Program-made: the position numbers and the translations under genes | Notes under the pieces: generated by a model | Told to the model about the DNA's origin: nothing | The model's database searches: none | Seen by the model: the letters and a program-made list of their open reading frames with translations, nothing else | Part shown: positions 1 through 64,000 of the stretch, piece after piece | Position numbering within the stretch: the stretch's first letter is position 1 | Layout: the number at the start of each line of letters is the position of its first letter | DNA from: Diplonema papillatum | Lineage: Eukaryota > Euglenozoa > Diplonemea > Diplonemida > Diplonemidae | Assembly (NCBI GenBank): GCA_030068145.1 | Contig: JAPJBO010000014.1 | Coordinates: 558,001-622,000, forward strand | Direction: 5' to 3' | DNA: 64,000 nt

Positions 1-352
1 AGCTAGCGGACGATAGCGGACGCACTTCCCGAGCTAGCGGACGATAGCGGACGCACTTCACGAGCTAGCGGACGATAGCGGAGGCAGTTCCCGAGCTAGC
101 GGACGATAGCGGACGCAGTTCCCGAGCTAGCGGACGATAGCGGACGCAGTTTTCGAGCCAGCGGACGCAGTTCCCGAGCTAGCGGACGATAGCGGACGCA
201 GTTTCCGAGCTAGCGGACGATAGCGGACGCAGTTTCCGAGCTAGCGGACGATAGCGGACGCAGTTCCCGAGCTAGCGGACGATAGCGGACGCACTTCCCG
301 AGCTAGCGGACGATAGCGGACGCAGTTCCCGAGCTAGCGGACGATAGCGGAG
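1..352. repeat. 31-bp tandem satellite (about 11 copies)
   Basis: A 31-bp unit starting AGCTAGCGGACGATAGCGGA repeats from the first base to about 352. Each unit contains two near-identical TAGCGGACG sub-motifs, so it probably arose from a shorter repeat. Units differ mainly at CACTT/CAGTT, and one around 155-170 has a deletion. The array is cut by the left window edge, so its full length is unknown. Confidence 0.95.
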
Positions 353-1170
353 TGATCAAGGGCCCCCCACGTTCTACATGTTGAGCAGGGGTTGCCATGT
401 AGCCCGTACCGGTCTAAGCCTTCATTGCAGCTTCCATAAGCACCCCCGTTGGGACGGGTCCGACGGTCCGTTCGTCATCAGCGACATCGGGCGGGAAAAA
501 GTAAATAAAAAGAAAGGGGAAAAATGGGGGTGTGGGTGGAAGTCAAGGGGGGGGGGGGGAGGGACCTACCCACCTCTCTGCCAAATTTGCGGGAAAAAAT
601 TCCGCGATAGTAATAATCCTCTCCCCCTTGGTTATCATGAATACATCATATGAAGAGTAGCGTTGGCACTCTTACTTAGCAACCTGCGAAGAAAGGCACA
701 CCTCGAGCCGCTGTTTCCGAATCGCGCGTGGCCCTTCTGCGTCCCGTGCATGAACAGAACAGGGAACATTCCGCCGCCCGCGCCGCCATTTGAGCTGTTC
801 AGGCAGCTTCCTGCGGTCATCCCCGGCGCTTTAACCTGGCTGCCCCCCTGATCTCCTTTGTTTCGTGAGAGTCGAATGGGCTCCCTTCTTTTTTTTTTTT
901 TTTTTTTCCCCCCCGACGACTAGTGTCAGACTAGCCTACCCGAAGGCAGTTGATTTCTTTAGGCAAGGTTTCTCTACCGGCGGAAGTTGTTTGGGTTAGC
1001 GTTTTCTTTTTTTGCGCCCCTTCTCCTCCCTGTGCGGTTTTTTGTGTTTCCGAGGATGAAAGCCAGTCCGTTTCGTGCTTCCGGCGATTTATCGTATCTC
1101 CGAGTTAGAATTGATCTCGTGCATGAGCCGGGTCGCCCACTCTGTTGCCTTTCCACGGGGCTCCTGGTAG
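353..1170. other. No gene seen; G- and T-tracts
   Basis: Short open frames occur on both strands but none has recognisable protein character. A G-run lies near 549-561 and a 20+ nt T-run followed by C-run near 888-915. I see no RNA gene. Confidence 0.5.
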
Positions 1171-1610
1171 ACAGCTGTGACTCGAGGAGGCCGCCAGTTG
1201 CAGTTGCAGGCTGCGGGTTAACCTGGAGTCTTAACTATGCCTGTACCGAAGCCACCGCACAGCAACATCCAGACTTCATGACAGCTGTGACTCGAGGAGG
1301 CCGCCAGTTGCAGTTGCAGGCTGCGGGTTAACCGGGACTCTTAACTATGTCTGTACCGAAACCACCGCACAGCAACATCCAGACTTCATGACTGTTGTGA
1401 CTCGAGGAGGCCGCCAGTTGCAGTTGCAGGCTGCGGGTTAACCTGGACTCTTCACTCTGTCTGTACCGAAGCCACCGCACAGCAACATCCAGACTTCATG
1501 ACTGCTGTGGCTCGAGGAGGCCGCCAGTTGCAGTTGCAGGCTGCGGGTTAACCTGAACTCTTAACTATGCGTGTACCGAAGCCACCGCACAGCAAGGACA
1601 GCCTGGCAGA
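1171..1610. repeat. 110-bp tandem repeat, four copies
   Basis: Copies begin at about 1171, 1281, 1391 and 1501, each starting ACAGCTGTGACTCGAGGAGG or a close variant and containing CTGTACCGAAGCCACCGCAC. The last copy runs into a related duplication (about 1575-1790) that repeats the CTGTACCGAAGCC segment with a new CAGCCTGGCAGAGGCA segment. Open frames through it are a by-product of the repeats. Confidence 0.9.
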
Positions 1611-1799
1611 GGCACAGCGCGGGTGCAGCAACGCGTCCAAATCCAGCTGGTCGCCAGGACACTGTCTCAGAACCTGGACTCAAAAATATGCCTGTACCGA
1701 AGCCACCGCACAGCAAGAACAGCCTGGCAGAGGCAGCAACGGTTTGGCTCGTCCAAATCCAGCCGCACTGTCTCAGAACGGAAAGATCAGAAACAGACT

Positions 1800-3925
1800 C
1801 GGGACGCTTTTTTTCTTGCGGAGTTTTTTTTTTTTTTTCCCGTCAACTCTGGCGCGGTTTTCTTTTTGTTAAAAAGAAGACCAGAAAGAAAAACAAAAAA
1901 AAAAAAAAACGTCTGATGTCTGCGGGTTCTCTTTCTGCTTCGTTTTTCCGGGCGGCGCCGGGTCGTCTGTTCAGAACCGAAGCAAGAGCTCATTTCGTGC
2001 GCTTTAGGGGGGTTATGTGCTCAACATTGCACGGGGCCCGTGTGCACCGTGTTTCGGTCCTCATAAAGGCTGGGGGCGAGCGTGACCTGTTGACCGAAGC
2101 TGGCGTTCTGCGGTGTGGTCGGACACGCTCCTTTACTCCAGCTACAGAAGCCGATAGTCTCCTCAGGTAAAAGGCATAAGGCTTCCAGCGGAGCCCACAG
2201 ACCGTGCAAGCTTTTGGAGTGAAACGGTCCGCTTGGACCCCGATTTCATAGTCTCCGGGTGACCTTCGTGCCCACGATTAAAGAGATACGGGACGTTAAC
2301 GGGCCTGTGGTCAATAGGATCGTCAATGTGTCACCACTTCAGATCTCTGCATCCGGGTTGCGGAATGTTCACGCATTCCCTTTCGGCAATCCTGCACGTC
2401 CATCAGTCCACACCCGACTTCGCATTCGTCTCGAGATGTCTCGAGACTTGCACTGAGGTCTGTGGCCATCACACCGTGATGCGTACTATGGGGCAGCAAC
2501 CAGGATTCGCACCGCCCAGCGGGTCTTGGTAGGTGAGTTGCGACATTTCCCCACAAGCGAGCAAACCCAGGCGTTTGAAATCAACCCGCCCTCATGACTA
2601 CAAACTCAATGCCAAGATAACCCGTGACAGGTCGACCGCCACCACCCTGTTACAAGAGCACGACTGATGATGCCTGGTATTGGATTAGTCTCGTGTACCA
2701 GGCGAAACTAAGGCGGCGGGTCTGTCACTAGGGCAACAGGAACACACTGGTAGGTGAGCAGCGACACCTCCCGAAAGTGAGCCAAGGGCGAAGGACGCAT
2801 CTGCGACTGCTGCCCCACACGCAGAACGCGGGAATGGGAACGTGTTTTCCCCAACTACTTTGAAGCCCCTTCCCGACCGTAGCATCCGAGAGAGGTGCAA
2901 ACATGGAGGGTGCTACGGTAGCCATGCATGGGTCTTGGGCGCGTGCCTCGTGCAGGGCGGGTGCTTTGTGATCCGCCGCGAAGTTCTCTCTGGTGCAGTC
3001 CGGAGAGATCGGCGCCGGGTTTGGGCCCACAGCCGGTTCCCTCGGCGGCAACCTTAAGGGAGAGAGAGCGTAGACACAATCCATCTTAAAGAGGACCACA
3101 CTCTGCACGTCTTATCCTGTGACGACTCATCCAACTGGGTGAGCCGGAGCTCGCGTAGCAAGCCTTTGTCGACGTCATAAGTGGGCTGATACTGCAGACA
3201 CACGCGAAAAAAAACGATCACCCCCGAGGCAAAGCTTCTCGCAAAAACTTCTTGCACTCAAGAAAAAAAAGTACGCCAGGCTCCTTGCTGCAACGAGGGC
3301 CAGGCAGTATCAGAGAATTAAAGGCTAAACTGCAGCCGTGGCTGCGTGGACTGCGTGAATTGGTTTGCAGACCGGGAGGGCGGCTCTCTGGGAGGGACAG
3401 GGGCGGGGGTAGTCGCGCCTTTTCAGTCCCAGTGCCTATCCTCCGCCCGCATGCAGTTTGTTCTTAGTCACCGGTATCGAGCTCCGAAAGAGAGAGACAA
3501 TCTCTTCGGGAAACTTCTTTACCGTCGGTCTCAAACGGTGCCGCACTCCTCGTTGGTTTTCAACTTTGCACGCAAGCTTGCACGGTCGAGTTCAGCCTCA
3601 GAAGCGGGAGTGAAAGAGGGTGTGCCCGAGACACTCTAAAAGCGGATGTGCTGCGACCAACAACGCGTGGAAATGCACACGAAAAGCGGGTGTGACACCC
3701 GCCTCTCCCCGACCTGTAGCTCCAGCTTCTAAGGCTAGACTTCACCGTGTGAGCGCAGGCGCCGTCGTCGACGCTCTGTTCGCTGTTCCACGCACGCGGA
3801 GGATGAGAGGGAGAACCTACAAGGAGAACCGCCACAAAGCCGGAGTTTCTTGTCACCCGAATCCGGTAGAAGGCAACACTGCGCTGCAGTGGCTCTTAGT
3901 AGGGTTTTTCAGTTTGCCCTCACGT
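1800..3925. other. No gene seen
   Basis: T-rich and A-rich tracts at 1827-1838 and 1894-1909, then mixed sequence without a convincing coding frame. Around 2015-2080 there is a weak match to the dispersed family described at 13492 (shared GTGTTTCGGTCCT segment). Confidence 0.4.
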
Positions 3926-4118
3926 GAGCCGGTCCACCCCCGGCTGATAGACTGAGCCGGTCCGTCCCTACCTCTTGAACCTGCATCGAAGTGCCCGCTG
4001 CTTCTCACAGTGAATCACGGTCTATCAGGTCCATCCCTAGTCCCTAGAGCTGCATCGAATTGACCGGCGCTGGTTTCTTCGGTCTATCACGGTCTATCAA
4101 GAGGGGGTGGACCGGCTC
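3926..4118. mobile_element. MITE with perfect 16-bp terminal inverted repeats
   Basis: The left end GAGCCGGTCCACCCCC (3926-3941) is the exact reverse complement of the right end (4103-4118). A second inner GAGCCGGTCCGTCCC at 3953 matches the start of the related copy at 45015. The interior holds repeated CACGGTCTATCA motifs. There is no coding capacity, so this is a non-autonomous DNA transposon. Relatives lie at 27658, 34209 and 45015. Confidence 0.85.
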
Positions 4119-4914
4119 AGACTGCATGTATGAATAAGGGCTCTACACACCCTGCACGCTACACAGGAAGCCCGATGCAAGGAATGTGCGAAGATGTGCC
4201 TACACAGCGGAGACCTGTTGCCGGTATAAACAGCAACATCGTAAAGGAGATGGCCCGGGGCCGCGGATGCAATACAAAACCCTCACGAAGTCGCGTCACA
4301 CCCAGTGCTGGTTCTTCTGGTGGGGCGCAATCCATGGTCAGAGAAAATGCGCTGACCGAACACTTTCTTTTTTTGGTGCTGCTGAGCCAAACAAAGACAG
4401 ACGTTTTTGGGTTGTTTGTTGCCGGCGGACTGTTTCTCATTCGGGATCCGGAATCCCAAAAAAGCACTTGCATAATACGTCGAATTGTAGGTGAACCGCA
4501 CTAGCTAGCGAGGGCGAACAGATTCACTCTTTTTTTTGGGTTTTTTTTTGCTATGAAGAGACAGGCACAGCCTGACGCGCGTGGCAAAAAAAAGAGAAGA
4601 AAAAAACAGAGCGGGATGCATGCAGGCAGGATAGCGAGTCTGATTCGTCAGTGACTGACTTACATCGCTCGCCGCCACACCCATGTTACGAGAACACAGG
4701 CAAGTTCTCAAGGAGGAGCCCTCTGTGACCCGTCTGAGCAATCGCGTTGAAAAATACACGGGTGCCCGCCATGCGCGCAACTGCGGCTCGCTAGAAGGCA
4801 ACGGTGGCAACCCGCAAAGCAAACTCGAGCACAGTGGACACGGGTTGCCGTGTGCAGCATCAATAGCTGAAGTGCAGGGGGGAGAAATCGTTTGATGTTA
4901 AGACAGAACCCTGC
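4119..4914. other. No gene seen; diverged dispersed-repeat sequence
   Basis: No convincing coding frame. About 4640-4880 is a diverged match to the tail of the repeat family at 50466-50890 (shared ACAGTGGACA...GGTTGCCGTGTGCAGCA). Confidence 0.4.
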
Positions 4915-4967
4915 TTCTCAGGCATGATTGATGCCAGCATCAAGTCTTCTTCGAAAAAGATCTTGTA
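4915..4967 (+). repeat. Dispersed palindrome element (family R1), partial
   Basis: Contains a variant of the family core TTGATGCTAGCATCAA (here ATGCCAGCAT) followed by GTCTTCTTCGAAAAAG. The upstream CTTAGTTTAATG part seen in longer copies is missing. Confidence 0.7.
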
Positions 4968-4969
4968 GA

Positions 4970-5045
4970 GAGATAGCGAGACGAGTTGGAGTACAGGGAC
5001 CATCCCTCCGAGAAGTTTCCGGTCGCCTCACTGCGAGGGGTGAAG
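4970..5045 (+). repeat. Dispersed repeat family R3 (GACGAGTT...GGGACCAT)
   Basis: Shares GAGACGAGTTGGAGT, CAGGGACCAT, TCTCCGAG and TTTCCGGTCGCCTCACT with copies at 41891, 42233 and 60622. No coding capacity. Confidence 0.75.
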
Positions 5046-6367
5046 TTACGATGTTATCGGGATAGCGACCGGGTTATTTAACCGAATTGAATAAATCCCA
5101 CCCTTTGTAGCTCTACTTCCCTAATGTCATTCACTGTGTCGCCTCCATCCCTCCTATGTCTCTTCAAATCATGCGGATGCCGTTTGCAGCGCCGAGCACC
5201 GCAGGTGTAAAGCCGGGTTGAGTGTCGGGTGCAAACGAACAACCAGTCACAATTCTGTGCGCTTAAAGTCTGGCAGCAGTAAGCATCACGACGCAAGTTT
5301 CAAAATATTTCCCATCCTCTTCAAGATAGGTAGCCGGAAGGCTCTCAAGCTCGTTTAATGCGCCAGTGTAGTGCCCGTAGGACATTTAGGAGCATCACAG
5401 ACGTACCCTGCTATTGGCTCGCTCTTCTAATTAAAATTTGGATATGACATCAGACGTTGACTACCGCACGTGAACACACTTGTGATTTTCCGTACGTGCA
5501 GAATTCCGTACGTATTTCCGCACGTGTTTTCCGCGCGTCTCGGGTAAGCAGCCTAACAAAACACGCACACGGATGTATCAAGGAGAAGGCCTACTGCGAA
5601 GTCTTCCGTCCTCGATGAGACGCGTACTCCCCCCCGGCGGCAGTGGCACGGAGTCCCTGCTGGTGACCCCAACAGACGGCGACCGGGGCTAGAAGAAGGG
5701 TCGCCCAGGAACACCGCGGCGGAAGAAATGTAAAGACGAGAGTTTGTCCAGAGGCTTTTCGAGGCTTTCCATGGTTGAAACTGTCAGCGGGGAAAGAAGG
5801 CCCTGTTGTCGAGTTTAACTCTAATCTGACTTCGTGCAGCGACACGAGAGGTGTAGAATAGGTGGAGAAGGCCGCAACAATGAATACCACTATCTCTCGT
5901 TGTCGCTTTACGTATCCGATGATGGAAGGACGAGGTTGTTCAGGCGCGCAGAAAGCCTGCTGGGGATCGGTGGGTCAAACTCGAGAAATTTCCGACTCCA
6001 AACCGACGAGCCCGGACCTCCCCATGGAGTCGCAGTCGACCCTTCCCTGCAAGTGTCGCGGTTTGGCGGTCTTTTTTGGTCGGGTTCGCGAATTCATGCA
6101 CAACAACAGCTAGACAGCTCCAAGCAATGCTACGGGGGATAGTGATGGATCCGATAGACCGTGGTGGACGCGGCGAATACCGAGCTTGGGTGAAGGGGCT
6201 ATACTGCCACATCAGATGTGATGTAGCACCGGTGCTTTGTTAGTGCAAGGCAGGCACTGTTCACGGGCTAGTGTTGTAGTGTGAGCAGTACGGGCATCGA
6301 ACCGTTGAGCCCTCGCGGAATTTAAGCAGCACGAGACCGTTGGGCGACGGTGAGGCTTTTGTCCCCA
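5046..6367. other. No gene seen
   Basis: Short frames only. A cluster of related ACGTG-containing words (CGCACGTG, CGTACGTG, GCACGTG) lies at 5465-5540. No family can be assigned. Confidence 0.4.
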
Positions 6368-8443
6368 TCATTCGGAACTCCCCCAGTCGTCTTTGCCCCA
6401 TCCGTCGTCCTTGGCCCAGTCATCAGTGGCATCGGGTAGGTGCGCGTGTTCCTCTGCGTCGTCGTCGCCGGCGTCCCAGCCTGACGAGGGAGCCGGCGCC
6501 GATTTCGTCCGGTTGCTTGCCTTCATTCCCTTTTTACTCAGCTTTCCAGACGACGGCTGCTCCTCGTCCTGATTTTGCCACGATGGTGCCGATTTCTTGA
6601 GCTGTAGGGGTTGTTTGCTTACTGGAGGGGTGAGGAGGGATTGGGTGTGTGGATGGAACAGGTCAATCGAGTGATAGCACGACTTCAAGGCGGTGCAAGC
6701 TTGCAAGATCTTCTGCCCCTCCAGCTTTTGACGGTAGGTATTGGACTATATGTAGGGTATCGGGGAATTAGGGTTCGATTCCGGAAAGGGAACCTGAGAA
6801 ATGGCTACCACAGCTAAGGATGGAGCACCAGTGTGCGTGAGGTCGGCGGTGATTTTCTACCTGCAAAGGGGATGCCCCCCCCCCCCCCCATTCACCCAGG
6901 GGTCAACTGGTCCTGCGGAATTTGCTCCCATTTTCGACAACGGACAAGGTGAAGCGTACCGTCTTTTTCACCTTCTTCTGCGGTTCCATCTTCAACGGCT
7001 TCGCGACAGGCCTTCGCGTGTCCGGTTTGGCGGGCCTCATTTCTTCGTCGTCTTCTTCGTCATCCTCCGCGTCAAAATCGTGCGCCAGGTCTGTGTATTC
7101 TCGCTCAGGCGCCGCGTTGTCCTCGGTAGCAGTCCTCGCGTGCTCGTAGAACGCTTTCCCTCGCACGTATAGGAAGCCGAAGACCTGGTCGAGCGCGTAC
7201 CACGCGTAAAGCCCGGCCAGGCAAACCCAGTACCACACCAGTTTCCACATAGGCTTCTCGTCGGGCTGTGTGCGAAAAGTTGAGTTGCAAGAAAGTATTC
7301 TTCGCTTTTTCTCACGAACGGGGGGGTCGGTCCTGCTTTTGGCTTCGTAGGTTCTCCCGACTCCCAACAAAACGTGGTTAGCACAAACTCAAGAGGTCTA
7401 GTCAACTGTTCCGTGCAGTACTATTGGCATACTTTCAAGAAAAGAAATAGCGTTTTTTTGTGCTTTCGGCGATCTCGTCAGTTGCCTGCTGACGGCGTTA
7501 TTTTTGGTTGGCTTTGCAATTTTTAGAGAGAACCGGGGGTTTACGGTCATTCGAGAATGTTCCTCTTGCAATTTTTAGAGAGATCCGGGGGTTTACGCAT
7601 GCAATTCAGCAGATCAGCAGCAATTCTAAGCAGCCAACAAAATATTTCACTCTAAAAAGAGCGCGCGCTAAAATACGTCGAATTGTCCGGCACTAGGCAA
7701 CAAAGACACACGTGCTGCCACTGCCGCAGATACGACACGCACACTAATCCACGATACCTAAAGAGGAACATTCTCGAATGGTCACCCGGAGACCTCATGT
7801 GGGTATCTCGGCACTGGGTATCTAGTGGGAAGGGATCTGGTTGTAGTCCGGGGCAGTCTTGTTTGCGGGGAATGCTAGCTAAGACTGCATGCGCGGTGCC
7901 AGGTGTTTCGACGTAGCTGTCGCTTGGTGGTAGTTTGATGCGGCGAGGACGTACGGGAGTGCCGTGGCATGGATGTCATTCTCGTACAGGACTACTCGGA
8001 AGGGATCTGGTTGTAGTCCGGGGCAGTCTGGTTTGCGGGGAATGCTAAGTGAGCTAAGACTACATGTGCGGTGCCAGGTGCGTCGACGTAGCTGTCTTGA
8101 TGCGGCGAGGACGTACGGGAGTGCCGTGGCATGGATGTCATTCTCGTGCAGGACTACTCGCGCTCAATCTCTAGCGTTCAGTGGTTCGAGCAGTTATTGG
8201 AAAACTGCGTGCCACGTGTGATGGCGTCGGGATCTTCGAAGGATGAAATATCACCAGATACATGAGGCAACCGTGCGCGGCGTTTAAAACATTGTTGAAA
8301 CACACCTGGCCAAGGTGGGCACATTTCTCCCACGACATCCCAAACCACTCCGCAAACTTCCCCGTCAGGTAAAAGATGATCACCGTGATGACAAAGAAGA
8401 GGGTCGTCGACGTCGCGGACCCCTGCTGAGCGTGTAGCAACAC
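6368..8443 (-). CDS. Multi-exon membrane protein with acidic, Trp/Asp-rich tail; 5' end unresolved
   Basis: Exons read on the minus strand. The last is 6601..6368 (77 aa plus stop) and the middle one 7265..6960 (102 codons). Donor GTACGC after 6960 and acceptor CCTACAG before 6601 are both phase 0, giving a 358-bp intron. An upstream exon, open from about 8443 to a possible GTGATA donor after 8255, is also phase 0 and encodes a hydrophobic helix (LFFVITVIIFYLTG). The middle exon has a second helix (WKLVWYWVCLAGLYAWYAL) and then an acidic D/E stretch; the last exon ends with repeated DDW/DDGW motifs. The open frame at 8443 starts with GTG, so an earlier exon is likely. Expected to be a membrane protein with a cytosolic acidic tail. 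I do not recognise the family. The 6960/6601 junction is firm; the 8255/7265 junction is tentative. Confidence 0.6.
6695..6840 (+). rRNA. 18S (small subunit) rRNA fragment inside an intron, pseudogene-like
   Basis: The plus strand carries the conserved SSU rRNA block GGGGAATTAGGGTTCGATTCC (6762-6782), followed by AACCTGAGAAATGGCTACCA (6791-6810). It is preceded by CTTCTGCCCCTCCAGCTTTTGACGGTAGGTATTGG-like sequence, in the same order as in 18S rRNA upstream of that block. Similarity fades near 6695 and 6840. There is no rest of an rDNA unit, and it lies antisense within the last intron of the membrane-protein gene, so it is most likely a degenerate inserted fragment. A role as a fragmented rRNA piece is possible but unsupported. 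Confidence 0.8.
7833..8160. repeat. Direct repeat of about 165 bp, two copies
   Basis: Copies at about 7833-7998 and 7999-8160 both start GAAGGGATCTGGTTGTAGTC and include GCGGCGAGGACGTACGGGAG and GTGGCATGGATGTCATTCTC. The second copy lacks a short CGCTTGGTGGTAGTT segment. They lie in the putative large intron of the membrane-protein gene. Confidence 0.9.
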
Positions 8444-8717
8444 TTGGCGATTCTGCTTTTTTTTTTAGACTGTTTCTTTTTTTTAGAGTGAACGTGTACG
8501 CGCGGGGAACCTGGTAGTCTGTTTCCTGTCAGTCCGTCAACTTCAGCTAGCAAAAGACGTAACGAATTAAATCGAGCAGCGGCTCCTTCGATTTATGAAC
8601 ACCAGAACAGTACTGTCCTGTTCACGAGAATGCAGCGTCACCGAGGGATGTGGAAAACGCACGCGGGCGGAACAAGCTCTGCTCGTTCCGGTCAAGGAAC
8701 GCTGTTTTGCCGGCGAT

Positions 8718-11240
8718 TCAGCATAGAAATAAAGTAAGTTGAAGTATGGCGAAAGATAAAGATAAGAACCACACCCTCTCGAAAAAGGCGACGTCGTGGA
8801 GAGTTTTCTCGCGGCCGCTTCCCTCGGTGTCGTCTTCCTCTGGGTAACCGCTTCCCTCCGTCGCTCCTCCTAGATCAGCTCCCGAGTTTTTGATCCCTTC
8901 ACCTCTTCCTGACTCTTGCCCAGTCCTCGAGCTTGCGCTACCCTCCCCGGATTCGTTGTTTTCGCCTTCGCCTTCGGCCTCTCCGAATTCGCCCTCTCCG
9001 AGTTCGTTTCCACTCCCGCCTTCGCCTTCGCCCTCTCCGAGTTCGCCTTCGCCTTCGCCCTCTCCGAGTTCGCCTTCGCCTTCGCCCTCTCCGAGTTCGT
9101 TTTCGCTCCCGAGTTCGCCTTCGCCTTCGCCCTCTCCGAGTTCGTTTCCGCTTCCGCCTTCGCCCTCTCCGAGTTCGTTTCCACTCCCGCCTTCGCCCTC
9201 TCCGAGTTCGTTTCCACTCCCGCCTTCGCCTTCGCCCTCTCCGAGTTCGTTTTCGCTCCCGAGTTCGCCTTCGCCCTCTCCGAGTTCGTTTCCATTTCCG
9301 CCTTCGCCCTCTCCGAGTTCGTTTCCACTCCCGCCTTCGCCTTCGCCCTCTCCGAGCTCGTTTTCGCTCCCGAGTTCGCCTTCGCCTTCGCCCTCTCCGA
9401 GTTCGTTTCCACTCCCGCCTTCGCCTTCGCCCTCTCCGAGTTCGCCTTCGCCCTCTCCGAGTTCGTTTCCGCTTCCGCCTTCGCCCTCTTCGAGTTCGTT
9501 TCCACTCCCGCCTTCGCCTTCGCCCTCTCCGAGTTCGTTTTCGCTTCCGCCTTCGCCCTCTTCGAGTTCGTTTCCACTCCCGAGTTCGCCTTCGCCCTCT
9601 CCGAGTTCGTTTCCGCTCCCGAGTTCGCCTTCGCCTTCGCCCCCTCCGAGTTCGTTTTCGCTCCCGAGTTCGCCTTCGCCTTCGCCCTCTCCGAGTTCGT
9701 TTTCGCTTCCGCCTTCGCCCTCTTCGAGTTCGCTTCTGCTCCCGCTTTGAACTTCACCCTTTGCGAATTCGTTATTGCTCCCGGTTTCACCTTTCTCCGA
9801 TTTGTCGCGCTCCGATCCTTCGTCTCCACCCTTTTCGGATTCGCTTTCTCGTGTCGTCACCCCGGGATTTGACTCAACGGTCGGCGGTGTCACTGCTCCC
9901 GGATTCGACTCAACGGTCGGCGGTGTCTCTACTCCGGGATTCGACTCAACGGTCGGCGGTGTCTCGACTCCCGGATTCGACTCAACGGTCGGCGGTGTCT
10001 CTACTCCGGGATTCGACTCAACGGTCGGCGGTGTCTCTACTCCCGGATTCGACTCAACGGTCGGCGGTGTCTCTACTCCCGGATTCGACTCAACGGTCGG
10101 CGGTGTCTCTACTCCCGGATTCGACTCAACGGTCGGCGGTGTCTCTACTCCGGGATTCGACTCAACGGTCGGCGGTGTCTCTACTCCCGGATTCGACTCA
10201 ACGGTCGGCGGTGTCACTGCCCCCGGATTCGACTCAGTTGCCGGCGGTGTCTCGACTCCCTGATTCGACTCAACGGTCGGCGGTGCCTCGACTCCCGGAT
10301 TCGACTCAACGGTCGGCGGTGTCTCTACACCTGGGTTCGACTCAACGGTCGGCGGTGTCACTGCCCCCGGATTCGACTCAACGGTCGGCGGTGTCTCTAC
10401 ACCTGGATTCGACTCAACGGTCGGCGGTGTCACTGCCCCCGGATTCGACTCAACGGTCGGCGGTGTCTCTACACCTGGATTCGACTCAACGGTCGGCGGT
10501 GTCACTGCCCCCGGATTCGACTCAACGGTCGGCGGTGTCTCTACACCTGGATTCGACTCAACGGTCGGCGGTGTCTCTACACCTGGATTCGACTCAACGG
10601 TCGGCGGTGTCTCTACACCTGGATTCGACTCAACGGTCGGCGGTGTCTCTACACCTGGATTCGACTCAACGGTCGGCGGTGTCTCTACACCTGGATTCGA
10701 CTCAACGGTCGGCGGTGTCACTGCCCCCGGATTCGACTCAACGGTCGGCGGTGTCTCTACACCTGGATTCGACTCAACGGTCGGCGGTGTCACTGCCCCC
10801 GGATTCGACTCAACGGTCGGCGGTGTCTCTACACCTGGATTCGACTCAACGGTCGGCGGTGTCACTGCCCCCGGATTCGACTCAACGGTCGGCGGTGTCA
10901 CTGCCCCTGGATTCGACTCAACGGTCGGCGGTGTCTCGACTCCCGGATTCGACTCAACGGTCGGCGGTGTCTCTACACCTGGATTCGACTCAACGGTCGG
11001 CGGTGTTTCTACTCCCGGATTCGACTCACTCGTAGACGTCGTGGCTACCCCCGGGTTCAACTCACTTGTCGGCGGTGTCTCTACTCCCGGATTCGACTCA
11101 CCGGTCGGCGGTGTGACTGCCCCCGGACTCGACTCCTTTGTCGACATCCTCACGTTCCCCGGGTTCGACTCGCGAAGGTTTTCCTCGCTCAACTCAGCAT
11201 GGCATAGCAGAACAACCGACAGCACTGTCAAAAGGCGCAT
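8718..11240 (-). CDS. Secreted, probably GPI-anchored repeat protein (840 aa)
   Basis: The frame is open further upstream, but the Met at 11240 is chosen because it starts a good signal peptide (MRLLTVLSVVLLCHA). Next comes a long array of 12-residue repeats (TPPTVESNPGVE or TPPTVESNPGAV, roughly 9850-11110) rich in Thr/Pro/Ser. A second low-complexity region of Glu/Gly/Ser/Asn/Leu follows (units like GEGELGSGNEL, roughly 8985-9740). The C-terminus is hydrophobic (WFLSLSFAILQLTLFLC) with no charged tail, as in GPI-anchor signals. Thr/Pro-rich repeats suggest an O-glycosylated surface coat protein; this is inference. The other strand also stays open for up to 700 codons because all repeat lengths are multiples of three; those frames are shadows. 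No introns seen. Confidence 0.75.
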   Translation of the reverse strand: MRLLTVLSVVLLCHAELSEENLRESNPGNVRMSTKESSPGAVTPPTGESNPGVETPPTSELNPGVATTSTSESNPGVETPPTVESNPGVETPPTVESNPGVETPPTVESNPGAVTPPTVESNPGAVTPPTVESNPGVETPPTVESNPGAVTPPTVESNPGVETPPTVESNPGAVTPPTVESNPGVETPPTVESNPGVETPPTVESNPGVETPPTVESNPGVETPPTVESNPGVETPPTVESNPGAVTPPTVESNPGVETPPTVESNPGAVTPPTVESNPGVETPPTVESNPGAVTPPTVESNPGVETPPTVESNPGVEAPPTVESNQGVETPPATESNPGAVTPPTVESNPGVETPPTVESNPGVETPPTVESNPGVETPPTVESNPGVETPPTVESNPGVETPPTVESNPGVETPPTVESNPGVETPPTVESNPGVETPPTVESNPGAVTPPTVESNPGVTTRESESEKGGDEGSERDKSEKGETGSNNEFAKGEVQSGSRSELEEGEGGSENELGEGEGEGELGSENELGGGEGEGELGSGNELGEGEGELGSGNELEEGEGGSENELGEGEGEGGSGNELEEGEGGSGNELGEGEGELGEGEGEGGSGNELGEGEGEGELGSENELGEGEGEGGSGNELGEGEGGNGNELGEGEGELGSENELGEGEGEGGSGNELGEGEGGSGNELGEGEGGSGNELGEGEGEGELGSENELGEGEGEGELGEGEGEGELGEGEGEGGSGNELGEGEFGEAEGEGENNESGEGSASSRTGQESGRGEGIKNSGADLGGATEGSGYPEEDDTEGSGREKTLHDVAFFERVWFLSLSFAILQLTLFLC
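8985..9740. repeat. Coding minisatellite (GCCTTC/GAGTTC words)
   Basis: Irregular tandem array of short words such as TTCGCCCTCTCCGAGTTCG within the surface-protein gene. Repeat-unit variants are shuffled rather than in strict order. Array size is likely variable between alleles. Confidence 0.85.
9850..11110. repeat. 36-bp coding minisatellite, about 35 copies
   Basis: Unit GGATTCGACTCAACGGTCGG plus 16 bases, encoding 12 residues on the minus strand. Two main variants alternate: GTCTCTACACCT/GTCTCTACTCCC against GTCACTGCCCCC. They form a run of alternating pairs around 10330-10560 and a homogeneous run around 10550-10690, which suggests recent unequal exchange. Confidence 0.95.
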
Positions 11241-11883
11241 TGTCGGGCGCGACACGAGCACAGCTAGGAGCACTCCCCCGCTCCTCCGGATAAGCGTGTG
11301 CGGGGAGCACAACAACTTTAAGCTCTGATGAGTGAAGGACGGGGGTTCCTGCCAAGTTGTATGAATAGTAGGATCGTAGGATGGAGAGCTAAAACAAATG
11401 AACAACCCAAAGATATCGAGATGGCAAATGAGCACTCTCCCCTGCTATCTCGAGTGCAGGGCTACCTAGCGTCGCACCTCGCAGTGCGTTGTTGTAGTCC
11501 CCTCCACCCGGGCTTCGTAGTGCCAGCATTTCGTCAACGAATTTCACGCACTGAAAGGACTGGAGAGACGTCGGGACATTGAGCAGGGCACGGCAAGTTG
11601 CGGCGGAAGGGCGAGCCGGCGGAAACAGGAGGGGAAAAGCCTCACGACCTGCGGAAGATATCCACCGGCAGCGGAGCAAGGAAATTGGTGCTATTCGGAG
11701 ACGGAAAGCGACTCAGCGGACCTCGAGCGAGGCGGCAGAAACCAGCCATCTGGTGGCAGGAAGGCGTTGACTGAACAGGAAATGGCCCAGGCGGAAGCCG
11801 ACAGAAACAATTGGGAGACAGAGGCAGGTACCCAGAAGCGGAAGGACACACAATCGCAAAGGAGCAGACAGCGCCAGGGGAAC
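11241..11883. other. No gene seen
   Basis: Upstream flank of the surface-protein gene on the minus strand. No convincing coding frame and no recognisable repeats. Confidence 0.4.
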
Positions 11884-12222
11884 TACCGTAAATGGGTTTA
11901 GTGGCTTTATTAGTGAAGGGTTTTATTAGTCAACGGTCAAATGAGTGAGGTTTTCAGCTCAAAACTAGTGAACATTTGACCGTTCACTAAATAAACCGGG
12001 CCTGCTGGGGGCAAGCCCTGGAATCCTTCACAACCACTTGGGTGTGTAGTAATGAAAGAAGACGACAAGAAACTGGCAACGGAGTGACTGGGAACGCTAC
12101 CCCGACTAGCACGAAGGCACACAGGACCGTTTTTGCTACTGAACGGTCAAATTAGTGAAGTTTTTGGCTGTTTTTGGGGTCAGTGAACATTTGACTGTTC
12201 ACTAATAACCCCATTTACGGTA
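11884..12222. mobile_element. Foldback MITE with TA target duplication
   Basis: Ends are TACCGTAAATGGG (left) and the inverted CCCATTTACGGTA (right), with TA at both extremes as for Tc1/mariner-type insertions. Inside are two hairpins: AACGGTCAAATG...CATTTGACCGTT near 11933-11985, and a related pair GAACGGTCAAAT...ATTTGACTGTTC near 12140-12200. No coding capacity. Confidence 0.85.
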
Positions 12223-13491
12223 CATGCAGGATGACGATCTCGGAATGAGCGGGTGGCGAAGCCACTTCATCCTACCGAGGGGCGTACAGACAAACGCACC
12301 CTTAGAATTCGACCACGCCCATTTCTCTGCTGTGCTATGCCTGAAGTCCAGGAACCCGCGCTGAAAGGTTTTGAGGCCACACACCTCGTCGATGCGGGAT
12401 TGGAGCAGCCTCGTAGGCTCCCGCTTCGCACGTGAAGCAATGCATTGCTGCACCCTGCCATTCCGAGACTGATAGGTGGGTCCCCTCGACGGTACCAACA
12501 ATTGTAATCTTCTTCAGGACCTCTTTTTTTCAAGACTCTGACGTTCATGCAGTCTAATTTTATCCAGAGCTCAGGTTGCAAGGCAGCGCAGGTCGTAATG
12601 CTGGGAGGGTTAACTCTTCTTCGCATCAAGACCTGTGCTGGATGGGCTTCAATCGCAACGTACGCACCCCGCCCGTTGTCTATTTCGTTCTCCATTCGAT
12701 TGACCGTTCATTCAGGATGACATTCTAAGGTTTCGGACTCGCTTTTCGGCCAGCAGTCGGCGCTCCGCAAAAGGAAGGAGAGGACTACGGAACATTAACA
12801 GAGGACATTGCTTAGAGATTCTACTTGAAGCGAGAGAAGAAAAGTCGAAGAGAAACATCGTTCTTGTGTATGTTTCAGTCGCACAGCAGGCAATGGGTAG
12901 CGCATGTCTCTCAGACGGTGAGCGGCAGTCTTTGAGAGCTCTGAAGGGGAGAGCAAATGGTTGGTCGAAAAAGCCACCGACTTGCGCCTTTGCAAGCTTG
13001 AGACCTCCAGGCAAAGCAGTACAACACTTAAGGTTCAATCTATTTCGAGCGAGTCACTCGGACTATTCAGCTAGTTTCGCATGGGAAGACGGTCCCAAAG
13101 ATATGTGCCTGAGCCTGGCATCGTTGCATTGACTCAAGTGGAAGGACACGAGGAGTGAGGGGTGTACTATAATATTCAGAAGAAGAGAGACATGTATTGA
13201 CAAGCATGAGGTGGAGACAAATGTACGGACTGGTCTACAGGGTAGTCAAGACCCCTTGCGGACGAAAGTGCAGCACGCCCTTGGCAGGCATAGGAAGTCG
13301 AGGTTTCTGTGTGATGTGTTTTCTTGAAAACATGCGGGAAATAGTTGACTAGACCTCTTGAGTTTGTGCTGTTAATAATGTTCGGGAGTCGAGAAGTCGA
13401 ACGTACCCATACAATACTAGTCCTGCACTATGCAGGGAAGATTCTAAGGGTTCGATTTCGCAGAGAGACCTGTAGCCCACACGAAACGGGG
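12223..13491. other. No gene seen
   Basis: Short frames on both strands without family features. A segment around 13345-13372 (AGTTGACTAGACCTCTTGAGTTTGTGCT) is found inverted at 7379-7404. Nothing else stands out. Confidence 0.4.
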
Positions 13492-13825
13492 GGTGGATTG
13501 CAAGAACGTGCTTGAAATGGGTATGTGCTCAACACCGCACTGGTTCCGTCTGCGCCGTGTTTCGGTCCTTTAAGCCACGGACACATAAGGCGGACCATCA
13601 TCAGCGCGGAACCTGAGTGTCTGCAGACGGGACAGCGATGTGAGTCTGGTTTGTCAGGCGGCTGTTCGTAGTTCGTCACAGCCAGGACTACCCAGCACAG
13701 GCGAATCAGTCACGGGGAGAAGGCCCCTACAACCGTGTCTGAGCAATCAGTTAAAAAACTCAGGGCACTCGCCCTGATGGTGACTGCGACTCGCTAGGCA
13801 GCACTGACTTGTCTTCTTTTTAGGG
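13492..13825 (+). repeat. Dispersed repeat family R2, long copy
   Basis: About 330 bp, beginning TTGCAAGAACGTGCTTGAAATG, through TGTTTCGGTCCTTTAAGCCACG and CAGCGCGGAACCTGAGTGTC, and ending in an ACTCAGGGCACTCGCCCTGA hairpin. It is nearly identical to 50466-50822. Partial copies occur at 22105, 24140, 28243, 32575, 33237, 40312, 47270 and 50986. Minus-strand frames look conserved between copies only because the copies are young. Likely a non-autonomous retroposon; its ends and mechanism are unresolved. Confidence 0.85.
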
Positions 13826-13950
13826 GGGGGGAAATCTTAGTTTCGTGTTCAGGCGCTTGCCTCTCATGTGCTTGATGCTAGCATCAAGTCTTCTGCGCGG
13901 AACGCAGAGTCTTATTTTCTGTTCTTTTCTTTCTTTCGTTGTCGACAACT
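13826..13950 (+). repeat. Dispersed palindrome element (family R1), long copy
   Basis: Has AAATCTTAGTTTCGTGTTCA, the perfect palindrome TTGATGCTAGCATCAA and a tail ending GTTGTCGACAAC. The same long form occurs inverted at 28937-29080. It directly abuts the R2 copy. Confidence 0.85.
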
Positions 13951-14187
13951 TCTTTTTTCTCCTTCTACTCTCTTTACCATGGTCGTTTTGGACTTTGGGG
14001 GGAAAATGTTTCATGGGTTTGAAGAGCGCGTGGTGCTTGCACCACTGAGGCCAGGTTATTTAACCGCGGATTTAGTGAAGAATTGTTCAGGAAACGGTCG
14101 AAAGGTAACGACCATTTCACTGTCTTCTTTGTTTTGTGATGCGAACATCACGAGGTGCTGTCCGAAGACACCGCCCACGTGAGCACT

Positions 14188-14241
14188 GTTAAGCATTGAG
14201 TTCTTTTAAGTACATGAACCACATGGATTAGCATGCACTGT
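14188..14241. repeat. 54-bp element flanking the LINE (left copy)
   Basis: Starts GTTAAGCATTGAGTTCTTTT and ends TTAGCATGCACTGT. Identical or nearly identical copies lie at 18227-18280 and 19365-19418, on either side of the LINE copies, and as a degenerate triple array at 41319-41462. The roughly 60 bp before it (14120-14187) also resembles 41255-41318, with CCGCCCACGT conserved. Acts either as a long target-site duplication or as a preferred target. Confidence 0.9.
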
Positions 14242-14255
14242 GTCGCCGCTTAAGG

Positions 14256-17200
14256 TTACTTTATGACGTCGTCACCTGTCATTGCGTCGTCAAGGTCGAG
14301 TACTTGTGGCGCCAGGGGCGCTGGGCTTTCTTGCGGTTCTGGAGATTGCGTGGGGGGGCACAGGTGCGGACAGGCTTGCACGTTTTTCACTCTCGAGGGC
14401 ACTGGAGTGCTTGGGGACGTCGGACGTTTCTGGTAGCTGCTTGCTTTAAGGGCCTTCTTCTTTTTTCGTTGCACCCCTGACTCGGGTGTGGTCGCCTTCG
14501 CCTTCTTCCGCTTGCGGCCGGCGATCGGGCTCTCCTTCGGGGTGCCGAGCACCCTCTTCTTCAACGCTGGTCGTTCGCCGGTCCCTGGCGTTGGTGGCGG
14601 CCTCTTGGCCGCCCGTCCGGTCGTCGCCGTCTTCTGCTTCACCACGGCGGGCGGTGCCTGCGCCGCGCGCTTTCCCGCCGGTGTTTCTCGTTGTACGCCC
14701 ACCTGGGTGGGTGAGAGGGGTCTCTTCTTCTTTTTGCTGTGTCCGGGGGTTGCCGGGGCGTTCGGTTCGTTGGGTTGGTGGTGGCCGCGGCGGCAGCACG
14801 CTGCCGGTCTCCTCTGCGCCAACGTAGGGAGCCCCCTGCATTCCTGGCAGGTTCCTCTGCCATGCGTGCGGCAGGCATGATGCCCGCTGCGGCAGCACGC
14901 CGCCGCCGTCTTGCACTCGCCGCATTTCGTCGTGCTGTGCTCCACGCACACCGCGATCGGCTGCCCATCGTCAGCGTGGTGATGGTGCCGACAGCACATC
15001 TCTACCGTGGGCACGTCCCTTCGGACGAGTGCTCGACACGCCTCACACTTCCCCTTGTGGTGGGTCGCGCAGGTGACGAGCGCCTTCTCTACTCCGACAC
15101 CCGGCATATGCACGGGGTCGGGGTGCAGCTGTGGTGGGGCAGGCAGGGCCCACCTCGCCGCTCTCTCGGCCGTCCAGTCCGGGTACGTCGGGAACTGCGT
15201 CCCTACATCGCTTCCCTTCACCTGCTCTTCGAGGATCGTCCCCGTGTGTGCCTCGCGAAAGCGGGGCCTGGGCCGCACCCCCGATATCCCCGTGATGCCC
15301 ATGAACGACAGCGACGTCGTCGGGCATACTCTCTCGCCTCGCTCGCAACTCCCCAGCCCTTGCTGTGTCGCCAGCTTGTCCAACGCGCTGATCATGCAGC
15401 GCAGGACGTTTCCTCGCTCCCTCACCCCCTTCGGTGCATTCTCGTGCAGCGGTATGCTGAGGCCTGAAAAGAGTTCAAAGTCGATGGCAAGCTCTAGCAT
15501 TGACGCCTGCCCGTTCTCGGTCCACTCCATGTCTGACAGCCACGCTACCAACGCATAAAACGTCGGTAGCCCCCAGGCCTTGTTCCGCTCCCACGCCCAT
15601 GCCGGGGCAATCCGCGCAAAGGGGTGGTCGAGCTTCTCGGCAGGCATCGCATCCGCTCTCGACCAGGGGGTCGTGGGGTTCCTGGCTACCCAGCCTCGTG
15701 CTTCGAGCCCTGCCCGCTCCGCAAGGATTTCAGCCATCATCTCCTGGAGCCGCCTCGAGAAGTGGGCATTCTCGGGTACTACCACTCCGTGTTCCAGCGT
15801 GCATCTGGGCCAGTCGGCGCGGTTGGCCGCCATCAGCTCGGCATGTGCCTCTCGTCGCCGTATGTGCGAGTACGCTCCGCAGTCCCAGAATACGTGTTTC
15901 TCGTCCTCGGTGTCGCCGCTTCCACAGTGCTTGCAGCTGGGCGCCTGCGGCTCAGCTCCGGCCTGTCTCATCCGCGACGTGAACTCAGCCGTGTTCACTC
16001 CTCCCGCCAACGCTACACGTATAAGCCTCGCGGTGTGCGCGGGACATTCACGCATCCTCCAGAAGGAGTTCGTCCGCTCCAGGTCGGCTCTCTGTACACC
16101 CTCAAATCCCGGCCGCCTCGCTACCAGACGGGACCACGTCTTCGCCCTCAAATCCGCCCTCACTTCATGCCCCCTCTTCGAGGGTGTCGAGGCTATCGGG
16201 TCAAATATTGCACCATTCCTCAGCGTGCGAGACAGGGGCCCTGGTCCCCATACGTGTCCACACTCCTCCATGCTCTTCATCGCCAGTCCAACTGGCCCCA
16301 GGGGTAGGTCCTCCTCGGCGTACCTTCCCCGGATGCTCTCCATCAGAGGCAGAAGTCGTGGCAACCTCTCGCACGCCGCGTAGAACGCCGTCGTCACCCT
16401 ATATGCTAGGCATGTACTGGGGTCCGTCAGGTGGCCCTTCTCCTGAAAATTTAGGACCATCTCCCTCGCGCGCTTTGGGTTGGACCCACCCCAGATCAGT
16501 CCCATCACCGACGTCGTCAGCCGTTTCATTGCCACCTTCGACACCGGCGCGAAAGAGCAGCCTGACAGCGCCGCCGGCAGCACATTCGACTGTACAATCC
16601 GGACCCGCTTCTCGTACCGGAACGGCGCATGGCGGAGGCCTTCCGCCAGGGCAGCCGCCTTCTCCACCCTCTCCGAGTCGGACCTTTCTGTCCTATTCTT
16701 CGCCGTCGAGACTAGGGCCCCCAGGCACGTGACAGATTTGCCAAACCGCAGCAGCGCATCCACGCTGCGGAGTCTGAGCGTCGACTGATGCCTACGTCTC
16801 GTCGAGAAGGCGACCGTTTTCTGGAGGTTCAGCTCCATTCCGGTGAGCGTGCAGAACTCGTCTACCACGTCCACCCCCTTTTGCAGGGCGGCCTCCGACA
16901 GCCGCGATAGCAGCGTGGCATCGTCCGCGTACGACTTTGGGCTCACCCCCTCCGCTTCTTTCTTGACCGCCTTCATCACTACCGACAGCAGGGCATTGAT
17001 GAGGATGACGGATACAGGGCACCCTTGAAGGATACCATTGGTCACACTAAACTCCCTGCCCACCCCTAGAGGCAGCTTGAAGCGTCTCGCGAGCAGTCTG
17101 TAGATCGCCCTCAGCGGCTTGAGAACCCGATTGTGCAACCCTAAGTCCCCGGCCAGGCGCAGCACTATCTCTCGCGGGACCATGTCGAAACATTTCCGGA

Positions 17201-18218
17201 AGTCCAGCGCCACTCCGTAGAGCGGCTCTCCATCTAGCAAGGCGTCCTCCATCTCGAGCCCTATCTCCATCAGGACGTCCTCGATACGGTGACCCGGTCG
17301 AAAGCCCTTCTGTCCTTCTTCGATCCACTTCTCCTGCCACAGGACTATGTCCGCAAGCCTGCGGCACGCCCATAGGCGGTACACAGCGGACGTGACGGTT
17401 ATTGGCCTCGTGTGCAGCGGGTCTTGGCTCTCATCCTTCGGCACCATCGACACCAGGGCAGTTGTCATGCTCGCCGGCCAAACCCCAGTCACTTCGACCA
17501 GGTTCATGACATCCGCTAGCGCATTCAGCAGGGGAAGCGGCAACTCCCGCAGTTCAGCCATGCGCCAGCCATCCACGCCTGACGCGCTTTTCTTCGGCTT
17601 CTTCCTTAGCAGAGTCCGCAGCTCCTCCCCCGTGATCGTCCCGGGTTCCATCAAGTGTGTGTCGATGTGCTCCTGGAACCGATCCCGAAACGGTCCGTAC
17701 TCCGGCTCTGGCCGGTCCTTGTATTTACGCAGGATAGCGTCCCACGCAGTGTGCAACACCTCGTCCATCTCGTCCACATTTGCAGTCATCTTCGCTCCGG
17801 TGCGCAACACACCCGACGGCTCAGCGCGACCGGCGCAGACGGTCGCTAGACATCGTCTGCTCGCGTCCGCCCTCTCGTTAAGCTTGTCTCGGTACTTCGT
17901 AAACCTGGCCGCAGATCCTTCCCTTCCGAGCCTACTCGTCTCTTCCCGCAACGCTGTGAGCAGCTGCTTCGCCTTCTCATGATCCGGAAACCCCCCTGCG
18001 CCTTGGTCGCCCACCATGCACGCTTGTGCCAGCCGCTTGCAGTTCTGCCAGCAGAGGGACACCTCATGTGGAACAGCTTCCGGCCCGCGACGTTGCGCGA
18101 GGTAGCTGCAGATGCGTTCCATCCGGTGGATGGCCTTTCTAAGCCGTAGCTGCCTGCTGTTCGCTGCCCCCGACCCGTCGGTCGCAGTGCCCGCCGTGAC
18201 ACAGACCCTCCTCGGCAA
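14256..18218 (-). mobile_element. LINE (non-LTR retrotransposon) reverse transcriptase ORF, 1320 residues open
   Basis: The frame opens right after a stop in the flanking 54-bp sequence and its first start-like codon is TTG, so the true 5' end is probably missing. RT motifs are intact: SGVDGW near residue 213, DFRKCFD (339-345), QGCPVS (398-403) and the catalytic YADD (430-433). After the thumb region comes a C-x2-C...H-x4-C knuckle (CKHCGSGDTEDEKHVFWDC). A distinctive Cys/His tail follows at about 1050-1147, then a basic Pro-rich end. No apurinic endonuclease domain is present in what remains. The 3' UTR is only about 20 bp before the 54-bp flank. Strand and lack of LTRs support a LINE of the L1/I/ingi-like broad type; the clade is not assigned. 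Confidence 0.9.
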
Positions 18219-18226
18219 TGTCTTCT

Positions 18227-18280
18227 GTTAAGCATTGAGTTCTTTTAAGTACATGAACCACATGGATTAGCATGCACTGT
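18227..18280. repeat. 54-bp element between the two LINE copies
   Basis: Identical to 14188-14241. It separates the 5' end of the longer LINE copy from the 3' end of the truncated copy. See 14188 for interpretation. Confidence 0.9.
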
Positions 18281-18294
18281 GTCGCCGCTTAAGG

Positions 18295-19341
18295 TTACTT
18301 TATGACGTCGTCACCTGTCATTGCGTCGTCAAGGTCGAGTACTTGTGGCGCCAGGGGCGCTGGGCTTTCTTGCGGTTCTGGAGATTGCGTGGGGGGGCAC
18401 AGGTGCGGACAGGCTTGCACGTTTTTCACTCTCGAGGGCACTGGAGTGCTTGGGGACGTCGGACGTTTCTGGTAGCCGCTTGCTTTAAGGGCCTTCCTCT
18501 TTTTTCGTTGCACCCCTGACTCGGGTGTGGTCGCCTTCGCCTTCTTCCGCTTGCGGCCGGCGATCGGGCTCTCCTTCGGGGTGCCGAGCACCCTCTTCTT
18601 CAACGCTGGTCGTTCGCCGGTCCCTGGCGTTGGTGGCGGCCTCTTGGCCGCCCGTCCGGTCGTCGCCGTCTTCTGCTTCACCACGGCGGGCGGTGCCTGC
18701 GCCGCGCGCTTTCCCGCCGGTGTTTCTCGTTGTACGCCCACCTGGGTGGGTGAGAGGGGTCTCTTCTTCTTTTTGCTGTGTCCGGGGGTTGCCGGGGCGT
18801 TCGGTTCGTTGGGTTGGTGGTGGCCGCGGCGGCAGCACGCTGCCGGTCTCCTCTGCGCCAACGTAGGGAGCCTCCTGCATTCCTGGCAGGTTCCTCTGCC
18901 ATGCGTGCGGCAGGCATGATGCCCGCTGCGGCAGCACGCCGCCGCCGTCTTGCACTCGCCGCATTTCGTCGTGCTGTGCTCCACGCACACCGCGATCGGC
19001 TGCCCATCGTCAGCGTGGTGATGGTGCCGACAGCACATCTCTACCGTGGGCACGTCCCTTCGGACGAGTGCTCGACACGCCTCACACTTCCCCTTGTGGT
19101 GGGTCGCGCAGGTGACGAGCGCTTTCTCTACTCCGACACCCGGCATATGCACGGGGTCGGGGTGCAGCTGTGGTGGGGCAGGCAGGGCCCACCTCGCCGC
19201 TCTCTCGGCCGTCCAGTCCGGGTACGTCGGGCACTGCGTCCCTACATCGCTTCCCTTCACCTGCTCTTCGAGGATCGTCCCCGTGTGTGCCTCGCGAAAG
19301 CGGGGCCTGGGCCGCACCCCCGATATCCCCGTGATGCCCAT
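18295..19341 (-). mobile_element. 5'-truncated LINE copy (348 codons)
   Basis: Nearly identical to the last 348 codons of the LINE ORF ending at 14256; I see only about five or six base differences over more than 1 kb, so the two insertions are recent. It retains only the region from residue 973 onward, with the complete Cys/His array and basic tail. The 5' junction is followed by an A/T-rich 24-bp filler (19342-19364) and the right-hand 54-bp flank. It lacks RT and cannot mobilise itself. Confidence 0.92.
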
Positions 19342-19364
19342 AAGTTTGAAATTAAAATAAGTAT

Positions 19365-19418
19365 GTTAAGCATTGAGTTCTTTTAAGTACATGAACCACA
19401 TGGATTAACATGCACTGT
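19365..19418. repeat. 54-bp element at the outer edge of the LINE pair
   Basis: Same as 14188-14241 except TTAACATGC for TTAGCATGC. It is followed by a partial restart TTAAGCAGCGG. Confidence 0.9.
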
Positions 19419-19454
19419 TAAGCAGCGGTTGCCAGATACTCCCGTAGCACCTAT

Positions 19455-19758
19455 TCACGGGTTTGCAGGGGGGGGGGGGCGTACCGCGTGCGATCCCGAG
19501 AGCGCGTTCCGGGTGTGGCGAACCCCGTAGCCGGGGAGCACCTTCGAGTTGTGCAAGGACGACGACGAGTTCGACCCGGAAACCCCCGAGGCGGATGCGG
19601 CGGCCCCTGCGGCCGCGTCTGACGCCAGCGACGGCACGCGCGGCACGGGCGTCCTGGCGGCGGCAGGCACCGACGGCCGCCGGCCGCGCGGCTGGCCGGG
19701 CTGCGCCGGCTTGCTGCCCGGCGCACCGGCCGCGGTGCTGCTGCACCGCTTCGGCTTC

Positions 19759-19795
<37 letters not shown>

Positions 19796-21971
19796 GGCGC
19801 GCCGCGCGCGACGAATGCGAAGTGCTCCGCACGGCGGACCCACCGACAGTCTGCAGCACCTGCGTCATGCTCGGCTGCCGCATGTACGGCCCGGCGGCGG
19901 CTGATTGGTAGCCTGGTCGGCTGGCGGATACCCCCGCTACCCGTGTGCGCCGGACGTCGACCCGCGGCGAAGGCAGCTTCGCCGCCGCAGCGGCGTCGCC
20001 GAAGTGGCTGTGCCGTACCGTTGACGTCGACAGCTCGCGCTGCAGCTGCCGCTGCCCGAAGAGCAGCGCGCTGGCCTCGTCGCTCTTTCGCTTGAGCCGG
20101 CTCTCGGCCGCGAGCTTGTCACGGGTCAGCTGCGCGACCTCGTCGCTCTTCAGCCGCAGCGCGCGCGACAGCTCGTCCCGCTCGGAGAGGAACGCGCCGG
20201 TCCTCTTCTCCCCGGCCTCGTTCTGCAACGCCGACGCCTGCCGCTTCTCCCGTTCGTCGGCAAGCTCGCTGCGAAGGGTCTCCACCTCACCCTTCAGCAT
20301 CTTCACCAACCCGATGAGCTCCGTGCACACCGCGTCGTCAATCCTCGGAGACCCATTGGTCAACACGGTCCCCGGCGTGCTCCCGACTCCGCCACCCTGC
20401 AGCGGCGTCGGCTGCGGCGGCGCCGCCACGCGGGGCTCGGGCAACGCGCCGGCCGGGCTGCCGCCCGGCTTGTCGCCGGCGAGCCGGCAAAGCGGGTTGC
20501 TGCGCTCCGACGACGCGCCGCCGCCGTCGTTCGACTCGCTGCGGTTGTCGCCGGCGTTCGTGAAGTCGAGCGCCTCGGCCACGTCGCGCGTAGGCGTCAC
20601 GAACGCTGCAGCGCCGGTGCCCCCGGGCTCTTCGCAGCAGCGGCTAGGGGCGTCCCCGAAGCGTACCTCCGGCGCCGCAGCAGCCACGGCGGGCGACGAC
20701 AGTAGCCGGCGGGGGTCCGACTTCGACGGCACTTGAATGACGCCGCCGCCGGCCTCCTCGCCCCCGCCGCCGGAGTGGTCGGCGGACTCGTTCCGCAGCA
20801 CGGCGCCGCCGGCGTCGGACTCCGGGCTGGTGCGCGGGGTTGCACCGGCGGCCGGCGCGGCAGCGGGCTCGAGGGGCTGCTTTGGCTCTGGGCGGGCCGC
20901 CGGCGACGGCTGCTGGAAGGTGCGTGTGAGCGACAGGACCGCCGCGGATGCCTGCAGAGCGGTCGGACTCGGCGAGACGCAGGCAACCAGCTTCGTGCTC
21001 CAAGCGCGGCCTTGGATCGATTCCAGCAGCCAGGCGACCGCCCACGGAAGCGCCCCCGGCTTGGTCAAGTCGACCGAATCATCGCTCGCCGGCGATCCCG
21101 TTGCCAGCACCGATGCACCCCCCCCCAGGGTCTGGGCCAGCTTGCGCAGGGCCTTCCCGGTGAGCGACGTCGCGTGCTGCGCGAGCGGCTCGATCTCCGC
21201 GAACATGCAGATCGGCGAGTTCTGCTTGTTGCTCGCGTCCTTGCGGTCGACCCGCAGCGAGATGACCGTGGTGCCCCGCGGCGTGCTGTTCCGCCGCAGG
21301 TTGTCGAGCGTCCGCGAGACCGACACGACGACCTCCCACAGCGGATTCCACCCCGGAATCGGACCCTCGAACGTTTCTCCAAGGCACTGCGCGTAATCCT
21401 CGCCGTCGCCAAGCAGGTTGATGGCGAGGCCGTTAGGCAGGATCTCCACCGCGCTGACCAGCACGTCGTTCGCGTCGTCGCAGTCTTCGCCGCCGAAGGC
21501 CTCCCACATGTCCTCGACGAAGTGGCTGAGCACCGAGTCACTTGGTGCCCCTTCGCCTTCGGCGTCGCCCGTCAGCAGCCGGGTCTTGCCGCCGCCCTTC
21601 GGCCCGAGCGCCGCGACGCACACGTCCCTTCCCGACAAAAAGTCGCGGAGCGCCGTTTCCGCTATGTTCGCGGCGGCCGCCCCGCCGCCGGCCCCCGCGA
21701 AGCAGTCGGTGAACACGCTGCCGTGCTTGACCGCGGGCCGGTTGCCGGCACGCGCGTCCGCGGCCACGGCGTACCCTTGCCCGGCCCTCCCGCGCAGCAT
21801 CTCGCCGATACTGGCATCATCTGCCGCCCAGGCTTCGACCGCCGGAAGGCTCGGCCCGCCGGCCCGCGCAGCCCATATCGAGCTGTCCAGCGGCAGGCGC
21901 AGCCGCGTGCAGGCGTCGACCTCGTGCTCCGAGAAAGGGCGCACGTGGACATACGTTTCAACCCGACGCAT
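19455..21971 (-). CDS. Kinesin-like protein with degenerate motor domain (838 aa)
   Basis: Begins at an ATG with the kinesin beta1 signature (VHVRPFSEHE, residues 8-17). VFTDCF at 86-91 precedes a P-loop GPKGGGKT at 123-130 (family consensus GQTGSGKT). Near 328-353, LVACVSPSPTALQASAAVLS matches the kinesin alpha5/alpha6 region. The switch regions are eroded: the switch I-like NSTPRG (228-233) lacks the SSRSH pattern, and the position of switch II DLAGSE reads FAEIEP (257-262), so normal ATP hydrolysis is doubtful. A coiled coil spans about 545-660, followed by a Gly-rich, basic, Ser-rich tail. Likely a non-motile or regulatory kinesin relative. It is a single exon as seen. An upstream CTCTACAAAAGCAG could be a splice acceptor in the 5' UTR. 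Confidence 0.8.
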
Positions 21972-22019
21972 CTCGACGGACGACTCCCTGTGCCCCCCTC
22001 CACTGCTTTTGTAGAGTGA

Positions 22020-23205
22020 AAATTCGCTTGAGGATCCGGGGTCTTCTGGTCTTCAGATGACCGTCGTCGAAAGGGTTATTTTATGGTAACTCAAAACTGT
22101 GCACTACCACTGGATCGGTTCTGTACATCGGCCCCTTTTTAAGCCCTGGACGCACATCAGCGCAAAGCCTAGGTGTCTGCAGACAGGGCAAGGACTGAGT
22201 CTGGTCTGTCAGGCGGCTACTCGTAGCTCGTCAGTACCACCACGGGGAGAGGTGGACTTTCCCGAGAGAGTTGGCTTCTCGCCGTGCTTGGTCATGAGAA
22301 ACTACGGCCCCTCGAGTTTGAGTTATCTCGCTCGCTCTTTTTGGAAAGCATGTGGCGACAACTCTGTTGCGGATTTAGCACAGTTGCAGACGGACGGCCG
22401 GGTTTTGCCAGTCAAAGCCACTCCCATACCCACTGATTGCGAATTCCATTCATTCTTCAGCTGTGCAGAGGCTTCTCCCTGCACTCCATGTGACGACTCC
22501 TTGATCGGTTTTCGCGCTGAGTGCTGCAGAGAACGAGCCTTCCCTCCAGACCTCGCTTCCAACGAGCCACAGGGCTGCGGCATGGATGGGCCTCGCGCGC
22601 GCGCAGTACCAGGGCAAAAGAGGCACGAAAAGAGGATTGAGAACAAGCGCGTGTGCCTCAGATATACAAGGAGGTGTGAACGCCGGAACGTCATCGTTCC
22701 CGACTTCAACGACACGCGGCGTGAGACACGGCGGCGAAGCTCTAAAACAAAACTCTCGGTTCTAAAAATTCTAAGGCAAGCGGGAGAGTTGGGGCGGGGA
22801 TTTTCAGGTTCGTTCTGCGAGTGACCCGGGGCGAGGCGGAGGCTGCTTAGGCGGGACCTCGTTAATCGGTTCCAAGCGCTTGGGATAATTGGCGTCAAAA
22901 GCACGCGATGGAAGCGGCGATGCGGGTACTTTCATTGTTTCGCGGGGCGCCTGGCGCCTCAGCTTACGTGGGCCTGCGATGCTGCGGCTGACATGGCACC
23001 GCACTGTACGTCAAGGGAATGGAGACGAGGTGATGCAAGACGAAGAGGAAGTGCGAAGCGACCAGCCCGGACGGACCAGCAAGACGCAGGATCAGGCGAC
23101 CAAGAGAAGGAGGGGGGCGCGACCCAGAGACCCGGGCTAAGTAGCCTGGTACAAGTGTGATGGACCTTTCTTCGGAGGGGCTCACGCACTCAAAGATCGA
23201 CTTAT
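22020..23205. other. No gene seen; partial R2 repeat
   Basis: Contains a partial R2 copy at 22105-22240 (TGGATCGGTTCTGTACATCG through CTGTCAGGCGGCT). Remaining frames, including a basic frame on plus at 22889-23140, show no family features. Confidence 0.4.
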
Positions 23206-23361
23206 ACGCACCGTACGTCAAACTCGCAACCTAGTTCGCTCCGAAACGGTGCATTTCGAACTGGGTTTGAAGCAAAATGGTGAACGCACCGTACGTCAAA
23301 CTCGCAACCTAGTTCGCTCCGAAACGGTGCATTTCGAACTGGGGTTGAAGCAAAATGGTGA
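23206..23361. repeat. 78-bp direct repeat, two copies
   Basis: Two adjacent copies starting ACGCACCGTACGTCAAACTC (23206 and 23284), differing by one or two bases. No coding role apparent. Confidence 0.9.
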
Positions 23362-23407
23362 GAGCCCTGTGGGTACTGAGAGTTGACTGCGTTCACATCC
23401 CTCCCTG

Positions 23408-25034
23408 CTAGCTCCCACCCATGTGGGGGTCGGACCAATCCGCTCGGAAGCTTCGCTGCGGGGGCAGGCTGCTTTCGCTGCGCTCGATCGCCGCCCGAAG
23501 CGAATTGGGTGGAAGACTAGACGGCAGCAGCTGGTTTGGACTCCCCGCAGGTAACTGTGGTGGAGTGTCAGGTTCAGGCATCAGAGCAGACAGGCTTTCC
23601 ATCCTCGTTGACGCTGGTAGTTCCGGTCAAGCCACGAGCAGTGAAGCATGCGTCAACAAGTGTGTCTCAGGACAATCTCGCGCTGCGAGAAGTCAGTTGC
23701 CCGTCTGTTCACCGCTCGACATCGATCGGATTCTGTTTTGTTTGTGCATTTGCTGTAATGCGAAGTGTAAAGTGAGGCTGGTGGCGCTACGAGAACACTT
23801 GACCAGGTTTGTTCATCGCTTACACCACCGTGTAAGCGAAGAATGGGTGACGTGGATCCCAAGCCCGGACTCGGCGTTTACGGGAGTAAAAAAAAAGCAA
23901 AAACACTCGACGTAGCTGCTTGTCGTGTAGGGGTACCCGCATGACCTCACGTCCGTTCAACACGTGGTTCGGTAGCTACAGCACTTGGGATCCCTTCGGT
24001 TCTTTGAACGGCAGCTTCGTCGATTTCCAAACTGGCGCTTATGCAAAAAAAAAAAAGAACTCGCCACAATTTTTTTCGCTTTGGACCTCCTATGCTATGA
24101 GCCGAGCACAGGCAAGTCTGTCTCGGGAGAGGGCCTCTGCAAGCGTGCGCGGAACCTGAATGCAGACATGACAGCGGTGTGAGTCTGGTTGGTCAGGCTG
24201 TTCGTAGCTCGGCTGTTCACAGCTAGGACCACAAAGGGGAGGAAGAGGGCAAACCTCGAAGGCCGGCGGGGACAGCGGATCGGACACGAATGCTCGCCGG
24301 GAGGCGGCGAGCGCTTGAGGGGGCGACGGGGGCGAGAGGGACGGGGAATCCTCGAAGATCGAGCGCGCGGCCCTCCGCGGAGCGAACGGGTTGGCGCACG
24401 GCGCGTGGTAGTACGCGCTGATGGCCGGCGGCGGGTGGATGCCGGGGCCGAGCCCCGCGCCGCCTTCGGCGTGCTCTCCGACGCCGCCGAAGCACGGCGA
24501 CGTGCCGCCGCCCGCCAGCACGTGCCCCCGGCTCCCCAGCTTCCTCCGCTTCGTGTGGTGCCGCGGCTGCTGCTGCTGCTGCTGCTGTTGTTGTGGTAGA
24601 CGTGATTGCTGCTGCTGCTGCCGGAGCTGGCGGTGCGGCTGGGGAATCGGGGAGTTCATGGGGAAGTCAACGGGGGCGATGTCGTCGAACCTGTTGCTTG
24701 CCGTCGGGATGGTGGGCTTCGGGGTCTCGGTGACGCTGTCCGGGACGACGACGCAGGGAGGGTCGGAGGGCCGGATGTCTAGGGGTTGTATGTCGGGCAG
24801 CGAGTCGAAGATGTTGCTCAAGTCGAACACCGGGCGCCGGCGCTTCTTGGCGCGCAACTTCCTGCCCGCCGCCGCGTCGTCGTCTTCTCCGAACGCGAGC
24901 GCTTTCGACACGTCGTAGTCGTTCGTCGACGAGCTCGCGTCGCTGGCGGACTCACACAGCACGTTCGCATTCCGCTCGCGCAGTCCTTTCCGGCCCCTAC
25001 ACTTCACAGGCGCCCACGGGGCCTGCTCTTCCAT
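23408..25034 (-). CDS. Two-exon Gln-rich, basic nuclear-type protein (about 308 aa)
   Basis: Exon 1 is 25034..24255 (ATG at 25034, exactly 260 codons) with donor GTTTGC. Exon 2 is 23554..23408 (48 codons plus stop) with acceptor CCACCACAG. Both are phase 0 and define a 700-bp intron. Without splicing the frame runs into a dispersed R2 repeat (24140-24235) and stops at 24090. Visible features are a basic cluster (RKLRAKKRRRP), Pro-rich segments, two polyQ runs and a second basic cluster (HHTKRRKLGSRG), which suggest a nuclear regulatory protein. No enzymatic motif; family not recognised. The exon 2 junction is a phase-matched prediction without transcript support. Confidence 0.6.
23903..24056 (+). 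repeat. Poly(A)-ended dispersed repeat (family R5), short copy
   Basis: Shares CGACGTAGCTGCTT, CCCGCATGACCTCACGTCCG, GTGGTTCGGTAGCTACAGCA and CTTGGGATCCCTTCGGTTCT with 29781-30074 and ends in GCTTATGC followed by A12. The A-tail suggests retroposition. It sits in the intron of the Gln-rich gene. Confidence 0.8.
24140..24235 (+). repeat. R2 repeat fragment in intron
   Basis: The GCGCGGAACCTGAATG...AGCGGTGTGAGTCTGGTT portion of family R2, just downstream of the proposed donor of the Gln-rich gene. Confidence 0.75.
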
Positions 25035-27657
25035 GCACAACCACCCACTCCCACGACCCCTCCCTTCTTTCAGTTTAGGCGGTAGCTAGTGATAACTAGT
25101 AGTAGAAAGTTTCAACTTGATATGCAGCAACAGGCATAGTATGGTACTCATTTGCATGCAAAAGACTCCCACAAAACGCACAAGAGCATTGTGTTCTGTA
25201 GAGTGCAAGAGCCATCAAGGCAAGCGAGCACTGTTCACGTCGTCCGTCGGGAGGGTCCACGATGAGGATGAGGTCAAACTGGTCATTTCCGAGTCAAGTT
25301 CTGTACCCGCACACTTTCGCGGTGCGGATTTTCCGGGCCGTTATGGCTGTTTCCGGGTCGATGGCGGGGAAGAAGTCAGACATTCTATTTCCTGATTGTG
25401 CGTCGTGTTGTTCGCGGCCTGCCGCGATCGCTTCGATCTTCGTGGCACAACAAGAGCAGTGACGATAGACTGCACGAGTGGCTGCTGACTACCTTCAGGC
25501 CCGCGTCATGTTCTGCTTCGGTCGCTTCTTGCCCCGCATACCGGTATGTTCGAATCTCCGGTTGACGTGGGCTCACTTTCACTCGGGCGTGCCCGAAAGC
25601 TGATGTGACCGACCGGACCGGAACGACAATGCACATGAAAAGGTAAACGCCAACGAAAGGTAAATGCTGCTACCCCTCCCAGACAGGTTTGCACCCCTGG
25701 AAGGACAAACCGAGTCTCCCTGCTGCTGTTGCTCTCAGTATCACTTCCGCCCAGACGACCACAAGCGAATGTGATCCTCGGTTCAGACGTACAGATGTAC
25801 GACCAAACCCCTTTTGTTTGGTAGTTGATACCCGAGTCGATACCTCACGTTTGGTTCAGTGCTCGCCTACTAAACATTCCTCGGAAGTCTAATCGTGTGA
25901 TCTGCGCTTACTAGACGTTCCTCAGTAAGGTCGCGTATCATCCTGTGGCCGTTTGCTCCTTTGATGACGACGCGGGAAGCTTGACAAGCGAGAATGAAAT
26001 GGTCACGAAAACAAAAACGGTTTTCATGATGTACAGACCGGCGAAGGTGACGGGGCCTGCAGATCGATCCGTGTCGGGCCACTCGACCTATTCTCAAACT
26101 TTAAATGGGCGTGAGCTCGGGGTTACTTCATTGAACCCCGACGTAGAATCCTGGTTCTAAGTGGGCCCCTTCTGGTAAGCAGACAGGTGAAGAGAACTGA
26201 ACAAGAACCACAGACTAAACCCCCGTGAAAAGGGGAGGGGAAGAGAGGGCGGGCGGGCGAGTGCAAAACAAAAGAAGGAAAAAAAAAGAGCAGGACAAAG
26301 CCCGCATCGGAGACACCCCCTTCCCCCTCTCCCTCTGTTGAACGATAGGAACAAAACTGAGACAGATGAAGGGACGCTGTTCGTTATTTCTTTCCGGACC
26401 GGACCCACTTGGTATGATCACTTAGCAAATCAAGTTAGAAAAGCATGTGCTTACAAGTTTTGTCGCATGGATACGGCAGCGAGACCACCAGTTATTTCCA
26501 TGACGAGCGGCTTTATGATAAGCGGGTCGTGGGGCCGTGGGTGTAGCAGGCCGCGCTGCGCCCGCGAAATATCTACGGCGGGGGGTGCGTGTTTAGCGTT
26601 TATTATTATTTTTGTGTTCTTTTTTTTTTCAAAGAGTGAAAGCTAGCCCGATACACCAGGGATTACAGTCCCCCCGGGACTTTGATGGCACCCACCCTTT
26701 CCCCCCCTATCTCCAAACCTCGTTCCACTAGCCGCCGTAGCCAAGTATATTCGTTTGTTCTTGTCAGCGGCCTGTGTTCATGTTTCAGCGTGTGCAATGT
26801 GCGATAGCGGCAGTGCGAAACAGAGTATTTTAGGTGTGGATCGGGCCATCATGTCTAGCGCTCGAGCATGGGTTTTACTGTGGTATGCGCACGCTGCGCG
26901 AGGAGTCTCTGCCGATGCTCACCCACGTCGTTCTGCAGCCATTTAGCCATGGATTGTCTCTCTCTTGCGCGGCCCAGAACGCCTTCATGCAAGCTGGTTT
27001 GTTCACGGAAACATCTTTCGCTGCAGCAACACCTCGCAATATTATCTTCACAGGAACATCTTCACCGCAACATCGATAGTCGTACCGTACTCGCGGTGCA
27101 TGCGCACGGTTTTTTTCGCCCGGATGAAGAGAGTATCTGCAAGACACCGTCAACCCCGTTCACAACGCGCGCTTCTTTTCCGGCGTGGCAATAGAACCCA
27201 AGAGTCCTCAGCTCGCTGAAGGATAGAAAGTTAGTTTCGCTTAGTGCCATACCGTTTTCCGTATTTCTCGCTTACATCTTCCGTAGAACGCGGATGGCAC
27301 CAAGAGGGTTAAAACAGGCTAGCGGTGGATTAGACCGGGCAAAAAACTCGGACTGAAGGAACACAAGAAATCTATGATAAGCTGAACAGATCGAAGGATG
27401 TATCGGAATAAGATCGAAAAGAAACAGGAGGAAAAAGAAGAAATGTGAAAACGGGAAAACTAAACAGAAAGGTACAAACTGGTGAGATTTCGGTATCGAA
27501 CGAGACCTGGGGCGTGTCCGTTTGGAACGTGCTCTTTGGTACCGGCTTGCTGCGAGGCACTTGCACACAGAACAGGTGAAGAGGAGCGAGGCACGTCGCA
27601 TCCTTTGTACCGCGAACTACACCACAGGTACCCCCCCCCCCGGGATGCTCATTACTA
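25035..27657. other. No gene seen
   Basis: About 2.6 kb with only short frames. A poly-T stretch followed by AAAGAGTGAAAG lies at 26620-26640. I find no RNA gene or recognisable repeat. Confidence 0.4.
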
Positions 27658-27867
27658 AGCTGGTCCGCCCCTACCTCTGAAACCACGTTTATTGCGCCCA
27701 CCGTGGTCTTATCTGGTCATCCTCATTTCCTTATCTCCTGGAGCATCATAGAACTGCCTGCCGCTGTCTTTCACATTTCCGCAGATTCACATTCGAACCT
27801 TACCCTTTTCCGTGTTTCCCGGTTCACCACGGTCTACAATACGGTCTATACGGAGGGGACCGGCTTC
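27658..27867. mobile_element. Diverged MITE of the GAGCCGGTCC family
   Basis: Ends AGCTGGTCCGCCCCTAC and GGAGGGGACCGGCTT, with internal CACGGTCTACAATACGGTCTA, matching the layout of the element at 3926. Ends are mutated, so this is an old copy. Confidence 0.6.
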
Positions 27868-28936
27868 ATTACACGCAAGGGAGGGCGCCTAGCGTGCAGA
27901 GAGCAAAGCCTTTTGGGCTGGTTTGCACTCCCCATGTATGTATGTGTAGGGACAAAGTGTAGAAGTACATGTCGCCTAAAGGGGAAAAGCAACGACATAT
28001 GAATCTACGGTGCGAAACCGACCGCGCTGTGATTTTGTGACCAGGTGCAGACGTCCTGCGGAGCCCACGCTTCCGTGGGCTGGGGGGGGGGGGGGGGGGG
28101 GGGTCGCAGAAGCCGGAAAAGCAAAAGCTCGTTATGAAAACTCCTGGGGGGCAATCTTAGATTAATGTTCTGACAGACAGCACTGCCTCTCATGCCTGTC
28201 TTGATGCTGGCACCAAGTCTTCTTCGAAGAAAGGGGTGAGGGGATTGCAAGAACGCTTGGAATGGTCATGCGCGCTCGACATCCTCGCCGTGTTCGGTCC
28301 TTTCAGCCACGCAACGCGGTGCGAGTCGTCTAGCTTTTTGTTTGTGCACTCGTAGGGAAGGGGGCCTGTGATCGAGCACGGACAATCGTGATTGCGCGGA
28401 ACCCCCCCGCCCCCTCTTGGATGGCAGGCGGCTTGCGATTGGCCCAAAAACGAGTGCACGGTACACGCGCCGAGTGCTTTGGCCGACCCCCTCTCTTGAG
28501 AACACCGACGACATCGAGGCGACGTTGCCCGCTGTGCTGCCTTTTTCTCATCTGTGTGTGTATGTGTGGGTGCCTGTGCGTGTGAAATTCAGTTGTGAGT
28601 AACCCCTGTCGCGAAATACAGCCCAGTGCGTGGGAGTGTATGCGAGATTTTTCCTGTATTTTCCCTTTCCCATGGAGCATCCACACGACGCTCTACCTAC
28701 ACGAAGAAGGCGCAGCTTTCCAGAATCGTTAACCCTGTCCTGCGTGAAGCTTTTTGAGGTCAACTCAACCTTCGAAAATGACGACCGCGTCAGCCGGACC
28801 CGTGGGGCAGTCCCGCAGCAGGAGCACGCAAGGGTCTCTCTACCATCGCGTCTTGTGCCTTCCTGGGTTCTCCCGCTTCTTTCCCACTCCACGGTGGCTT
28901 TGGCACCCGTCGTTAAGCTTAGATAACCCCTCCCAG
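27868..28936. other. No gene seen; repeats and G-tract
   Basis: A 23-nt G-run lies at 28081-28103, an R1 copy at 28145-28235 (variant ATGCTGGCACCAAGTCTTCTTCGAAGAA) and an R2 fragment at 28243-28330. No convincing coding frame. Confidence 0.5.
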
Positions 28937-29080
28937 TTGTCGACAACGAAAGAAAGAAAAGAACAGAAAATACGACTCTGCATTCCGCGAAGAAGACTTG
29001 GTGCCAGCCCCCATGCTAGCATCAAACACATGAGAGGCAAGTAGCGCCTGAACACGAAACTAAGATTTTCTCCCCGCTTC
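28937..29080 (-). repeat. R1 long copy, inverted
   Basis: Reverse-strand counterpart of 13826-13950, with GTTGTCGACAAC, the AAAGAAAAGAACAGAAAATA tract, and the ATGCTAGCATCAA core interrupted by a CCCC insertion. Confidence 0.8.
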
Positions 29081-29237
29081 CCTGCGATTTGTGCGTGCGT
29101 GTCGGGGATCGTTTTCCCGATCATTCGCGTCATTTCACGTGAGGAACTTTGACTAACCATTTTAGCCTAGCGCAATACATTGGAGGGCAACCCGCAATGA
29201 TGATAACCTTAGCTACTAACAGTGCTAGTGCCAAAAC

Positions 29238-30074
29238 TACTCGACGTAGCGGCTTTGACTCCGAAGGGAAGGGAGGGAGTATAGGCAGATACAATACAAA
29301 CACAATCTGACTTGTTCTTCGCTCACACCCACCGCGTGTTGTTTTTTTTCACTCAGGACATTTGACCTGTTGTGTTTGTGTGTTTTATCGTGTAGGGGCA
29401 GGGCGACCCCGGGTAGACCCGCATGACCTCACGTACTTGCTGGCACTTCATGTTTTATTTCCCTTCTCTGGGCCCGCTAGCAGCGACGGACCTCGCTTCG
29501 CGGTGCCAGCACGAGGGGAGAGCTTGGAGATACAGAGAAAGAAGAAAAGCAGAGGGTTGGATGGAGGGGACGCAGGCGTGCGTCGGGGCCCGTGAGGAAG
29601 CACCGGCCACCTTGCAAGATGAGAATACCTGCCCTGGAAAGAAGCACCCTTTCACTCGCGGGGGTAAGCACCCTTGCGGGGGAGCTCTTCCGTGTGCCTC
29701 CATGCGGAAGGACACTGAGCGATTGCGGGATAATAAAACCTCGGGGATAAAAGACTGCGTGTTTATCCCGTTCAATAAAAATACTCGACGTAGCTGCTTC
29801 GACTCCGAATGGAAGGGGGGAAATATAGAGGTAAGGGGCAAATACAATACAAACACAATCTGATTTGTTCTTCGCTTACACCACCGTGTGTTGTTTTCTC
29901 ACTCAGGACTTTGACCCGTTGTGTTTGTGTGATTTGTCGTGTAGGGGTAGACCCGCATGACCTCACGTCCGTTCAACACGTGGTTCGGTAGTTACAGCAC
30001 TTGGGATCCCTTCGGTTCTTTGTCGGGCAGCATCGTCGAGCATTTCCTTTCAAGCTGGCGCTTATGTAAAAAAA
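29238..30074 (+). repeat. Tandem pair of family R5 repeats
   Basis: Two related units, 29238-29461 and 29781-30074. Both include CTCGACGTAGCNGCTT, CAATACAAACACAATCTGA, CACTCAGGAC and CGCATGACCTCACGT. The second ends GCTTATGT plus A9. About 300 bp of unrelated sequence lies between them. Confidence 0.8.
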
Positions 30075-30741
30075 AACAGAGGGAGGGGTTTCGGGGATGC
30101 AACCCCCGGGTGGCGAAAGCATACCTTGCGCGGTGTTGTGTTGCGATTGCGGCGAGCGTCGTGCCAACCCTGTAATGTGCTTCTCGCCGGGGATGGGCGA
30201 GGGGGGGGGGACAAACGAAGAGACCCCGAGCGAGAGAAAAAAAGAAGAAGAACCCCCCCCCCTCTGCTCTCTAACGGGGCGGGCTCAGGGGGGGTGGGAT
30301 AGCAGATCGCGCACGACGTAGCGTTTTCGCGATTTTTGAAATGCGCGGATTTTTTGCTATATCCGCGTAGCGCGTTCGCCTCCCTCCACCCCGTCAGCAG
30401 GTCTACCTCCAGACACCCACAACGTACCGTAGCTTCTGTACACACGTGTTGACCACACCATCAAAATTTTCTACACACCAGCCACCAGTCCGTTGCGATC
30501 GACTTCTCGAAGTGTTGAGCGCCCCCTCCTTCTCCGTGCCTTGGTGGGCCGAGAGAACGACCTCGATCGCCGGCACCACAGTTTGGAACAGCGATCCTCG
30601 ATCCGCCTCCAATTCGCCTTCGAAACCTACGACGCACGCACCAAATTGTTCGGACTCCTGCGCAGGTTGGAAACGGCGCGATTTCCCCATTTTGAAAGGG
30701 AAAAAGCGACTGCGCGACGCCGCAAACCAAGAAAAAAAAAA
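30075..30741. other. Unassigned; possible exon on minus
   Basis: The minus frame from an ATG at 30692 to 30403 encodes about 96 residues of mixed composition, and the opposite strand is open too (30493-30747). Neither shows a family motif. The region ends at an A10 run that serves as the left flank of the transposon at 30742. Confidence 0.25.
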
Positions 30742-32404
30742 GGGTAAAGTCCCTTGTATGGACACCTGACTTTGAAAAAGTCCCTTGTATGGACAGCAAA
30801 CTTTCGAAATTCCCTTGTATGGACACCTGACTATGAAAAAGTCCCTTGTATGGACACCTGACTTTGGAAAAGTCCCTTGTATGGACGAGATATTTTTTTA
30901 TAGCCCCTTGTATGGACAAACTTTCCAGGTCCCTTATATGGACACCTGATTTTGGAAAAGTCCCTTGCACGGTGTAGTGAAACCTGCTTGCTGCACGTCG
31001 ACCCGTGGAATGATCTGATGTTGGGGTTCACCCATGTACACATTAGCGAAGCTGCGGTGAAATTGGAGCCTTCACATTCTGAGTGGAAAGGGTATGAAAA
31101 GCATCAAAGAGCGACATCATGCCGTGTCAGAACAATCCAGAGAAGAAACCACGTTCCGCTTTATGTGTTCCCGGCAAAGTAAGTTCGGTGTCCTGGGGGA
31201 GACCCCCTTCCACAGCAGCCTCGAGTCCTGTGCCCCTGTCAGAAATGAGGCCAAAGTTGCTGCCAGCGTGTATTTCGCTCAGATTTTTGAAGGAATCGAG
31301 ACCATGACTCTGTATCTTCCGTGGTTCCCAAAGCGTAATGGGAATTGTGCCGAGGTTGGCGTCGATGCCAACAGCACTGAAAAGCACCCCCCCCCTTTCC
31401 ATGTGCGCGGCGGCAATGTTTATCAGTGGGACCACGTGGGCGGTCGCACGGATCGCGGCCCCGAAGGCCAGGAAACAAAATGTAAACCGCCTGCCTTCTT
31501 CATCGCGCTTGGTGTACACCCGACTACGCGAGTCCGGATCTACTGCTCTGATGGCAGCAAAATACGGGTTGCTCTCTGTGAACGCCGGAGCTTCGTCGCT
31601 GAAGGTAACAGACCGTTAGCACCCGTTCAAAAAAACTGTCGGCCGATGGAAAAAGTGCACCCACCACTGGCAACACAGAAGTTGTGTCCGGTGACACAGG
31701 GGCAGTCCCAACAGCTTCGTCTTCGTCTTCATCTTCGTCTTCGTTGTCTGATGCATTCCCGGAGTCCGTCTCGTTCGTCTCAGACGCCAAAGACCCGGTT
31801 TTGCCAACAGAGTTTACGCAATGCAGCTCACAATAGTGCACAGGGGTATTCGAGTACGTCGTCCACACAAGTTTGCAATGGAGAGCAGGCTTCCAGACAC
31901 AATAGTGCACCAGGGTATTCGAAAATACGTCGTCCATACAAGGGTCTTTGCAAAAGTATGCCGTCCATACAAGGGACTTTCCAAAAGTCAGGTGTCCATA
32001 CAAGGGACCTTTCAAAAGTATGTCGTCCATACAACGGACTTTCCAAAAGTCAGGTGTCCATACAAGGGACCTTTCAAAAGTATGTCGTCCATACAACGGA
32101 CTTTTCGAACGTACGGCGTCCATATAAGGGTAGGTTCTTCATACAAGGGAATTTTTGAACATCTGCCGTCCATATAAGGGACCAAAAAAGTCTGTCCATA
32201 CAAGGTCCCTTTTGAGAATGTGTGTGTCCATACAAGGGTATTTATTCAGAATCTTCTGTCCATACAAGGGTATTTTGCAAACCTTGTGTCCATACAAGGG
32301 TATTTTGCAAAACTCTGCTGTCCATACAAAGGCCCTTTTAGAAACTAGTGAGCCCATACAAAGGTTTATTCCAAAACTTCGGCTCCGGATAAGGAACTTT
32401 GTCC
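30742..32404 (-). mobile_element. Mutator-like (MULE) element with tandem-array terminal inverted repeats
   Basis: The left end (30742-30980) is an array of about eight 30-31-bp units containing TCCCTTGTATGGACA. The right end (about 31905-32345) is an inverted array of about thirteen units containing TGTCCATACAAGGGA. Terminal sequences GGGTAAAGTCCCTTGTATGG and the inverse of CCGGATAAGGAACTTTGTCC face each other. Runs of A10 (30732-30741) and A9 (32405-32413) abut the ends and could be a 9-bp target duplication, the size typical of MULEs. Between the arrays lies a frameshifted transposase relic (31127-31812, minus). Frameshifts make it non-autonomous now. Confidence 0.7.
31127..31812 (-). pseudogene. 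MULE transposase relic
   Basis: Minus-strand frames carry VPLINIAAAHMERGGVLFSA followed by VGIDANLGTIPITL. This resembles the MULE transposase core, where an IDGTHLKG-like motif precedes a TATGQDGN-like motif and FPLAF. The continuation (LGTTEDTESWSRFL, like the family's ESWxWF) is in another frame, so at least one frameshift is present. Upstream is an acidic segment (DNEDEDEDEDE). A 24-nt stretch bounded by GT and CAG near 31600-31625 could be a tiny intron or a chance feature. Confidence 0.6.
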
Positions 32405-34208
32405 AAAAAAAAACGCCTCCCCCGCACAGGGCGGGCCTGTCCCGGGTTGGAGGGAGGAGGCGGCTGCGCGGCACGCCCGCGCACACGCCGCGAAAAATCC
32501 GACTCTTCTGCAGGTCGCATGTTTCGGGTTGCAGGGAAAAGCCGACGTGCGACCCGCGCGCCATCGGCTTGTGTTAGGACGGGTAACGCGCGGAACCTGA
32601 GTATCGGCAGAGGACAGCGGTGTGAGTCTGGTTTGTCAGGCGGTCCGACGTTCTCGACACGGAGGCGCACGCCCCCCGTCCCGGGACAAAGGGAACCCCC
32701 GAAGAAACCACGAGGAACAACCTGACCCCAACACTACAAGATACAGACAGGTGAGAGGGTCTGACCACCCGCGCACAGGACGCACATACCTTCCATGTTG
32801 TCGCGATCGTCCGCGGGCGCGCTGGCCCATGGGCTGATGAACCTGGCGTGGCACGGTTCGAGCCTCCCCAGCTCGCACGCATTCTCCACCGAACGGTTTC
32901 CGTCCCGTTTTTTGTTGGTCCAAGCCATCGGCAAAGCCAAGCCAAAAAAGGGCAAGAGGGCGAAGATTCTTTGAACTTCTTGGCGTCAAAAAAAAAAAGA
33001 AGACAAAGAAAAAAAAGAGAGGAGTGTGGTGGAGGAGGAGGTGGTGGTGGCGGCGGAGAAGAAGGCAGCAGGCTGCTCAGACGCAGAACAGCACGCGAGG
33101 TTGCCAGGTTGAGAGGGAGATAGAGGATGAGATGAGAATTGGCGAAGGGCGGGTTGTGGAGTCGCGTCCAAGGCAGGAGGATTGAAAGATGGTAGTTGAA
33201 CTGATGTGTGTCCTCCTATCTGCTCGGCCATCACTCCTGGTGGAACCGTGTGCAGACGGGACAGCGACGGCTGATCGCAGCTCGACGAACCCTTTTTTTA
33301 AAGGCGAATTCACTTGAACTCGCGAGCACAATACCGGGCTGTAAGCTCCTGCAACGGAGGTATTGAACCAGTATCTCTTTTCTCTTTTCAGTTTGGCAAC
33401 TCAATTCTTGCAGTAGCTCTTTCCAGTTTTTCAGTTTTTTTGAGGGTGAATGGGCAGTGCGAAACACCAGCGGAATGCGACAGAAGGGGCTGGCATCTTA
33501 GTTTAATGTCTACGCAGAGCTTTGCTTGCCATGCTCGCAAGCAGATCTTCTTCTTCGAAGAAGAAGAAGAAAAAGAGTCGGAACCACCATTTTCCGCTCG
33601 GGAGGGCAAGTGAGTGTAAGTGTCAGGAAAACAGATGGCGCCAGCCTGCAGCACGCGGGCACGGCTCATGGACCGCCATGGCTGGCTGTCAACGGGTGGT
33701 CAGCCAGCATGCGGCATTCGACCATCGTTGTACGCAAAAAGATCGCGCAAAGCTGGTTTCTTGATATAAGAAGCCGGTGTTTTTAAGTTTTTAAGTCGAG
33801 TCGGGGCGTTGGGGCAGAATCGGAGACCAGAAGGAGATAGCAACATGGACATGTTCGTACAAACTTTTATGGGTGAAGGTTTGCATTTTCTAGCGTTTAT
33901 TGTGGTTTAGAGGTTCGGTGTTTTAGGGTCTCCGGTTGACCATTGATTTTCAAGTGGGGACTCAGGACATGTGTTCGAGTAAAGACTTGCAATTTTCATG
34001 GGAGATTCGCTACGCGACACGGCAATGATGGCGATTTACCCGTTGCAATAGTGGGGAGAAGGCAGTGTGGACTCCGCGGGACGTGTCTAAAGCTGGCCTT
34101 GTGGTTTGTCAGTTCGGTGTGCAGCCCTTCCCATTTCTTTAGACTTAAAGTCTTTGATAGATCTGGGCCCAGAGCCACAGATTCTTGATCTCTCGTCACG
34201 TTCCACGG

Positions 34209-34296
34209 GTCTCATCAGATCCACCCCTCCCTGGAGCTGCCTAGAATTGCCTGGTGCTGTCTGTTACGGCTTATCAATCAGGAGATGGCTGGCTTA
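34209..34296. mobile_element. MITE remnant (GAGCCGGTCC family)
   Basis: Shares GAGCTGCCTAGAATTGCCTG and TGGTGCTGTCTGTTACGGCT with the interior of 3926 and 45015. Terminal repeats are not preserved. Confidence 0.5.
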
Positions 34297-34737
34297 AAAT
34301 AAGAATCCGAAATACAAACTGGGTGTGGACAGAGCGCCTGTGTCTTTCCCCCGCGGATCAAACAACTGTGCACTGTGTTGACTAGCGGCTGCCAAAAGAA
34401 ATGCCGCGGCACCCCTTTGTAAGAAGAAGATCGCCGTAAGACGATGGTAACAACCGAGCCCACGTTGTGAGAGCAAACCGGCCGACGCCTTGTAAGAGTA
34501 GCGTTCATCGTCTCCTCCGACCTCCAGTAGTGACCGTCGGACAAACGCTCACCTTTCTCTTTTCCACTTTCCGTGGATCGTGCACAGGAGGTGCTCACCA
34601 TAAAGAACACCACTTATTCAGTGTCGTAATACGAATCCAGAGCGGCAAATACTCGCAATCAGCTTCTTCTGATAGGAAATTCATCGTTACACCAAAAGAA
34701 AACACGGCTCTTTCCTCGATGCGAAACGTCGAGTTCG

Positions 34738-34825
34738 TTGGGGGAAAAATCTTAGTGCAGTGCTCAGGTAGAATCTTGTCTCTCATGGACGTTTGATGCT
34801 AGCATCATGTCTTCTTCGCGTGGGG
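34738..34825 (+). repeat. R1 palindrome element
   Basis: GGGGGAAAAATCTTAGTGCA, then the palindrome TTGATGCTAGCATCAT (one mismatch) and GTCTTCTTCGCG. Confidence 0.8.
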
Positions 34826-36469
34826 GGTCGTTGCATAATGGTCTAGCTTGAGGGGAATTGTAAGGTTTTTCTTCGCGTGGGGGGGTGGAAACAACTCACA
34901 ACATGGAATGGTCCTTTTGGACATGAGGGGCAACACGGGGCCTTCACACTGGTTGTTGTTGCAACGACAAAGGATAGGCAACGTGTCCCGTGCCCCGTCG
35001 CGCGCGCAGACAGCAAGCAGAAGAATCGCCAATTTCGCGCCTTGACGGATACCCGCTGAAGTCTCCAGGGTGCAAGATACCTCGTTCAGCAGATGCTTGA
35101 CACCAGTTCTGTCTCCACGGGCTCAGGATTCGGACTCCCCTGCTTTGCGCTCCCTGCAACGTCAATATTGCGATACCTCGCACCGGTCGGTCAAAGCCAC
35201 TTACTGGGGAAGATCAGAACAAGGGAATGATGCTTTCCGACGCACCGAACGGCGTATTCTGTTCAGGTGAACAGAATACAGAACGTTGGTGAACTTGGCA
35301 TAACTAGGAGGACCCCCCTCTCTTTTTGCCCGCCAAAGGGAAACTGGAAATTGTCAGCGGAATGAACCCTGTTGGATCTGACTCGAGCCTGACTTGAAGT
35401 TTTGCACTGTGGTGAAACGTTTTTGAAACAGAATTTCTGCGGCGCTCATAGAAAGCTTGTCAGCGAAAGTTCACTTAGTGCCCCGGATAAATTGGGGTAT
35501 TACGCGTTTGTCGGAAAATGGACTTCTTGCTCGCAACGCTTGAGCGTTCGTGTTCTCAAGACTCTCGTGCTCGGTGTGGTTCTTTGTATTTCGCGTTGCG
35601 GACACGGGTACTAGGGGGAGCAAGTCCGCGGACGTGACCAGTGAAGCGCTTGCTGTCGCTCCCGTTGTCATCCATCCAGTCGGGGTACTGCCCATTGTGT
35701 TACCAACAACTTCGAGTTCAATGTCGAAGACGGCCCGTCCCTACCGCTACTGAGCGGGTGTGCGGGGATGTATAGCGTTGATTGTGCGCCGGTGCATTCA
35801 TCCCGGTCAACAATTCGCTTGTTGGGCGCCCGCTACCGCCGAAGGCACTGTGAAAGTGTTTCCGCAAATTCGACATGGTGGCCATTTTCTAGAGAACCTG
35901 GGCATCCTCTTTGGTGACCACTTTGTCGTTCTAGGTGACAACCTGGGCGTCCTCTCTATTTCTTTCGGCGAGTGGGGTTACCCTTATCGGTGTCCTAAGG
36001 GATTGGGTAGCAACATCGTCCGACGGACACGGCCAAATGCCCATTTCTTTTGTTCTTTCGGCCAATGCCCGGGTCTACATGCCGGGCAACGACCGTTGCA
36101 GTCAGTTTTTGCGCTGTTGGCGATGAACGCTTTTGTTCATTGTCTTCCTCGAGCTCTTCTTTGCTGCATCAATCGAGCTTCTTTGTTGCATCAACAGATG
36201 CGGCCATGACCGATCCACTGTGGGTCCCCTGCACTATTCGCGTTTGACCAGTCAGTTTCTGACCGTGTGGTCGCAGAGCCATGCCTGTCGGGGTTTACCG
36301 CTGCGTAGCGCGGTGCGATCGCGTGCCGCGGGAGGCTTGCTCGCATTGCGGGTGTGCACGGGACCACTTTTTTAGAAGTGCCAACGCAACGACCGTTGAA
36401 AGAGAGCATCACGCGGGATTTCCCACGACCGACGCGCTCTCCAGCAGCCGGTGCCTCTGGAAGGCAGTT

Positions 36470-37906
<1,437 letters not shown>

Positions 37907-38059
37907 CTGCGGGTTGATCCGAGCCCAAAGAAATGCGTAGTTTTGTTTTATTCTTTTAGGGTGCTCTGACTTTTTTTTTTGCTTCTGGTCCCGCGTGCGT
38001 ACAGATTTCTGAGAACCGTCGGAAAAAAAGATAATCCAAGAAAAAGATAACTTGCACAA

Positions 38060-39124
38060 GAAGTGACCACTACGTTACAAACTGGTCGGTTCGCCTGTGT
38101 CTCGTCGTGCTGTGGAAGGGTTCTAAAGCACGCGCTCTCAGTGTGTCCAGAACAGCACCAGGCCACAGCTACAGAGAACGCTGTGAACGCTGTATGAACG
38201 CTCTGGAGGCTATCAAAGCCCGTCTTGGGACCGCTCAATACAGCAGACAACCCGTGGTTGTATTAAATGAGGATACCGCAGCCGAGCAGGCATCTCTTCT
38301 TGTGTACGTCCGGGAGAAGTATGGAACTGCACCTTGTCAAGCTGCGGAGCTGCGAGGATACACAACAACAAGATGTCCTCTCATTGTCGACAAAACCGAC
38401 CTCCTCGAGTGCCCAACACTTGTAGCCCAAATAGGAGAGAATTGCTGAGGAAGATTTGAGGGGGTGTTTAAGTATGTAAGCTGACATCCGTCACGAGGAC
38501 ACCTTCAGACCGTCGCCCGCTGCCCCGAGGCGCACCAATCGGCCTCATCAAGATACAGAATCTGCACCAGCCTATTCACGGAATCTTCCGGGCAAGTGTA
38601 TCCCAAGCCAAGCTTCACCAGGGTGCCTTGTCTCAACTCATCGAGGAAACACATTGCAAATTGACATTTCCTGAGGAGGCTGCTACGAGTACAGTGGGCG
38701 AGGGAGACAATGCTAGTGAGATCAAGCTGTCATCCGTGTTTGCCACCAAGGGAGTGATGTCCTGTACTGCCCATGTCGAGTGGACCTTGAACCTGATGAT
38801 ATTCTACAACGGAATTCAAAGATCTGTGATCTGTGTCGATAACGTGAACTGCACCCTGTGAAAATGTTGATCAACGAGTCTGTGCCCGCCACATCGCAGT
38901 CTCAGAGTCAGCCACGACAGATGTGACGCCTTAATGAAGCAGAGGCTCAGAGAAAAACGCCTTTATATGCCCTAGTTTTTTTGGTGGTGTGGTTTGCGGA
39001 GCGAGTGTACAGGGTATAAACCTCTCTGGGGGGAGGTTTCCTGTATTAGCACATTTTCGTTGGCTTTGTTTTCTCTTCCATGTGCAACCGTTGTTCCGGA
39101 AAGGTTCCCGTCAGTACAGATGTA
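38060..39124 (+). other. Unassigned ORF pair (38107-38448 and 38628-38861)
   Basis: Two consecutive plus-strand frames of 113 and 77 residues have ordinary amino-acid composition, unlike the surrounding repeat-derived frames. They could be pieces of one degenerate gene or element. No motif is recognised; no splice link was found. Confidence 0.25.
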
Positions 39125-39368
39125 CTATTAAGAAAACAATACAACTACAAAGTGGGTCTTGTTTGTTGAACGCTTATGCCCGCCATTAAACCCAGATGTG
39201 CCTGGGTTTCGTGTGGGCTACAGGACATTTACCTCCTTTGAGATTGGAATATTGTTGCGATAGTGGGTAGTCATCGGCATGCTGATGAGTACCACACTAT
39301 ACCTTTGAGCTTTCGCAACTGGCAGTCTCCTCAAGTATTTCCTACAAAGCAGGTGCTTATTACGGGTT
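39125..39368 (+). repeat. Dispersed repeat family R4
   Basis: AATACAACTACAAAGTGGGT, TTTGTTGAACGCTTATGCCC, then GCAACTGGCAGTCTCCTCAA and TACAAAGCAGGTGCTTAT. The same order occurs at 59672-59830; the last third also at 55335-55405. Confidence 0.85.
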
Positions 39369-39779
39369 TGCGGGGTTTACGGGTTTACGGGTCTACTGCT
39401 CAGCATTTTTTAGTACTAACAATCTTGTGGGTTGCCCCTCAATGTATTGTGCAGGCTAAAAAAGACGTAGGCAGCGTGTTTTGGTGGTTGATCAGAATTC
39501 CATTCCTGAATACACAGGGTAAATACAAGTGGGAAAACGATCAACCGGCACGCACAAACAGAACGAAGCGCCTGTCTTTTTTTTGGTAGTGAGCACTAAA
39601 AAGGGCGGACGGAGAGGTCGCACAGGCGAATATAAAGCCGTTCCCGTCTCGGCCCAGCACTTCGGCGGAGGTGCACGAAGCCATTAGGAACTTCGTATAC
39701 AAGACCTTTCCTTTGATCGGACAGCCTTGAATGTTTACATCACTGTGCACACTCCACAAACAGACTTCATCCTGGAGGA

Positions 39780-39994
39780 TTAACATGCAGGGTCAAAACC
39801 TTGTGTCTTTTTAAAACGCTCCCGCGGGGCCGATGGACCCCAAAAAAAAAAGTTGGAAAAAAAAAATTGCTCAACGTCTTCAAAAATTACTGCAGAGTTT
39901 GTTCCAAAATTTTAAAATTCAAAAAACCCATTTTTTTTTCCAGAAACAAAATTTTGGCCATTTTCAAAAAGACACAAGGTTTTGACCCTGCATG
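39780..39994. repeat. Imperfect inverted repeat around an A/T-rich core
   Basis: TTAACATGCAGGGTCAAAACCTTGTGTCTTTTT near 39781-39813 pairs with AAAAAGACACAAGGTTTTGACCCTGCATGTTAA near 39966-39998. The two arms are about 33 bp and almost perfectly complementary, separated by about 150 bp including A/T tracts. This is a transposon-like foldback. Its right arm reaches the stop codon of the RBBP6-like gene. Confidence 0.8.
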
Positions 39995-42900
39995 TTAAGG
40001 AGACTGGAACAAGGCGTCAACCGTTAGAGTTCGACTGGGGGACCTTGGCACAAAGTGAGGCTGTGCTGGACGTCCGGGAGGCAAAGATGTCGTGGATAAG
40101 GCGGCAGTGGTTGGCGCCGTGGGAGTTCCTCCTCGGCTCTTCATGTAGCTAAACGCCGAGAAATCGTCTTGTATCCAGTCGTGTACGGTAGTGGCCGGCA
40201 AGGTCAAGAAGACCGCCCGCGGTTCAGGTACCGCCTGGCCTTCAGGAGGAGCGTGACAACGAGCCCGACCTGTTAGAGATCCCGCATTGGCCGAGACAAA
40301 CAGGAGGCATTGCAAGAACGTGCTTGGATTGGATATGTTATCAACAGCCCACTGGTCCCGTCTGCGCCGTGTTTCGGTCCTAAAGCCACGGACACGTAAG
40401 GCGTGTAAAACCCCCGTCATCAGCGCGGAACCTACACAGGGGACCAAGAGCTTGTGTTCGCACCTGCGGGACAGCGACAGCGCACACGAAGTGCAGGACG
40501 TTCCACGACTCCGAAAGCAAGGCAGCGCCTTGCTGGCAATGCTATCTGTGCACTCGACGGTCGGAATGCGCCCCACATGCCACACGTCTGGAAGCAGCAG
40601 CGCGGCCAGAAGTCTTCGCGGTGGAGAAAGATGGTTTCGCGCGCTAGGAGGGTGGCTGAGTGAAATGCTCTGGTCGGCTGAGGACGATGTGCCCACAGCA
40701 GAGGGCGGGCTTGCCGTCAAGTTCTGCGCGACGTGCGTGACGGTCGCAGAGCGCTGCGGAGGGTCGCACGAGGGTGTCCGGACATGCCGGCGTGCAAAGA
40801 CTGCAAGAGGATATCGGACCTGCGCAACCGGCGGCCTGGCCAGTGCTGCAAACGAGGCCACCACCACCGCTACCAGGTATTGCAACGACGCGAGCAACAG
40901 CGCCGCAGAAAGCGCGAGGATTCGCCAGCGCCTGACACACCCGGGGCTGAATCGAAGGAACAGGGGGGACGAGCGCCACTAGGACGCCGCAGCAAAGCAG
41001 CGAGACCGGCAGCGACCACAGAGCAAAGCCCAACCACACCTCGAGAGGAGAACACACGAAAGTGCAGCAAACTCCACCCCGGAACGCGGACGGGCGGGCG
41101 CCGGCCCCGGCCCCGCCAATTACGCCGTCACCAGCAGGGAAGGCATCAGCGCCGGTAAAGCGAAGACGAGAGACGCGACCCCCCAACGGAAGAAGAAGTG
41201 CCCAGCGCCGCCCGTAAAAAAAAAGCGAAGGCAAAGGCCGCAGGGTTAGTTGTCGACAACTTGTTTTGTGTTGATGCGTCATCCAGATGTAAATCTGAAG
41301 CCGCCCACGTCAAATTTTGTTAAGCATTGAGTTCTTTTAAGTACATGAACCACATGGATTAGCATGCACTTGTTAAGCATTGAGTTCGCAAGTACATGAA
41401 CCACTTGGATTAGCATGCACTGATTGTTAAGCATTGAGTTATTTTGAGTACATGAACCATACAGTCCACGAAATCTACCAATTACGCAGTACACACCTGA
41501 TGCGAGCGACTGCAGCAAAAAACGCTTCTGCTGTTCCTTCCTTTCGGCGCGCTTCTGCTCAGCGGCTTGCAACTGGAGTCTCGCTGTGTGGTTTTCGTTA
41601 GTTTCACTAGTGGGCACCAACTTCGGGCTTGCGAAGGAGGCGCACGGCGGGGAGCGAACGACGGAAGCCAACAGACTGGAAGAAGAACCTCTCCATGGCT
41701 CAAACGAGAGACCACGACACCAAAAAGAGCGCACTGTACGTCCTCACAATCTGAGCATTCGCCGCTCAGCCCGCTCAGCCAAGGAGCGGTGGAGGTGAAA
41801 TCTTAGCTCAAATGTTTAAGGCGGTTAGAAAATCGACCCAAGGTATCAGTGGGTAAGCGCATGTCGACCCCGCCACAGACCCAGAATTAATCTGTAGGTG
41901 CACCGTCGGAATAGGGTTGAGAGAGAGAGAGAGACGAGTTAGAGTGCAGGGACCATCTCTCCGAGGAGTATCCGGTCGCCCCACTACTATCCCGTACTAC
42001 TACGGCGGGCGTAAGTCGTTGCGCCGTGGGCGCGGAGCGAGCCGTGGCCCAGTCAAAGATGACTGTTGCACCGATGGTGGCGCAGCCGGGGGCGTTCTGA
42101 CTGGCGGACGAGACCGCCTGGCAGGCGTGTGTTGACACGTTGTTCCGCGGGCTCTCCTCCTTTTGGCAATAGCCCGTCCTATGGCGGCGGCTAGCATCTT
42201 GACGGAGAATCTCAACTCCCACTGAACAAAGGATCTGTAGGTGCCCCGTCGGAATAGAATTGAGAGAGAGAGAGACGAGTTAGAGTGCAGGGACCATCTC
42301 TCCGGGGAGTTTCCGGTCTCCTCACTTCTCTTCGCACTGCTACGGCGGGCGTAAGTCGCTCCGGAGGCGCGCTGCAGGTTGCGGCTCTGCTACAGTGAGT
42401 GGCGGCGCCGGAGTTGGTGCTGCAGCGGGCGCTCTGGCCGGCGGGTGAGAATTGATAAAACTATACACACCTTGCTCCTGCAACGCGACCTTCTGCCTCT
42501 CCTTGAGCTGGAGGGCGAGGAACTGCTCCTCGGTCAGGAGCTGCGGGCCGCGGCCGAGCGGCGGGCTGGGGGCCGCCGCCGCGGCCGGGCTGGGCGGCAG
42601 GTGCGGCTTCGAAGGCGACGGCGGCTGCTGCGGGGGCTGCTGCTGCTGCGGGGGCTGCTGCTGCTGCTGCTGCTGCGGCAGCTGCTGCGGCGAAGCCGGC
42701 GGCGGCGCGGGGCCGCCGGCCGGGGTTTTGGGGAGCGCGTCGAGCTTTTTGAGGGCCTCCTTCTCCTCCCGGTCGGCCCGCTCCTTCGCCCGGAGCTGCT
42801 CCTCGAGGATGCTCTGGCGCAGCTCCTCCTCCTTCGTCTTGCGGTACTCCTTTTCGAACGCGTCGCACAGCTCGCGGAGCTTCCGCCCCACGATGATCTC

Positions 42901-43947
42901 GTGGCTCGACACTTTTTCGTCGCACTCCGGGTTCGGACAGTTCCGGTCCTCTTTTTCAAGATGGTTCTCCAAGCAGCTAGTACAGTACGACTCGGTGCAG
43001 CACGCGACGAGCACCGCATCCTTGAACAGATCGTTACACAGAGGACACCGAAGGTCCTCTGGGACGCTCTCTGCGGGGATGGCCGCTTCCCGTTCGCCGT
43101 TGCCCATGCCGTCGAGGACGTTGTGCAGCTCGCGCAAGTTGGGGCGGAGTTTGTAGACGACGCCGGTGTGTGGGTGCTGGTACTTGGCTTCGGGGTCGTC
43201 GCCGGTGCAGACTTGAAGCTGCGCCGCGGGGACTCCCCGCGGCGGCACCAGCTGCCGCTTGGGGATGAACTTCTTCGACATGCAGTTCGACGGCCAGTGA
43301 CCTGTCATCCCGCAGAGGGAGCAGGCCTGGTCCTTCGGCGGCGGCTTGCTCAGCGCGTGCGAGAATCCTTTGCTGCCGCCCATGCCCTTGACGCCGCCGC
43401 CGGGCGCCGCGGCGGCCGGCACCGGCGGCCCCGCGTCGGGCGCACCCTTCCCGCCTCGGCTGCCGTAGCCGGCGCGCATGCCCTTCGCGGCTTTGCCCTG
43501 CACCTTCGTCAGCTCGTAGCGCTGCTCCTCGTCAGTCCGCAGCAGCCGCATCATCTCGTCCTCCGTCGTCGCCTCCTTGACTGGGTTCGCGGCCATGATC
43601 TTCGAAGCCGTGTCGTTCATGAGCCTGCTCATGTCCTCGGTCTGCTCCTTGACCATTTCCCTCCGTTCTTTTTGGATCATGAACTGCGGGCGCATGCCCT
43701 TTCCGACCAGAGGCTTCCGCTCGACGTTAAGCGCGGTGTTCTTCTGTATGTACACTCCATCGTCGGTGTAGATGGCCTCCGTTTGGTAGTTGGAGAGTAC
43801 CAGGTCGAAGTCCTTCGCGTTCATCTTCAAGTGCTCGGTGATCAGCTCCTTCACTTCTCCGACCTGCACCTTCTCGCCGACGAACGACAGCGTCTCGAAC
43901 CGCTGCGCGGACTTCAGCTTGAAGATCAGGTTGCTCTTCGCCGCCAT
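39995..43947 (-). CDS. RBBP6/Mpe1-like protein: DWNN domain, zinc knuckle, RING finger (three exons, about 612 aa)
   Basis: Exons 43947..42471, 41583..41497 and 40269..39995. Both donors are GTGTGT; acceptors are CCACACAG (with CTAAC ten bases upstream) and CTCTAACAG. Phase is 1 at each junction, and the total is divisible by three. The N-terminus (residues 1-80) is a DWNN ubiquitin-like domain (YTDDGVYIQKNTALNVERKP). A CCHC knuckle (CSLCGMTGHWPSNC) follows, then a RING-type finger (CPLCND...CCTESYCTSC...CPNPEC), a charged helix, polyQ/Pro and a second helix continuing through exon 2. In yeast and animals this family acts in the pre-mRNA cleavage and polyadenylation complex and as a ubiquitin ligase; here that is by homology. 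Introns are 887 and 1227 bp and full of repeats. Unspliced, the ORF would end falsely at 42340 inside repeat R3. Confidence 0.88.
40312..40475 (+). repeat. Diverged R2 repeat in intron 2
   Basis: TTGCAAGAACGTGCTTGGAT through CGTGTTTCGGTCCTAAAGCC and CATCAGCGCGGAACCT. It carries an extra GTGTAAAACCCC insertion relative to other copies. Confidence 0.8.
40690..41245 (+). pseudogene. Diverged LINE 3' fragment (antisense in intron 2)
   Basis: The plus strand encodes the Cys/His tail of the LINE family in two frames: KFCATC...ERCGGSHEGVRTC in one, then CKDCKRISDLRNRRPGQCCK followed by RGHHH in another, and a basic Pro-rich end. It matches the third module of the tail in the 14256-18218 copy but is far more diverged. 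5'-truncated and frameshifted. Confidence 0.75.
41319..41462. repeat. Three degenerate tandem copies of the 54-bp LINE-associated element
   Basis: Copies start at 41319, 41372 and 41426, each with GTTAAGCATTGAGTT; the third is truncated after ACATGAACCAT. The preceding CCGCCCACGT (41301) also precedes the copy at 14188. Confidence 0.9.
41891..42365. repeat. Two direct copies of family R3 in intron 1
   Basis: Copies at 41891-42020 and 42233-42365, both starting ATCTGTAGGTGC and containing GAGAGAGACGAGTTAGAGTG, GGGACCATCTCTCCG and TACGGCGGGCGTAAGTCG. About 210 bp of other sequence separates them. Confidence 0.9.
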
Positions 43948-44229
43948 CGTCGGAAACTGTCCGAAGTGCGCGGTCCTGTTCGCTCCTCCTTTTTCGCAGG
44001 GCCCCGCCGACCCTGCTTCCTTTTATCACACTTCCCTGTTTGCTCCTGTTCGCTGTGTAAGATGCGGTTGCGGTTCATTTGTTGTGCTCGGCTAGGGTTC
44101 TTCTACCTCGAATCAGCAGAGAATCTGTGGCGACGGGTCTGAGTTTACATCACTGCTACGAACCCAACCGAACTGGGCGATGGTGGCACCGTGTGGGTTT
44201 CTTCTTGTCACCTGATATCCGGTGGTACC

Positions 44230-44645
44230 CTACCGCTTCAGCGCGCGCTGCGTCCGTTCGTCTTTCATCACCGCCGTGCGCTTGGGCACCTCTTTGCTGT
44301 CGAGGGTCGCGAGGGCGGCGAGGATGGACGCCGGGTCTGTCATGACCTGCAGCGTGAACGTCAGCTTGGCCCGCAGGCGGAGCCCGCCGCGCTTCAGCCG
44401 CATGTCGACCGGCACCGGCGCCTCGATCTCCCGCCGCGTCACGCCGCCCAGCAGCACCACGCCGACGCGACCTTGTCCTACCCGCAAGCTAGGCGGCAGC
44501 TCAGGCGACGGAGGCGCGTGGCGACAAGTACACCGCTACCACCGCATGAGCTTCGCCATAACTTCGGCACGTCTGCGATCGGGACTCGCACGCCCGCTTC
44601 GCACGCAGTCTTTTTGATGGCGGTGCACCTTTCTGTTCTCGACAT
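44230..44645 (-). CDS. Possible small two-exon protein (about 117 aa)
   Basis: The clear part is exon 44477..44230, an 82-codon frame with ordinary composition (VGVVLLGGVTRREIEAPVPV, later DPASILAALATLDSKEVPKR). It has no in-frame ATG at its start. An ATG at 44645 could reach it through a short 62-bp intron (donor GTAGCG after 44540, acceptor GGGTAG before 44477), with matching phase 1. That intron is much shorter than others here, so the 5' structure is uncertain. The family is not recognised. It lies upstream of and on the same strand as the RBBP6-like gene. Confidence 0.4.
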
Positions 44646-45014
44646 TGTTTGACTCGACGCACCACAGACAAAAAAAAACGTTCGGGAGCAAATCTGACGG
44701 ACGAGCACGACAAAAAAAGAGCACGTGTGACTTCGGGCTAGGCGTGAAGAAAATGGTTTGATGATGGAGCTAGGAAGCTAGTTGGTGGAGGCGAAACGCG
44801 CGGGGATAACTTCACGGTGCCAGGGGCAGTCCCGCGGCCAGGAAAGCGCTAATGCTACTGACGATCAACCGGGGTGGTGGTTGACATACTGCTTGCTGTC
44901 TTTCGACTTTCGTTCGCTGCCTCAGGTGCACTTTTGTCCGTGTTGTCACCCCTGTGAGATGTCGATTGAACTGACGACACATTTCCTTTACGCTACAGCT
45001 GTGAGAGCTTGAAT
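44646..45014. other. No gene seen
   Basis: Sequence between the small gene and the MITE shows no convincing frame or repeat. Confidence 0.4.
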
Positions 45015-45190
45015 GAGCCGGTCCGTCCCTATCTTTTAAAACTGCATCGAAGTGCCTGCCGCTGTTTATCACAGTGAATCAGGGTCCACCACGGTCTATC
45101 AGGTCCATCCCTAGTCCTAGAGCTGCATCGAATTGCCCGGTGCTGTGTTCTTCGGTCTATCACGGTCTATCAAGAGAAGATGGACCGGCT
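45015..45190. mobile_element. MITE (GAGCCGGTCC family)
   Basis: Ends GAGCCGGTCCGTCCC and GATGGACCGGCT. The flanks TTGAAT and AATTGAAG share TTGAA, a possible target duplication. The interior is close to 3953-4118, with CGGTCTATCACGGTCTATCA. Confidence 0.8.
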
Positions 45191-45799
45191 AATTGAAGCA
45201 GAAGGGCATGGAGCACTAGCACGAAGTTCGGGGTGCTTTCAACGCAGGTGACTTTGGACGAGACGGACGTTTTGTCTGGAATCCGATTGGCATCGATGAT
45301 CTGTACGAAGCAGCTAGCTGACTGGAAGCGTCGATGTTCTGTAAGAAATAGACAGTCTGACACGAATTGCAAGTCAGTCTGACTTGAATGCAAGACGGTT
45401 TGAATTGAATGCAACGGGCAGTCTGACTCGAATGCAGTCGTTTGGGAGAGGGAATATAACGGAGATCCGAGCCACGAAGTCGATCGAGTGACTCGCTCTT
45501 CTCGATGGGCCAGTGGACGGAACTTGGCAGCGAGGGGCCCCGACATTCTCGCGGACGCGGCAACCCGGTATGAGTTTTTGGGTGTAGTCTTTGACCACGC
45601 GGCCGGCAGTAATAACCCCGGCAGAGAGATTAGTATTGAAAATACAGAGAACGAATCGGTTGCAGGTGAATGCTTCCGATTTGGAGACACTGGGAGGCCG
45701 GCTGTTGCATGCAAGTGCAGTCGCCGGGGTGTCACCAGAGGGCGCCGTGCATGACATCCGAACCTGACACACGGCAAGGTAACGGGGTCATGCTCGGGC

Positions 45800-46231
45800 T
45801 CAAACTCTCCTCCGTTTGCGCGCAGGTTCCTCGGTTTCGAGGACTGTCTCCATATCATGCTCGAAGGCCACGGACGCCTTGCGCTTCTCAGCTTCGATCA
45901 TCTCCATCTTCTTTTCCCGTGCGCGCTTGCCCTTCGCCTTCTGCAGCACCTTCCGTTGGGTCTTCAGCTCCCTGTAGTGCGCCTTTGCAGCGATCCGCTC
46001 CTCGGTCGACTGAATGTGTGGGGCCTGGTTGCGGTTGAGGAGCCGCCGTGCCACTTTGGTCATGGGCCGCTCCGTGGGTAGAGCCATCGGCAGGTTGACC
46101 GTCGACCGCGTCGTCTTCACTCCCGCAGCAGCCGGAACTACTGCCTGAACCTCGCCTTGGTCCGGCTCCACTATGCGCACGGTAGGCTTGGCTCGGCCGG
46201 CTGGCTCCTTCTTTACTTCGAGCTCCGCCAT
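45800..46231 (-). CDS. Small basic protein with C-terminal NLS (143 aa)
   Basis: The ATG at 46231 is chosen; the frame extends upstream only to non-ATG codons. It encodes a Lys/Glu start (MAELEVKKEPAGR), a middle with VNLPMALPTERPMTKVARRL, a long basic helix (RELKTQRKVLQKAKGKRARE), then an acidic turn and a terminal RKRRRV that looks like a nuclear localisation signal. Probably a small nuclear or nucleolar protein. I do not recognise the family. A CAG acceptor about 50 bp upstream could mark a 5' UTR splice site. Confidence 0.55.
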   Translation of the reverse strand: MAELEVKKEPAGRAKPTVRIVEPDQGEVQAVVPAAAGVKTTRSTVNLPMALPTERPMTKVARRLLNRNQAPHIQSTEERIAAKAHYRELKTQRKVLQKAKGKRAREKKMEMIEAEKRKASVAFEHDMETVLETEEPARKRRRV

Positions 46232-46417
46232 TGTATTGGATCGGCTCCCTTCTTCTTCCTTCAGGTGTGTTGTCTCCTGCTGTTCGATTGTTTCGTGTTG
46301 CAAGTCGGCCACAGTTGAACCCTGCCTCCACCCGACCCCCAGACCGGCCCCAGTTCAACCCCAGAGAAGCTGAGGCCTAGGAAACGAGAGGGTCTCCCGT
46401 TGAGGGAGGTTCCCTGG

Positions 46418-46503
46418 GGTGAAAATCTTGGTTTCATGTTTAGGCAGGACACTGGGCCTCCCATGCATGTTTGATGCCAGCACTCAAGTCTTCCTCGAAG
46501 AAA
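46418..46503 (+). repeat. R1 palindrome element
   Basis: GGTGAAAATCTTGGTTTCAT, then TTGATGCCAGCACTCAAG (core with two changes) and TCTTCCTCGAAGAA. Confidence 0.8.
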
Positions 46504-47347
46504 GTGTATAATTGAAGAGGGGAACAGGGGTCGCAGGGAGTGTAAGACTCAGCAGGCAGGGTATGAAACCTTGAGGGACTAGTCCTCTTTTTTCTTTTTC
46601 ACCGAGGTGTGTGCACCTCGTTCTTCGTCTCGGGTTGGGGTGGGGGTGGAGACGACCACGTCCGGCGAGGAGTATCTGGCGTGGGGGAGCGGTGGACCAT
46701 TTTGGCAACCGTCGAATCGTTCCAGGTGGTCGGCCATGCACCACCACACAATTCATCGAGAAAGAGCTCTCAATCTGTCAATCCTTGAGATCGTCCTGAC
46801 CTAGTAAAATTCCCCGTGTTGAGTCAAATTAAGCCGCATACTCCACACCTGGTGGTGTCATTCTGTCAATTGCCTTGCGAATGTACTGGCGAACGTCTCG
46901 AGGAGGCAGTCTCGGCGCCGCTCACGGTCCCCGTGGACCAGTCCGGGAGGTGAGCGAAGTCTTGCGACCAGACAACCTCTAGTGTCATGACCAGTCACGA
47001 AACTAGTCATCCTCCTCGGGTCATGCATGGGAGAGAGTGAGAGATAGTTTGATACAGCTTGTGCTGCCTGTGAATTTTGCGCGGGCAGGTTGCCACCTGT
47101 TTTTGCTCGCAGCACAGTTGTTTTGTTGGCGTCCGGCGCTGTTGAGGTCGCCGGCGATGGTGACGGTGTCGTCCATCGGAATGGCGTTATGCAGAGGGTC
47201 CCCGTTGGCCACAGATCCGCTGGATTCGCGCGGAATCCTTAATGCGCATGTTGAAGCTACGGACATACATCCGCGCGGAACCTGAGCTGCGGTAGGACAG
47301 CAGGACAGCGATACCACTCGGGTCTGTAGGAGCGTCAGTGCCAGGTT
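46504..47347. other. No gene seen; R2 fragment
   Basis: R2 fragment at 47270-47330 (CGCGCGGAACCTGAGCT, GGACAGCGATACCACT). Otherwise unremarkable. Confidence 0.4.
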
Positions 47348-47432
47348 GTGGGGGGAAAATCTTAGTTTAATGTTTAGGCAGAGCACTGCCTCTCATTCAT
47401 GGTTGATGCTAGCATCAAGTCCTCGAAGAAGG
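47348..47432 (+). repeat. R1 palindrome element
   Basis: GGGGGGAAAATCTTAGTTTA, ATGTTTAGGCAGAGCACTGC and the perfect core TTGATGCTAGCATCAA. It overlaps the 3' end of the USP-like ORF. Confidence 0.85.
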
Positions 47433-47695
47433 AAGATGTCGTCTAGGAAAGGGATGCAAAATAGAAAATAGAAAGTTGTAAAGAGGGTGTAGTAGTGTCC
47501 AGCTTGCACTTTCCCTGTGTGGACGATGAAGCCAGTTACTCTGTATGTGTCTTCCCCGATCGTGATGGCTGGTTGATGTGAACTTCGAGTGGTTCGGTGT
47601 GGGCACGGGTCAAACTTGTCAGTGACGATGCTAGTTGTACCCAATGACGAAGCTAACGCGACTATGGCGGACGCGACTAACAACAGCATTCGCAT
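47393..47695 (-). CDS. Short ORF with signal-like N-terminus and ubiquitin-protease-like His box
   Basis: 100 codons from an ATG at 47695. Residues 1-17 (MRMLLLVASAIVALASS) look like a signal peptide. Residues 51-70 (YRVTGFIVHTGKVQAGHYYT) resemble the His box of USP-type deubiquitinases, where V-x-H-x-G and GHY surround the catalytic His. The rest of a USP domain (Cys and Asn/Asp boxes) is not found nearby, and the last 20 codons lie in an R1 repeat. It may be one exon of a spliced gene, a relic, or a chance match. Confidence 0.35.
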   Translation of the reverse strand: MRMLLLVASAIVALASSLGTTSIVTDKFDPCPHRTTRSSHQPAITIGEDTYRVTGFIVHTGKVQAGHYYTLFTTFYFLFCIPFLDDIFLLRGLDASINHE

Positions 47696-47699
47696 CTTT

Positions 47700-48925
47700 C
47701 TAAGCAGTAGTGTGACTTTTATTTATTTTCGCTTTTTGTGTTGTCGACAGTGAACCGAGGATTGACCTGGAGTCTGGCTTGTGTCAAATCTTCTAGGAAT
47801 CCTGATGTGGTTTGTCGCAGTAGTGCCCGGAGCACCTTCTCTGGTCGTGTTAGCTTTTGTTTCTTTGTTCTTCATCGTCATGAACGTCTGCCTCTTGTGA
47901 TACCTCTGATGCGACGCCGAAGGCCTGTCCTGTGGATAGCTAGCATCCGTTGCAATTGTCACTTCTGTCTTTTGCAGAAGAATGTAGAGTGCTTTGGTCA
48001 CGACCTTTACAATAAGTATTCCCAGGTCCAGCGTATTTACACTTTCGCACGGGTTCGCCTCCATGTCCCCTTGCCCATTCTAGCCGTGGGAATCCGCGCA
48101 GCTGAGCTGCTAAGCTTGGCTTCTGGCTCTTTTTCTACTGGACTGATAGGTCTCTAGCTATACGCTTCTTTGTCGCGTGCAGCCAACCTTCTAAGAGCAC
48201 ACGAGTCCGGATTGGTTGACGATGACGCGAAAACTATGAAGGTGGTACTGTACGATGAGCAACGTCTAGATTCCTTTCTACACTCCATGTCTTGAACAGG
48301 GTCTTTTCGAGCGCGAATGGACAGGCGGTATGGCGAGGAGCCGTGCTGTTCCGAGGGCTTTGAGCACTGTGCCTTTCCGCATATGTGCGCCTTCGCCTCA
48401 TCGGAGGAAGAAGTGGGAAAGCTAAGAAAGTAGTGCGGTGCGTGAATGCCACACGGGTCCACCGGAGATCGGTCGTTGAAAAGCAGCGCAACGGCGTAGC
48501 CGGTGTCGTGGAAACGAAACAAGGCGCGCCGACGTCAGAAGAAAGCGGGGGTCAGACATGCGCGAGAAGGCAGGATTCTGCTCGCTGAGATAGACGTTGG
48601 TCGATGTTGAGCGCGCGGAGCACTCGGGAAAACGTTGAATAGCGCTCGAAGGTAAGTGTTGCATGCTCCGGGAGCGATGCTGATGACTGGGGCGGCAATC
48701 AACTTCTCCTTGATCTACAGCAAAAACGACGGGGGTCGCATGACTCCCGTGCGGTGCTGATAAGTAGACGAATGCAGAAAGTAGTACAACTCCGTGTTGC
48801 ACAGACCCGGATGCATTCTTGCATGTCACACTGAAATTGACAAGTTGCGCAGCTGCGGGGCGGGGGAAAACTACTGCTGAGTGGCACGGACATAGCATGC
48901 CTGCTGTGTATGCCGGAGCCTCTTT
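47700..48925. other. No gene seen
   Basis: Short frames only. Near 48845-48925 it resembles 49240-49320 (GGGGGARAASACYACTGCYGAGTG), the border of the duplication described next. Confidence 0.4.
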
Positions 48926-49243
48926 TCTGCGCCGTTTCGCCTCCTCCTCCTCCTCCTTCGGGCGGAGGAACTGCTGCTAGTCGAAGAAGCGCCGCCGTCG
49001 GAAGGGGTCGGCCTTGTGGCGGCGCGCACGGCGGCAGCCGTCTGCTCGCGGAGCTCGGCGAACTTCGTGCGTTTCGGCGTCGGTGACGGCGGGGGCGGCG
49101 GCGCCGCGGCCAGGAGGCGGGTCGGCAGCGTGTGTGCCTGACGTGCCACGGGTTCAGGAAGGCCTTCTGTTTGGCCTCCGCCCGGTTTCGGGCGGCCTCG
49201 GCGGCGAGCTCGAGTCCCGCGCCTCGGCGTGGGCGCGGGCCAG
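48926..49243 (-). pseudogene. Truncated duplicate of the DNAJC8-like gene's exon 2
   Basis: Encodes KFAELREQTAAAVRAA, then SSTSSSSSARRRRR, as in 49540-49880 of the intact gene, with small indels that shift the frame between parts. It lacks the J-domain and the Lys-rich C-terminus. A local tandem segmental duplication followed by decay. Confidence 0.8.
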
Positions 49244-49377
49244 TTGCTGGGGGAGAAGACCACTGCCGAGTGTCAACGGACATGGCGCTGCATGTACGCA
49301 TGCGGTGCATACTCCAATCGACATCCCGCCCACGGTTCTGGAACGGTCGAGGGTAACACACGCAGAACGCATCCCGG

Positions 49378-51387
49378 TCACTTCCACAGCGCCTTCGACG
49401 CGCGCGTGCTCTCTGCTGCCTCTCGCGCCAGCCGTTCCTCGCGCAGCCGATCGACCGCACTTTGCTTCTTCGGCTTCTTCTCCTTCTTCTCCTTTTTCTT
49501 TCGGGTTTTGTCCTTCTTGTCCTTCCCCCGCTCTGTCGGAGCCTCTTTTCTGCGCCGCTTCGCCCTCCTCCTCCTTCGGGCGGAGGAACTGCTGCTAGTC
49601 GAAGAACTGTCTGAAGGGGCCGGCCTTTTGGCGGCGCGCACGGCGGCGGCCGTCTGCTCGCGGAGCTCGGCGAACTTCGCGTGCGTTTCGGCGTCGGTGA
49701 CGGCGGGGGCGGCGGCGGCGCCGCGGCCGGGAGGCGGGTCGGCAGCGGGTGCCGGGTGCGCCACGGGGTCCAGGAAGGCCTTCTGCTTGGCCTCCGCCCG
49801 GTTTCGGGCGGCCTCGGCGGCGAGCTCGAGGGCCCGCGCCTCGGCGTGGGCCAGGGCCCATTCCTTCAGCTGCTGCTCCCGCCGCTGCCGGGCCTGCCTT
49901 TCCCTCTCCTCTTGCTCGCGCCTCCGCCGCTCGCGCATGAACTCGAACGTGCGGTACATCCACTCGTTGCCGGCCGGCGCAGCCGCGGCTCCCTGGCCCT
50001 GGCCCTGGCCCTGGCCCTGCTGCGGGGGCGGGCAGCCAGCCGCTGCCGCCGGGGCCGCGGCCTTCTTCTTCTCGTCTTCTTTCGACTTCCGGACTTCGGC
50101 GGCGTGCGACTCGCGCTTCGCGGCGTCCAGCAGCACATCCTTCGCGGCCTGCAGCGCTTGAAACGCTTGGGTCGCCTTCTCGTTGCTGCTCCTGCGGGGC
50201 GGGGGTGCTTGGAATGGTTGCGTGCTTGACACCGCATCGTGTCTCCGTGTTTCGCCCCGGGTAGCTTCCGGTCTCCTCAGAACCAACTCTTTCGCTTATC
50301 CCTTTTTTCAGCAAACAGCTGAAGAGACGCCCAGATCTCGCGCTGCAACCCGTGGCCTTCGCGTGCGTGGAGGAAGGATCTGGGAACGTCTCCGCTGTTT
50401 CTGCGCTGAGAGCTGCTTGGCGAAGCAAGCAAACCGCCCGTGGAAACACGTGTGCCCCGTCTGGTGGGGGATTGCAAGAACTTGCTTGGAATGGGTGAAT
50501 GGGTAGGGGATGTGCTCAACACCGCACTGGTCCCGTCTGCGTCGTGTTTCGGTCCTTTAAGCCACGGACACACATAAGGCGGACCATCATCAGCGCGGAA
50601 CCTGAGTGTCTGCAGACAGGACAGCAGTGTGAGTCTGGTTTGTCAGGCGGCTGTTCGTAGCTCGTCACAGCCAGGACCACCCGTGCAACTAGAGCACAGG
50701 CGAATCCGTCACGGGGAGAAGGCCCCTACAACCGTGGCTGAGCAATCAGTTTAAAAACTCAGGGCACTCGCCCTGATTGTGACTGCGACTCGCTAGGCAG
50801 CACTGACTTGTCTTCTTTTTACGGTGGCAATCTGCGAAGTAAACTCCGCAGAGCACAGTGGACATGGGGTTGCCGTGTGCAGCACCAATGGTTGAAGCAC
50901 CAAAAGGAAAAAGAGTGCGAGGAAGTAATCCTGCGTGCTGAGGGCAGCAAGTCGCGTTACGCGAAGTACCCTACTGGAATGGGGGGATTGCAAGAAACGT
51001 GCTTGGAATGGGTATGTGCTCAACACCGCACTGGTCCCGTCTGCGCCGTGTTTCGGTCCTTTAAGCCACGGACACATAAGGCGGACCATCATCAGCGCGG
51101 AACCTGAGTGTCTGCAGACAGGACAGCGGTGTGAGTCTGGTTCACACCAATGGTCGTCTGGTGGTGGGGGGCGGCTTGGCTACTCTGACAAATATTCGCC
51201 TTCAAATTTCCTGCTACACACAACAAAAGTTGGCTCGAGCATACTTGTCAGGGTGCACGACAAGGGACAGTCGCCGGTACGCATTCCGAATCGTTGACTC
51301 GCAAGTGACGCTCACGTTCAACTGCAGCAAATCGAAGCAGTTCGCACTGCCGAGTATCCGCGCTATGTCGGAGTCGGCGTCGGCCAT
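49378..51387 (-). CDS. DNAJC8-like J-domain protein, two exons (318 aa)
   Basis: Exon 1 51387..51245 starts at an ATG (MADADSDIARILG) and holds the first half of a J-domain (NAYRRLSLVVHPDK, with the HPD motif). Donor GTATGC and acceptor CCCCGCAG give intron 50192-51244 (1053 bp). Exon 2 50191..49378 continues with the second half (NEKATQAFQALQAAKDVLLD). The junction splits the Lys codon after HPD and restores a complete J-domain; total length is divisible by three. A Gln/Gly linker, a charged helix starting EWMYRTFEFMRERRRREQEE, Ser- and Arg-rich segments and a Lys-rich end follow, the same layout as human DNAJC8/Spf31. Family members associate with the spliceosome and recruit Hsp70. The intron contains two R2 repeats. 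A 39-nt C/G-tract lies just upstream of the ATG. Confidence 0.88.
50466..50822 (+). repeat. R2 repeat, long copy in DNAJC8-like intron
   Basis: Nearly identical to 13492-13825, including CACGGGGAGAAGGCCCCTAC and the CTCAGGGCACTCGCCCTGA hairpin. It continues to about 50890 with sequence related to 4790-4870. Confidence 0.9.
50986..51145 (+). repeat. R2 repeat, second copy in the same intron
   Basis: TTGCAAGAAACGTGCTTGGA to GGACAGCGGTGTGAGTCTGG, the 5' half only. Confidence 0.9.
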
Positions 51388-51398
51388 GTTTAGTTCTG

Positions 51399-51437
51399 CC
51401 CCCCCCCCCCCCCCCACCCCCCCCCCCCCCCCCCCCC
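51399..51437. repeat. Homopolymer C-tract (one A interruption)
   Basis: 39 nt on plus, read as G on the gene's strand, ending about 11 nt upstream of the J-domain protein's ATG. A GCAG just after the tract could be an acceptor for the 5' UTR. Confidence 0.95.
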
Positions 51438-52340
51438 TCGCGCGTTACGCGATTGGAGAAGAACCTAAACTCAAGTTTGAATATCGAACAGCATCCTTTA
51501 TCCAACCAACAACCCCCCTAGTTGGCAAGTTGGAATTGAGCTGTCGAAGGGCTTCGTTTTGGACCTACGTGCATTCGACGTCCGTTCGTACATTCCGATG
51601 CCGCTCTCTGGGCATATGTAGTCGGTTCTATCGCTGCTCTTCGGCTGTTCGCTGTGATTTTAGCGCCGTTCTTTAGATTTGGGGTCGTTCTAGCGCCGTT
51701 CTTTGGCCGTTCGTCGTCTCTCTGGCACTGTTCTTTGGCGGTTCGTCGGTTTGTGATGTCCCAAAAGCTGATGAAGGGCGCGCTGCCTCAACCCGACTGC
51801 AGACACCGTTGTGTTGCCGGTCCAAGTTGTGCCTTGTAGCCTACCAACCGGTTTAGACGAGTATCTACCAGATTTGCTAAGTGCTCAGACCGTTCTTCAC
51901 AACCAGGTTTTCTGTGTGGTAGAAGGCCTTCCTCGTGGAATGCTCAAAGCAGCGAAGAAGGCAAGTGGAAGAGGTATTTGCTTACAGTCAGAGTCTAGTC
52001 TAGGATGGTACAACAGAAACCCCACTCTACAGACGCTCTTCCGCTTTGAAGGCATTTCTACGTTCCCGTGTCTCTTCTTTTCGACGCAAACCTCCGCTCA
52101 GACGGGGAGGAGGAGTGAAGGGCTGCACCTTCGCAGGCCGCCCGGGCTTCTTTTCAGGATCAGAAATTGCGACGCAAGAAGGATTGCCGCAGCACGCGAT
52201 ATCGGGACTGGACTTGTCAATGCTGAGGTCAGGAGACGCGTCGTGGCCGATGCCGGAGGCGATGTACGAGTCTGGATAGGTGCCGAGTGCGAAAAATGGT
52301 GCGCAGGAGGACTGATGCGACCAATGCGGAGATAAACTAA
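51438..52340. other. No gene seen
   Basis: Contains two near-repeats of TAGCGCCGTTCTTTNG around 51660-51705. Frames on both strands are short and without motifs. Confidence 0.4.
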
Positions 52341-55300
52341 TCAGCACGCAATGAAGGTACTGTGCTTGCCAATGCTGAAGCCAGGAGACGTGCTGCGTGA
52401 GCGAGCGGAAGCCGGGGAGGTGGTACGAGACATGCTTTGGCTCTGGCTACGCGAGCGCGTGGAGGACGGGTTGTAGAACGACCTCTGCGACCACCTCGAG
52501 AGAAGGATAAGGCTCGCGATGTTCGTCTGAATCTCCTGCACGGTCAGTAAGCTGTCTCGCTGACTCTGCTTCATCATGTCGTACGCGCACACAATGTCCC
52601 TCAACGCCCGCAGCACAGCGTTGCGCGCGTGCCTCGGGATCCGATCGATCTCGTCCAAGCCCAAGCCCCACTGCCTGCCCGGGAGCAGCGTGCGGTCCTT
52701 CAAAGCGTCGGCCAGGATGGCTTTCAGCGTCTGATGCGCGACCTTGAAGATGCCCTCCTTGTCCTTCGACTCGTGGATCTGCGCGATTTTGACGCCCATC
52801 GACGGCGTCGCGTGCAGAACCGACTCCCGCAGCTGCGTCCACTCCTTCGCGTGCTCGGAGTCGTACGCCCAGTGCACAATCGGCCCCTGCGTCGGAGTCC
52901 GCGAGCGCGCCGCAGCGTTTTTGACCAGCGCAGGCGTGCTGAACCCATTCGGCAACGCCGACAGCACAGTCCGACTCCTGCGGCTCGTCTCGCGCGCCAA
53001 ACTCACGGACGAACTGTCCCGTCCGGTGGAGTACGAGCGCGTCGACGAAGCCCGGATGCTGCTGATCGCACTCGACGGCCCCCTCCCGTCGTCCCCCGCC
53101 GAAGGCGAGCAGCCGTCGCAGTGCACCGGCACCGTGCAGCCCGCGGGCACCGACGCTCTGGACGCCGAAGAGTTCTCGCGGGCCGCGCCCAGCTTCCGCG
53201 TCGGCGACTCCGCCCAGCGGCCCTCGGGGGCCGACGGAGCCGGCGCCGGGGCCGCGGCCGGCTTGTGCCCGGTCTTCTGGCGTTCCTTCTGCGCGGCGCG
53301 CATCATGCGGTTGAGGAACTCGGGGTTGGCGGCCACGCCGCCGTCCTTCGGTTGGTCGCCGGGGACGAAGACGCTGCTGAGCTGCAGGGAGGCGGACAGG
53401 TTGGGCCGGGCGGTGCGGGCGGGCTTGGGTTGGCGCGGCTTGCCTTCGCGGAACGCGTCGCGGATGGCCTCCCGCTCCGCTTGCTCGCGCATCGCGACGC
53501 TCGTCCGCTGGCACGCGTGGCTCCTCTCGAGGGCCGCCGCGACCTCCCGGTGCCGCTGGGTCTCCATCCGGAACTTCCGGTGCTGGAACTCGATCGACTC
53601 GCGCGCGTGCTTCTGCGCCAGGCGCAGCGCCGACGGCGAGTGGCCTTCGCCGACCCGCTCGAGCAGCAGCCGGGTGCCTCGCTCGTGCTCTTCGACGGCG
53701 GCGCGCTGGCTCGCTTCGTCGGAGGTCGCCGCGTCGAGGAGCCCGGATATAAATATCGCGGCCTCGTTCGCGCTCTTCGCGGCGGCCCGCCGGCCCGGGC
53801 ACGCGGTCCCGTCGCACACCCGCCGGCCGGCGGCTCGGGCCGACCGCAGCCGCTCCTGCATCGCGGCGCGCAGAGAGTGGCCCTCGTCCGACGCCGCCCG
53901 ATGCAACGCGCGCGCGTCCGCTTCGCTGCCCGCGACACCGTCCCGCTCCCGGGCCTCGGCGGCGCACAGGGCATGTCTCGCGGCCCAGGCGTGCCTCGTC
54001 CTTTCCCGCAGTTTCTCCTGAATCCCGATGCGCAGAGACTGTTCCTCGACCAGCGCCACTTGATGCAACGCACGCGCGTCCGCTTCGCTGCCCGCCACAC
54101 CATCCCGCTCCCGGGCCTCAGCGGCACCCAGGGCATGCCTCGCAGCCGAGGCGTGTCTTGTCCTTTCCCGCAGTCTCTCCTGCCTTCCGGCGCGCAGAGA
54201 CGACTGTTCCTTGACCAGCGCCGCCTGATGCAATGCGCGCGCGTCCGCTTCGCTGCCCGCGACACCGTCCCGCTCCCGGGCCTCAGCGGCACACAGGGCA
54301 TGTCTCGCGGCCCAGGCGTGCCTAGTCCTTTCCCGCAGTCTCTCCTGAATCGCGATGCGCAGAGACTGTTCCTCGACCAGCGCCACCTGATGCAACGCGC
54401 GCGCATCCGCTTCGCTGCCCGCCACACCATCCCGCTCCCGGGCCTCAGCGGCACAAAGGGTGTGTCTCGCAGCCGAGGCGTGCCTTGTCCGTTCACGCAG
54501 TCTCTCCTGCATCCCGACGCGCAGAGACTGTTCCTTGACCAGCGCCACGTGATGCAACGCGCGCGCGTCCGCTTCGCTGCCCGCCACAACATCGCGCTCC
54601 CGGACCTCAGCGGCACACAGGGCATGCCTAGTCCTTTCCCGCAGTCTCTCCTGCATCTCGACGCGCAGAGACTGTTCCTTGACCAGCGCCACTTGATGCA
54701 ACGCGCGCGCGTCCGCTTCGCTGTCCGCGACACCGTCCCGCTCCCGGGCCTCAGCGGCACACAGGGCATGTCTCGCGGCCGAGGCGTGCGTTGTCCTTTC
54801 CCGCAGTCTCTCCTGCATCCCGACGCGCAGAGACTGTTCTTCGTCCAACGCCGCTTGATGCAACGCGCGCGCGTCCGCTTCTTCGTCGACTGCCAGCTGG
54901 CGCCTGCCGGCTGCTTCGTCCGCCTCGGCAGCCGCCGCGAAGCCCGCGAGCAGCAGCACGCGCTGCGCGGCGTTCTTCGCCGCCTCTCTCCCGACCGCGA
55001 TCCCCGCCTCGGCGGCGGAGATGCCCAGCAGCCGCTGCAGGAACGCGTTTTCGAGCCCTTGCCGGTGGTGGTGCTCCTCTTGGGCCGCGCCCGCTCGCTC
55101 CGCAGTTTCCTCGTCCACCAGCGCGTCTTGGTCCTCGAGCATCTGCATTTCTTGCGCCAGAGTCAGTGTGACGTCTTGAGACCCGAACACGACCGACGGC
55201 GAGTACCTTTGAGGCGGGGGTTCTGGTTTGCTTCACTTCCAGCTTTGGAGGCGTGCAGGGCACGAAAGGGGAGGTTTTAGTTTAACAGCTAGCATCAAGT

Positions 55301-56618
55301 CTTCTTCGAAGAAAAACTCAAAACGGAAATGGGGTACCTCCTTTGATCTATCGCAACTAGCAGTCTCCTCAAGCATTTCCTACAAAGCAGGTGCTTATAC
55401 AGGGTCGTCTCTGGGGTGTAACCAAACCGCCACGGGGCACTGCTGCCACGAAGTGGACGTGGGCGACAAGGGAGACGATGTTACCGTTTGAAACGAACTT
55501 GCTGGCAACACATGAGAGAAATGATGAGGAGGGAAGGGGGGGGCGGGCTGCAAATACCGGTGAAACGCGAGGGAGCCCAGCTTGTCCGCGGCGTCCGGCG
55601 AGCAGAACGACGGCGTCGGGGACGGCGGGTCGGCGAGCGCCTGCGCCCGCCTCTCGAGGCGGTGGATCGCGGAGGCCTGCCTGTTGACCTCGGCCCGGAG
55701 CGCCTCGTTGTCGGCCCGCAGCCCGGCCGCGGACGCGGGCGGGCTGCACTCGCCGCCGCCGCCGCCGGGGGACACCTCGCGATGCGCTATGACGTTGACG
55801 ACCTGCTGCACGACGGTAGCCGGCGGCTCTGCTGCGTCGGTCTGCGCGGCCTTCGTTTTCCGCAGCGGCGTCGCCTGCGTGCCGGTGTTCACCCGCGTGT
55901 CCGAGAAGTCGATCGTGTCGTAGAATGTGAAGCGCTTGGGCGATTTCGCGTCGTCGCCACTCCCCCGGCGCGCGGGGGCAGCCGGCCTCAGCGGGGAAGG
56001 GACGACGACCCTTGGCTTGCTGGCGCGCAGCAGGGCGAGTTCGTGCGAGACGCTCGCGATTTCGGCGCGCGCGGCCTCGAGTTCTTCGAGGAAGCACGCC
56101 CGCTGGACGATGGCCTCGTTGTGCTTCTGTGCGAGACCCGCGACACGCAGGACGGCGGCGTTGCGCTCTTTGCGGACTTCGTCGCTCTGCGCAGTTTCGA
56201 CGATCAGCCGCTGCTCAAGCGCCGCCACCGCGGCGGCGTGCCGTCTTCTCTCCAGCCGGAGGGTTGCCAGCAGCTGGAGGCCGAAGGCCACGCTTCCGTC
56301 GCGTTCTTCGCAGAGCGAAGCGTAGTCGGACAGGAAGTAAGAGTGTGCCGACGCGCTCCGGCGGCCGGCGGAGTCCCTCGGGCCCCGCTCGCGGGGGTGC
56401 GCGTACGCGCGCGGGAGGGACAGCGTGCTGCAGCGCATGGCGCGGTGCGGCGTCCCGGCGGCCGCCCTGCCCGCCGACTCCGACGCGGCGAGCAGCCTCG
56501 CGTTGTAGTTGCACGACGGCGACCGCGACGCGGCCCGCGGGCCGCCCCAGCGGCACGCGGGGCTCGCGTCTCCCCCTTCCCACGTCGGCGCGTTCCGGCG
56601 GATCGACGGGCTCGGCAT
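52341..56618 (-). CDS. Large repetitive coiled-coil protein, probably two exons (about 1308 aa)
   Basis: Exon 1 56618..55558 starts at an ATG (MPSPSIRRNAPTW). It encodes a Ser/Arg start, a coiled coil (RRRHAAAVAALEQRLIVETA), a linker with FYDTIDFSDTRV and a second coiled coil. Donor GTATTT follows 55558 (phase 2). The next long frame lacks an ATG and has acceptors CTCAAAG (exon from 55206) or GTGAAG (from 55230), both phase-compatible. Exon 2 contains about seven 50-54-residue repeats (units such as SEADARALHQVALVEEQSLR then ERLRERTRHA), further helical segments, a Ser/Arg-rich middle and an SRSTSPGF tail. Probably a structural or cytoskeletal protein; no enzyme motif is seen. The two frames could instead be separate genes; the joint call rests on phase and the missing start codon. 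Confidence 0.55.
53870..54890. repeat. Coding tandem repeat, about 160-bp units, seven copies
   Basis: Units contain CGCGCGTCCGCTTCGCTGCC, CCGTCCCGCTCCCGGGCCTC and CGCAGAGACTGTTCCT and encode the 50-54-residue helical module. One unit near 54600 lacks about 12 residues. Divergence between units is modest. Confidence 0.9.
55207..55557. other. Probable intron with R1 and R4 repeats
   Basis: Holds an R1 fragment (55270-55320: TAGCATCAAGTCTTCTTCGA) and an R4 fragment (55335-55405: TCGCAACTAGCAGTCTCCTC, AAAGCAGGTGCTTATACAGG). Repeats in introns is the pattern of the other spliced genes here. Confidence 0.6.
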
Positions 56619-56695
56619 CGTATCAAAAAGCCGCTCCCTCCCTCCACACAGTACTGCCTACGTGTTGCATTTTGAACTAAACGCCTTTAAAGTCA

Positions 56696-57009
56696 GGCCA
56701 TGCTTCGGAACCGTTTCTTGAGCCCAGACCATTGGGAGGTCGTGTTTTTCGCTATATTACCGGGGTGGTGTAAGGGGTCGGTGTCATATGCGATTGAGTG
56801 GCCATGCTTCGGAACCGTTTCTTGAGCCCAGACCAATGGGAGGTCGTGTTTTTCGCTATATTACCGGGGTGGTGTAAGGGGTCGGTGTCATATGCGATTG
56901 AGTGGCCATGCTTCGGAACCGTTTCTTGAGCCTAGACCAATGGGAGGTCGTGTTTTTTTCGTTATATTACCGGGGTGTTGTAATGGTCGAGTGTCATATG
57001 CGATTGAGT
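56696..57009. repeat. 104-bp tandem repeat, three copies
   Basis: Units begin GGCCATGCTTCGGAACCGTT at 56696, 56800 and 56904. They include AGGTCGTGTTTTTCGCTATA and end CATATGCGATTGAGT. The last unit has small insertions. Confidence 0.95.
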
Positions 57010-57510
57010 GGCCACGCTTCCGTCGCGTACTTCGCAGAGCGAAGCGTAGTCGGACAGCTTACCTCGACGCCGTTGTGTCCCCAAGCAGTTTGCGCCACAT
57101 TCCGGATATCCGTAGAACACCGGTTGGCTTGGGCTCTGCCCTGTTCACTCGCCGTTACTAGGAGCATCGCTGTTGCTTTCTTTTCCTGCGCTGAGTGATA
57201 TGCTTAAGTTTAGTGCGTAGATCTTCAACAGCTGAGGTCGGTGAGAGCTTCATTCGAACGACCAGTTTTTTTCCAAAAATCAATCCATGCCTTTAAAGTG
57301 TGAACCTCACGAGACTAGACGATATTTGGAAATCGTCAGTCGCTCTCATTGAAGATCCATTGACCGAACACCATCCAATTTCATCAAACCTTGCGGTTCG
57401 ATTTCCTGCGCTGAGTGAGTACGCTTAAGTTTGGCGCGTAGATCTGCAACAGCTGAGGTCGGTGAAGGTACCAGTGTGCCGACACGCTTCGGCGGCATGG
57501 GCCCGCTCTT
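57010..57510 (-). pseudogene. Interrupted duplicate of the coiled-coil gene's exon 1
   Basis: 57010-57057 matches 56286-56333 with one or two changes, and 57464-57510 resumes with 56334-56390 (GTGTGCCGACGCGCTCCGGC region), so one contiguous exon piece has been split. The 57058-57463 insert carries a near-repeat of CCTGCGCTGAGTGAT...TCAACAGCTGAGGTCGGTGA at 57183-57245 and 57403-57465. Neither piece can code for the full protein. Confidence 0.75.
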
Positions 57511-57536
57511 TGGGGGAAGAAAGGCCGGCCCTTTGT

Positions 57537-58772
57537 CGCCGGGTGCGTTTTGATCAGCCGGGTGCGATTTGATCAGCCGGGTGCGTTTTGATCAGCCGGG
57601 TGCGATTTGATCAGCCGGGTGCGTTTTGATCAGCCGGGTGCGTTTTGATCAGCCGGGTGCGATTTGATCAGCCGGGTGCGATTTGATCAGCCGGGTGCGA
57701 TTTGATCAGCCGGGTGCGATTTGATCAGCCGGGTGCGATTTGATCAGCCGGGTGCGTTTTGATCAGCCGGGTGCGTTTTGATCAGCCGGGTGCGATTTGA
57801 TCAGCCGGGTGCGATTTGATCAGCCGGGTGCGATTTGATCAGCCGGGTGCGATTTGATCAGCCGGGTGCGATTTGATCAGCCGGGTGCGATTTGATCAGC
57901 CGGGTGCGTTTTGATCAGCCGGGTGCGTTTTGATCAGCCGGGTGCGATTTGATCAGCCGGGTGCGATTTGATCAGCCGGGTGCGATTTGATCAGCCGGGT
58001 GCGATTTGATCAGCCGGGTGCGATTTGATCAGCCGGGTGCGTTTTGATCAGCCGGGTGCGTTTTGATCAGCCGGGTGCGATTTGATCAGCCGGGTGCGAT
58101 TTGATCAGCCGGGTGCGATTTGATCAGCCGGGTGCGATTTGATCAGCCGGGTGCGATTTGATCAGCCGGGTGCGATTTGATCAGCCGGGTGCGATTTGAT
58201 CAGCCGGGTGCGATTTGATCAGCCGGGTGCGATTTGATCAGCCGGGTGCGTTTTGATCAGCCGGGTGCGTTTTGATCAGCCGGGTGCGTTTTGATCAGCC
58301 GGGTGCGTTTTGATCAGCCGGGTGCGATTTGATCAGCCGGGTGCGATTTGATCAGCCGGGTGCGATTTGATCAGCCGGGTGCGATTTGATCAGCCGGGTG
58401 CGATTTGATCAGCCGGGTGCGATTTGATCAGCCGGGTGCGATTTGATCAGCCGGGTGCGATTTGATCAGCCGGGTGCGTTTTGATCAGCCGGGTGCGATT
58501 TGATCAGCCGGGTGCGATTTGATCAGCCGGGTGCGATTTGATCAGCCGGGTGCGATTTGATCAGCCGGGTGCGATTTGATCAGCCGGGTGCGATTTGATC
58601 AGCCGGGTGCGTTTTGATCAGCCGGGTGCGTTTTGATCAGCCGGGTGCGTTTTGATCAGCCGGGTGCGATTTGATCAGCCGGGTGCGTTTTGATCAGCCG
58701 GGTGCGATTTGATCAGCCGGGTGCGATTTGATCAGCCGGGTGCGTTTTGATCAGCCGGGTGCGTTTTGATCA
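57537..58772. repeat. 19-bp satellite, about 65 copies in two variants
   Basis: Unit GATCAGCCGGGTGCG plus either TTTT or ATTT. Apart from this single T/A position the units are essentially identical across 1.2 kb. Each unit contains TGATCA. The T-type units occur as singles, pairs or short runs separated by runs of five to nine A-type units. Confidence 0.97.
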
Positions 58773-60621
58773 CCCTTTTGTTTAGAGTTAAAGTTCGCTT
58801 GAAATTCCGGGAAGCAGAAATTGGTCGTCGCAAAAAACTTAAGAACACTCCTTCAAAAGGTTGGAGCATTGCTTGCGACGGTTTCCGTTGGATGACCTGC
58901 TCCATCGACGAGTCCTCCGCTTGCTGGAGGGGGAAGAAATGCGAACGTGTGGGGGATGTCTTTTGTCTTACAGCGGATGCTGAAGCGCTGTAGCAGATCA
59001 CGGACACAGCGAAACCATGAACAGAGAGGGACAACGGACCGGGGCAGAATGCCCGGCCCGGCAATTCGGATGGATCTTGAATGGTTGGTGGGTGAACTCC
59101 AAAAGTGGGCAGCAGAAGAAGAGTACGAAAGCAACACTTTGCCGCCCTCCATCGTCGGGGGAAGGGGAGATGGCAGCAGCCCGCGTCCACGTCCAGCTGA
59201 TTCAGTTAAGGGCGTCGAACTGATGACTGGCAGCTCGCCATACAATGATCCTCCCCCCGCCGCGGCGGCATATTTTTTTTCGTAGACTAGCTTCCAAGCG
59301 CAAGACAGAGCTTACGCTTTCGCTTCCTCGGGAACATCTCAGGAGTTGCGGGCAACTGGGCAAAAGGTTTCTCCCCTGCAGCACAGTTTTCTGCATTTAG
59401 TTTCGTTCGTGCGTGCACCTGTTGTTCCTGAGACGCTCCCTTCGGTACAACTTTACTCATAATAAACTAACTGTCAAGCAAACAATCAATCTCGTCATCT
59501 CAAAGGAGAGCGCTTGTTGTCTTCGTGTAAACGTAAGGCGGGGAGAGAACCCATGTATATGCGTTCATCCGGTTCATATTCTCCTTCCAAGACTAGGGTC
59601 TTATGCGCCAAAAAATACCCGAGGGACTGCCCTGTGCTCATTTCGACGGAGGCTAGAGGGGGAGAAAACCAATACAACTACAAAGTGGGTCTTATTTGTT
59701 GAACGCTTACGCCCGCCACTAAAACCCTGATTTACCTGTGTTTCTACAGCACATTAACCTCTCATTATTTCGCAATTGGCAGTCTCCTCAAGTATTATTT
59801 CGTACAAAGCAGGTGCTCATACAAAAGAAAAGCATGGAACAAAAGTGTCTCCGGCCGTTCCTGCTCATGATCCCGGCGCACCCGCTAAGCCAGTGCGGTC
59901 CAGCAAGAGCAGTCCAGCCAATGGTGGGACGACACGGTGTCATCAAAGACTAACTGATAAGCCAACAACTACTCCCAGCAGGATTGGCGTCTGCTATCAA
60001 AAAGGAGGGAGAGAGGTGAGAGAGAGAGAGAGGTACTGGTGAAACTGAAAGACGAAGAGGGTTCCAGCGACACTTTGAAAAAAAAAAAAAAAAACAGGGT
60101 GCAGAAGTCGTTCCTACTCGGTAGCGCTCGAGATAAACTTGCGAAAGGATACAGTTTGCGGCTATCCGGTCCGGTCAAAGACGGTGGCCAGGGTGTAACC
60201 CACTGGCTTGGACGACAGAGTGTCCTCCAAGGCAGCTCATCGGCGAAGCGGATACTCGAACTCTTGCAGACTTGTGTCTCTTTCGGAACATCGCAAGATG
60301 GGGGTACCTCCTAAACCAGCAAAACAAGGGTAGAGTGCAAAAATTGGAAGCAAATCTTAAAGCCATGAGGGACGAACGACTTCCTGCCATCTTCTTTCAC
60401 CGCGTGGGTAGCGGGCGTACTCTGAAATGAATCGCTTGCAAAAAGTCTTTCTTCGAAGGCACCCGGCTACTGTGCAGCGAAGTCACTCACGCATGCCAGT
60501 GAGTACGCTGTCTTCTCCAGAGGATGTAGCGACAGTCCATCCTCCGCACTCCACACGAGACGGATTCCTCGAGCATTGCCCGCCGAACACGGCGTCTCCG
60601 CAAATAAAGTGAAAGAAGAAA
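58773..60621. other. No gene seen; R4 copy and A-tract
   Basis: An R4 copy lies at 59672-59830. An A16 run lies at 60079-60094. The plus frame at 58947-59285 and the minus frame at 58853-59245 overlap, and neither has family features. Confidence 0.4.
59672..59830 (+). repeat. Dispersed repeat family R4
   Basis: CAATACAACTACAAAGTGGG, then TTGTTGAACGCTTACGCCCG and CGCAATTGGCAGTCTCCTCA, AAAGCAGGTGCTCATACA. Related to 39125-39368. Confidence 0.85.
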
Positions 60622-60720
60622 AGAGAGAGAGGAAGTCGACGTACTAGTGCAGGAAATCTCACCCGAGGAGTTTCCGGTCATCACTCCTCCCCCGTTCTAC
60701 GACAGGCGGGAGTCATTTCG
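60622..60720 (+). repeat. R3 repeat, diverged
   Basis: AGAGAGAGAGGAAGTCGACG, CCCGAGGAGTTTCCGGTCAT and ACGACAGGCGGGAGTCATTT correspond to the R3 layout at 42233. Confidence 0.65.
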
Positions 60721-61202
60721 TCGGCGCAGCGCGCCGCGGCGTAAACCAGGTTGATGCATCTGAATAGTATTCATTGATTGGGAGTAAGGAACCTTCCGTG
60801 TCAAATAAAAGGAGTGTCTCGCTTGGCGTATTGAGGCGCTTCCATATATCATAAAACGGATGCGCCGTCAGCAGCACAAGCACGAGACAGTTCACCGACT
60901 TGGAAAACTGGTTCGAAAAACTCAAACACACTCTTACGCACCAGTCCGTACGTCTCCTTGGTGATAATAAAGCTTAACCCTTTACGGACGAGCGCTCTGC
61001 GTTCTCGGACAAGAAAAACAGCGTCAGGAACTAACATTGGCCAAGAAGTCAACGCCAAAAAACATTCGACTTCGAGTTGTCTGCGTCTAATAATTTTCTG
61101 AGAACCCCAGAACGATGGATGCGTGTGTGCTGCAAGTTTTTTTCGAACAGAAGGTTAGATCAGACGAACGCGTCGCGGCTGGCTCGAAGCAACTCTACTT
61201 TC
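60721..61202. other. No gene seen
   Basis: Downstream flank of the Cys-rich gene on its strand. No repeat recognised. Confidence 0.4.
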
Positions 61203-64000
61203 TTAAACCAACTCCACTTTCATACTGCTGTAGCTTCCCACTGGCTCGCTTCGCACATTCCTGGGTGCCTGAGCCCCTTTGGAGTACTTCGAATATGTGA
61301 ACAATCCAGTGCCAACAACAAGCGCAACCCCGGCAAAAACGCCGGCAAAGAGCCCCAACTGGGTAACGTCGAAGCTCGAGTCACCACCCTTCTCCTGCTG
61401 GTTGTCTGAAGGTTCACCGACCGACGCTCCTCTCAGCATCCCTGTGGTCTCTTCAGTCTGGATGGTCATCACAGCAGTGCAGTACTTCGTTACTTCCCCA
61501 CCAATGGCCATCATACCATCCTTCGCCAGGCACTCAGTTCCCTTCGGGCAGTCTCCCTCCCTGTTGACTGCAACGCCGGTCTCAACTCCGCCGCTCTTGC
61601 ACACTTCACCTTCACGAAGGATGTTCGACTCGCAAACAGGTTGGCCATCCTTGTTCACACGGCAGGATCCGATCAAGCAACGGACAGTGGCGCATGCATC
61701 AACAGGCGGTTCAGTCTGGATGGTCATCACAGCAGTGCAGTACTTCGTCACTTCCCCACCAATGGCCATCATACCATCCTTCGCCAGGCACTCAGTTCCC
61801 TTCGGGCAGTCTGCCTCCCTGTTGACAGCAACGCCGGTCTCAACTCCGCCGCTCTTGCACACTTCACCTTCACGAAGGATGTTCGACTCGCAAACAGGTT
61901 GACCATCCTTGTTCACACGGCAGGATCCGATCAAGCAACGGACAGTAGCGCATGCATCAACAGGGGGTTCAGTCTGGATGGTCATCACAGCAGTGCAGTA
62001 CTTCGTTACTTCCCCACCAATGGCCATCATACCATCCTTCGCCAGGCACTCAGTTCCCTTCGGGCAGTCTGCCTCCCTGTTGACTGCAACGCCGGTCTCA
62101 ACTCCGCCGCTCTTGCACACTTCACCTTCACGAAGGATGTTCGACTCGCAAACAGGTTGGCCATCCTTGTTCACACGGCAGGATCCAATCAAGCAACGGA
62201 CAGTGGCGCATGCGTCAACAGTAGCCTCGTGGCACTCGGCGTCACCGCGGTCGTTGATAACACACTTGCCTGCGCACTTCACCATCGAGCACGGGTCAAC
62301 GTTGTCGACTGGTTCAACAGGCTTCTCACCTCCGCAAACAGGCTTGCCATCCTTGTTGACATGGCAGGTTCCGATCAAGCAACGGACAGTGGCGCATGCA
62401 TCAACAGGCGGTTCAGTCTGGATGGTCATCACGGCAGTGCAGTACTTCGTCACTTCTCCACCAATGGCCATCATACCATCCTTCGCCAGGCACTCAGTTC
62501 CCTTCGGGCAGTCTGCCTCCCTGTTGACAGCAACGCCGGTCTCAACTCCGCCGCTCTTGCACACTTCACCTTCACGAAGGATGTTCGACTCGCAAACAGG
62601 TTGACCATCCTTGTTCACACGGCAGGATCCGATCAAGCAACGGACAGTAGCGCATGCATCAACAGGGGGTTCAGTCTGGATGGTCATCACAGCAGTGCAG
62701 TACTTCGTTACTTCCCCACCAATGGCCATCATACCATCCTTCGCCAGGCACTCAGTTCCCTTCGGGCAGTCTGCCTCCCTGTTGACAGCAACGCCGGTCT
62801 CAACTCCGCCGCTCTTGCACACTTCACCTTCACGAAGGATGTTCGACTCGCAAACAGGTTGACCATCCTTGTTCACACGGCAGGATCCGATCAAGCAACG
62901 GACAGTAGCGCATGCATCAACAGGGGGTTCAGTCTGGATGGTCATCACAGCAGTGCAGTACTTCGTTACTTCCCCACCAATGGCCATCATACCATCCTTC
63001 GCCAGGCACTCAGTTCCCTTCGGGCAGTCTCCCTCCCTGTTGACTGCAACGCCGGTCTCAACTCCGCCGCTCTTGCACACTTCACCTTCACGAAGGATGT
63101 TCGACTCGCAAACAGGTTGGCCATCCTTGTTCACACGGCAGGATCCGATCAAGCAACGGACAGTGGCGCATGCGTCAACGGTAGCCTCGTGGCACTCAGC
63201 GTCACCGCGGTCGTTGATAACACACTTGCCTGCGCACTTCACCATCGAGCACGGGTCAACGTTGTCGACTGGTTCAACAGGCTTCAGACCTCCGCAAACA
63301 GGCTTGCCATCCTTGTTGACACGACAGGTTCCGATCAAGCAACGGACAGTGGCGCATGCATCAACAGGGGGTACAGTCTGGATGGTCATCACAGCAGTGC
63401 AGTACTTCGTCACTTCTCCACCAATGGCCATCATACCATCCTTCGCCAGGCACTCAGTTCCCTTCGGGCAGTCTCCCTCCCTGTTGACAGCAACGCCGGT
63501 CTCAACTCCGCCGCTCTTGCACACTTCACCTTCACGAAGGATGTTCGACTCGCAAACAGGTTGACCATCCTTGTTCACACGGCAGGATCCGATCAAGCAA
63601 CGGACAGTAGCGCATGCATCAACAGGGGGTTCAGTCTGGATGGTCATCACAGCAGTGCAGTACTTCGTTACTTCCCCACCAATGGCCATCATACCATCCT
63701 TCGCCAGGCACTCAGTTCCCTTCGGGCAGTCTGCCTCCCTGTTGACAGCAACGCCGGTCTCAACTCCGCCGCTCTTGCACACTTCACCTTCACGAAGGAT
63801 GTTCGACTCGCAAACAGGTTGGCCATCCTTGTTCACACGGCAGGATCCAATCAAGCAACGGACAGTGGCGCATGCGTCAACAGTAGCCTCGTGGCACTCG
63901 GCGTCACCGCGGTCGTTGATAACACACTTGCCTGCGCACTTCACCATCGAGCACGGGTCAACGTTGTCGACTGGTTCAACAGGCTTCTCACCTCCGCAAA
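61203..64000 (-). CDS. Modular Cys-rich (EGF/follistatin-like) type I membrane protein, 5' end outside window
   Basis: The frame is open to the right edge, so the start and signal peptide lie beyond 64000. It consists of two module types. Module A (86 residues, 8 Cys; DACATVRCLIGSCRVNKDG at its start, ending TKYCTAVMTIQTEPP) occurs eight times. Module B (about 62 residues, 8 Cys; includes DPCSMVKCAGKCVINDRGD) occurs twice in full and once partially at the edge. Reading N to C: partial B, A, A, B, A, A, A, B, A, A, A. A linker, one transmembrane helix (LGLFAGVFAGVALVVGTGLF) and a roughly 35-residue cytosolic tail ending MKVELV follow. Modules are almost identical in DNA, implying recent amplification or gene conversion. 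Likely a cell-surface adhesion or receptor protein; ligand unknown. Confidence 0.85.
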   Translation of the reverse strand, partial: CGGEKPVEPVDNVDPCSMVKCAGKCVINDRGDAECHEATVDACATVRCLIGSCRVNKDGQPVCESNILREGEVCKSGGVETGVAVNREADCPKGTECLAKDGMMAIGGEVTKYCTAVMTIQTEPPVDACATVRCLIGSCRVNKDGQPVCESNILREGEVCKSGGVETGVAVNREGDCPKGTECLAKDGMMAIGGEVTKYCTAVMTIQTVPPVDACATVRCLIGTCRVNKDGKPVCGGLKPVEPVDNVDPCSMVKCAGKCVINDRGDAECHEATVDACATVRCLIGSCRVNKDGQPVCESNILREGEVCKSGGVETGVAVNREGDCPKGTECLAKDGMMAIGGEVTKYCTAVMTIQTEPPVDACATVRCLIGSCRVNKDGQPVCESNILREGEVCKSGGVETGVAVNREADCPKGTECLAKDGMMAIGGEVTKYCTAVMTIQTEPPVDACATVRCLIGSCRVNKDGQPVCESNILREGEVCKSGGVETGVAVNREADCPKGTECLAKDGMMAIGGEVTKYCTAVMTIQTEPPVDACATVRCLIGTCHVNKDGKPVCGGEKPVEPVDNVDPCSMVKCAGKCVINDRGDAECHEATVDACATVRCLIGSCRVNKDGQPVCESNILREGEVCKSGGVETGVAVNREADCPKGTECLAKDGMMAIGGEVTKYCTAVMTIQTEPPVDACATVRCLIGSCRVNKDGQPVCESNILREGEVCKSGGVETGVAVNREADCPKGTECLAKDGMMAIGGEVTKYCTAVMTIQTEPPVDACATVRCLIGSCRVNKDGQPVCESNILREGEVCKSGGVETGVAVNREGDCPKGTECLAKDGMMAIGGEVTKYCTAVMTIQTEETTGMLRGASVGEPSDNQQEKGGDSSFDVTQLGLFAGVFAGVALVVGTGLFTYSKYSKGAQAPRNVRSEPVGSYSSMKVELV
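61430..64000. repeat. Coding tandem array of 258-bp and about 186-bp modules
   Basis: The 258-bp module A DNA (for example CACAGCAGTGCAGTACTTCG to CTTGTTCACACGGCAGGATC) recurs eight times with only scattered silent or near-silent changes (Ala/Gly at the AD/GD codon). Module B copies are equally close. Confidence 0.95.

Follow-up and report, generated by a model that had tools for sequence, protein, structure and literature searches.

Site-specific LINEs with an APE-type endonuclease include R1, TRAS/SART, and the Tx1 group, whose targets are rDNA, telomere, or snRNA gene sequences. Target-specific LINEs are described from rRNA genes, snRNA genes, and microsatellites (PMC4640811), the protein of stringent-type LINEs is reported to bind a stem-loop in the 3′ tail (PMC4176376), and APE-type LINEs with 2A sequences exist (reference in PMC12846837).

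The window, i.e. the whole 64-kb stretch of DNA analysed, contains two near-identical head-to-tail LINE copies, one of them strongly 5′-truncated, as a sequence-only reading had noticed; BLAST aligns the two, oriented alike, at 99.55% identity along 1117 bp (14186–15302 versus 18225–19341). Both copies are antisense, spanning 14196–19341, and the longer has an open 1323-aa reverse-transcriptase (RT) frame on the minus strand (14256–18227). The 54-bp sequence noted before, between, and after the copies was likewise recovered, the third occurrence at 19364–19418 (98%, BLAST within the window). This unit comprises the 8-bp target GTTAAGCA, the LINE's own 44-nt 3′ tail, and the base or two that follow, and the window holds three insertions at one site in one copy of a host repeat, F1: a tail on its own (solo tail), a short LINE, and a second LINE that is longer but likewise truncated. 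The features are:

360–416, + strand: natural unoccupied F6-type host motif, in the structure count; its occupied relative is L083
13997–14187, + strand: left half of the invaded F1 host repeat, with part of the structured motif; left edge by eye from L026, L028, and L032
14154–14159, 14170–14174, and 14181–14188, + strand: P1, pseudoknot arm, and P3 of the F1 left half
14188–14195, + strand: target octamer GTTAAGCA, left copy; empty sites L117, L118, and L121 also have it directly after the P3 arm, where empty site L119 reads GATAAGCA
14196–14239, − strand: 44-nt 3′ tail of LINE copy 1, present at all 30 sampled LINE-A 3′ ends
14240–18226, − strand: body of LINE copy 1, 5′-truncated (other copies extend further upstream), with the open RT frame
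18227–18234, + strand: GTTAAGCA, target duplicate that separates the two copies (other LINE copies cease to match the window at 18226); TGTTAAGCA or CTGTTAAGCA here also matches the left flank
18235–18278, − strand: 44-nt 3′ tail of LINE copy 2, identical to that of copy 1
18279–19341, − strand: body of LINE copy 2, strongly 5′-truncated, matching copy 1 at 99.55% identity across the 1117 bp that they share
19342–19364, no strand: filler of 23 bp adjoining copy 2 on its 5′ side, neither LINE nor host repeat (sequence and BLAST edges)
19365–19372, + strand: GTTAAGCA, duplicated target (GTTWAGCA search of the window)
19373–19416, − strand: solo 44-nt tail, the third insertion, with no LINE body; 98% identical to the tail, host right half directly after
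19417–19470, + strand: GTTAAGCA and the right half of the F1 motif, the same in empty L117, L118, L119, and L121 and in L028 and L032
19425–19429, 19433–19441, and 19446–19451, + strand: GCGGT, P3, and P1 of the F1 right half; right limit approximate
41247–41318, + strand: left half of an F2 host repeat, resembling by eye the F2 flanks of L038, L024, and others
41319–41459, + strand: three consecutive solo tails, each after GTTAAGCA, the second and third imperfect and the third cut short

The unit was present in fixed orientation at the 3′ end of all 30 LINE-A copies sampled with a query lacking the unit, in two cases with internal deletions. These 30 are drawn from 40 listed perfect matches (438 candidates) and include the window itself (L068); the sample represents the best-matching end of the family, so that old copies are under-represented. 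Two of eight LINE loci retrieved separately (L003 and L007) were not placed and enter no count. With up to three mismatches allowed, the genome contains 3413 occurrences of a 48-bp core of the unit (1514 + 1899) and none of the reversed control, which shows that the recurrence of the unit is not due to chance. The sequence-only reading had stated that its view would fail if the unit were part of the LINE and never found empty; the first part holds, but the second does not, since units without a LINE body are common. No Rfam match was found at the unit and no tRNA in the window, and its identification as a known small-RNA gene was rejected on these grounds.

The proposals that the unit is a long target-site duplication, or the preferred target itself, did not survive comparison with other F1 loci. 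If the unit were a pre-existing target duplicated whole at each LINE insertion, it would flank both copies and exist without LINEs, as it does; however, four of the five F1 loci fetched have the site without any unit (the fifth has a solo tail), which identifies the unit as the insert, and genome-wide the F1 site at up to two mismatches occurs 331 times without and 221 times with the unit, the former count including right-hand long duplications of occupied sites, e.g. L026. The position of the unit at 30/30 LINE 3′ ends argues in the same direction, as does an insertion on C207 seen to both ends (L005 and L115), which is flanked by F1 left and right and bounded at either end by GTTAAGCA: on the 5′ side the L115 copy ends in CTCCAGGAG joined to GTTAAGCAGCGG, where the unit is absent, and a 54-bp duplication is refuted by such copies, which have the unit solely at the 3′ end. 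We therefore rejected this explanation, which we regard as scarcely credible. The true target duplication is short and variable, at 4–24 bp with a median of 9 bp (exact match, 37 loci); values below 8 bp, at 8 of the 37 loci, may reflect decay or ambiguity. An empty site of the window type is predicted to read CACTGTTAAGCAGCGG without the unit.

The insertion point lies after GTTWAGCA and before GCGGYTGCC. In the LINE-A sample, 28/30 insertions follow GTTAAGCA or GTTTAGCA, both conforming to GTTWAGCA, the deviant junctions being GCTCAGCA (L054) and GTTGAGCA (L064); 27 lie in a host repeat and three in the body of another LINE. Copies are 5′-truncated at differing points. Whether GTTA or GTTT stands at the junction depends on the host family, which is what target DNA should show. 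All seven GTTWAGCA occurrences on both strands of the window are at a unit or host site. A further sample of 70 units was taken, not at random, from among the first 100 exact matches as listed by contig; it includes a pair with identical flanks (L017, L018) and an overlapping pair (L033, L034). AGCA formed part of its search pattern, so the junction is tested only by its GTTW part and by the 30-locus sample. Taken together, the sequences support site-specific insertion of the LINE, with one junction and one orientation in a multicopy target, as had been suggested. The triple array reported near 41319 does comprise three units, albeit imperfect ones (41318–41379, 41371–41422, and 41425–41459; about 89–97%). 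The adjacent relic is in the opposite orientation, as stated, but the protein similarity that links it to the LINE is weak (window 40736–41044, + strand; 31% identity over 113 positions, E = 3.6e-5), so that placing it in the same family goes too far.

The host repeats are dispersed and partly tandem, with one structured motif per monomer. The left half of F1 (168 bp, 14020–14187) gave 1241 first-look candidates in the genome, of which 40 were scored and proved 91–100% identical; F1 forms short head-to-tail monomers, with 624-bp spacing in L117 and at listed places on C15, C17, and C13. F1 alone, as one repeat family, offers hundreds of landing sites (331 free and 221 used). The target motif is common to at least six repeat families, and its stems and pseudoknot covary in an alignment of seven hand-picked rows from which the structure was drawn, six being occupied sites with the insert and one duplicate left out, and one (window 361) being naturally empty; the F2 row (L108) uses the right-copy octamer GTTAAGCA, the left copy reading GCTAAGCA. 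A covariation control on further pair types (20 versus 16.9, reached in 55 of 500 shuffles) does not stand out, and the seven G-T versus three A-C cells on the + strand are too few to fix the strand of a host RNA. Rfam searches (E up to 3) of L117, L118, L119, and L121 gave no match and no hammerhead, and other Rfam scans returned only chance-level unrelated matches. Candidate assignments of the motif as Twister-sister, twister, or HDV-like, considered from the consensus sequences of these ribozymes, found no Rfam support.

Profile searches identified an RT domain (RVT_1, E = 1.1e-19), nearest among solved proteins to L1 ORF2p (E = 8.8e-21), with the R2 protein at 4.1e-15. Upstream of the RT, L116 encodes an APE/EEP-type endonuclease (Exo_endo_phos, E = 2.4e-5, 24.7 bits versus a cut-off of 24.5), a domain that the truncated copies in the window lack. 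In longer copies the order of encoded features is AlkB-like domain, 2A motif (GDVEQNPGP, by eye), APE-type endonuclease, and RT. Further on, L116 has a second open frame (1637–2500, minus strand, 287 aa) that has no Pfam match, and the 5′ end of the full-length LINE lies beyond the sequence covered. By its predicted domains and junctions, the element is a site-specific APE-type LINE. An AlkB-like domain is reported from an orchid LTR element (PMC9289625), and its presence in a LINE would widen what that element showed; among the papers listed, none describes a LINE with such a domain in its title or abstract, and passages of an Ectocarpus transposon paper (PMC12477816) contain neither the term AlkB nor anything on the present target.

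In all probability, the LINE uses target-primed reverse transcription to enter the structured motif at a single position and carries its tail along. The junctions, the tail at the 3′ end, the empty sites, the duplications, the fixed orientation, and the covarying host motif are visible in the sequences themselves, whereas the order of nicking, recognition of the hairpin, and the cause of the stop at the tail boundary are inferred. The predicted endonuclease would first nick the + strand after GTTWAGCA and before GCGGYTGCC, and the nicked 3′ end would prime copying of the LINE RNA from the 44-nt tail, which is predicted to fold into a hairpin with a short unpaired end and which the enzyme may recognise. 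The second strand would then be cut at a variable distance upstream, giving rise to the short, variable duplication. With GTTWAGCA left at both ends of each insertion, later copies could insert beside earlier ones. Copying would often stop precisely where the tail begins on its 5′ side, possibly at the edge of the recognised hairpin, yielding 44-bp solo inserts.

Tails inserted alone, at 44 bp, are indeed common. Of the inserts that end within 150 bp (37 in all), 19 have their end −5 to +1 bp from the tail boundary, and 77 exact junctions of the tail with GTTAAGCAGCGG were found. A second tail, diverged in sequence but equally long, is present in 639 copies; a hairpin architecture is predicted in common for the two, with weak folding support (z −1.40 and −1.42, and −0.21 for a third variant). 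LINE copies that differ in their 3′ UTRs have the tail in common, and in a single case, L037, it is joined to a stretch that by eye looks like the 3′ half of a tRNA. The boundary-matched ends, the exact junctions, the second tail, and the L037 join would all suit a separate, trans-mobilised element, a putative discrete 44-nt RNA (minimal SINE) copied by a LINE enzyme that sometimes jumps to another RNA. However, an enzyme that stops on reaching the border of its own recognition element would produce the same ends, and 18/37 inserts end elsewhere; we consider trans-mobilisation a serious possibility that falls short of being probable. Recombination between two units, deleting a LINE as in the formation of solo LTRs, could draw on direct units flanking nested copies such as those in the window, but a single insertion has one unit only and an earlier solo to its right would be needed; as the solos also carry their own variable duplications, this origin is very improbable. 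Either as RT stop points after priming or as a minimal trans-mobilised RNA, exact tail-only inserts provide a countable record. More speculatively, the tail may be the mobile element itself, a discrete RNA copied in trans in large numbers, and the LINE may have specialised on the pseudoknotted core of a widespread, undescribed, and possibly self-cleaving structured RNA that retrozyme-like repeats of at least six families carry. We hold this to be rather unlikely; if true, the tail would be among the smallest known mobile elements, and a retroelement would use another, structured one as its landing pad.

Similarly to R1, TRAS/SART, and the Tx1 group, the element under the preferred reading of target-primed insertion combines an APE-type endonuclease and an RT with one junction in a multicopy sequence, a short target duplication, and 5′ truncation. 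In contrast to them, it has an AlkB-like domain and a 2A motif, and its target is neither rDNA, telomere, nor a snRNA gene but a structured motif that covariation has preserved in several repeat families. The short conserved 3′ tail, a predicted hairpin with weak folding support, is reminiscent of stringent-type LINEs as described in PMC4176376, from which the abundance of tail-only 44-nt inserts sets it apart. GDVEQNPGP upstream of the endonuclease, identified by eye, recalls the 2A-bearing APE-type LINEs referred to in PMC12846837, but here the domain preceding 2A is AlkB-like. With respect to the non-LTR retrozymes described in PMC7229834, F1 differs in its larger monomer and in having no hammerhead or other Rfam match, and resembles them in its short head-to-tail monomers, of 624 bp, with one structured motif each.

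The 54-bp sequence ("the unit") starts at 14188, 18227 and 19365 in the window, where it accompanies two antisense LINE copies (99.55% identity over 1117 bp), and three imperfect copies lie from 41319 on. A search of the assembly (271 Mb, 2910 contigs) found 3413 copies of a 48-bp core of the unit at ≤3 mismatches and none of the reversed control; hence, the unit is not a peculiarity of the window locus.

Thirty loci with the LINE 3′ end of the window copies (LINE-A) were taken from 40 listed perfect matches (438 candidates) to a 100-bp query lacking the unit. In all 30 the unit abuts the LINE 3′ end in constant orientation, with internal deletions in two (L047, L064), and in 28 it is preceded by GTTAAGCA or GTTTAGCA; beyond it lies host repeat in 27 and another LINE body in three. 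The left flank of the host repeat, used alone as a query, gave 1241 first-look candidates, of which 40 were scored and five fetched; in four of these the flank runs uninterrupted through GTTAAGCAGCGGTTGCC (GATAAGCAGCGG in L119) and the unit is absent. The fifth, L120, has a solo unit, and its duplication measures 18 bp or more. Since all sampled LINE 3′ ends carry the unit while empty host sites exist, GTTWAGCA is the target and the next 44 bp are the 3′ tail of the LINE. The sequence-only reading had weighed a 54-bp target duplication, which these loci contradict, against site-specific insertion, which they support. A genome-wide search points the same way: at ≤2 mismatches, the site of F1, the host-repeat family invaded in the window, lacks the unit in 331 matches and carries it in 221. 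All seven occurrences of GTTWAGCA in the 64 kb (both strands) are at a unit or at a host site.

In plus-strand order, the invaded F1 site is made up of:

left half of F1; GTTAAGCA; LINE copy 1 (tail, then body); (T)GTTAAGCA; LINE copy 2 (tail, then body);
23-bp filler; GTTAAGCA; solo tail (a tail inserted without LINE body); GTTAAGCAGCGGTTGCC and F1 right half.

This is three insertions at a single site, listed here by position and not by age. The array at 41319 consists of three solo tails adjoining the left half of another host family, F2. Other window features are:

13825–13950: repeat adjoining the F1 site; inverted partner at 28935–29075 (85% identity), weaker copies at 34740 and 47350
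19455–22052 (minus): 865-aa open frame next to the invaded repeat, on its right; matches a kinesin motor weakly and below threshold (E 0.0019)
25185–25232 (plus): relic of a second tail type (90%), beyond any recognizable host motif
46692–46828 (minus): eukaryotic small-subunit rRNA fragment (Rfam RF01960, 57 bits)
57538–58772, 9865–11135, 61452–63883: large tandem arrays (19-bp unit ×65; 36-bp unit ×35; 258-bp units in three blocks)

The octamer variant tracks the host family, with GTTA mostly in F1, F2 and F4 and GTTT mostly in F3 and F5, as expected if the octamer is target DNA. The stretch matching before the right-hand junction is exact over 4–24 bp (median 9, 37 loci; e.g. 10 bp in L032, 16 in L083 and 24 in L026), and the right edge of the duplication is constant, after AGCA. 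Target-primed reverse transcription would imply a first, plus-strand nick following GTTWAGCA and a second cut of variable position.

Among 70 units, 28 are joined to a LINE; in 38 the host right half begins within 150 bp, and four show neither arrangement. Of 37 loci whose right motif is clear, one of them L104 (128-bp LINE), 19 have inserts ending −5 to +1 bp from the tail boundary; the insert runs past it by 3–9 bases in ten, 14–16 in three and at least 31 in five. The boundary is thus a special point, since ordinary truncation would scatter insert ends; either the enzyme stops copying once past its recognition element, or the tail is a separate RNA. In a single case (L037), the tail is joined, directly right of the unit, to a stretch resembling a tRNA 3′ half (possibly Ala, by eye), a possible template-jump chimera with the jump from a free 5′ end.

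One tail stands beside differing 3′ UTRs (LINE-A, LINE-B and others), with 307 tail/LINE-A and 1042 tail/LINE-B junctions at ≤3 mismatches (controls 0). A second 44-nt tail, diverged from the first, is present in 639 copies. The two occur nested together at their shared target in L014 and in L107, the latter an alternating array (first-second-first-second-first, cut short) within an F2 host site. Both tails are predicted to fold into a hairpin from the 5′ base, leaving 13 nt unpaired at the 3′ end; the hairpin is plausible but not proven, as its folding scarcely outdoes that of shuffled controls (z −1.40 and −1.42; third variant −0.21). Right of the unit in L025 and L098, another short repeat (GTTAAGCAGTGTGAACTTG..) adjoins the same octamer and is a possible third type of tail at this target.

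Window copy 1 is truncated: the sequence upstream of its end continues through the whole fetched 420 bp in five of six other loci, and the sixth (L110) ends roughly a dozen bases upstream of it. The longer frame reads:

L116:2–1636 and L115:2–1330 (minus): AlkB-like 2OG-Fe(II) oxygenase domain, then GDVEQNPGP, then APE-type endonuclease

GDVEQNPGP, recognized by eye, we take to be a 2A motif. On contig C207 (L115) the frame runs on through these three stretches, and the copy terminates at ..CTCCAGGAG/GTTAAGCAGCGG inside an F1 repeat, and its 3′ end (L005) is in F1 too; L116 is identical to it across 1305 bp and extends further upstream. Pfam matches are 2OG-FeII_Oxy_2 (1.5e-13) and, barely over the cut-off, Exo_endo_phos (2.4e-5) in L116, and RVT_1 in the window copy; solved relatives are ALKBH8 (1.4e-6) and L1 ORF2p (8.8e-21).

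Seven hand-picked host rows (F1–F6 and window 361) differ in sequence and keep two stems and a pseudoknot (GCCGC with GCGGC); insertion occurs at the second arm of the pseudoknot, on its 5′ edge. Paired cells reach 91.0%, versus 74.8% in shuffles (none of 500 as high); pairing falls to 29–52% when the partner is slid along, and both sides change in 13 of 21 pairs. In F1 the pseudoknot exchanges G-C for A-U, and in F6 it exchanges G-C for C-G. The number of additional pair types is unremarkable against shuffles (55/500). Because the structure was drawn from these same rows, the covariation test describes the motif and does not prove it. An Rfam search of the host repeat gave no matching family. 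F1 also occurs as head-to-tail 624-bp monomers, a likeness to retrozymes (PMC7229834).

Judged by its sequence, the element behaves as an APE-type LINE that is site-specific and carries a short 3′ tail, and it shows those APE-type LINE features that were checked. Its unusual aspects are a target that is a structural motif across repeat families, exact tail-only inserts in large number, and the AlkB-like-2A-APE domain arrangement.
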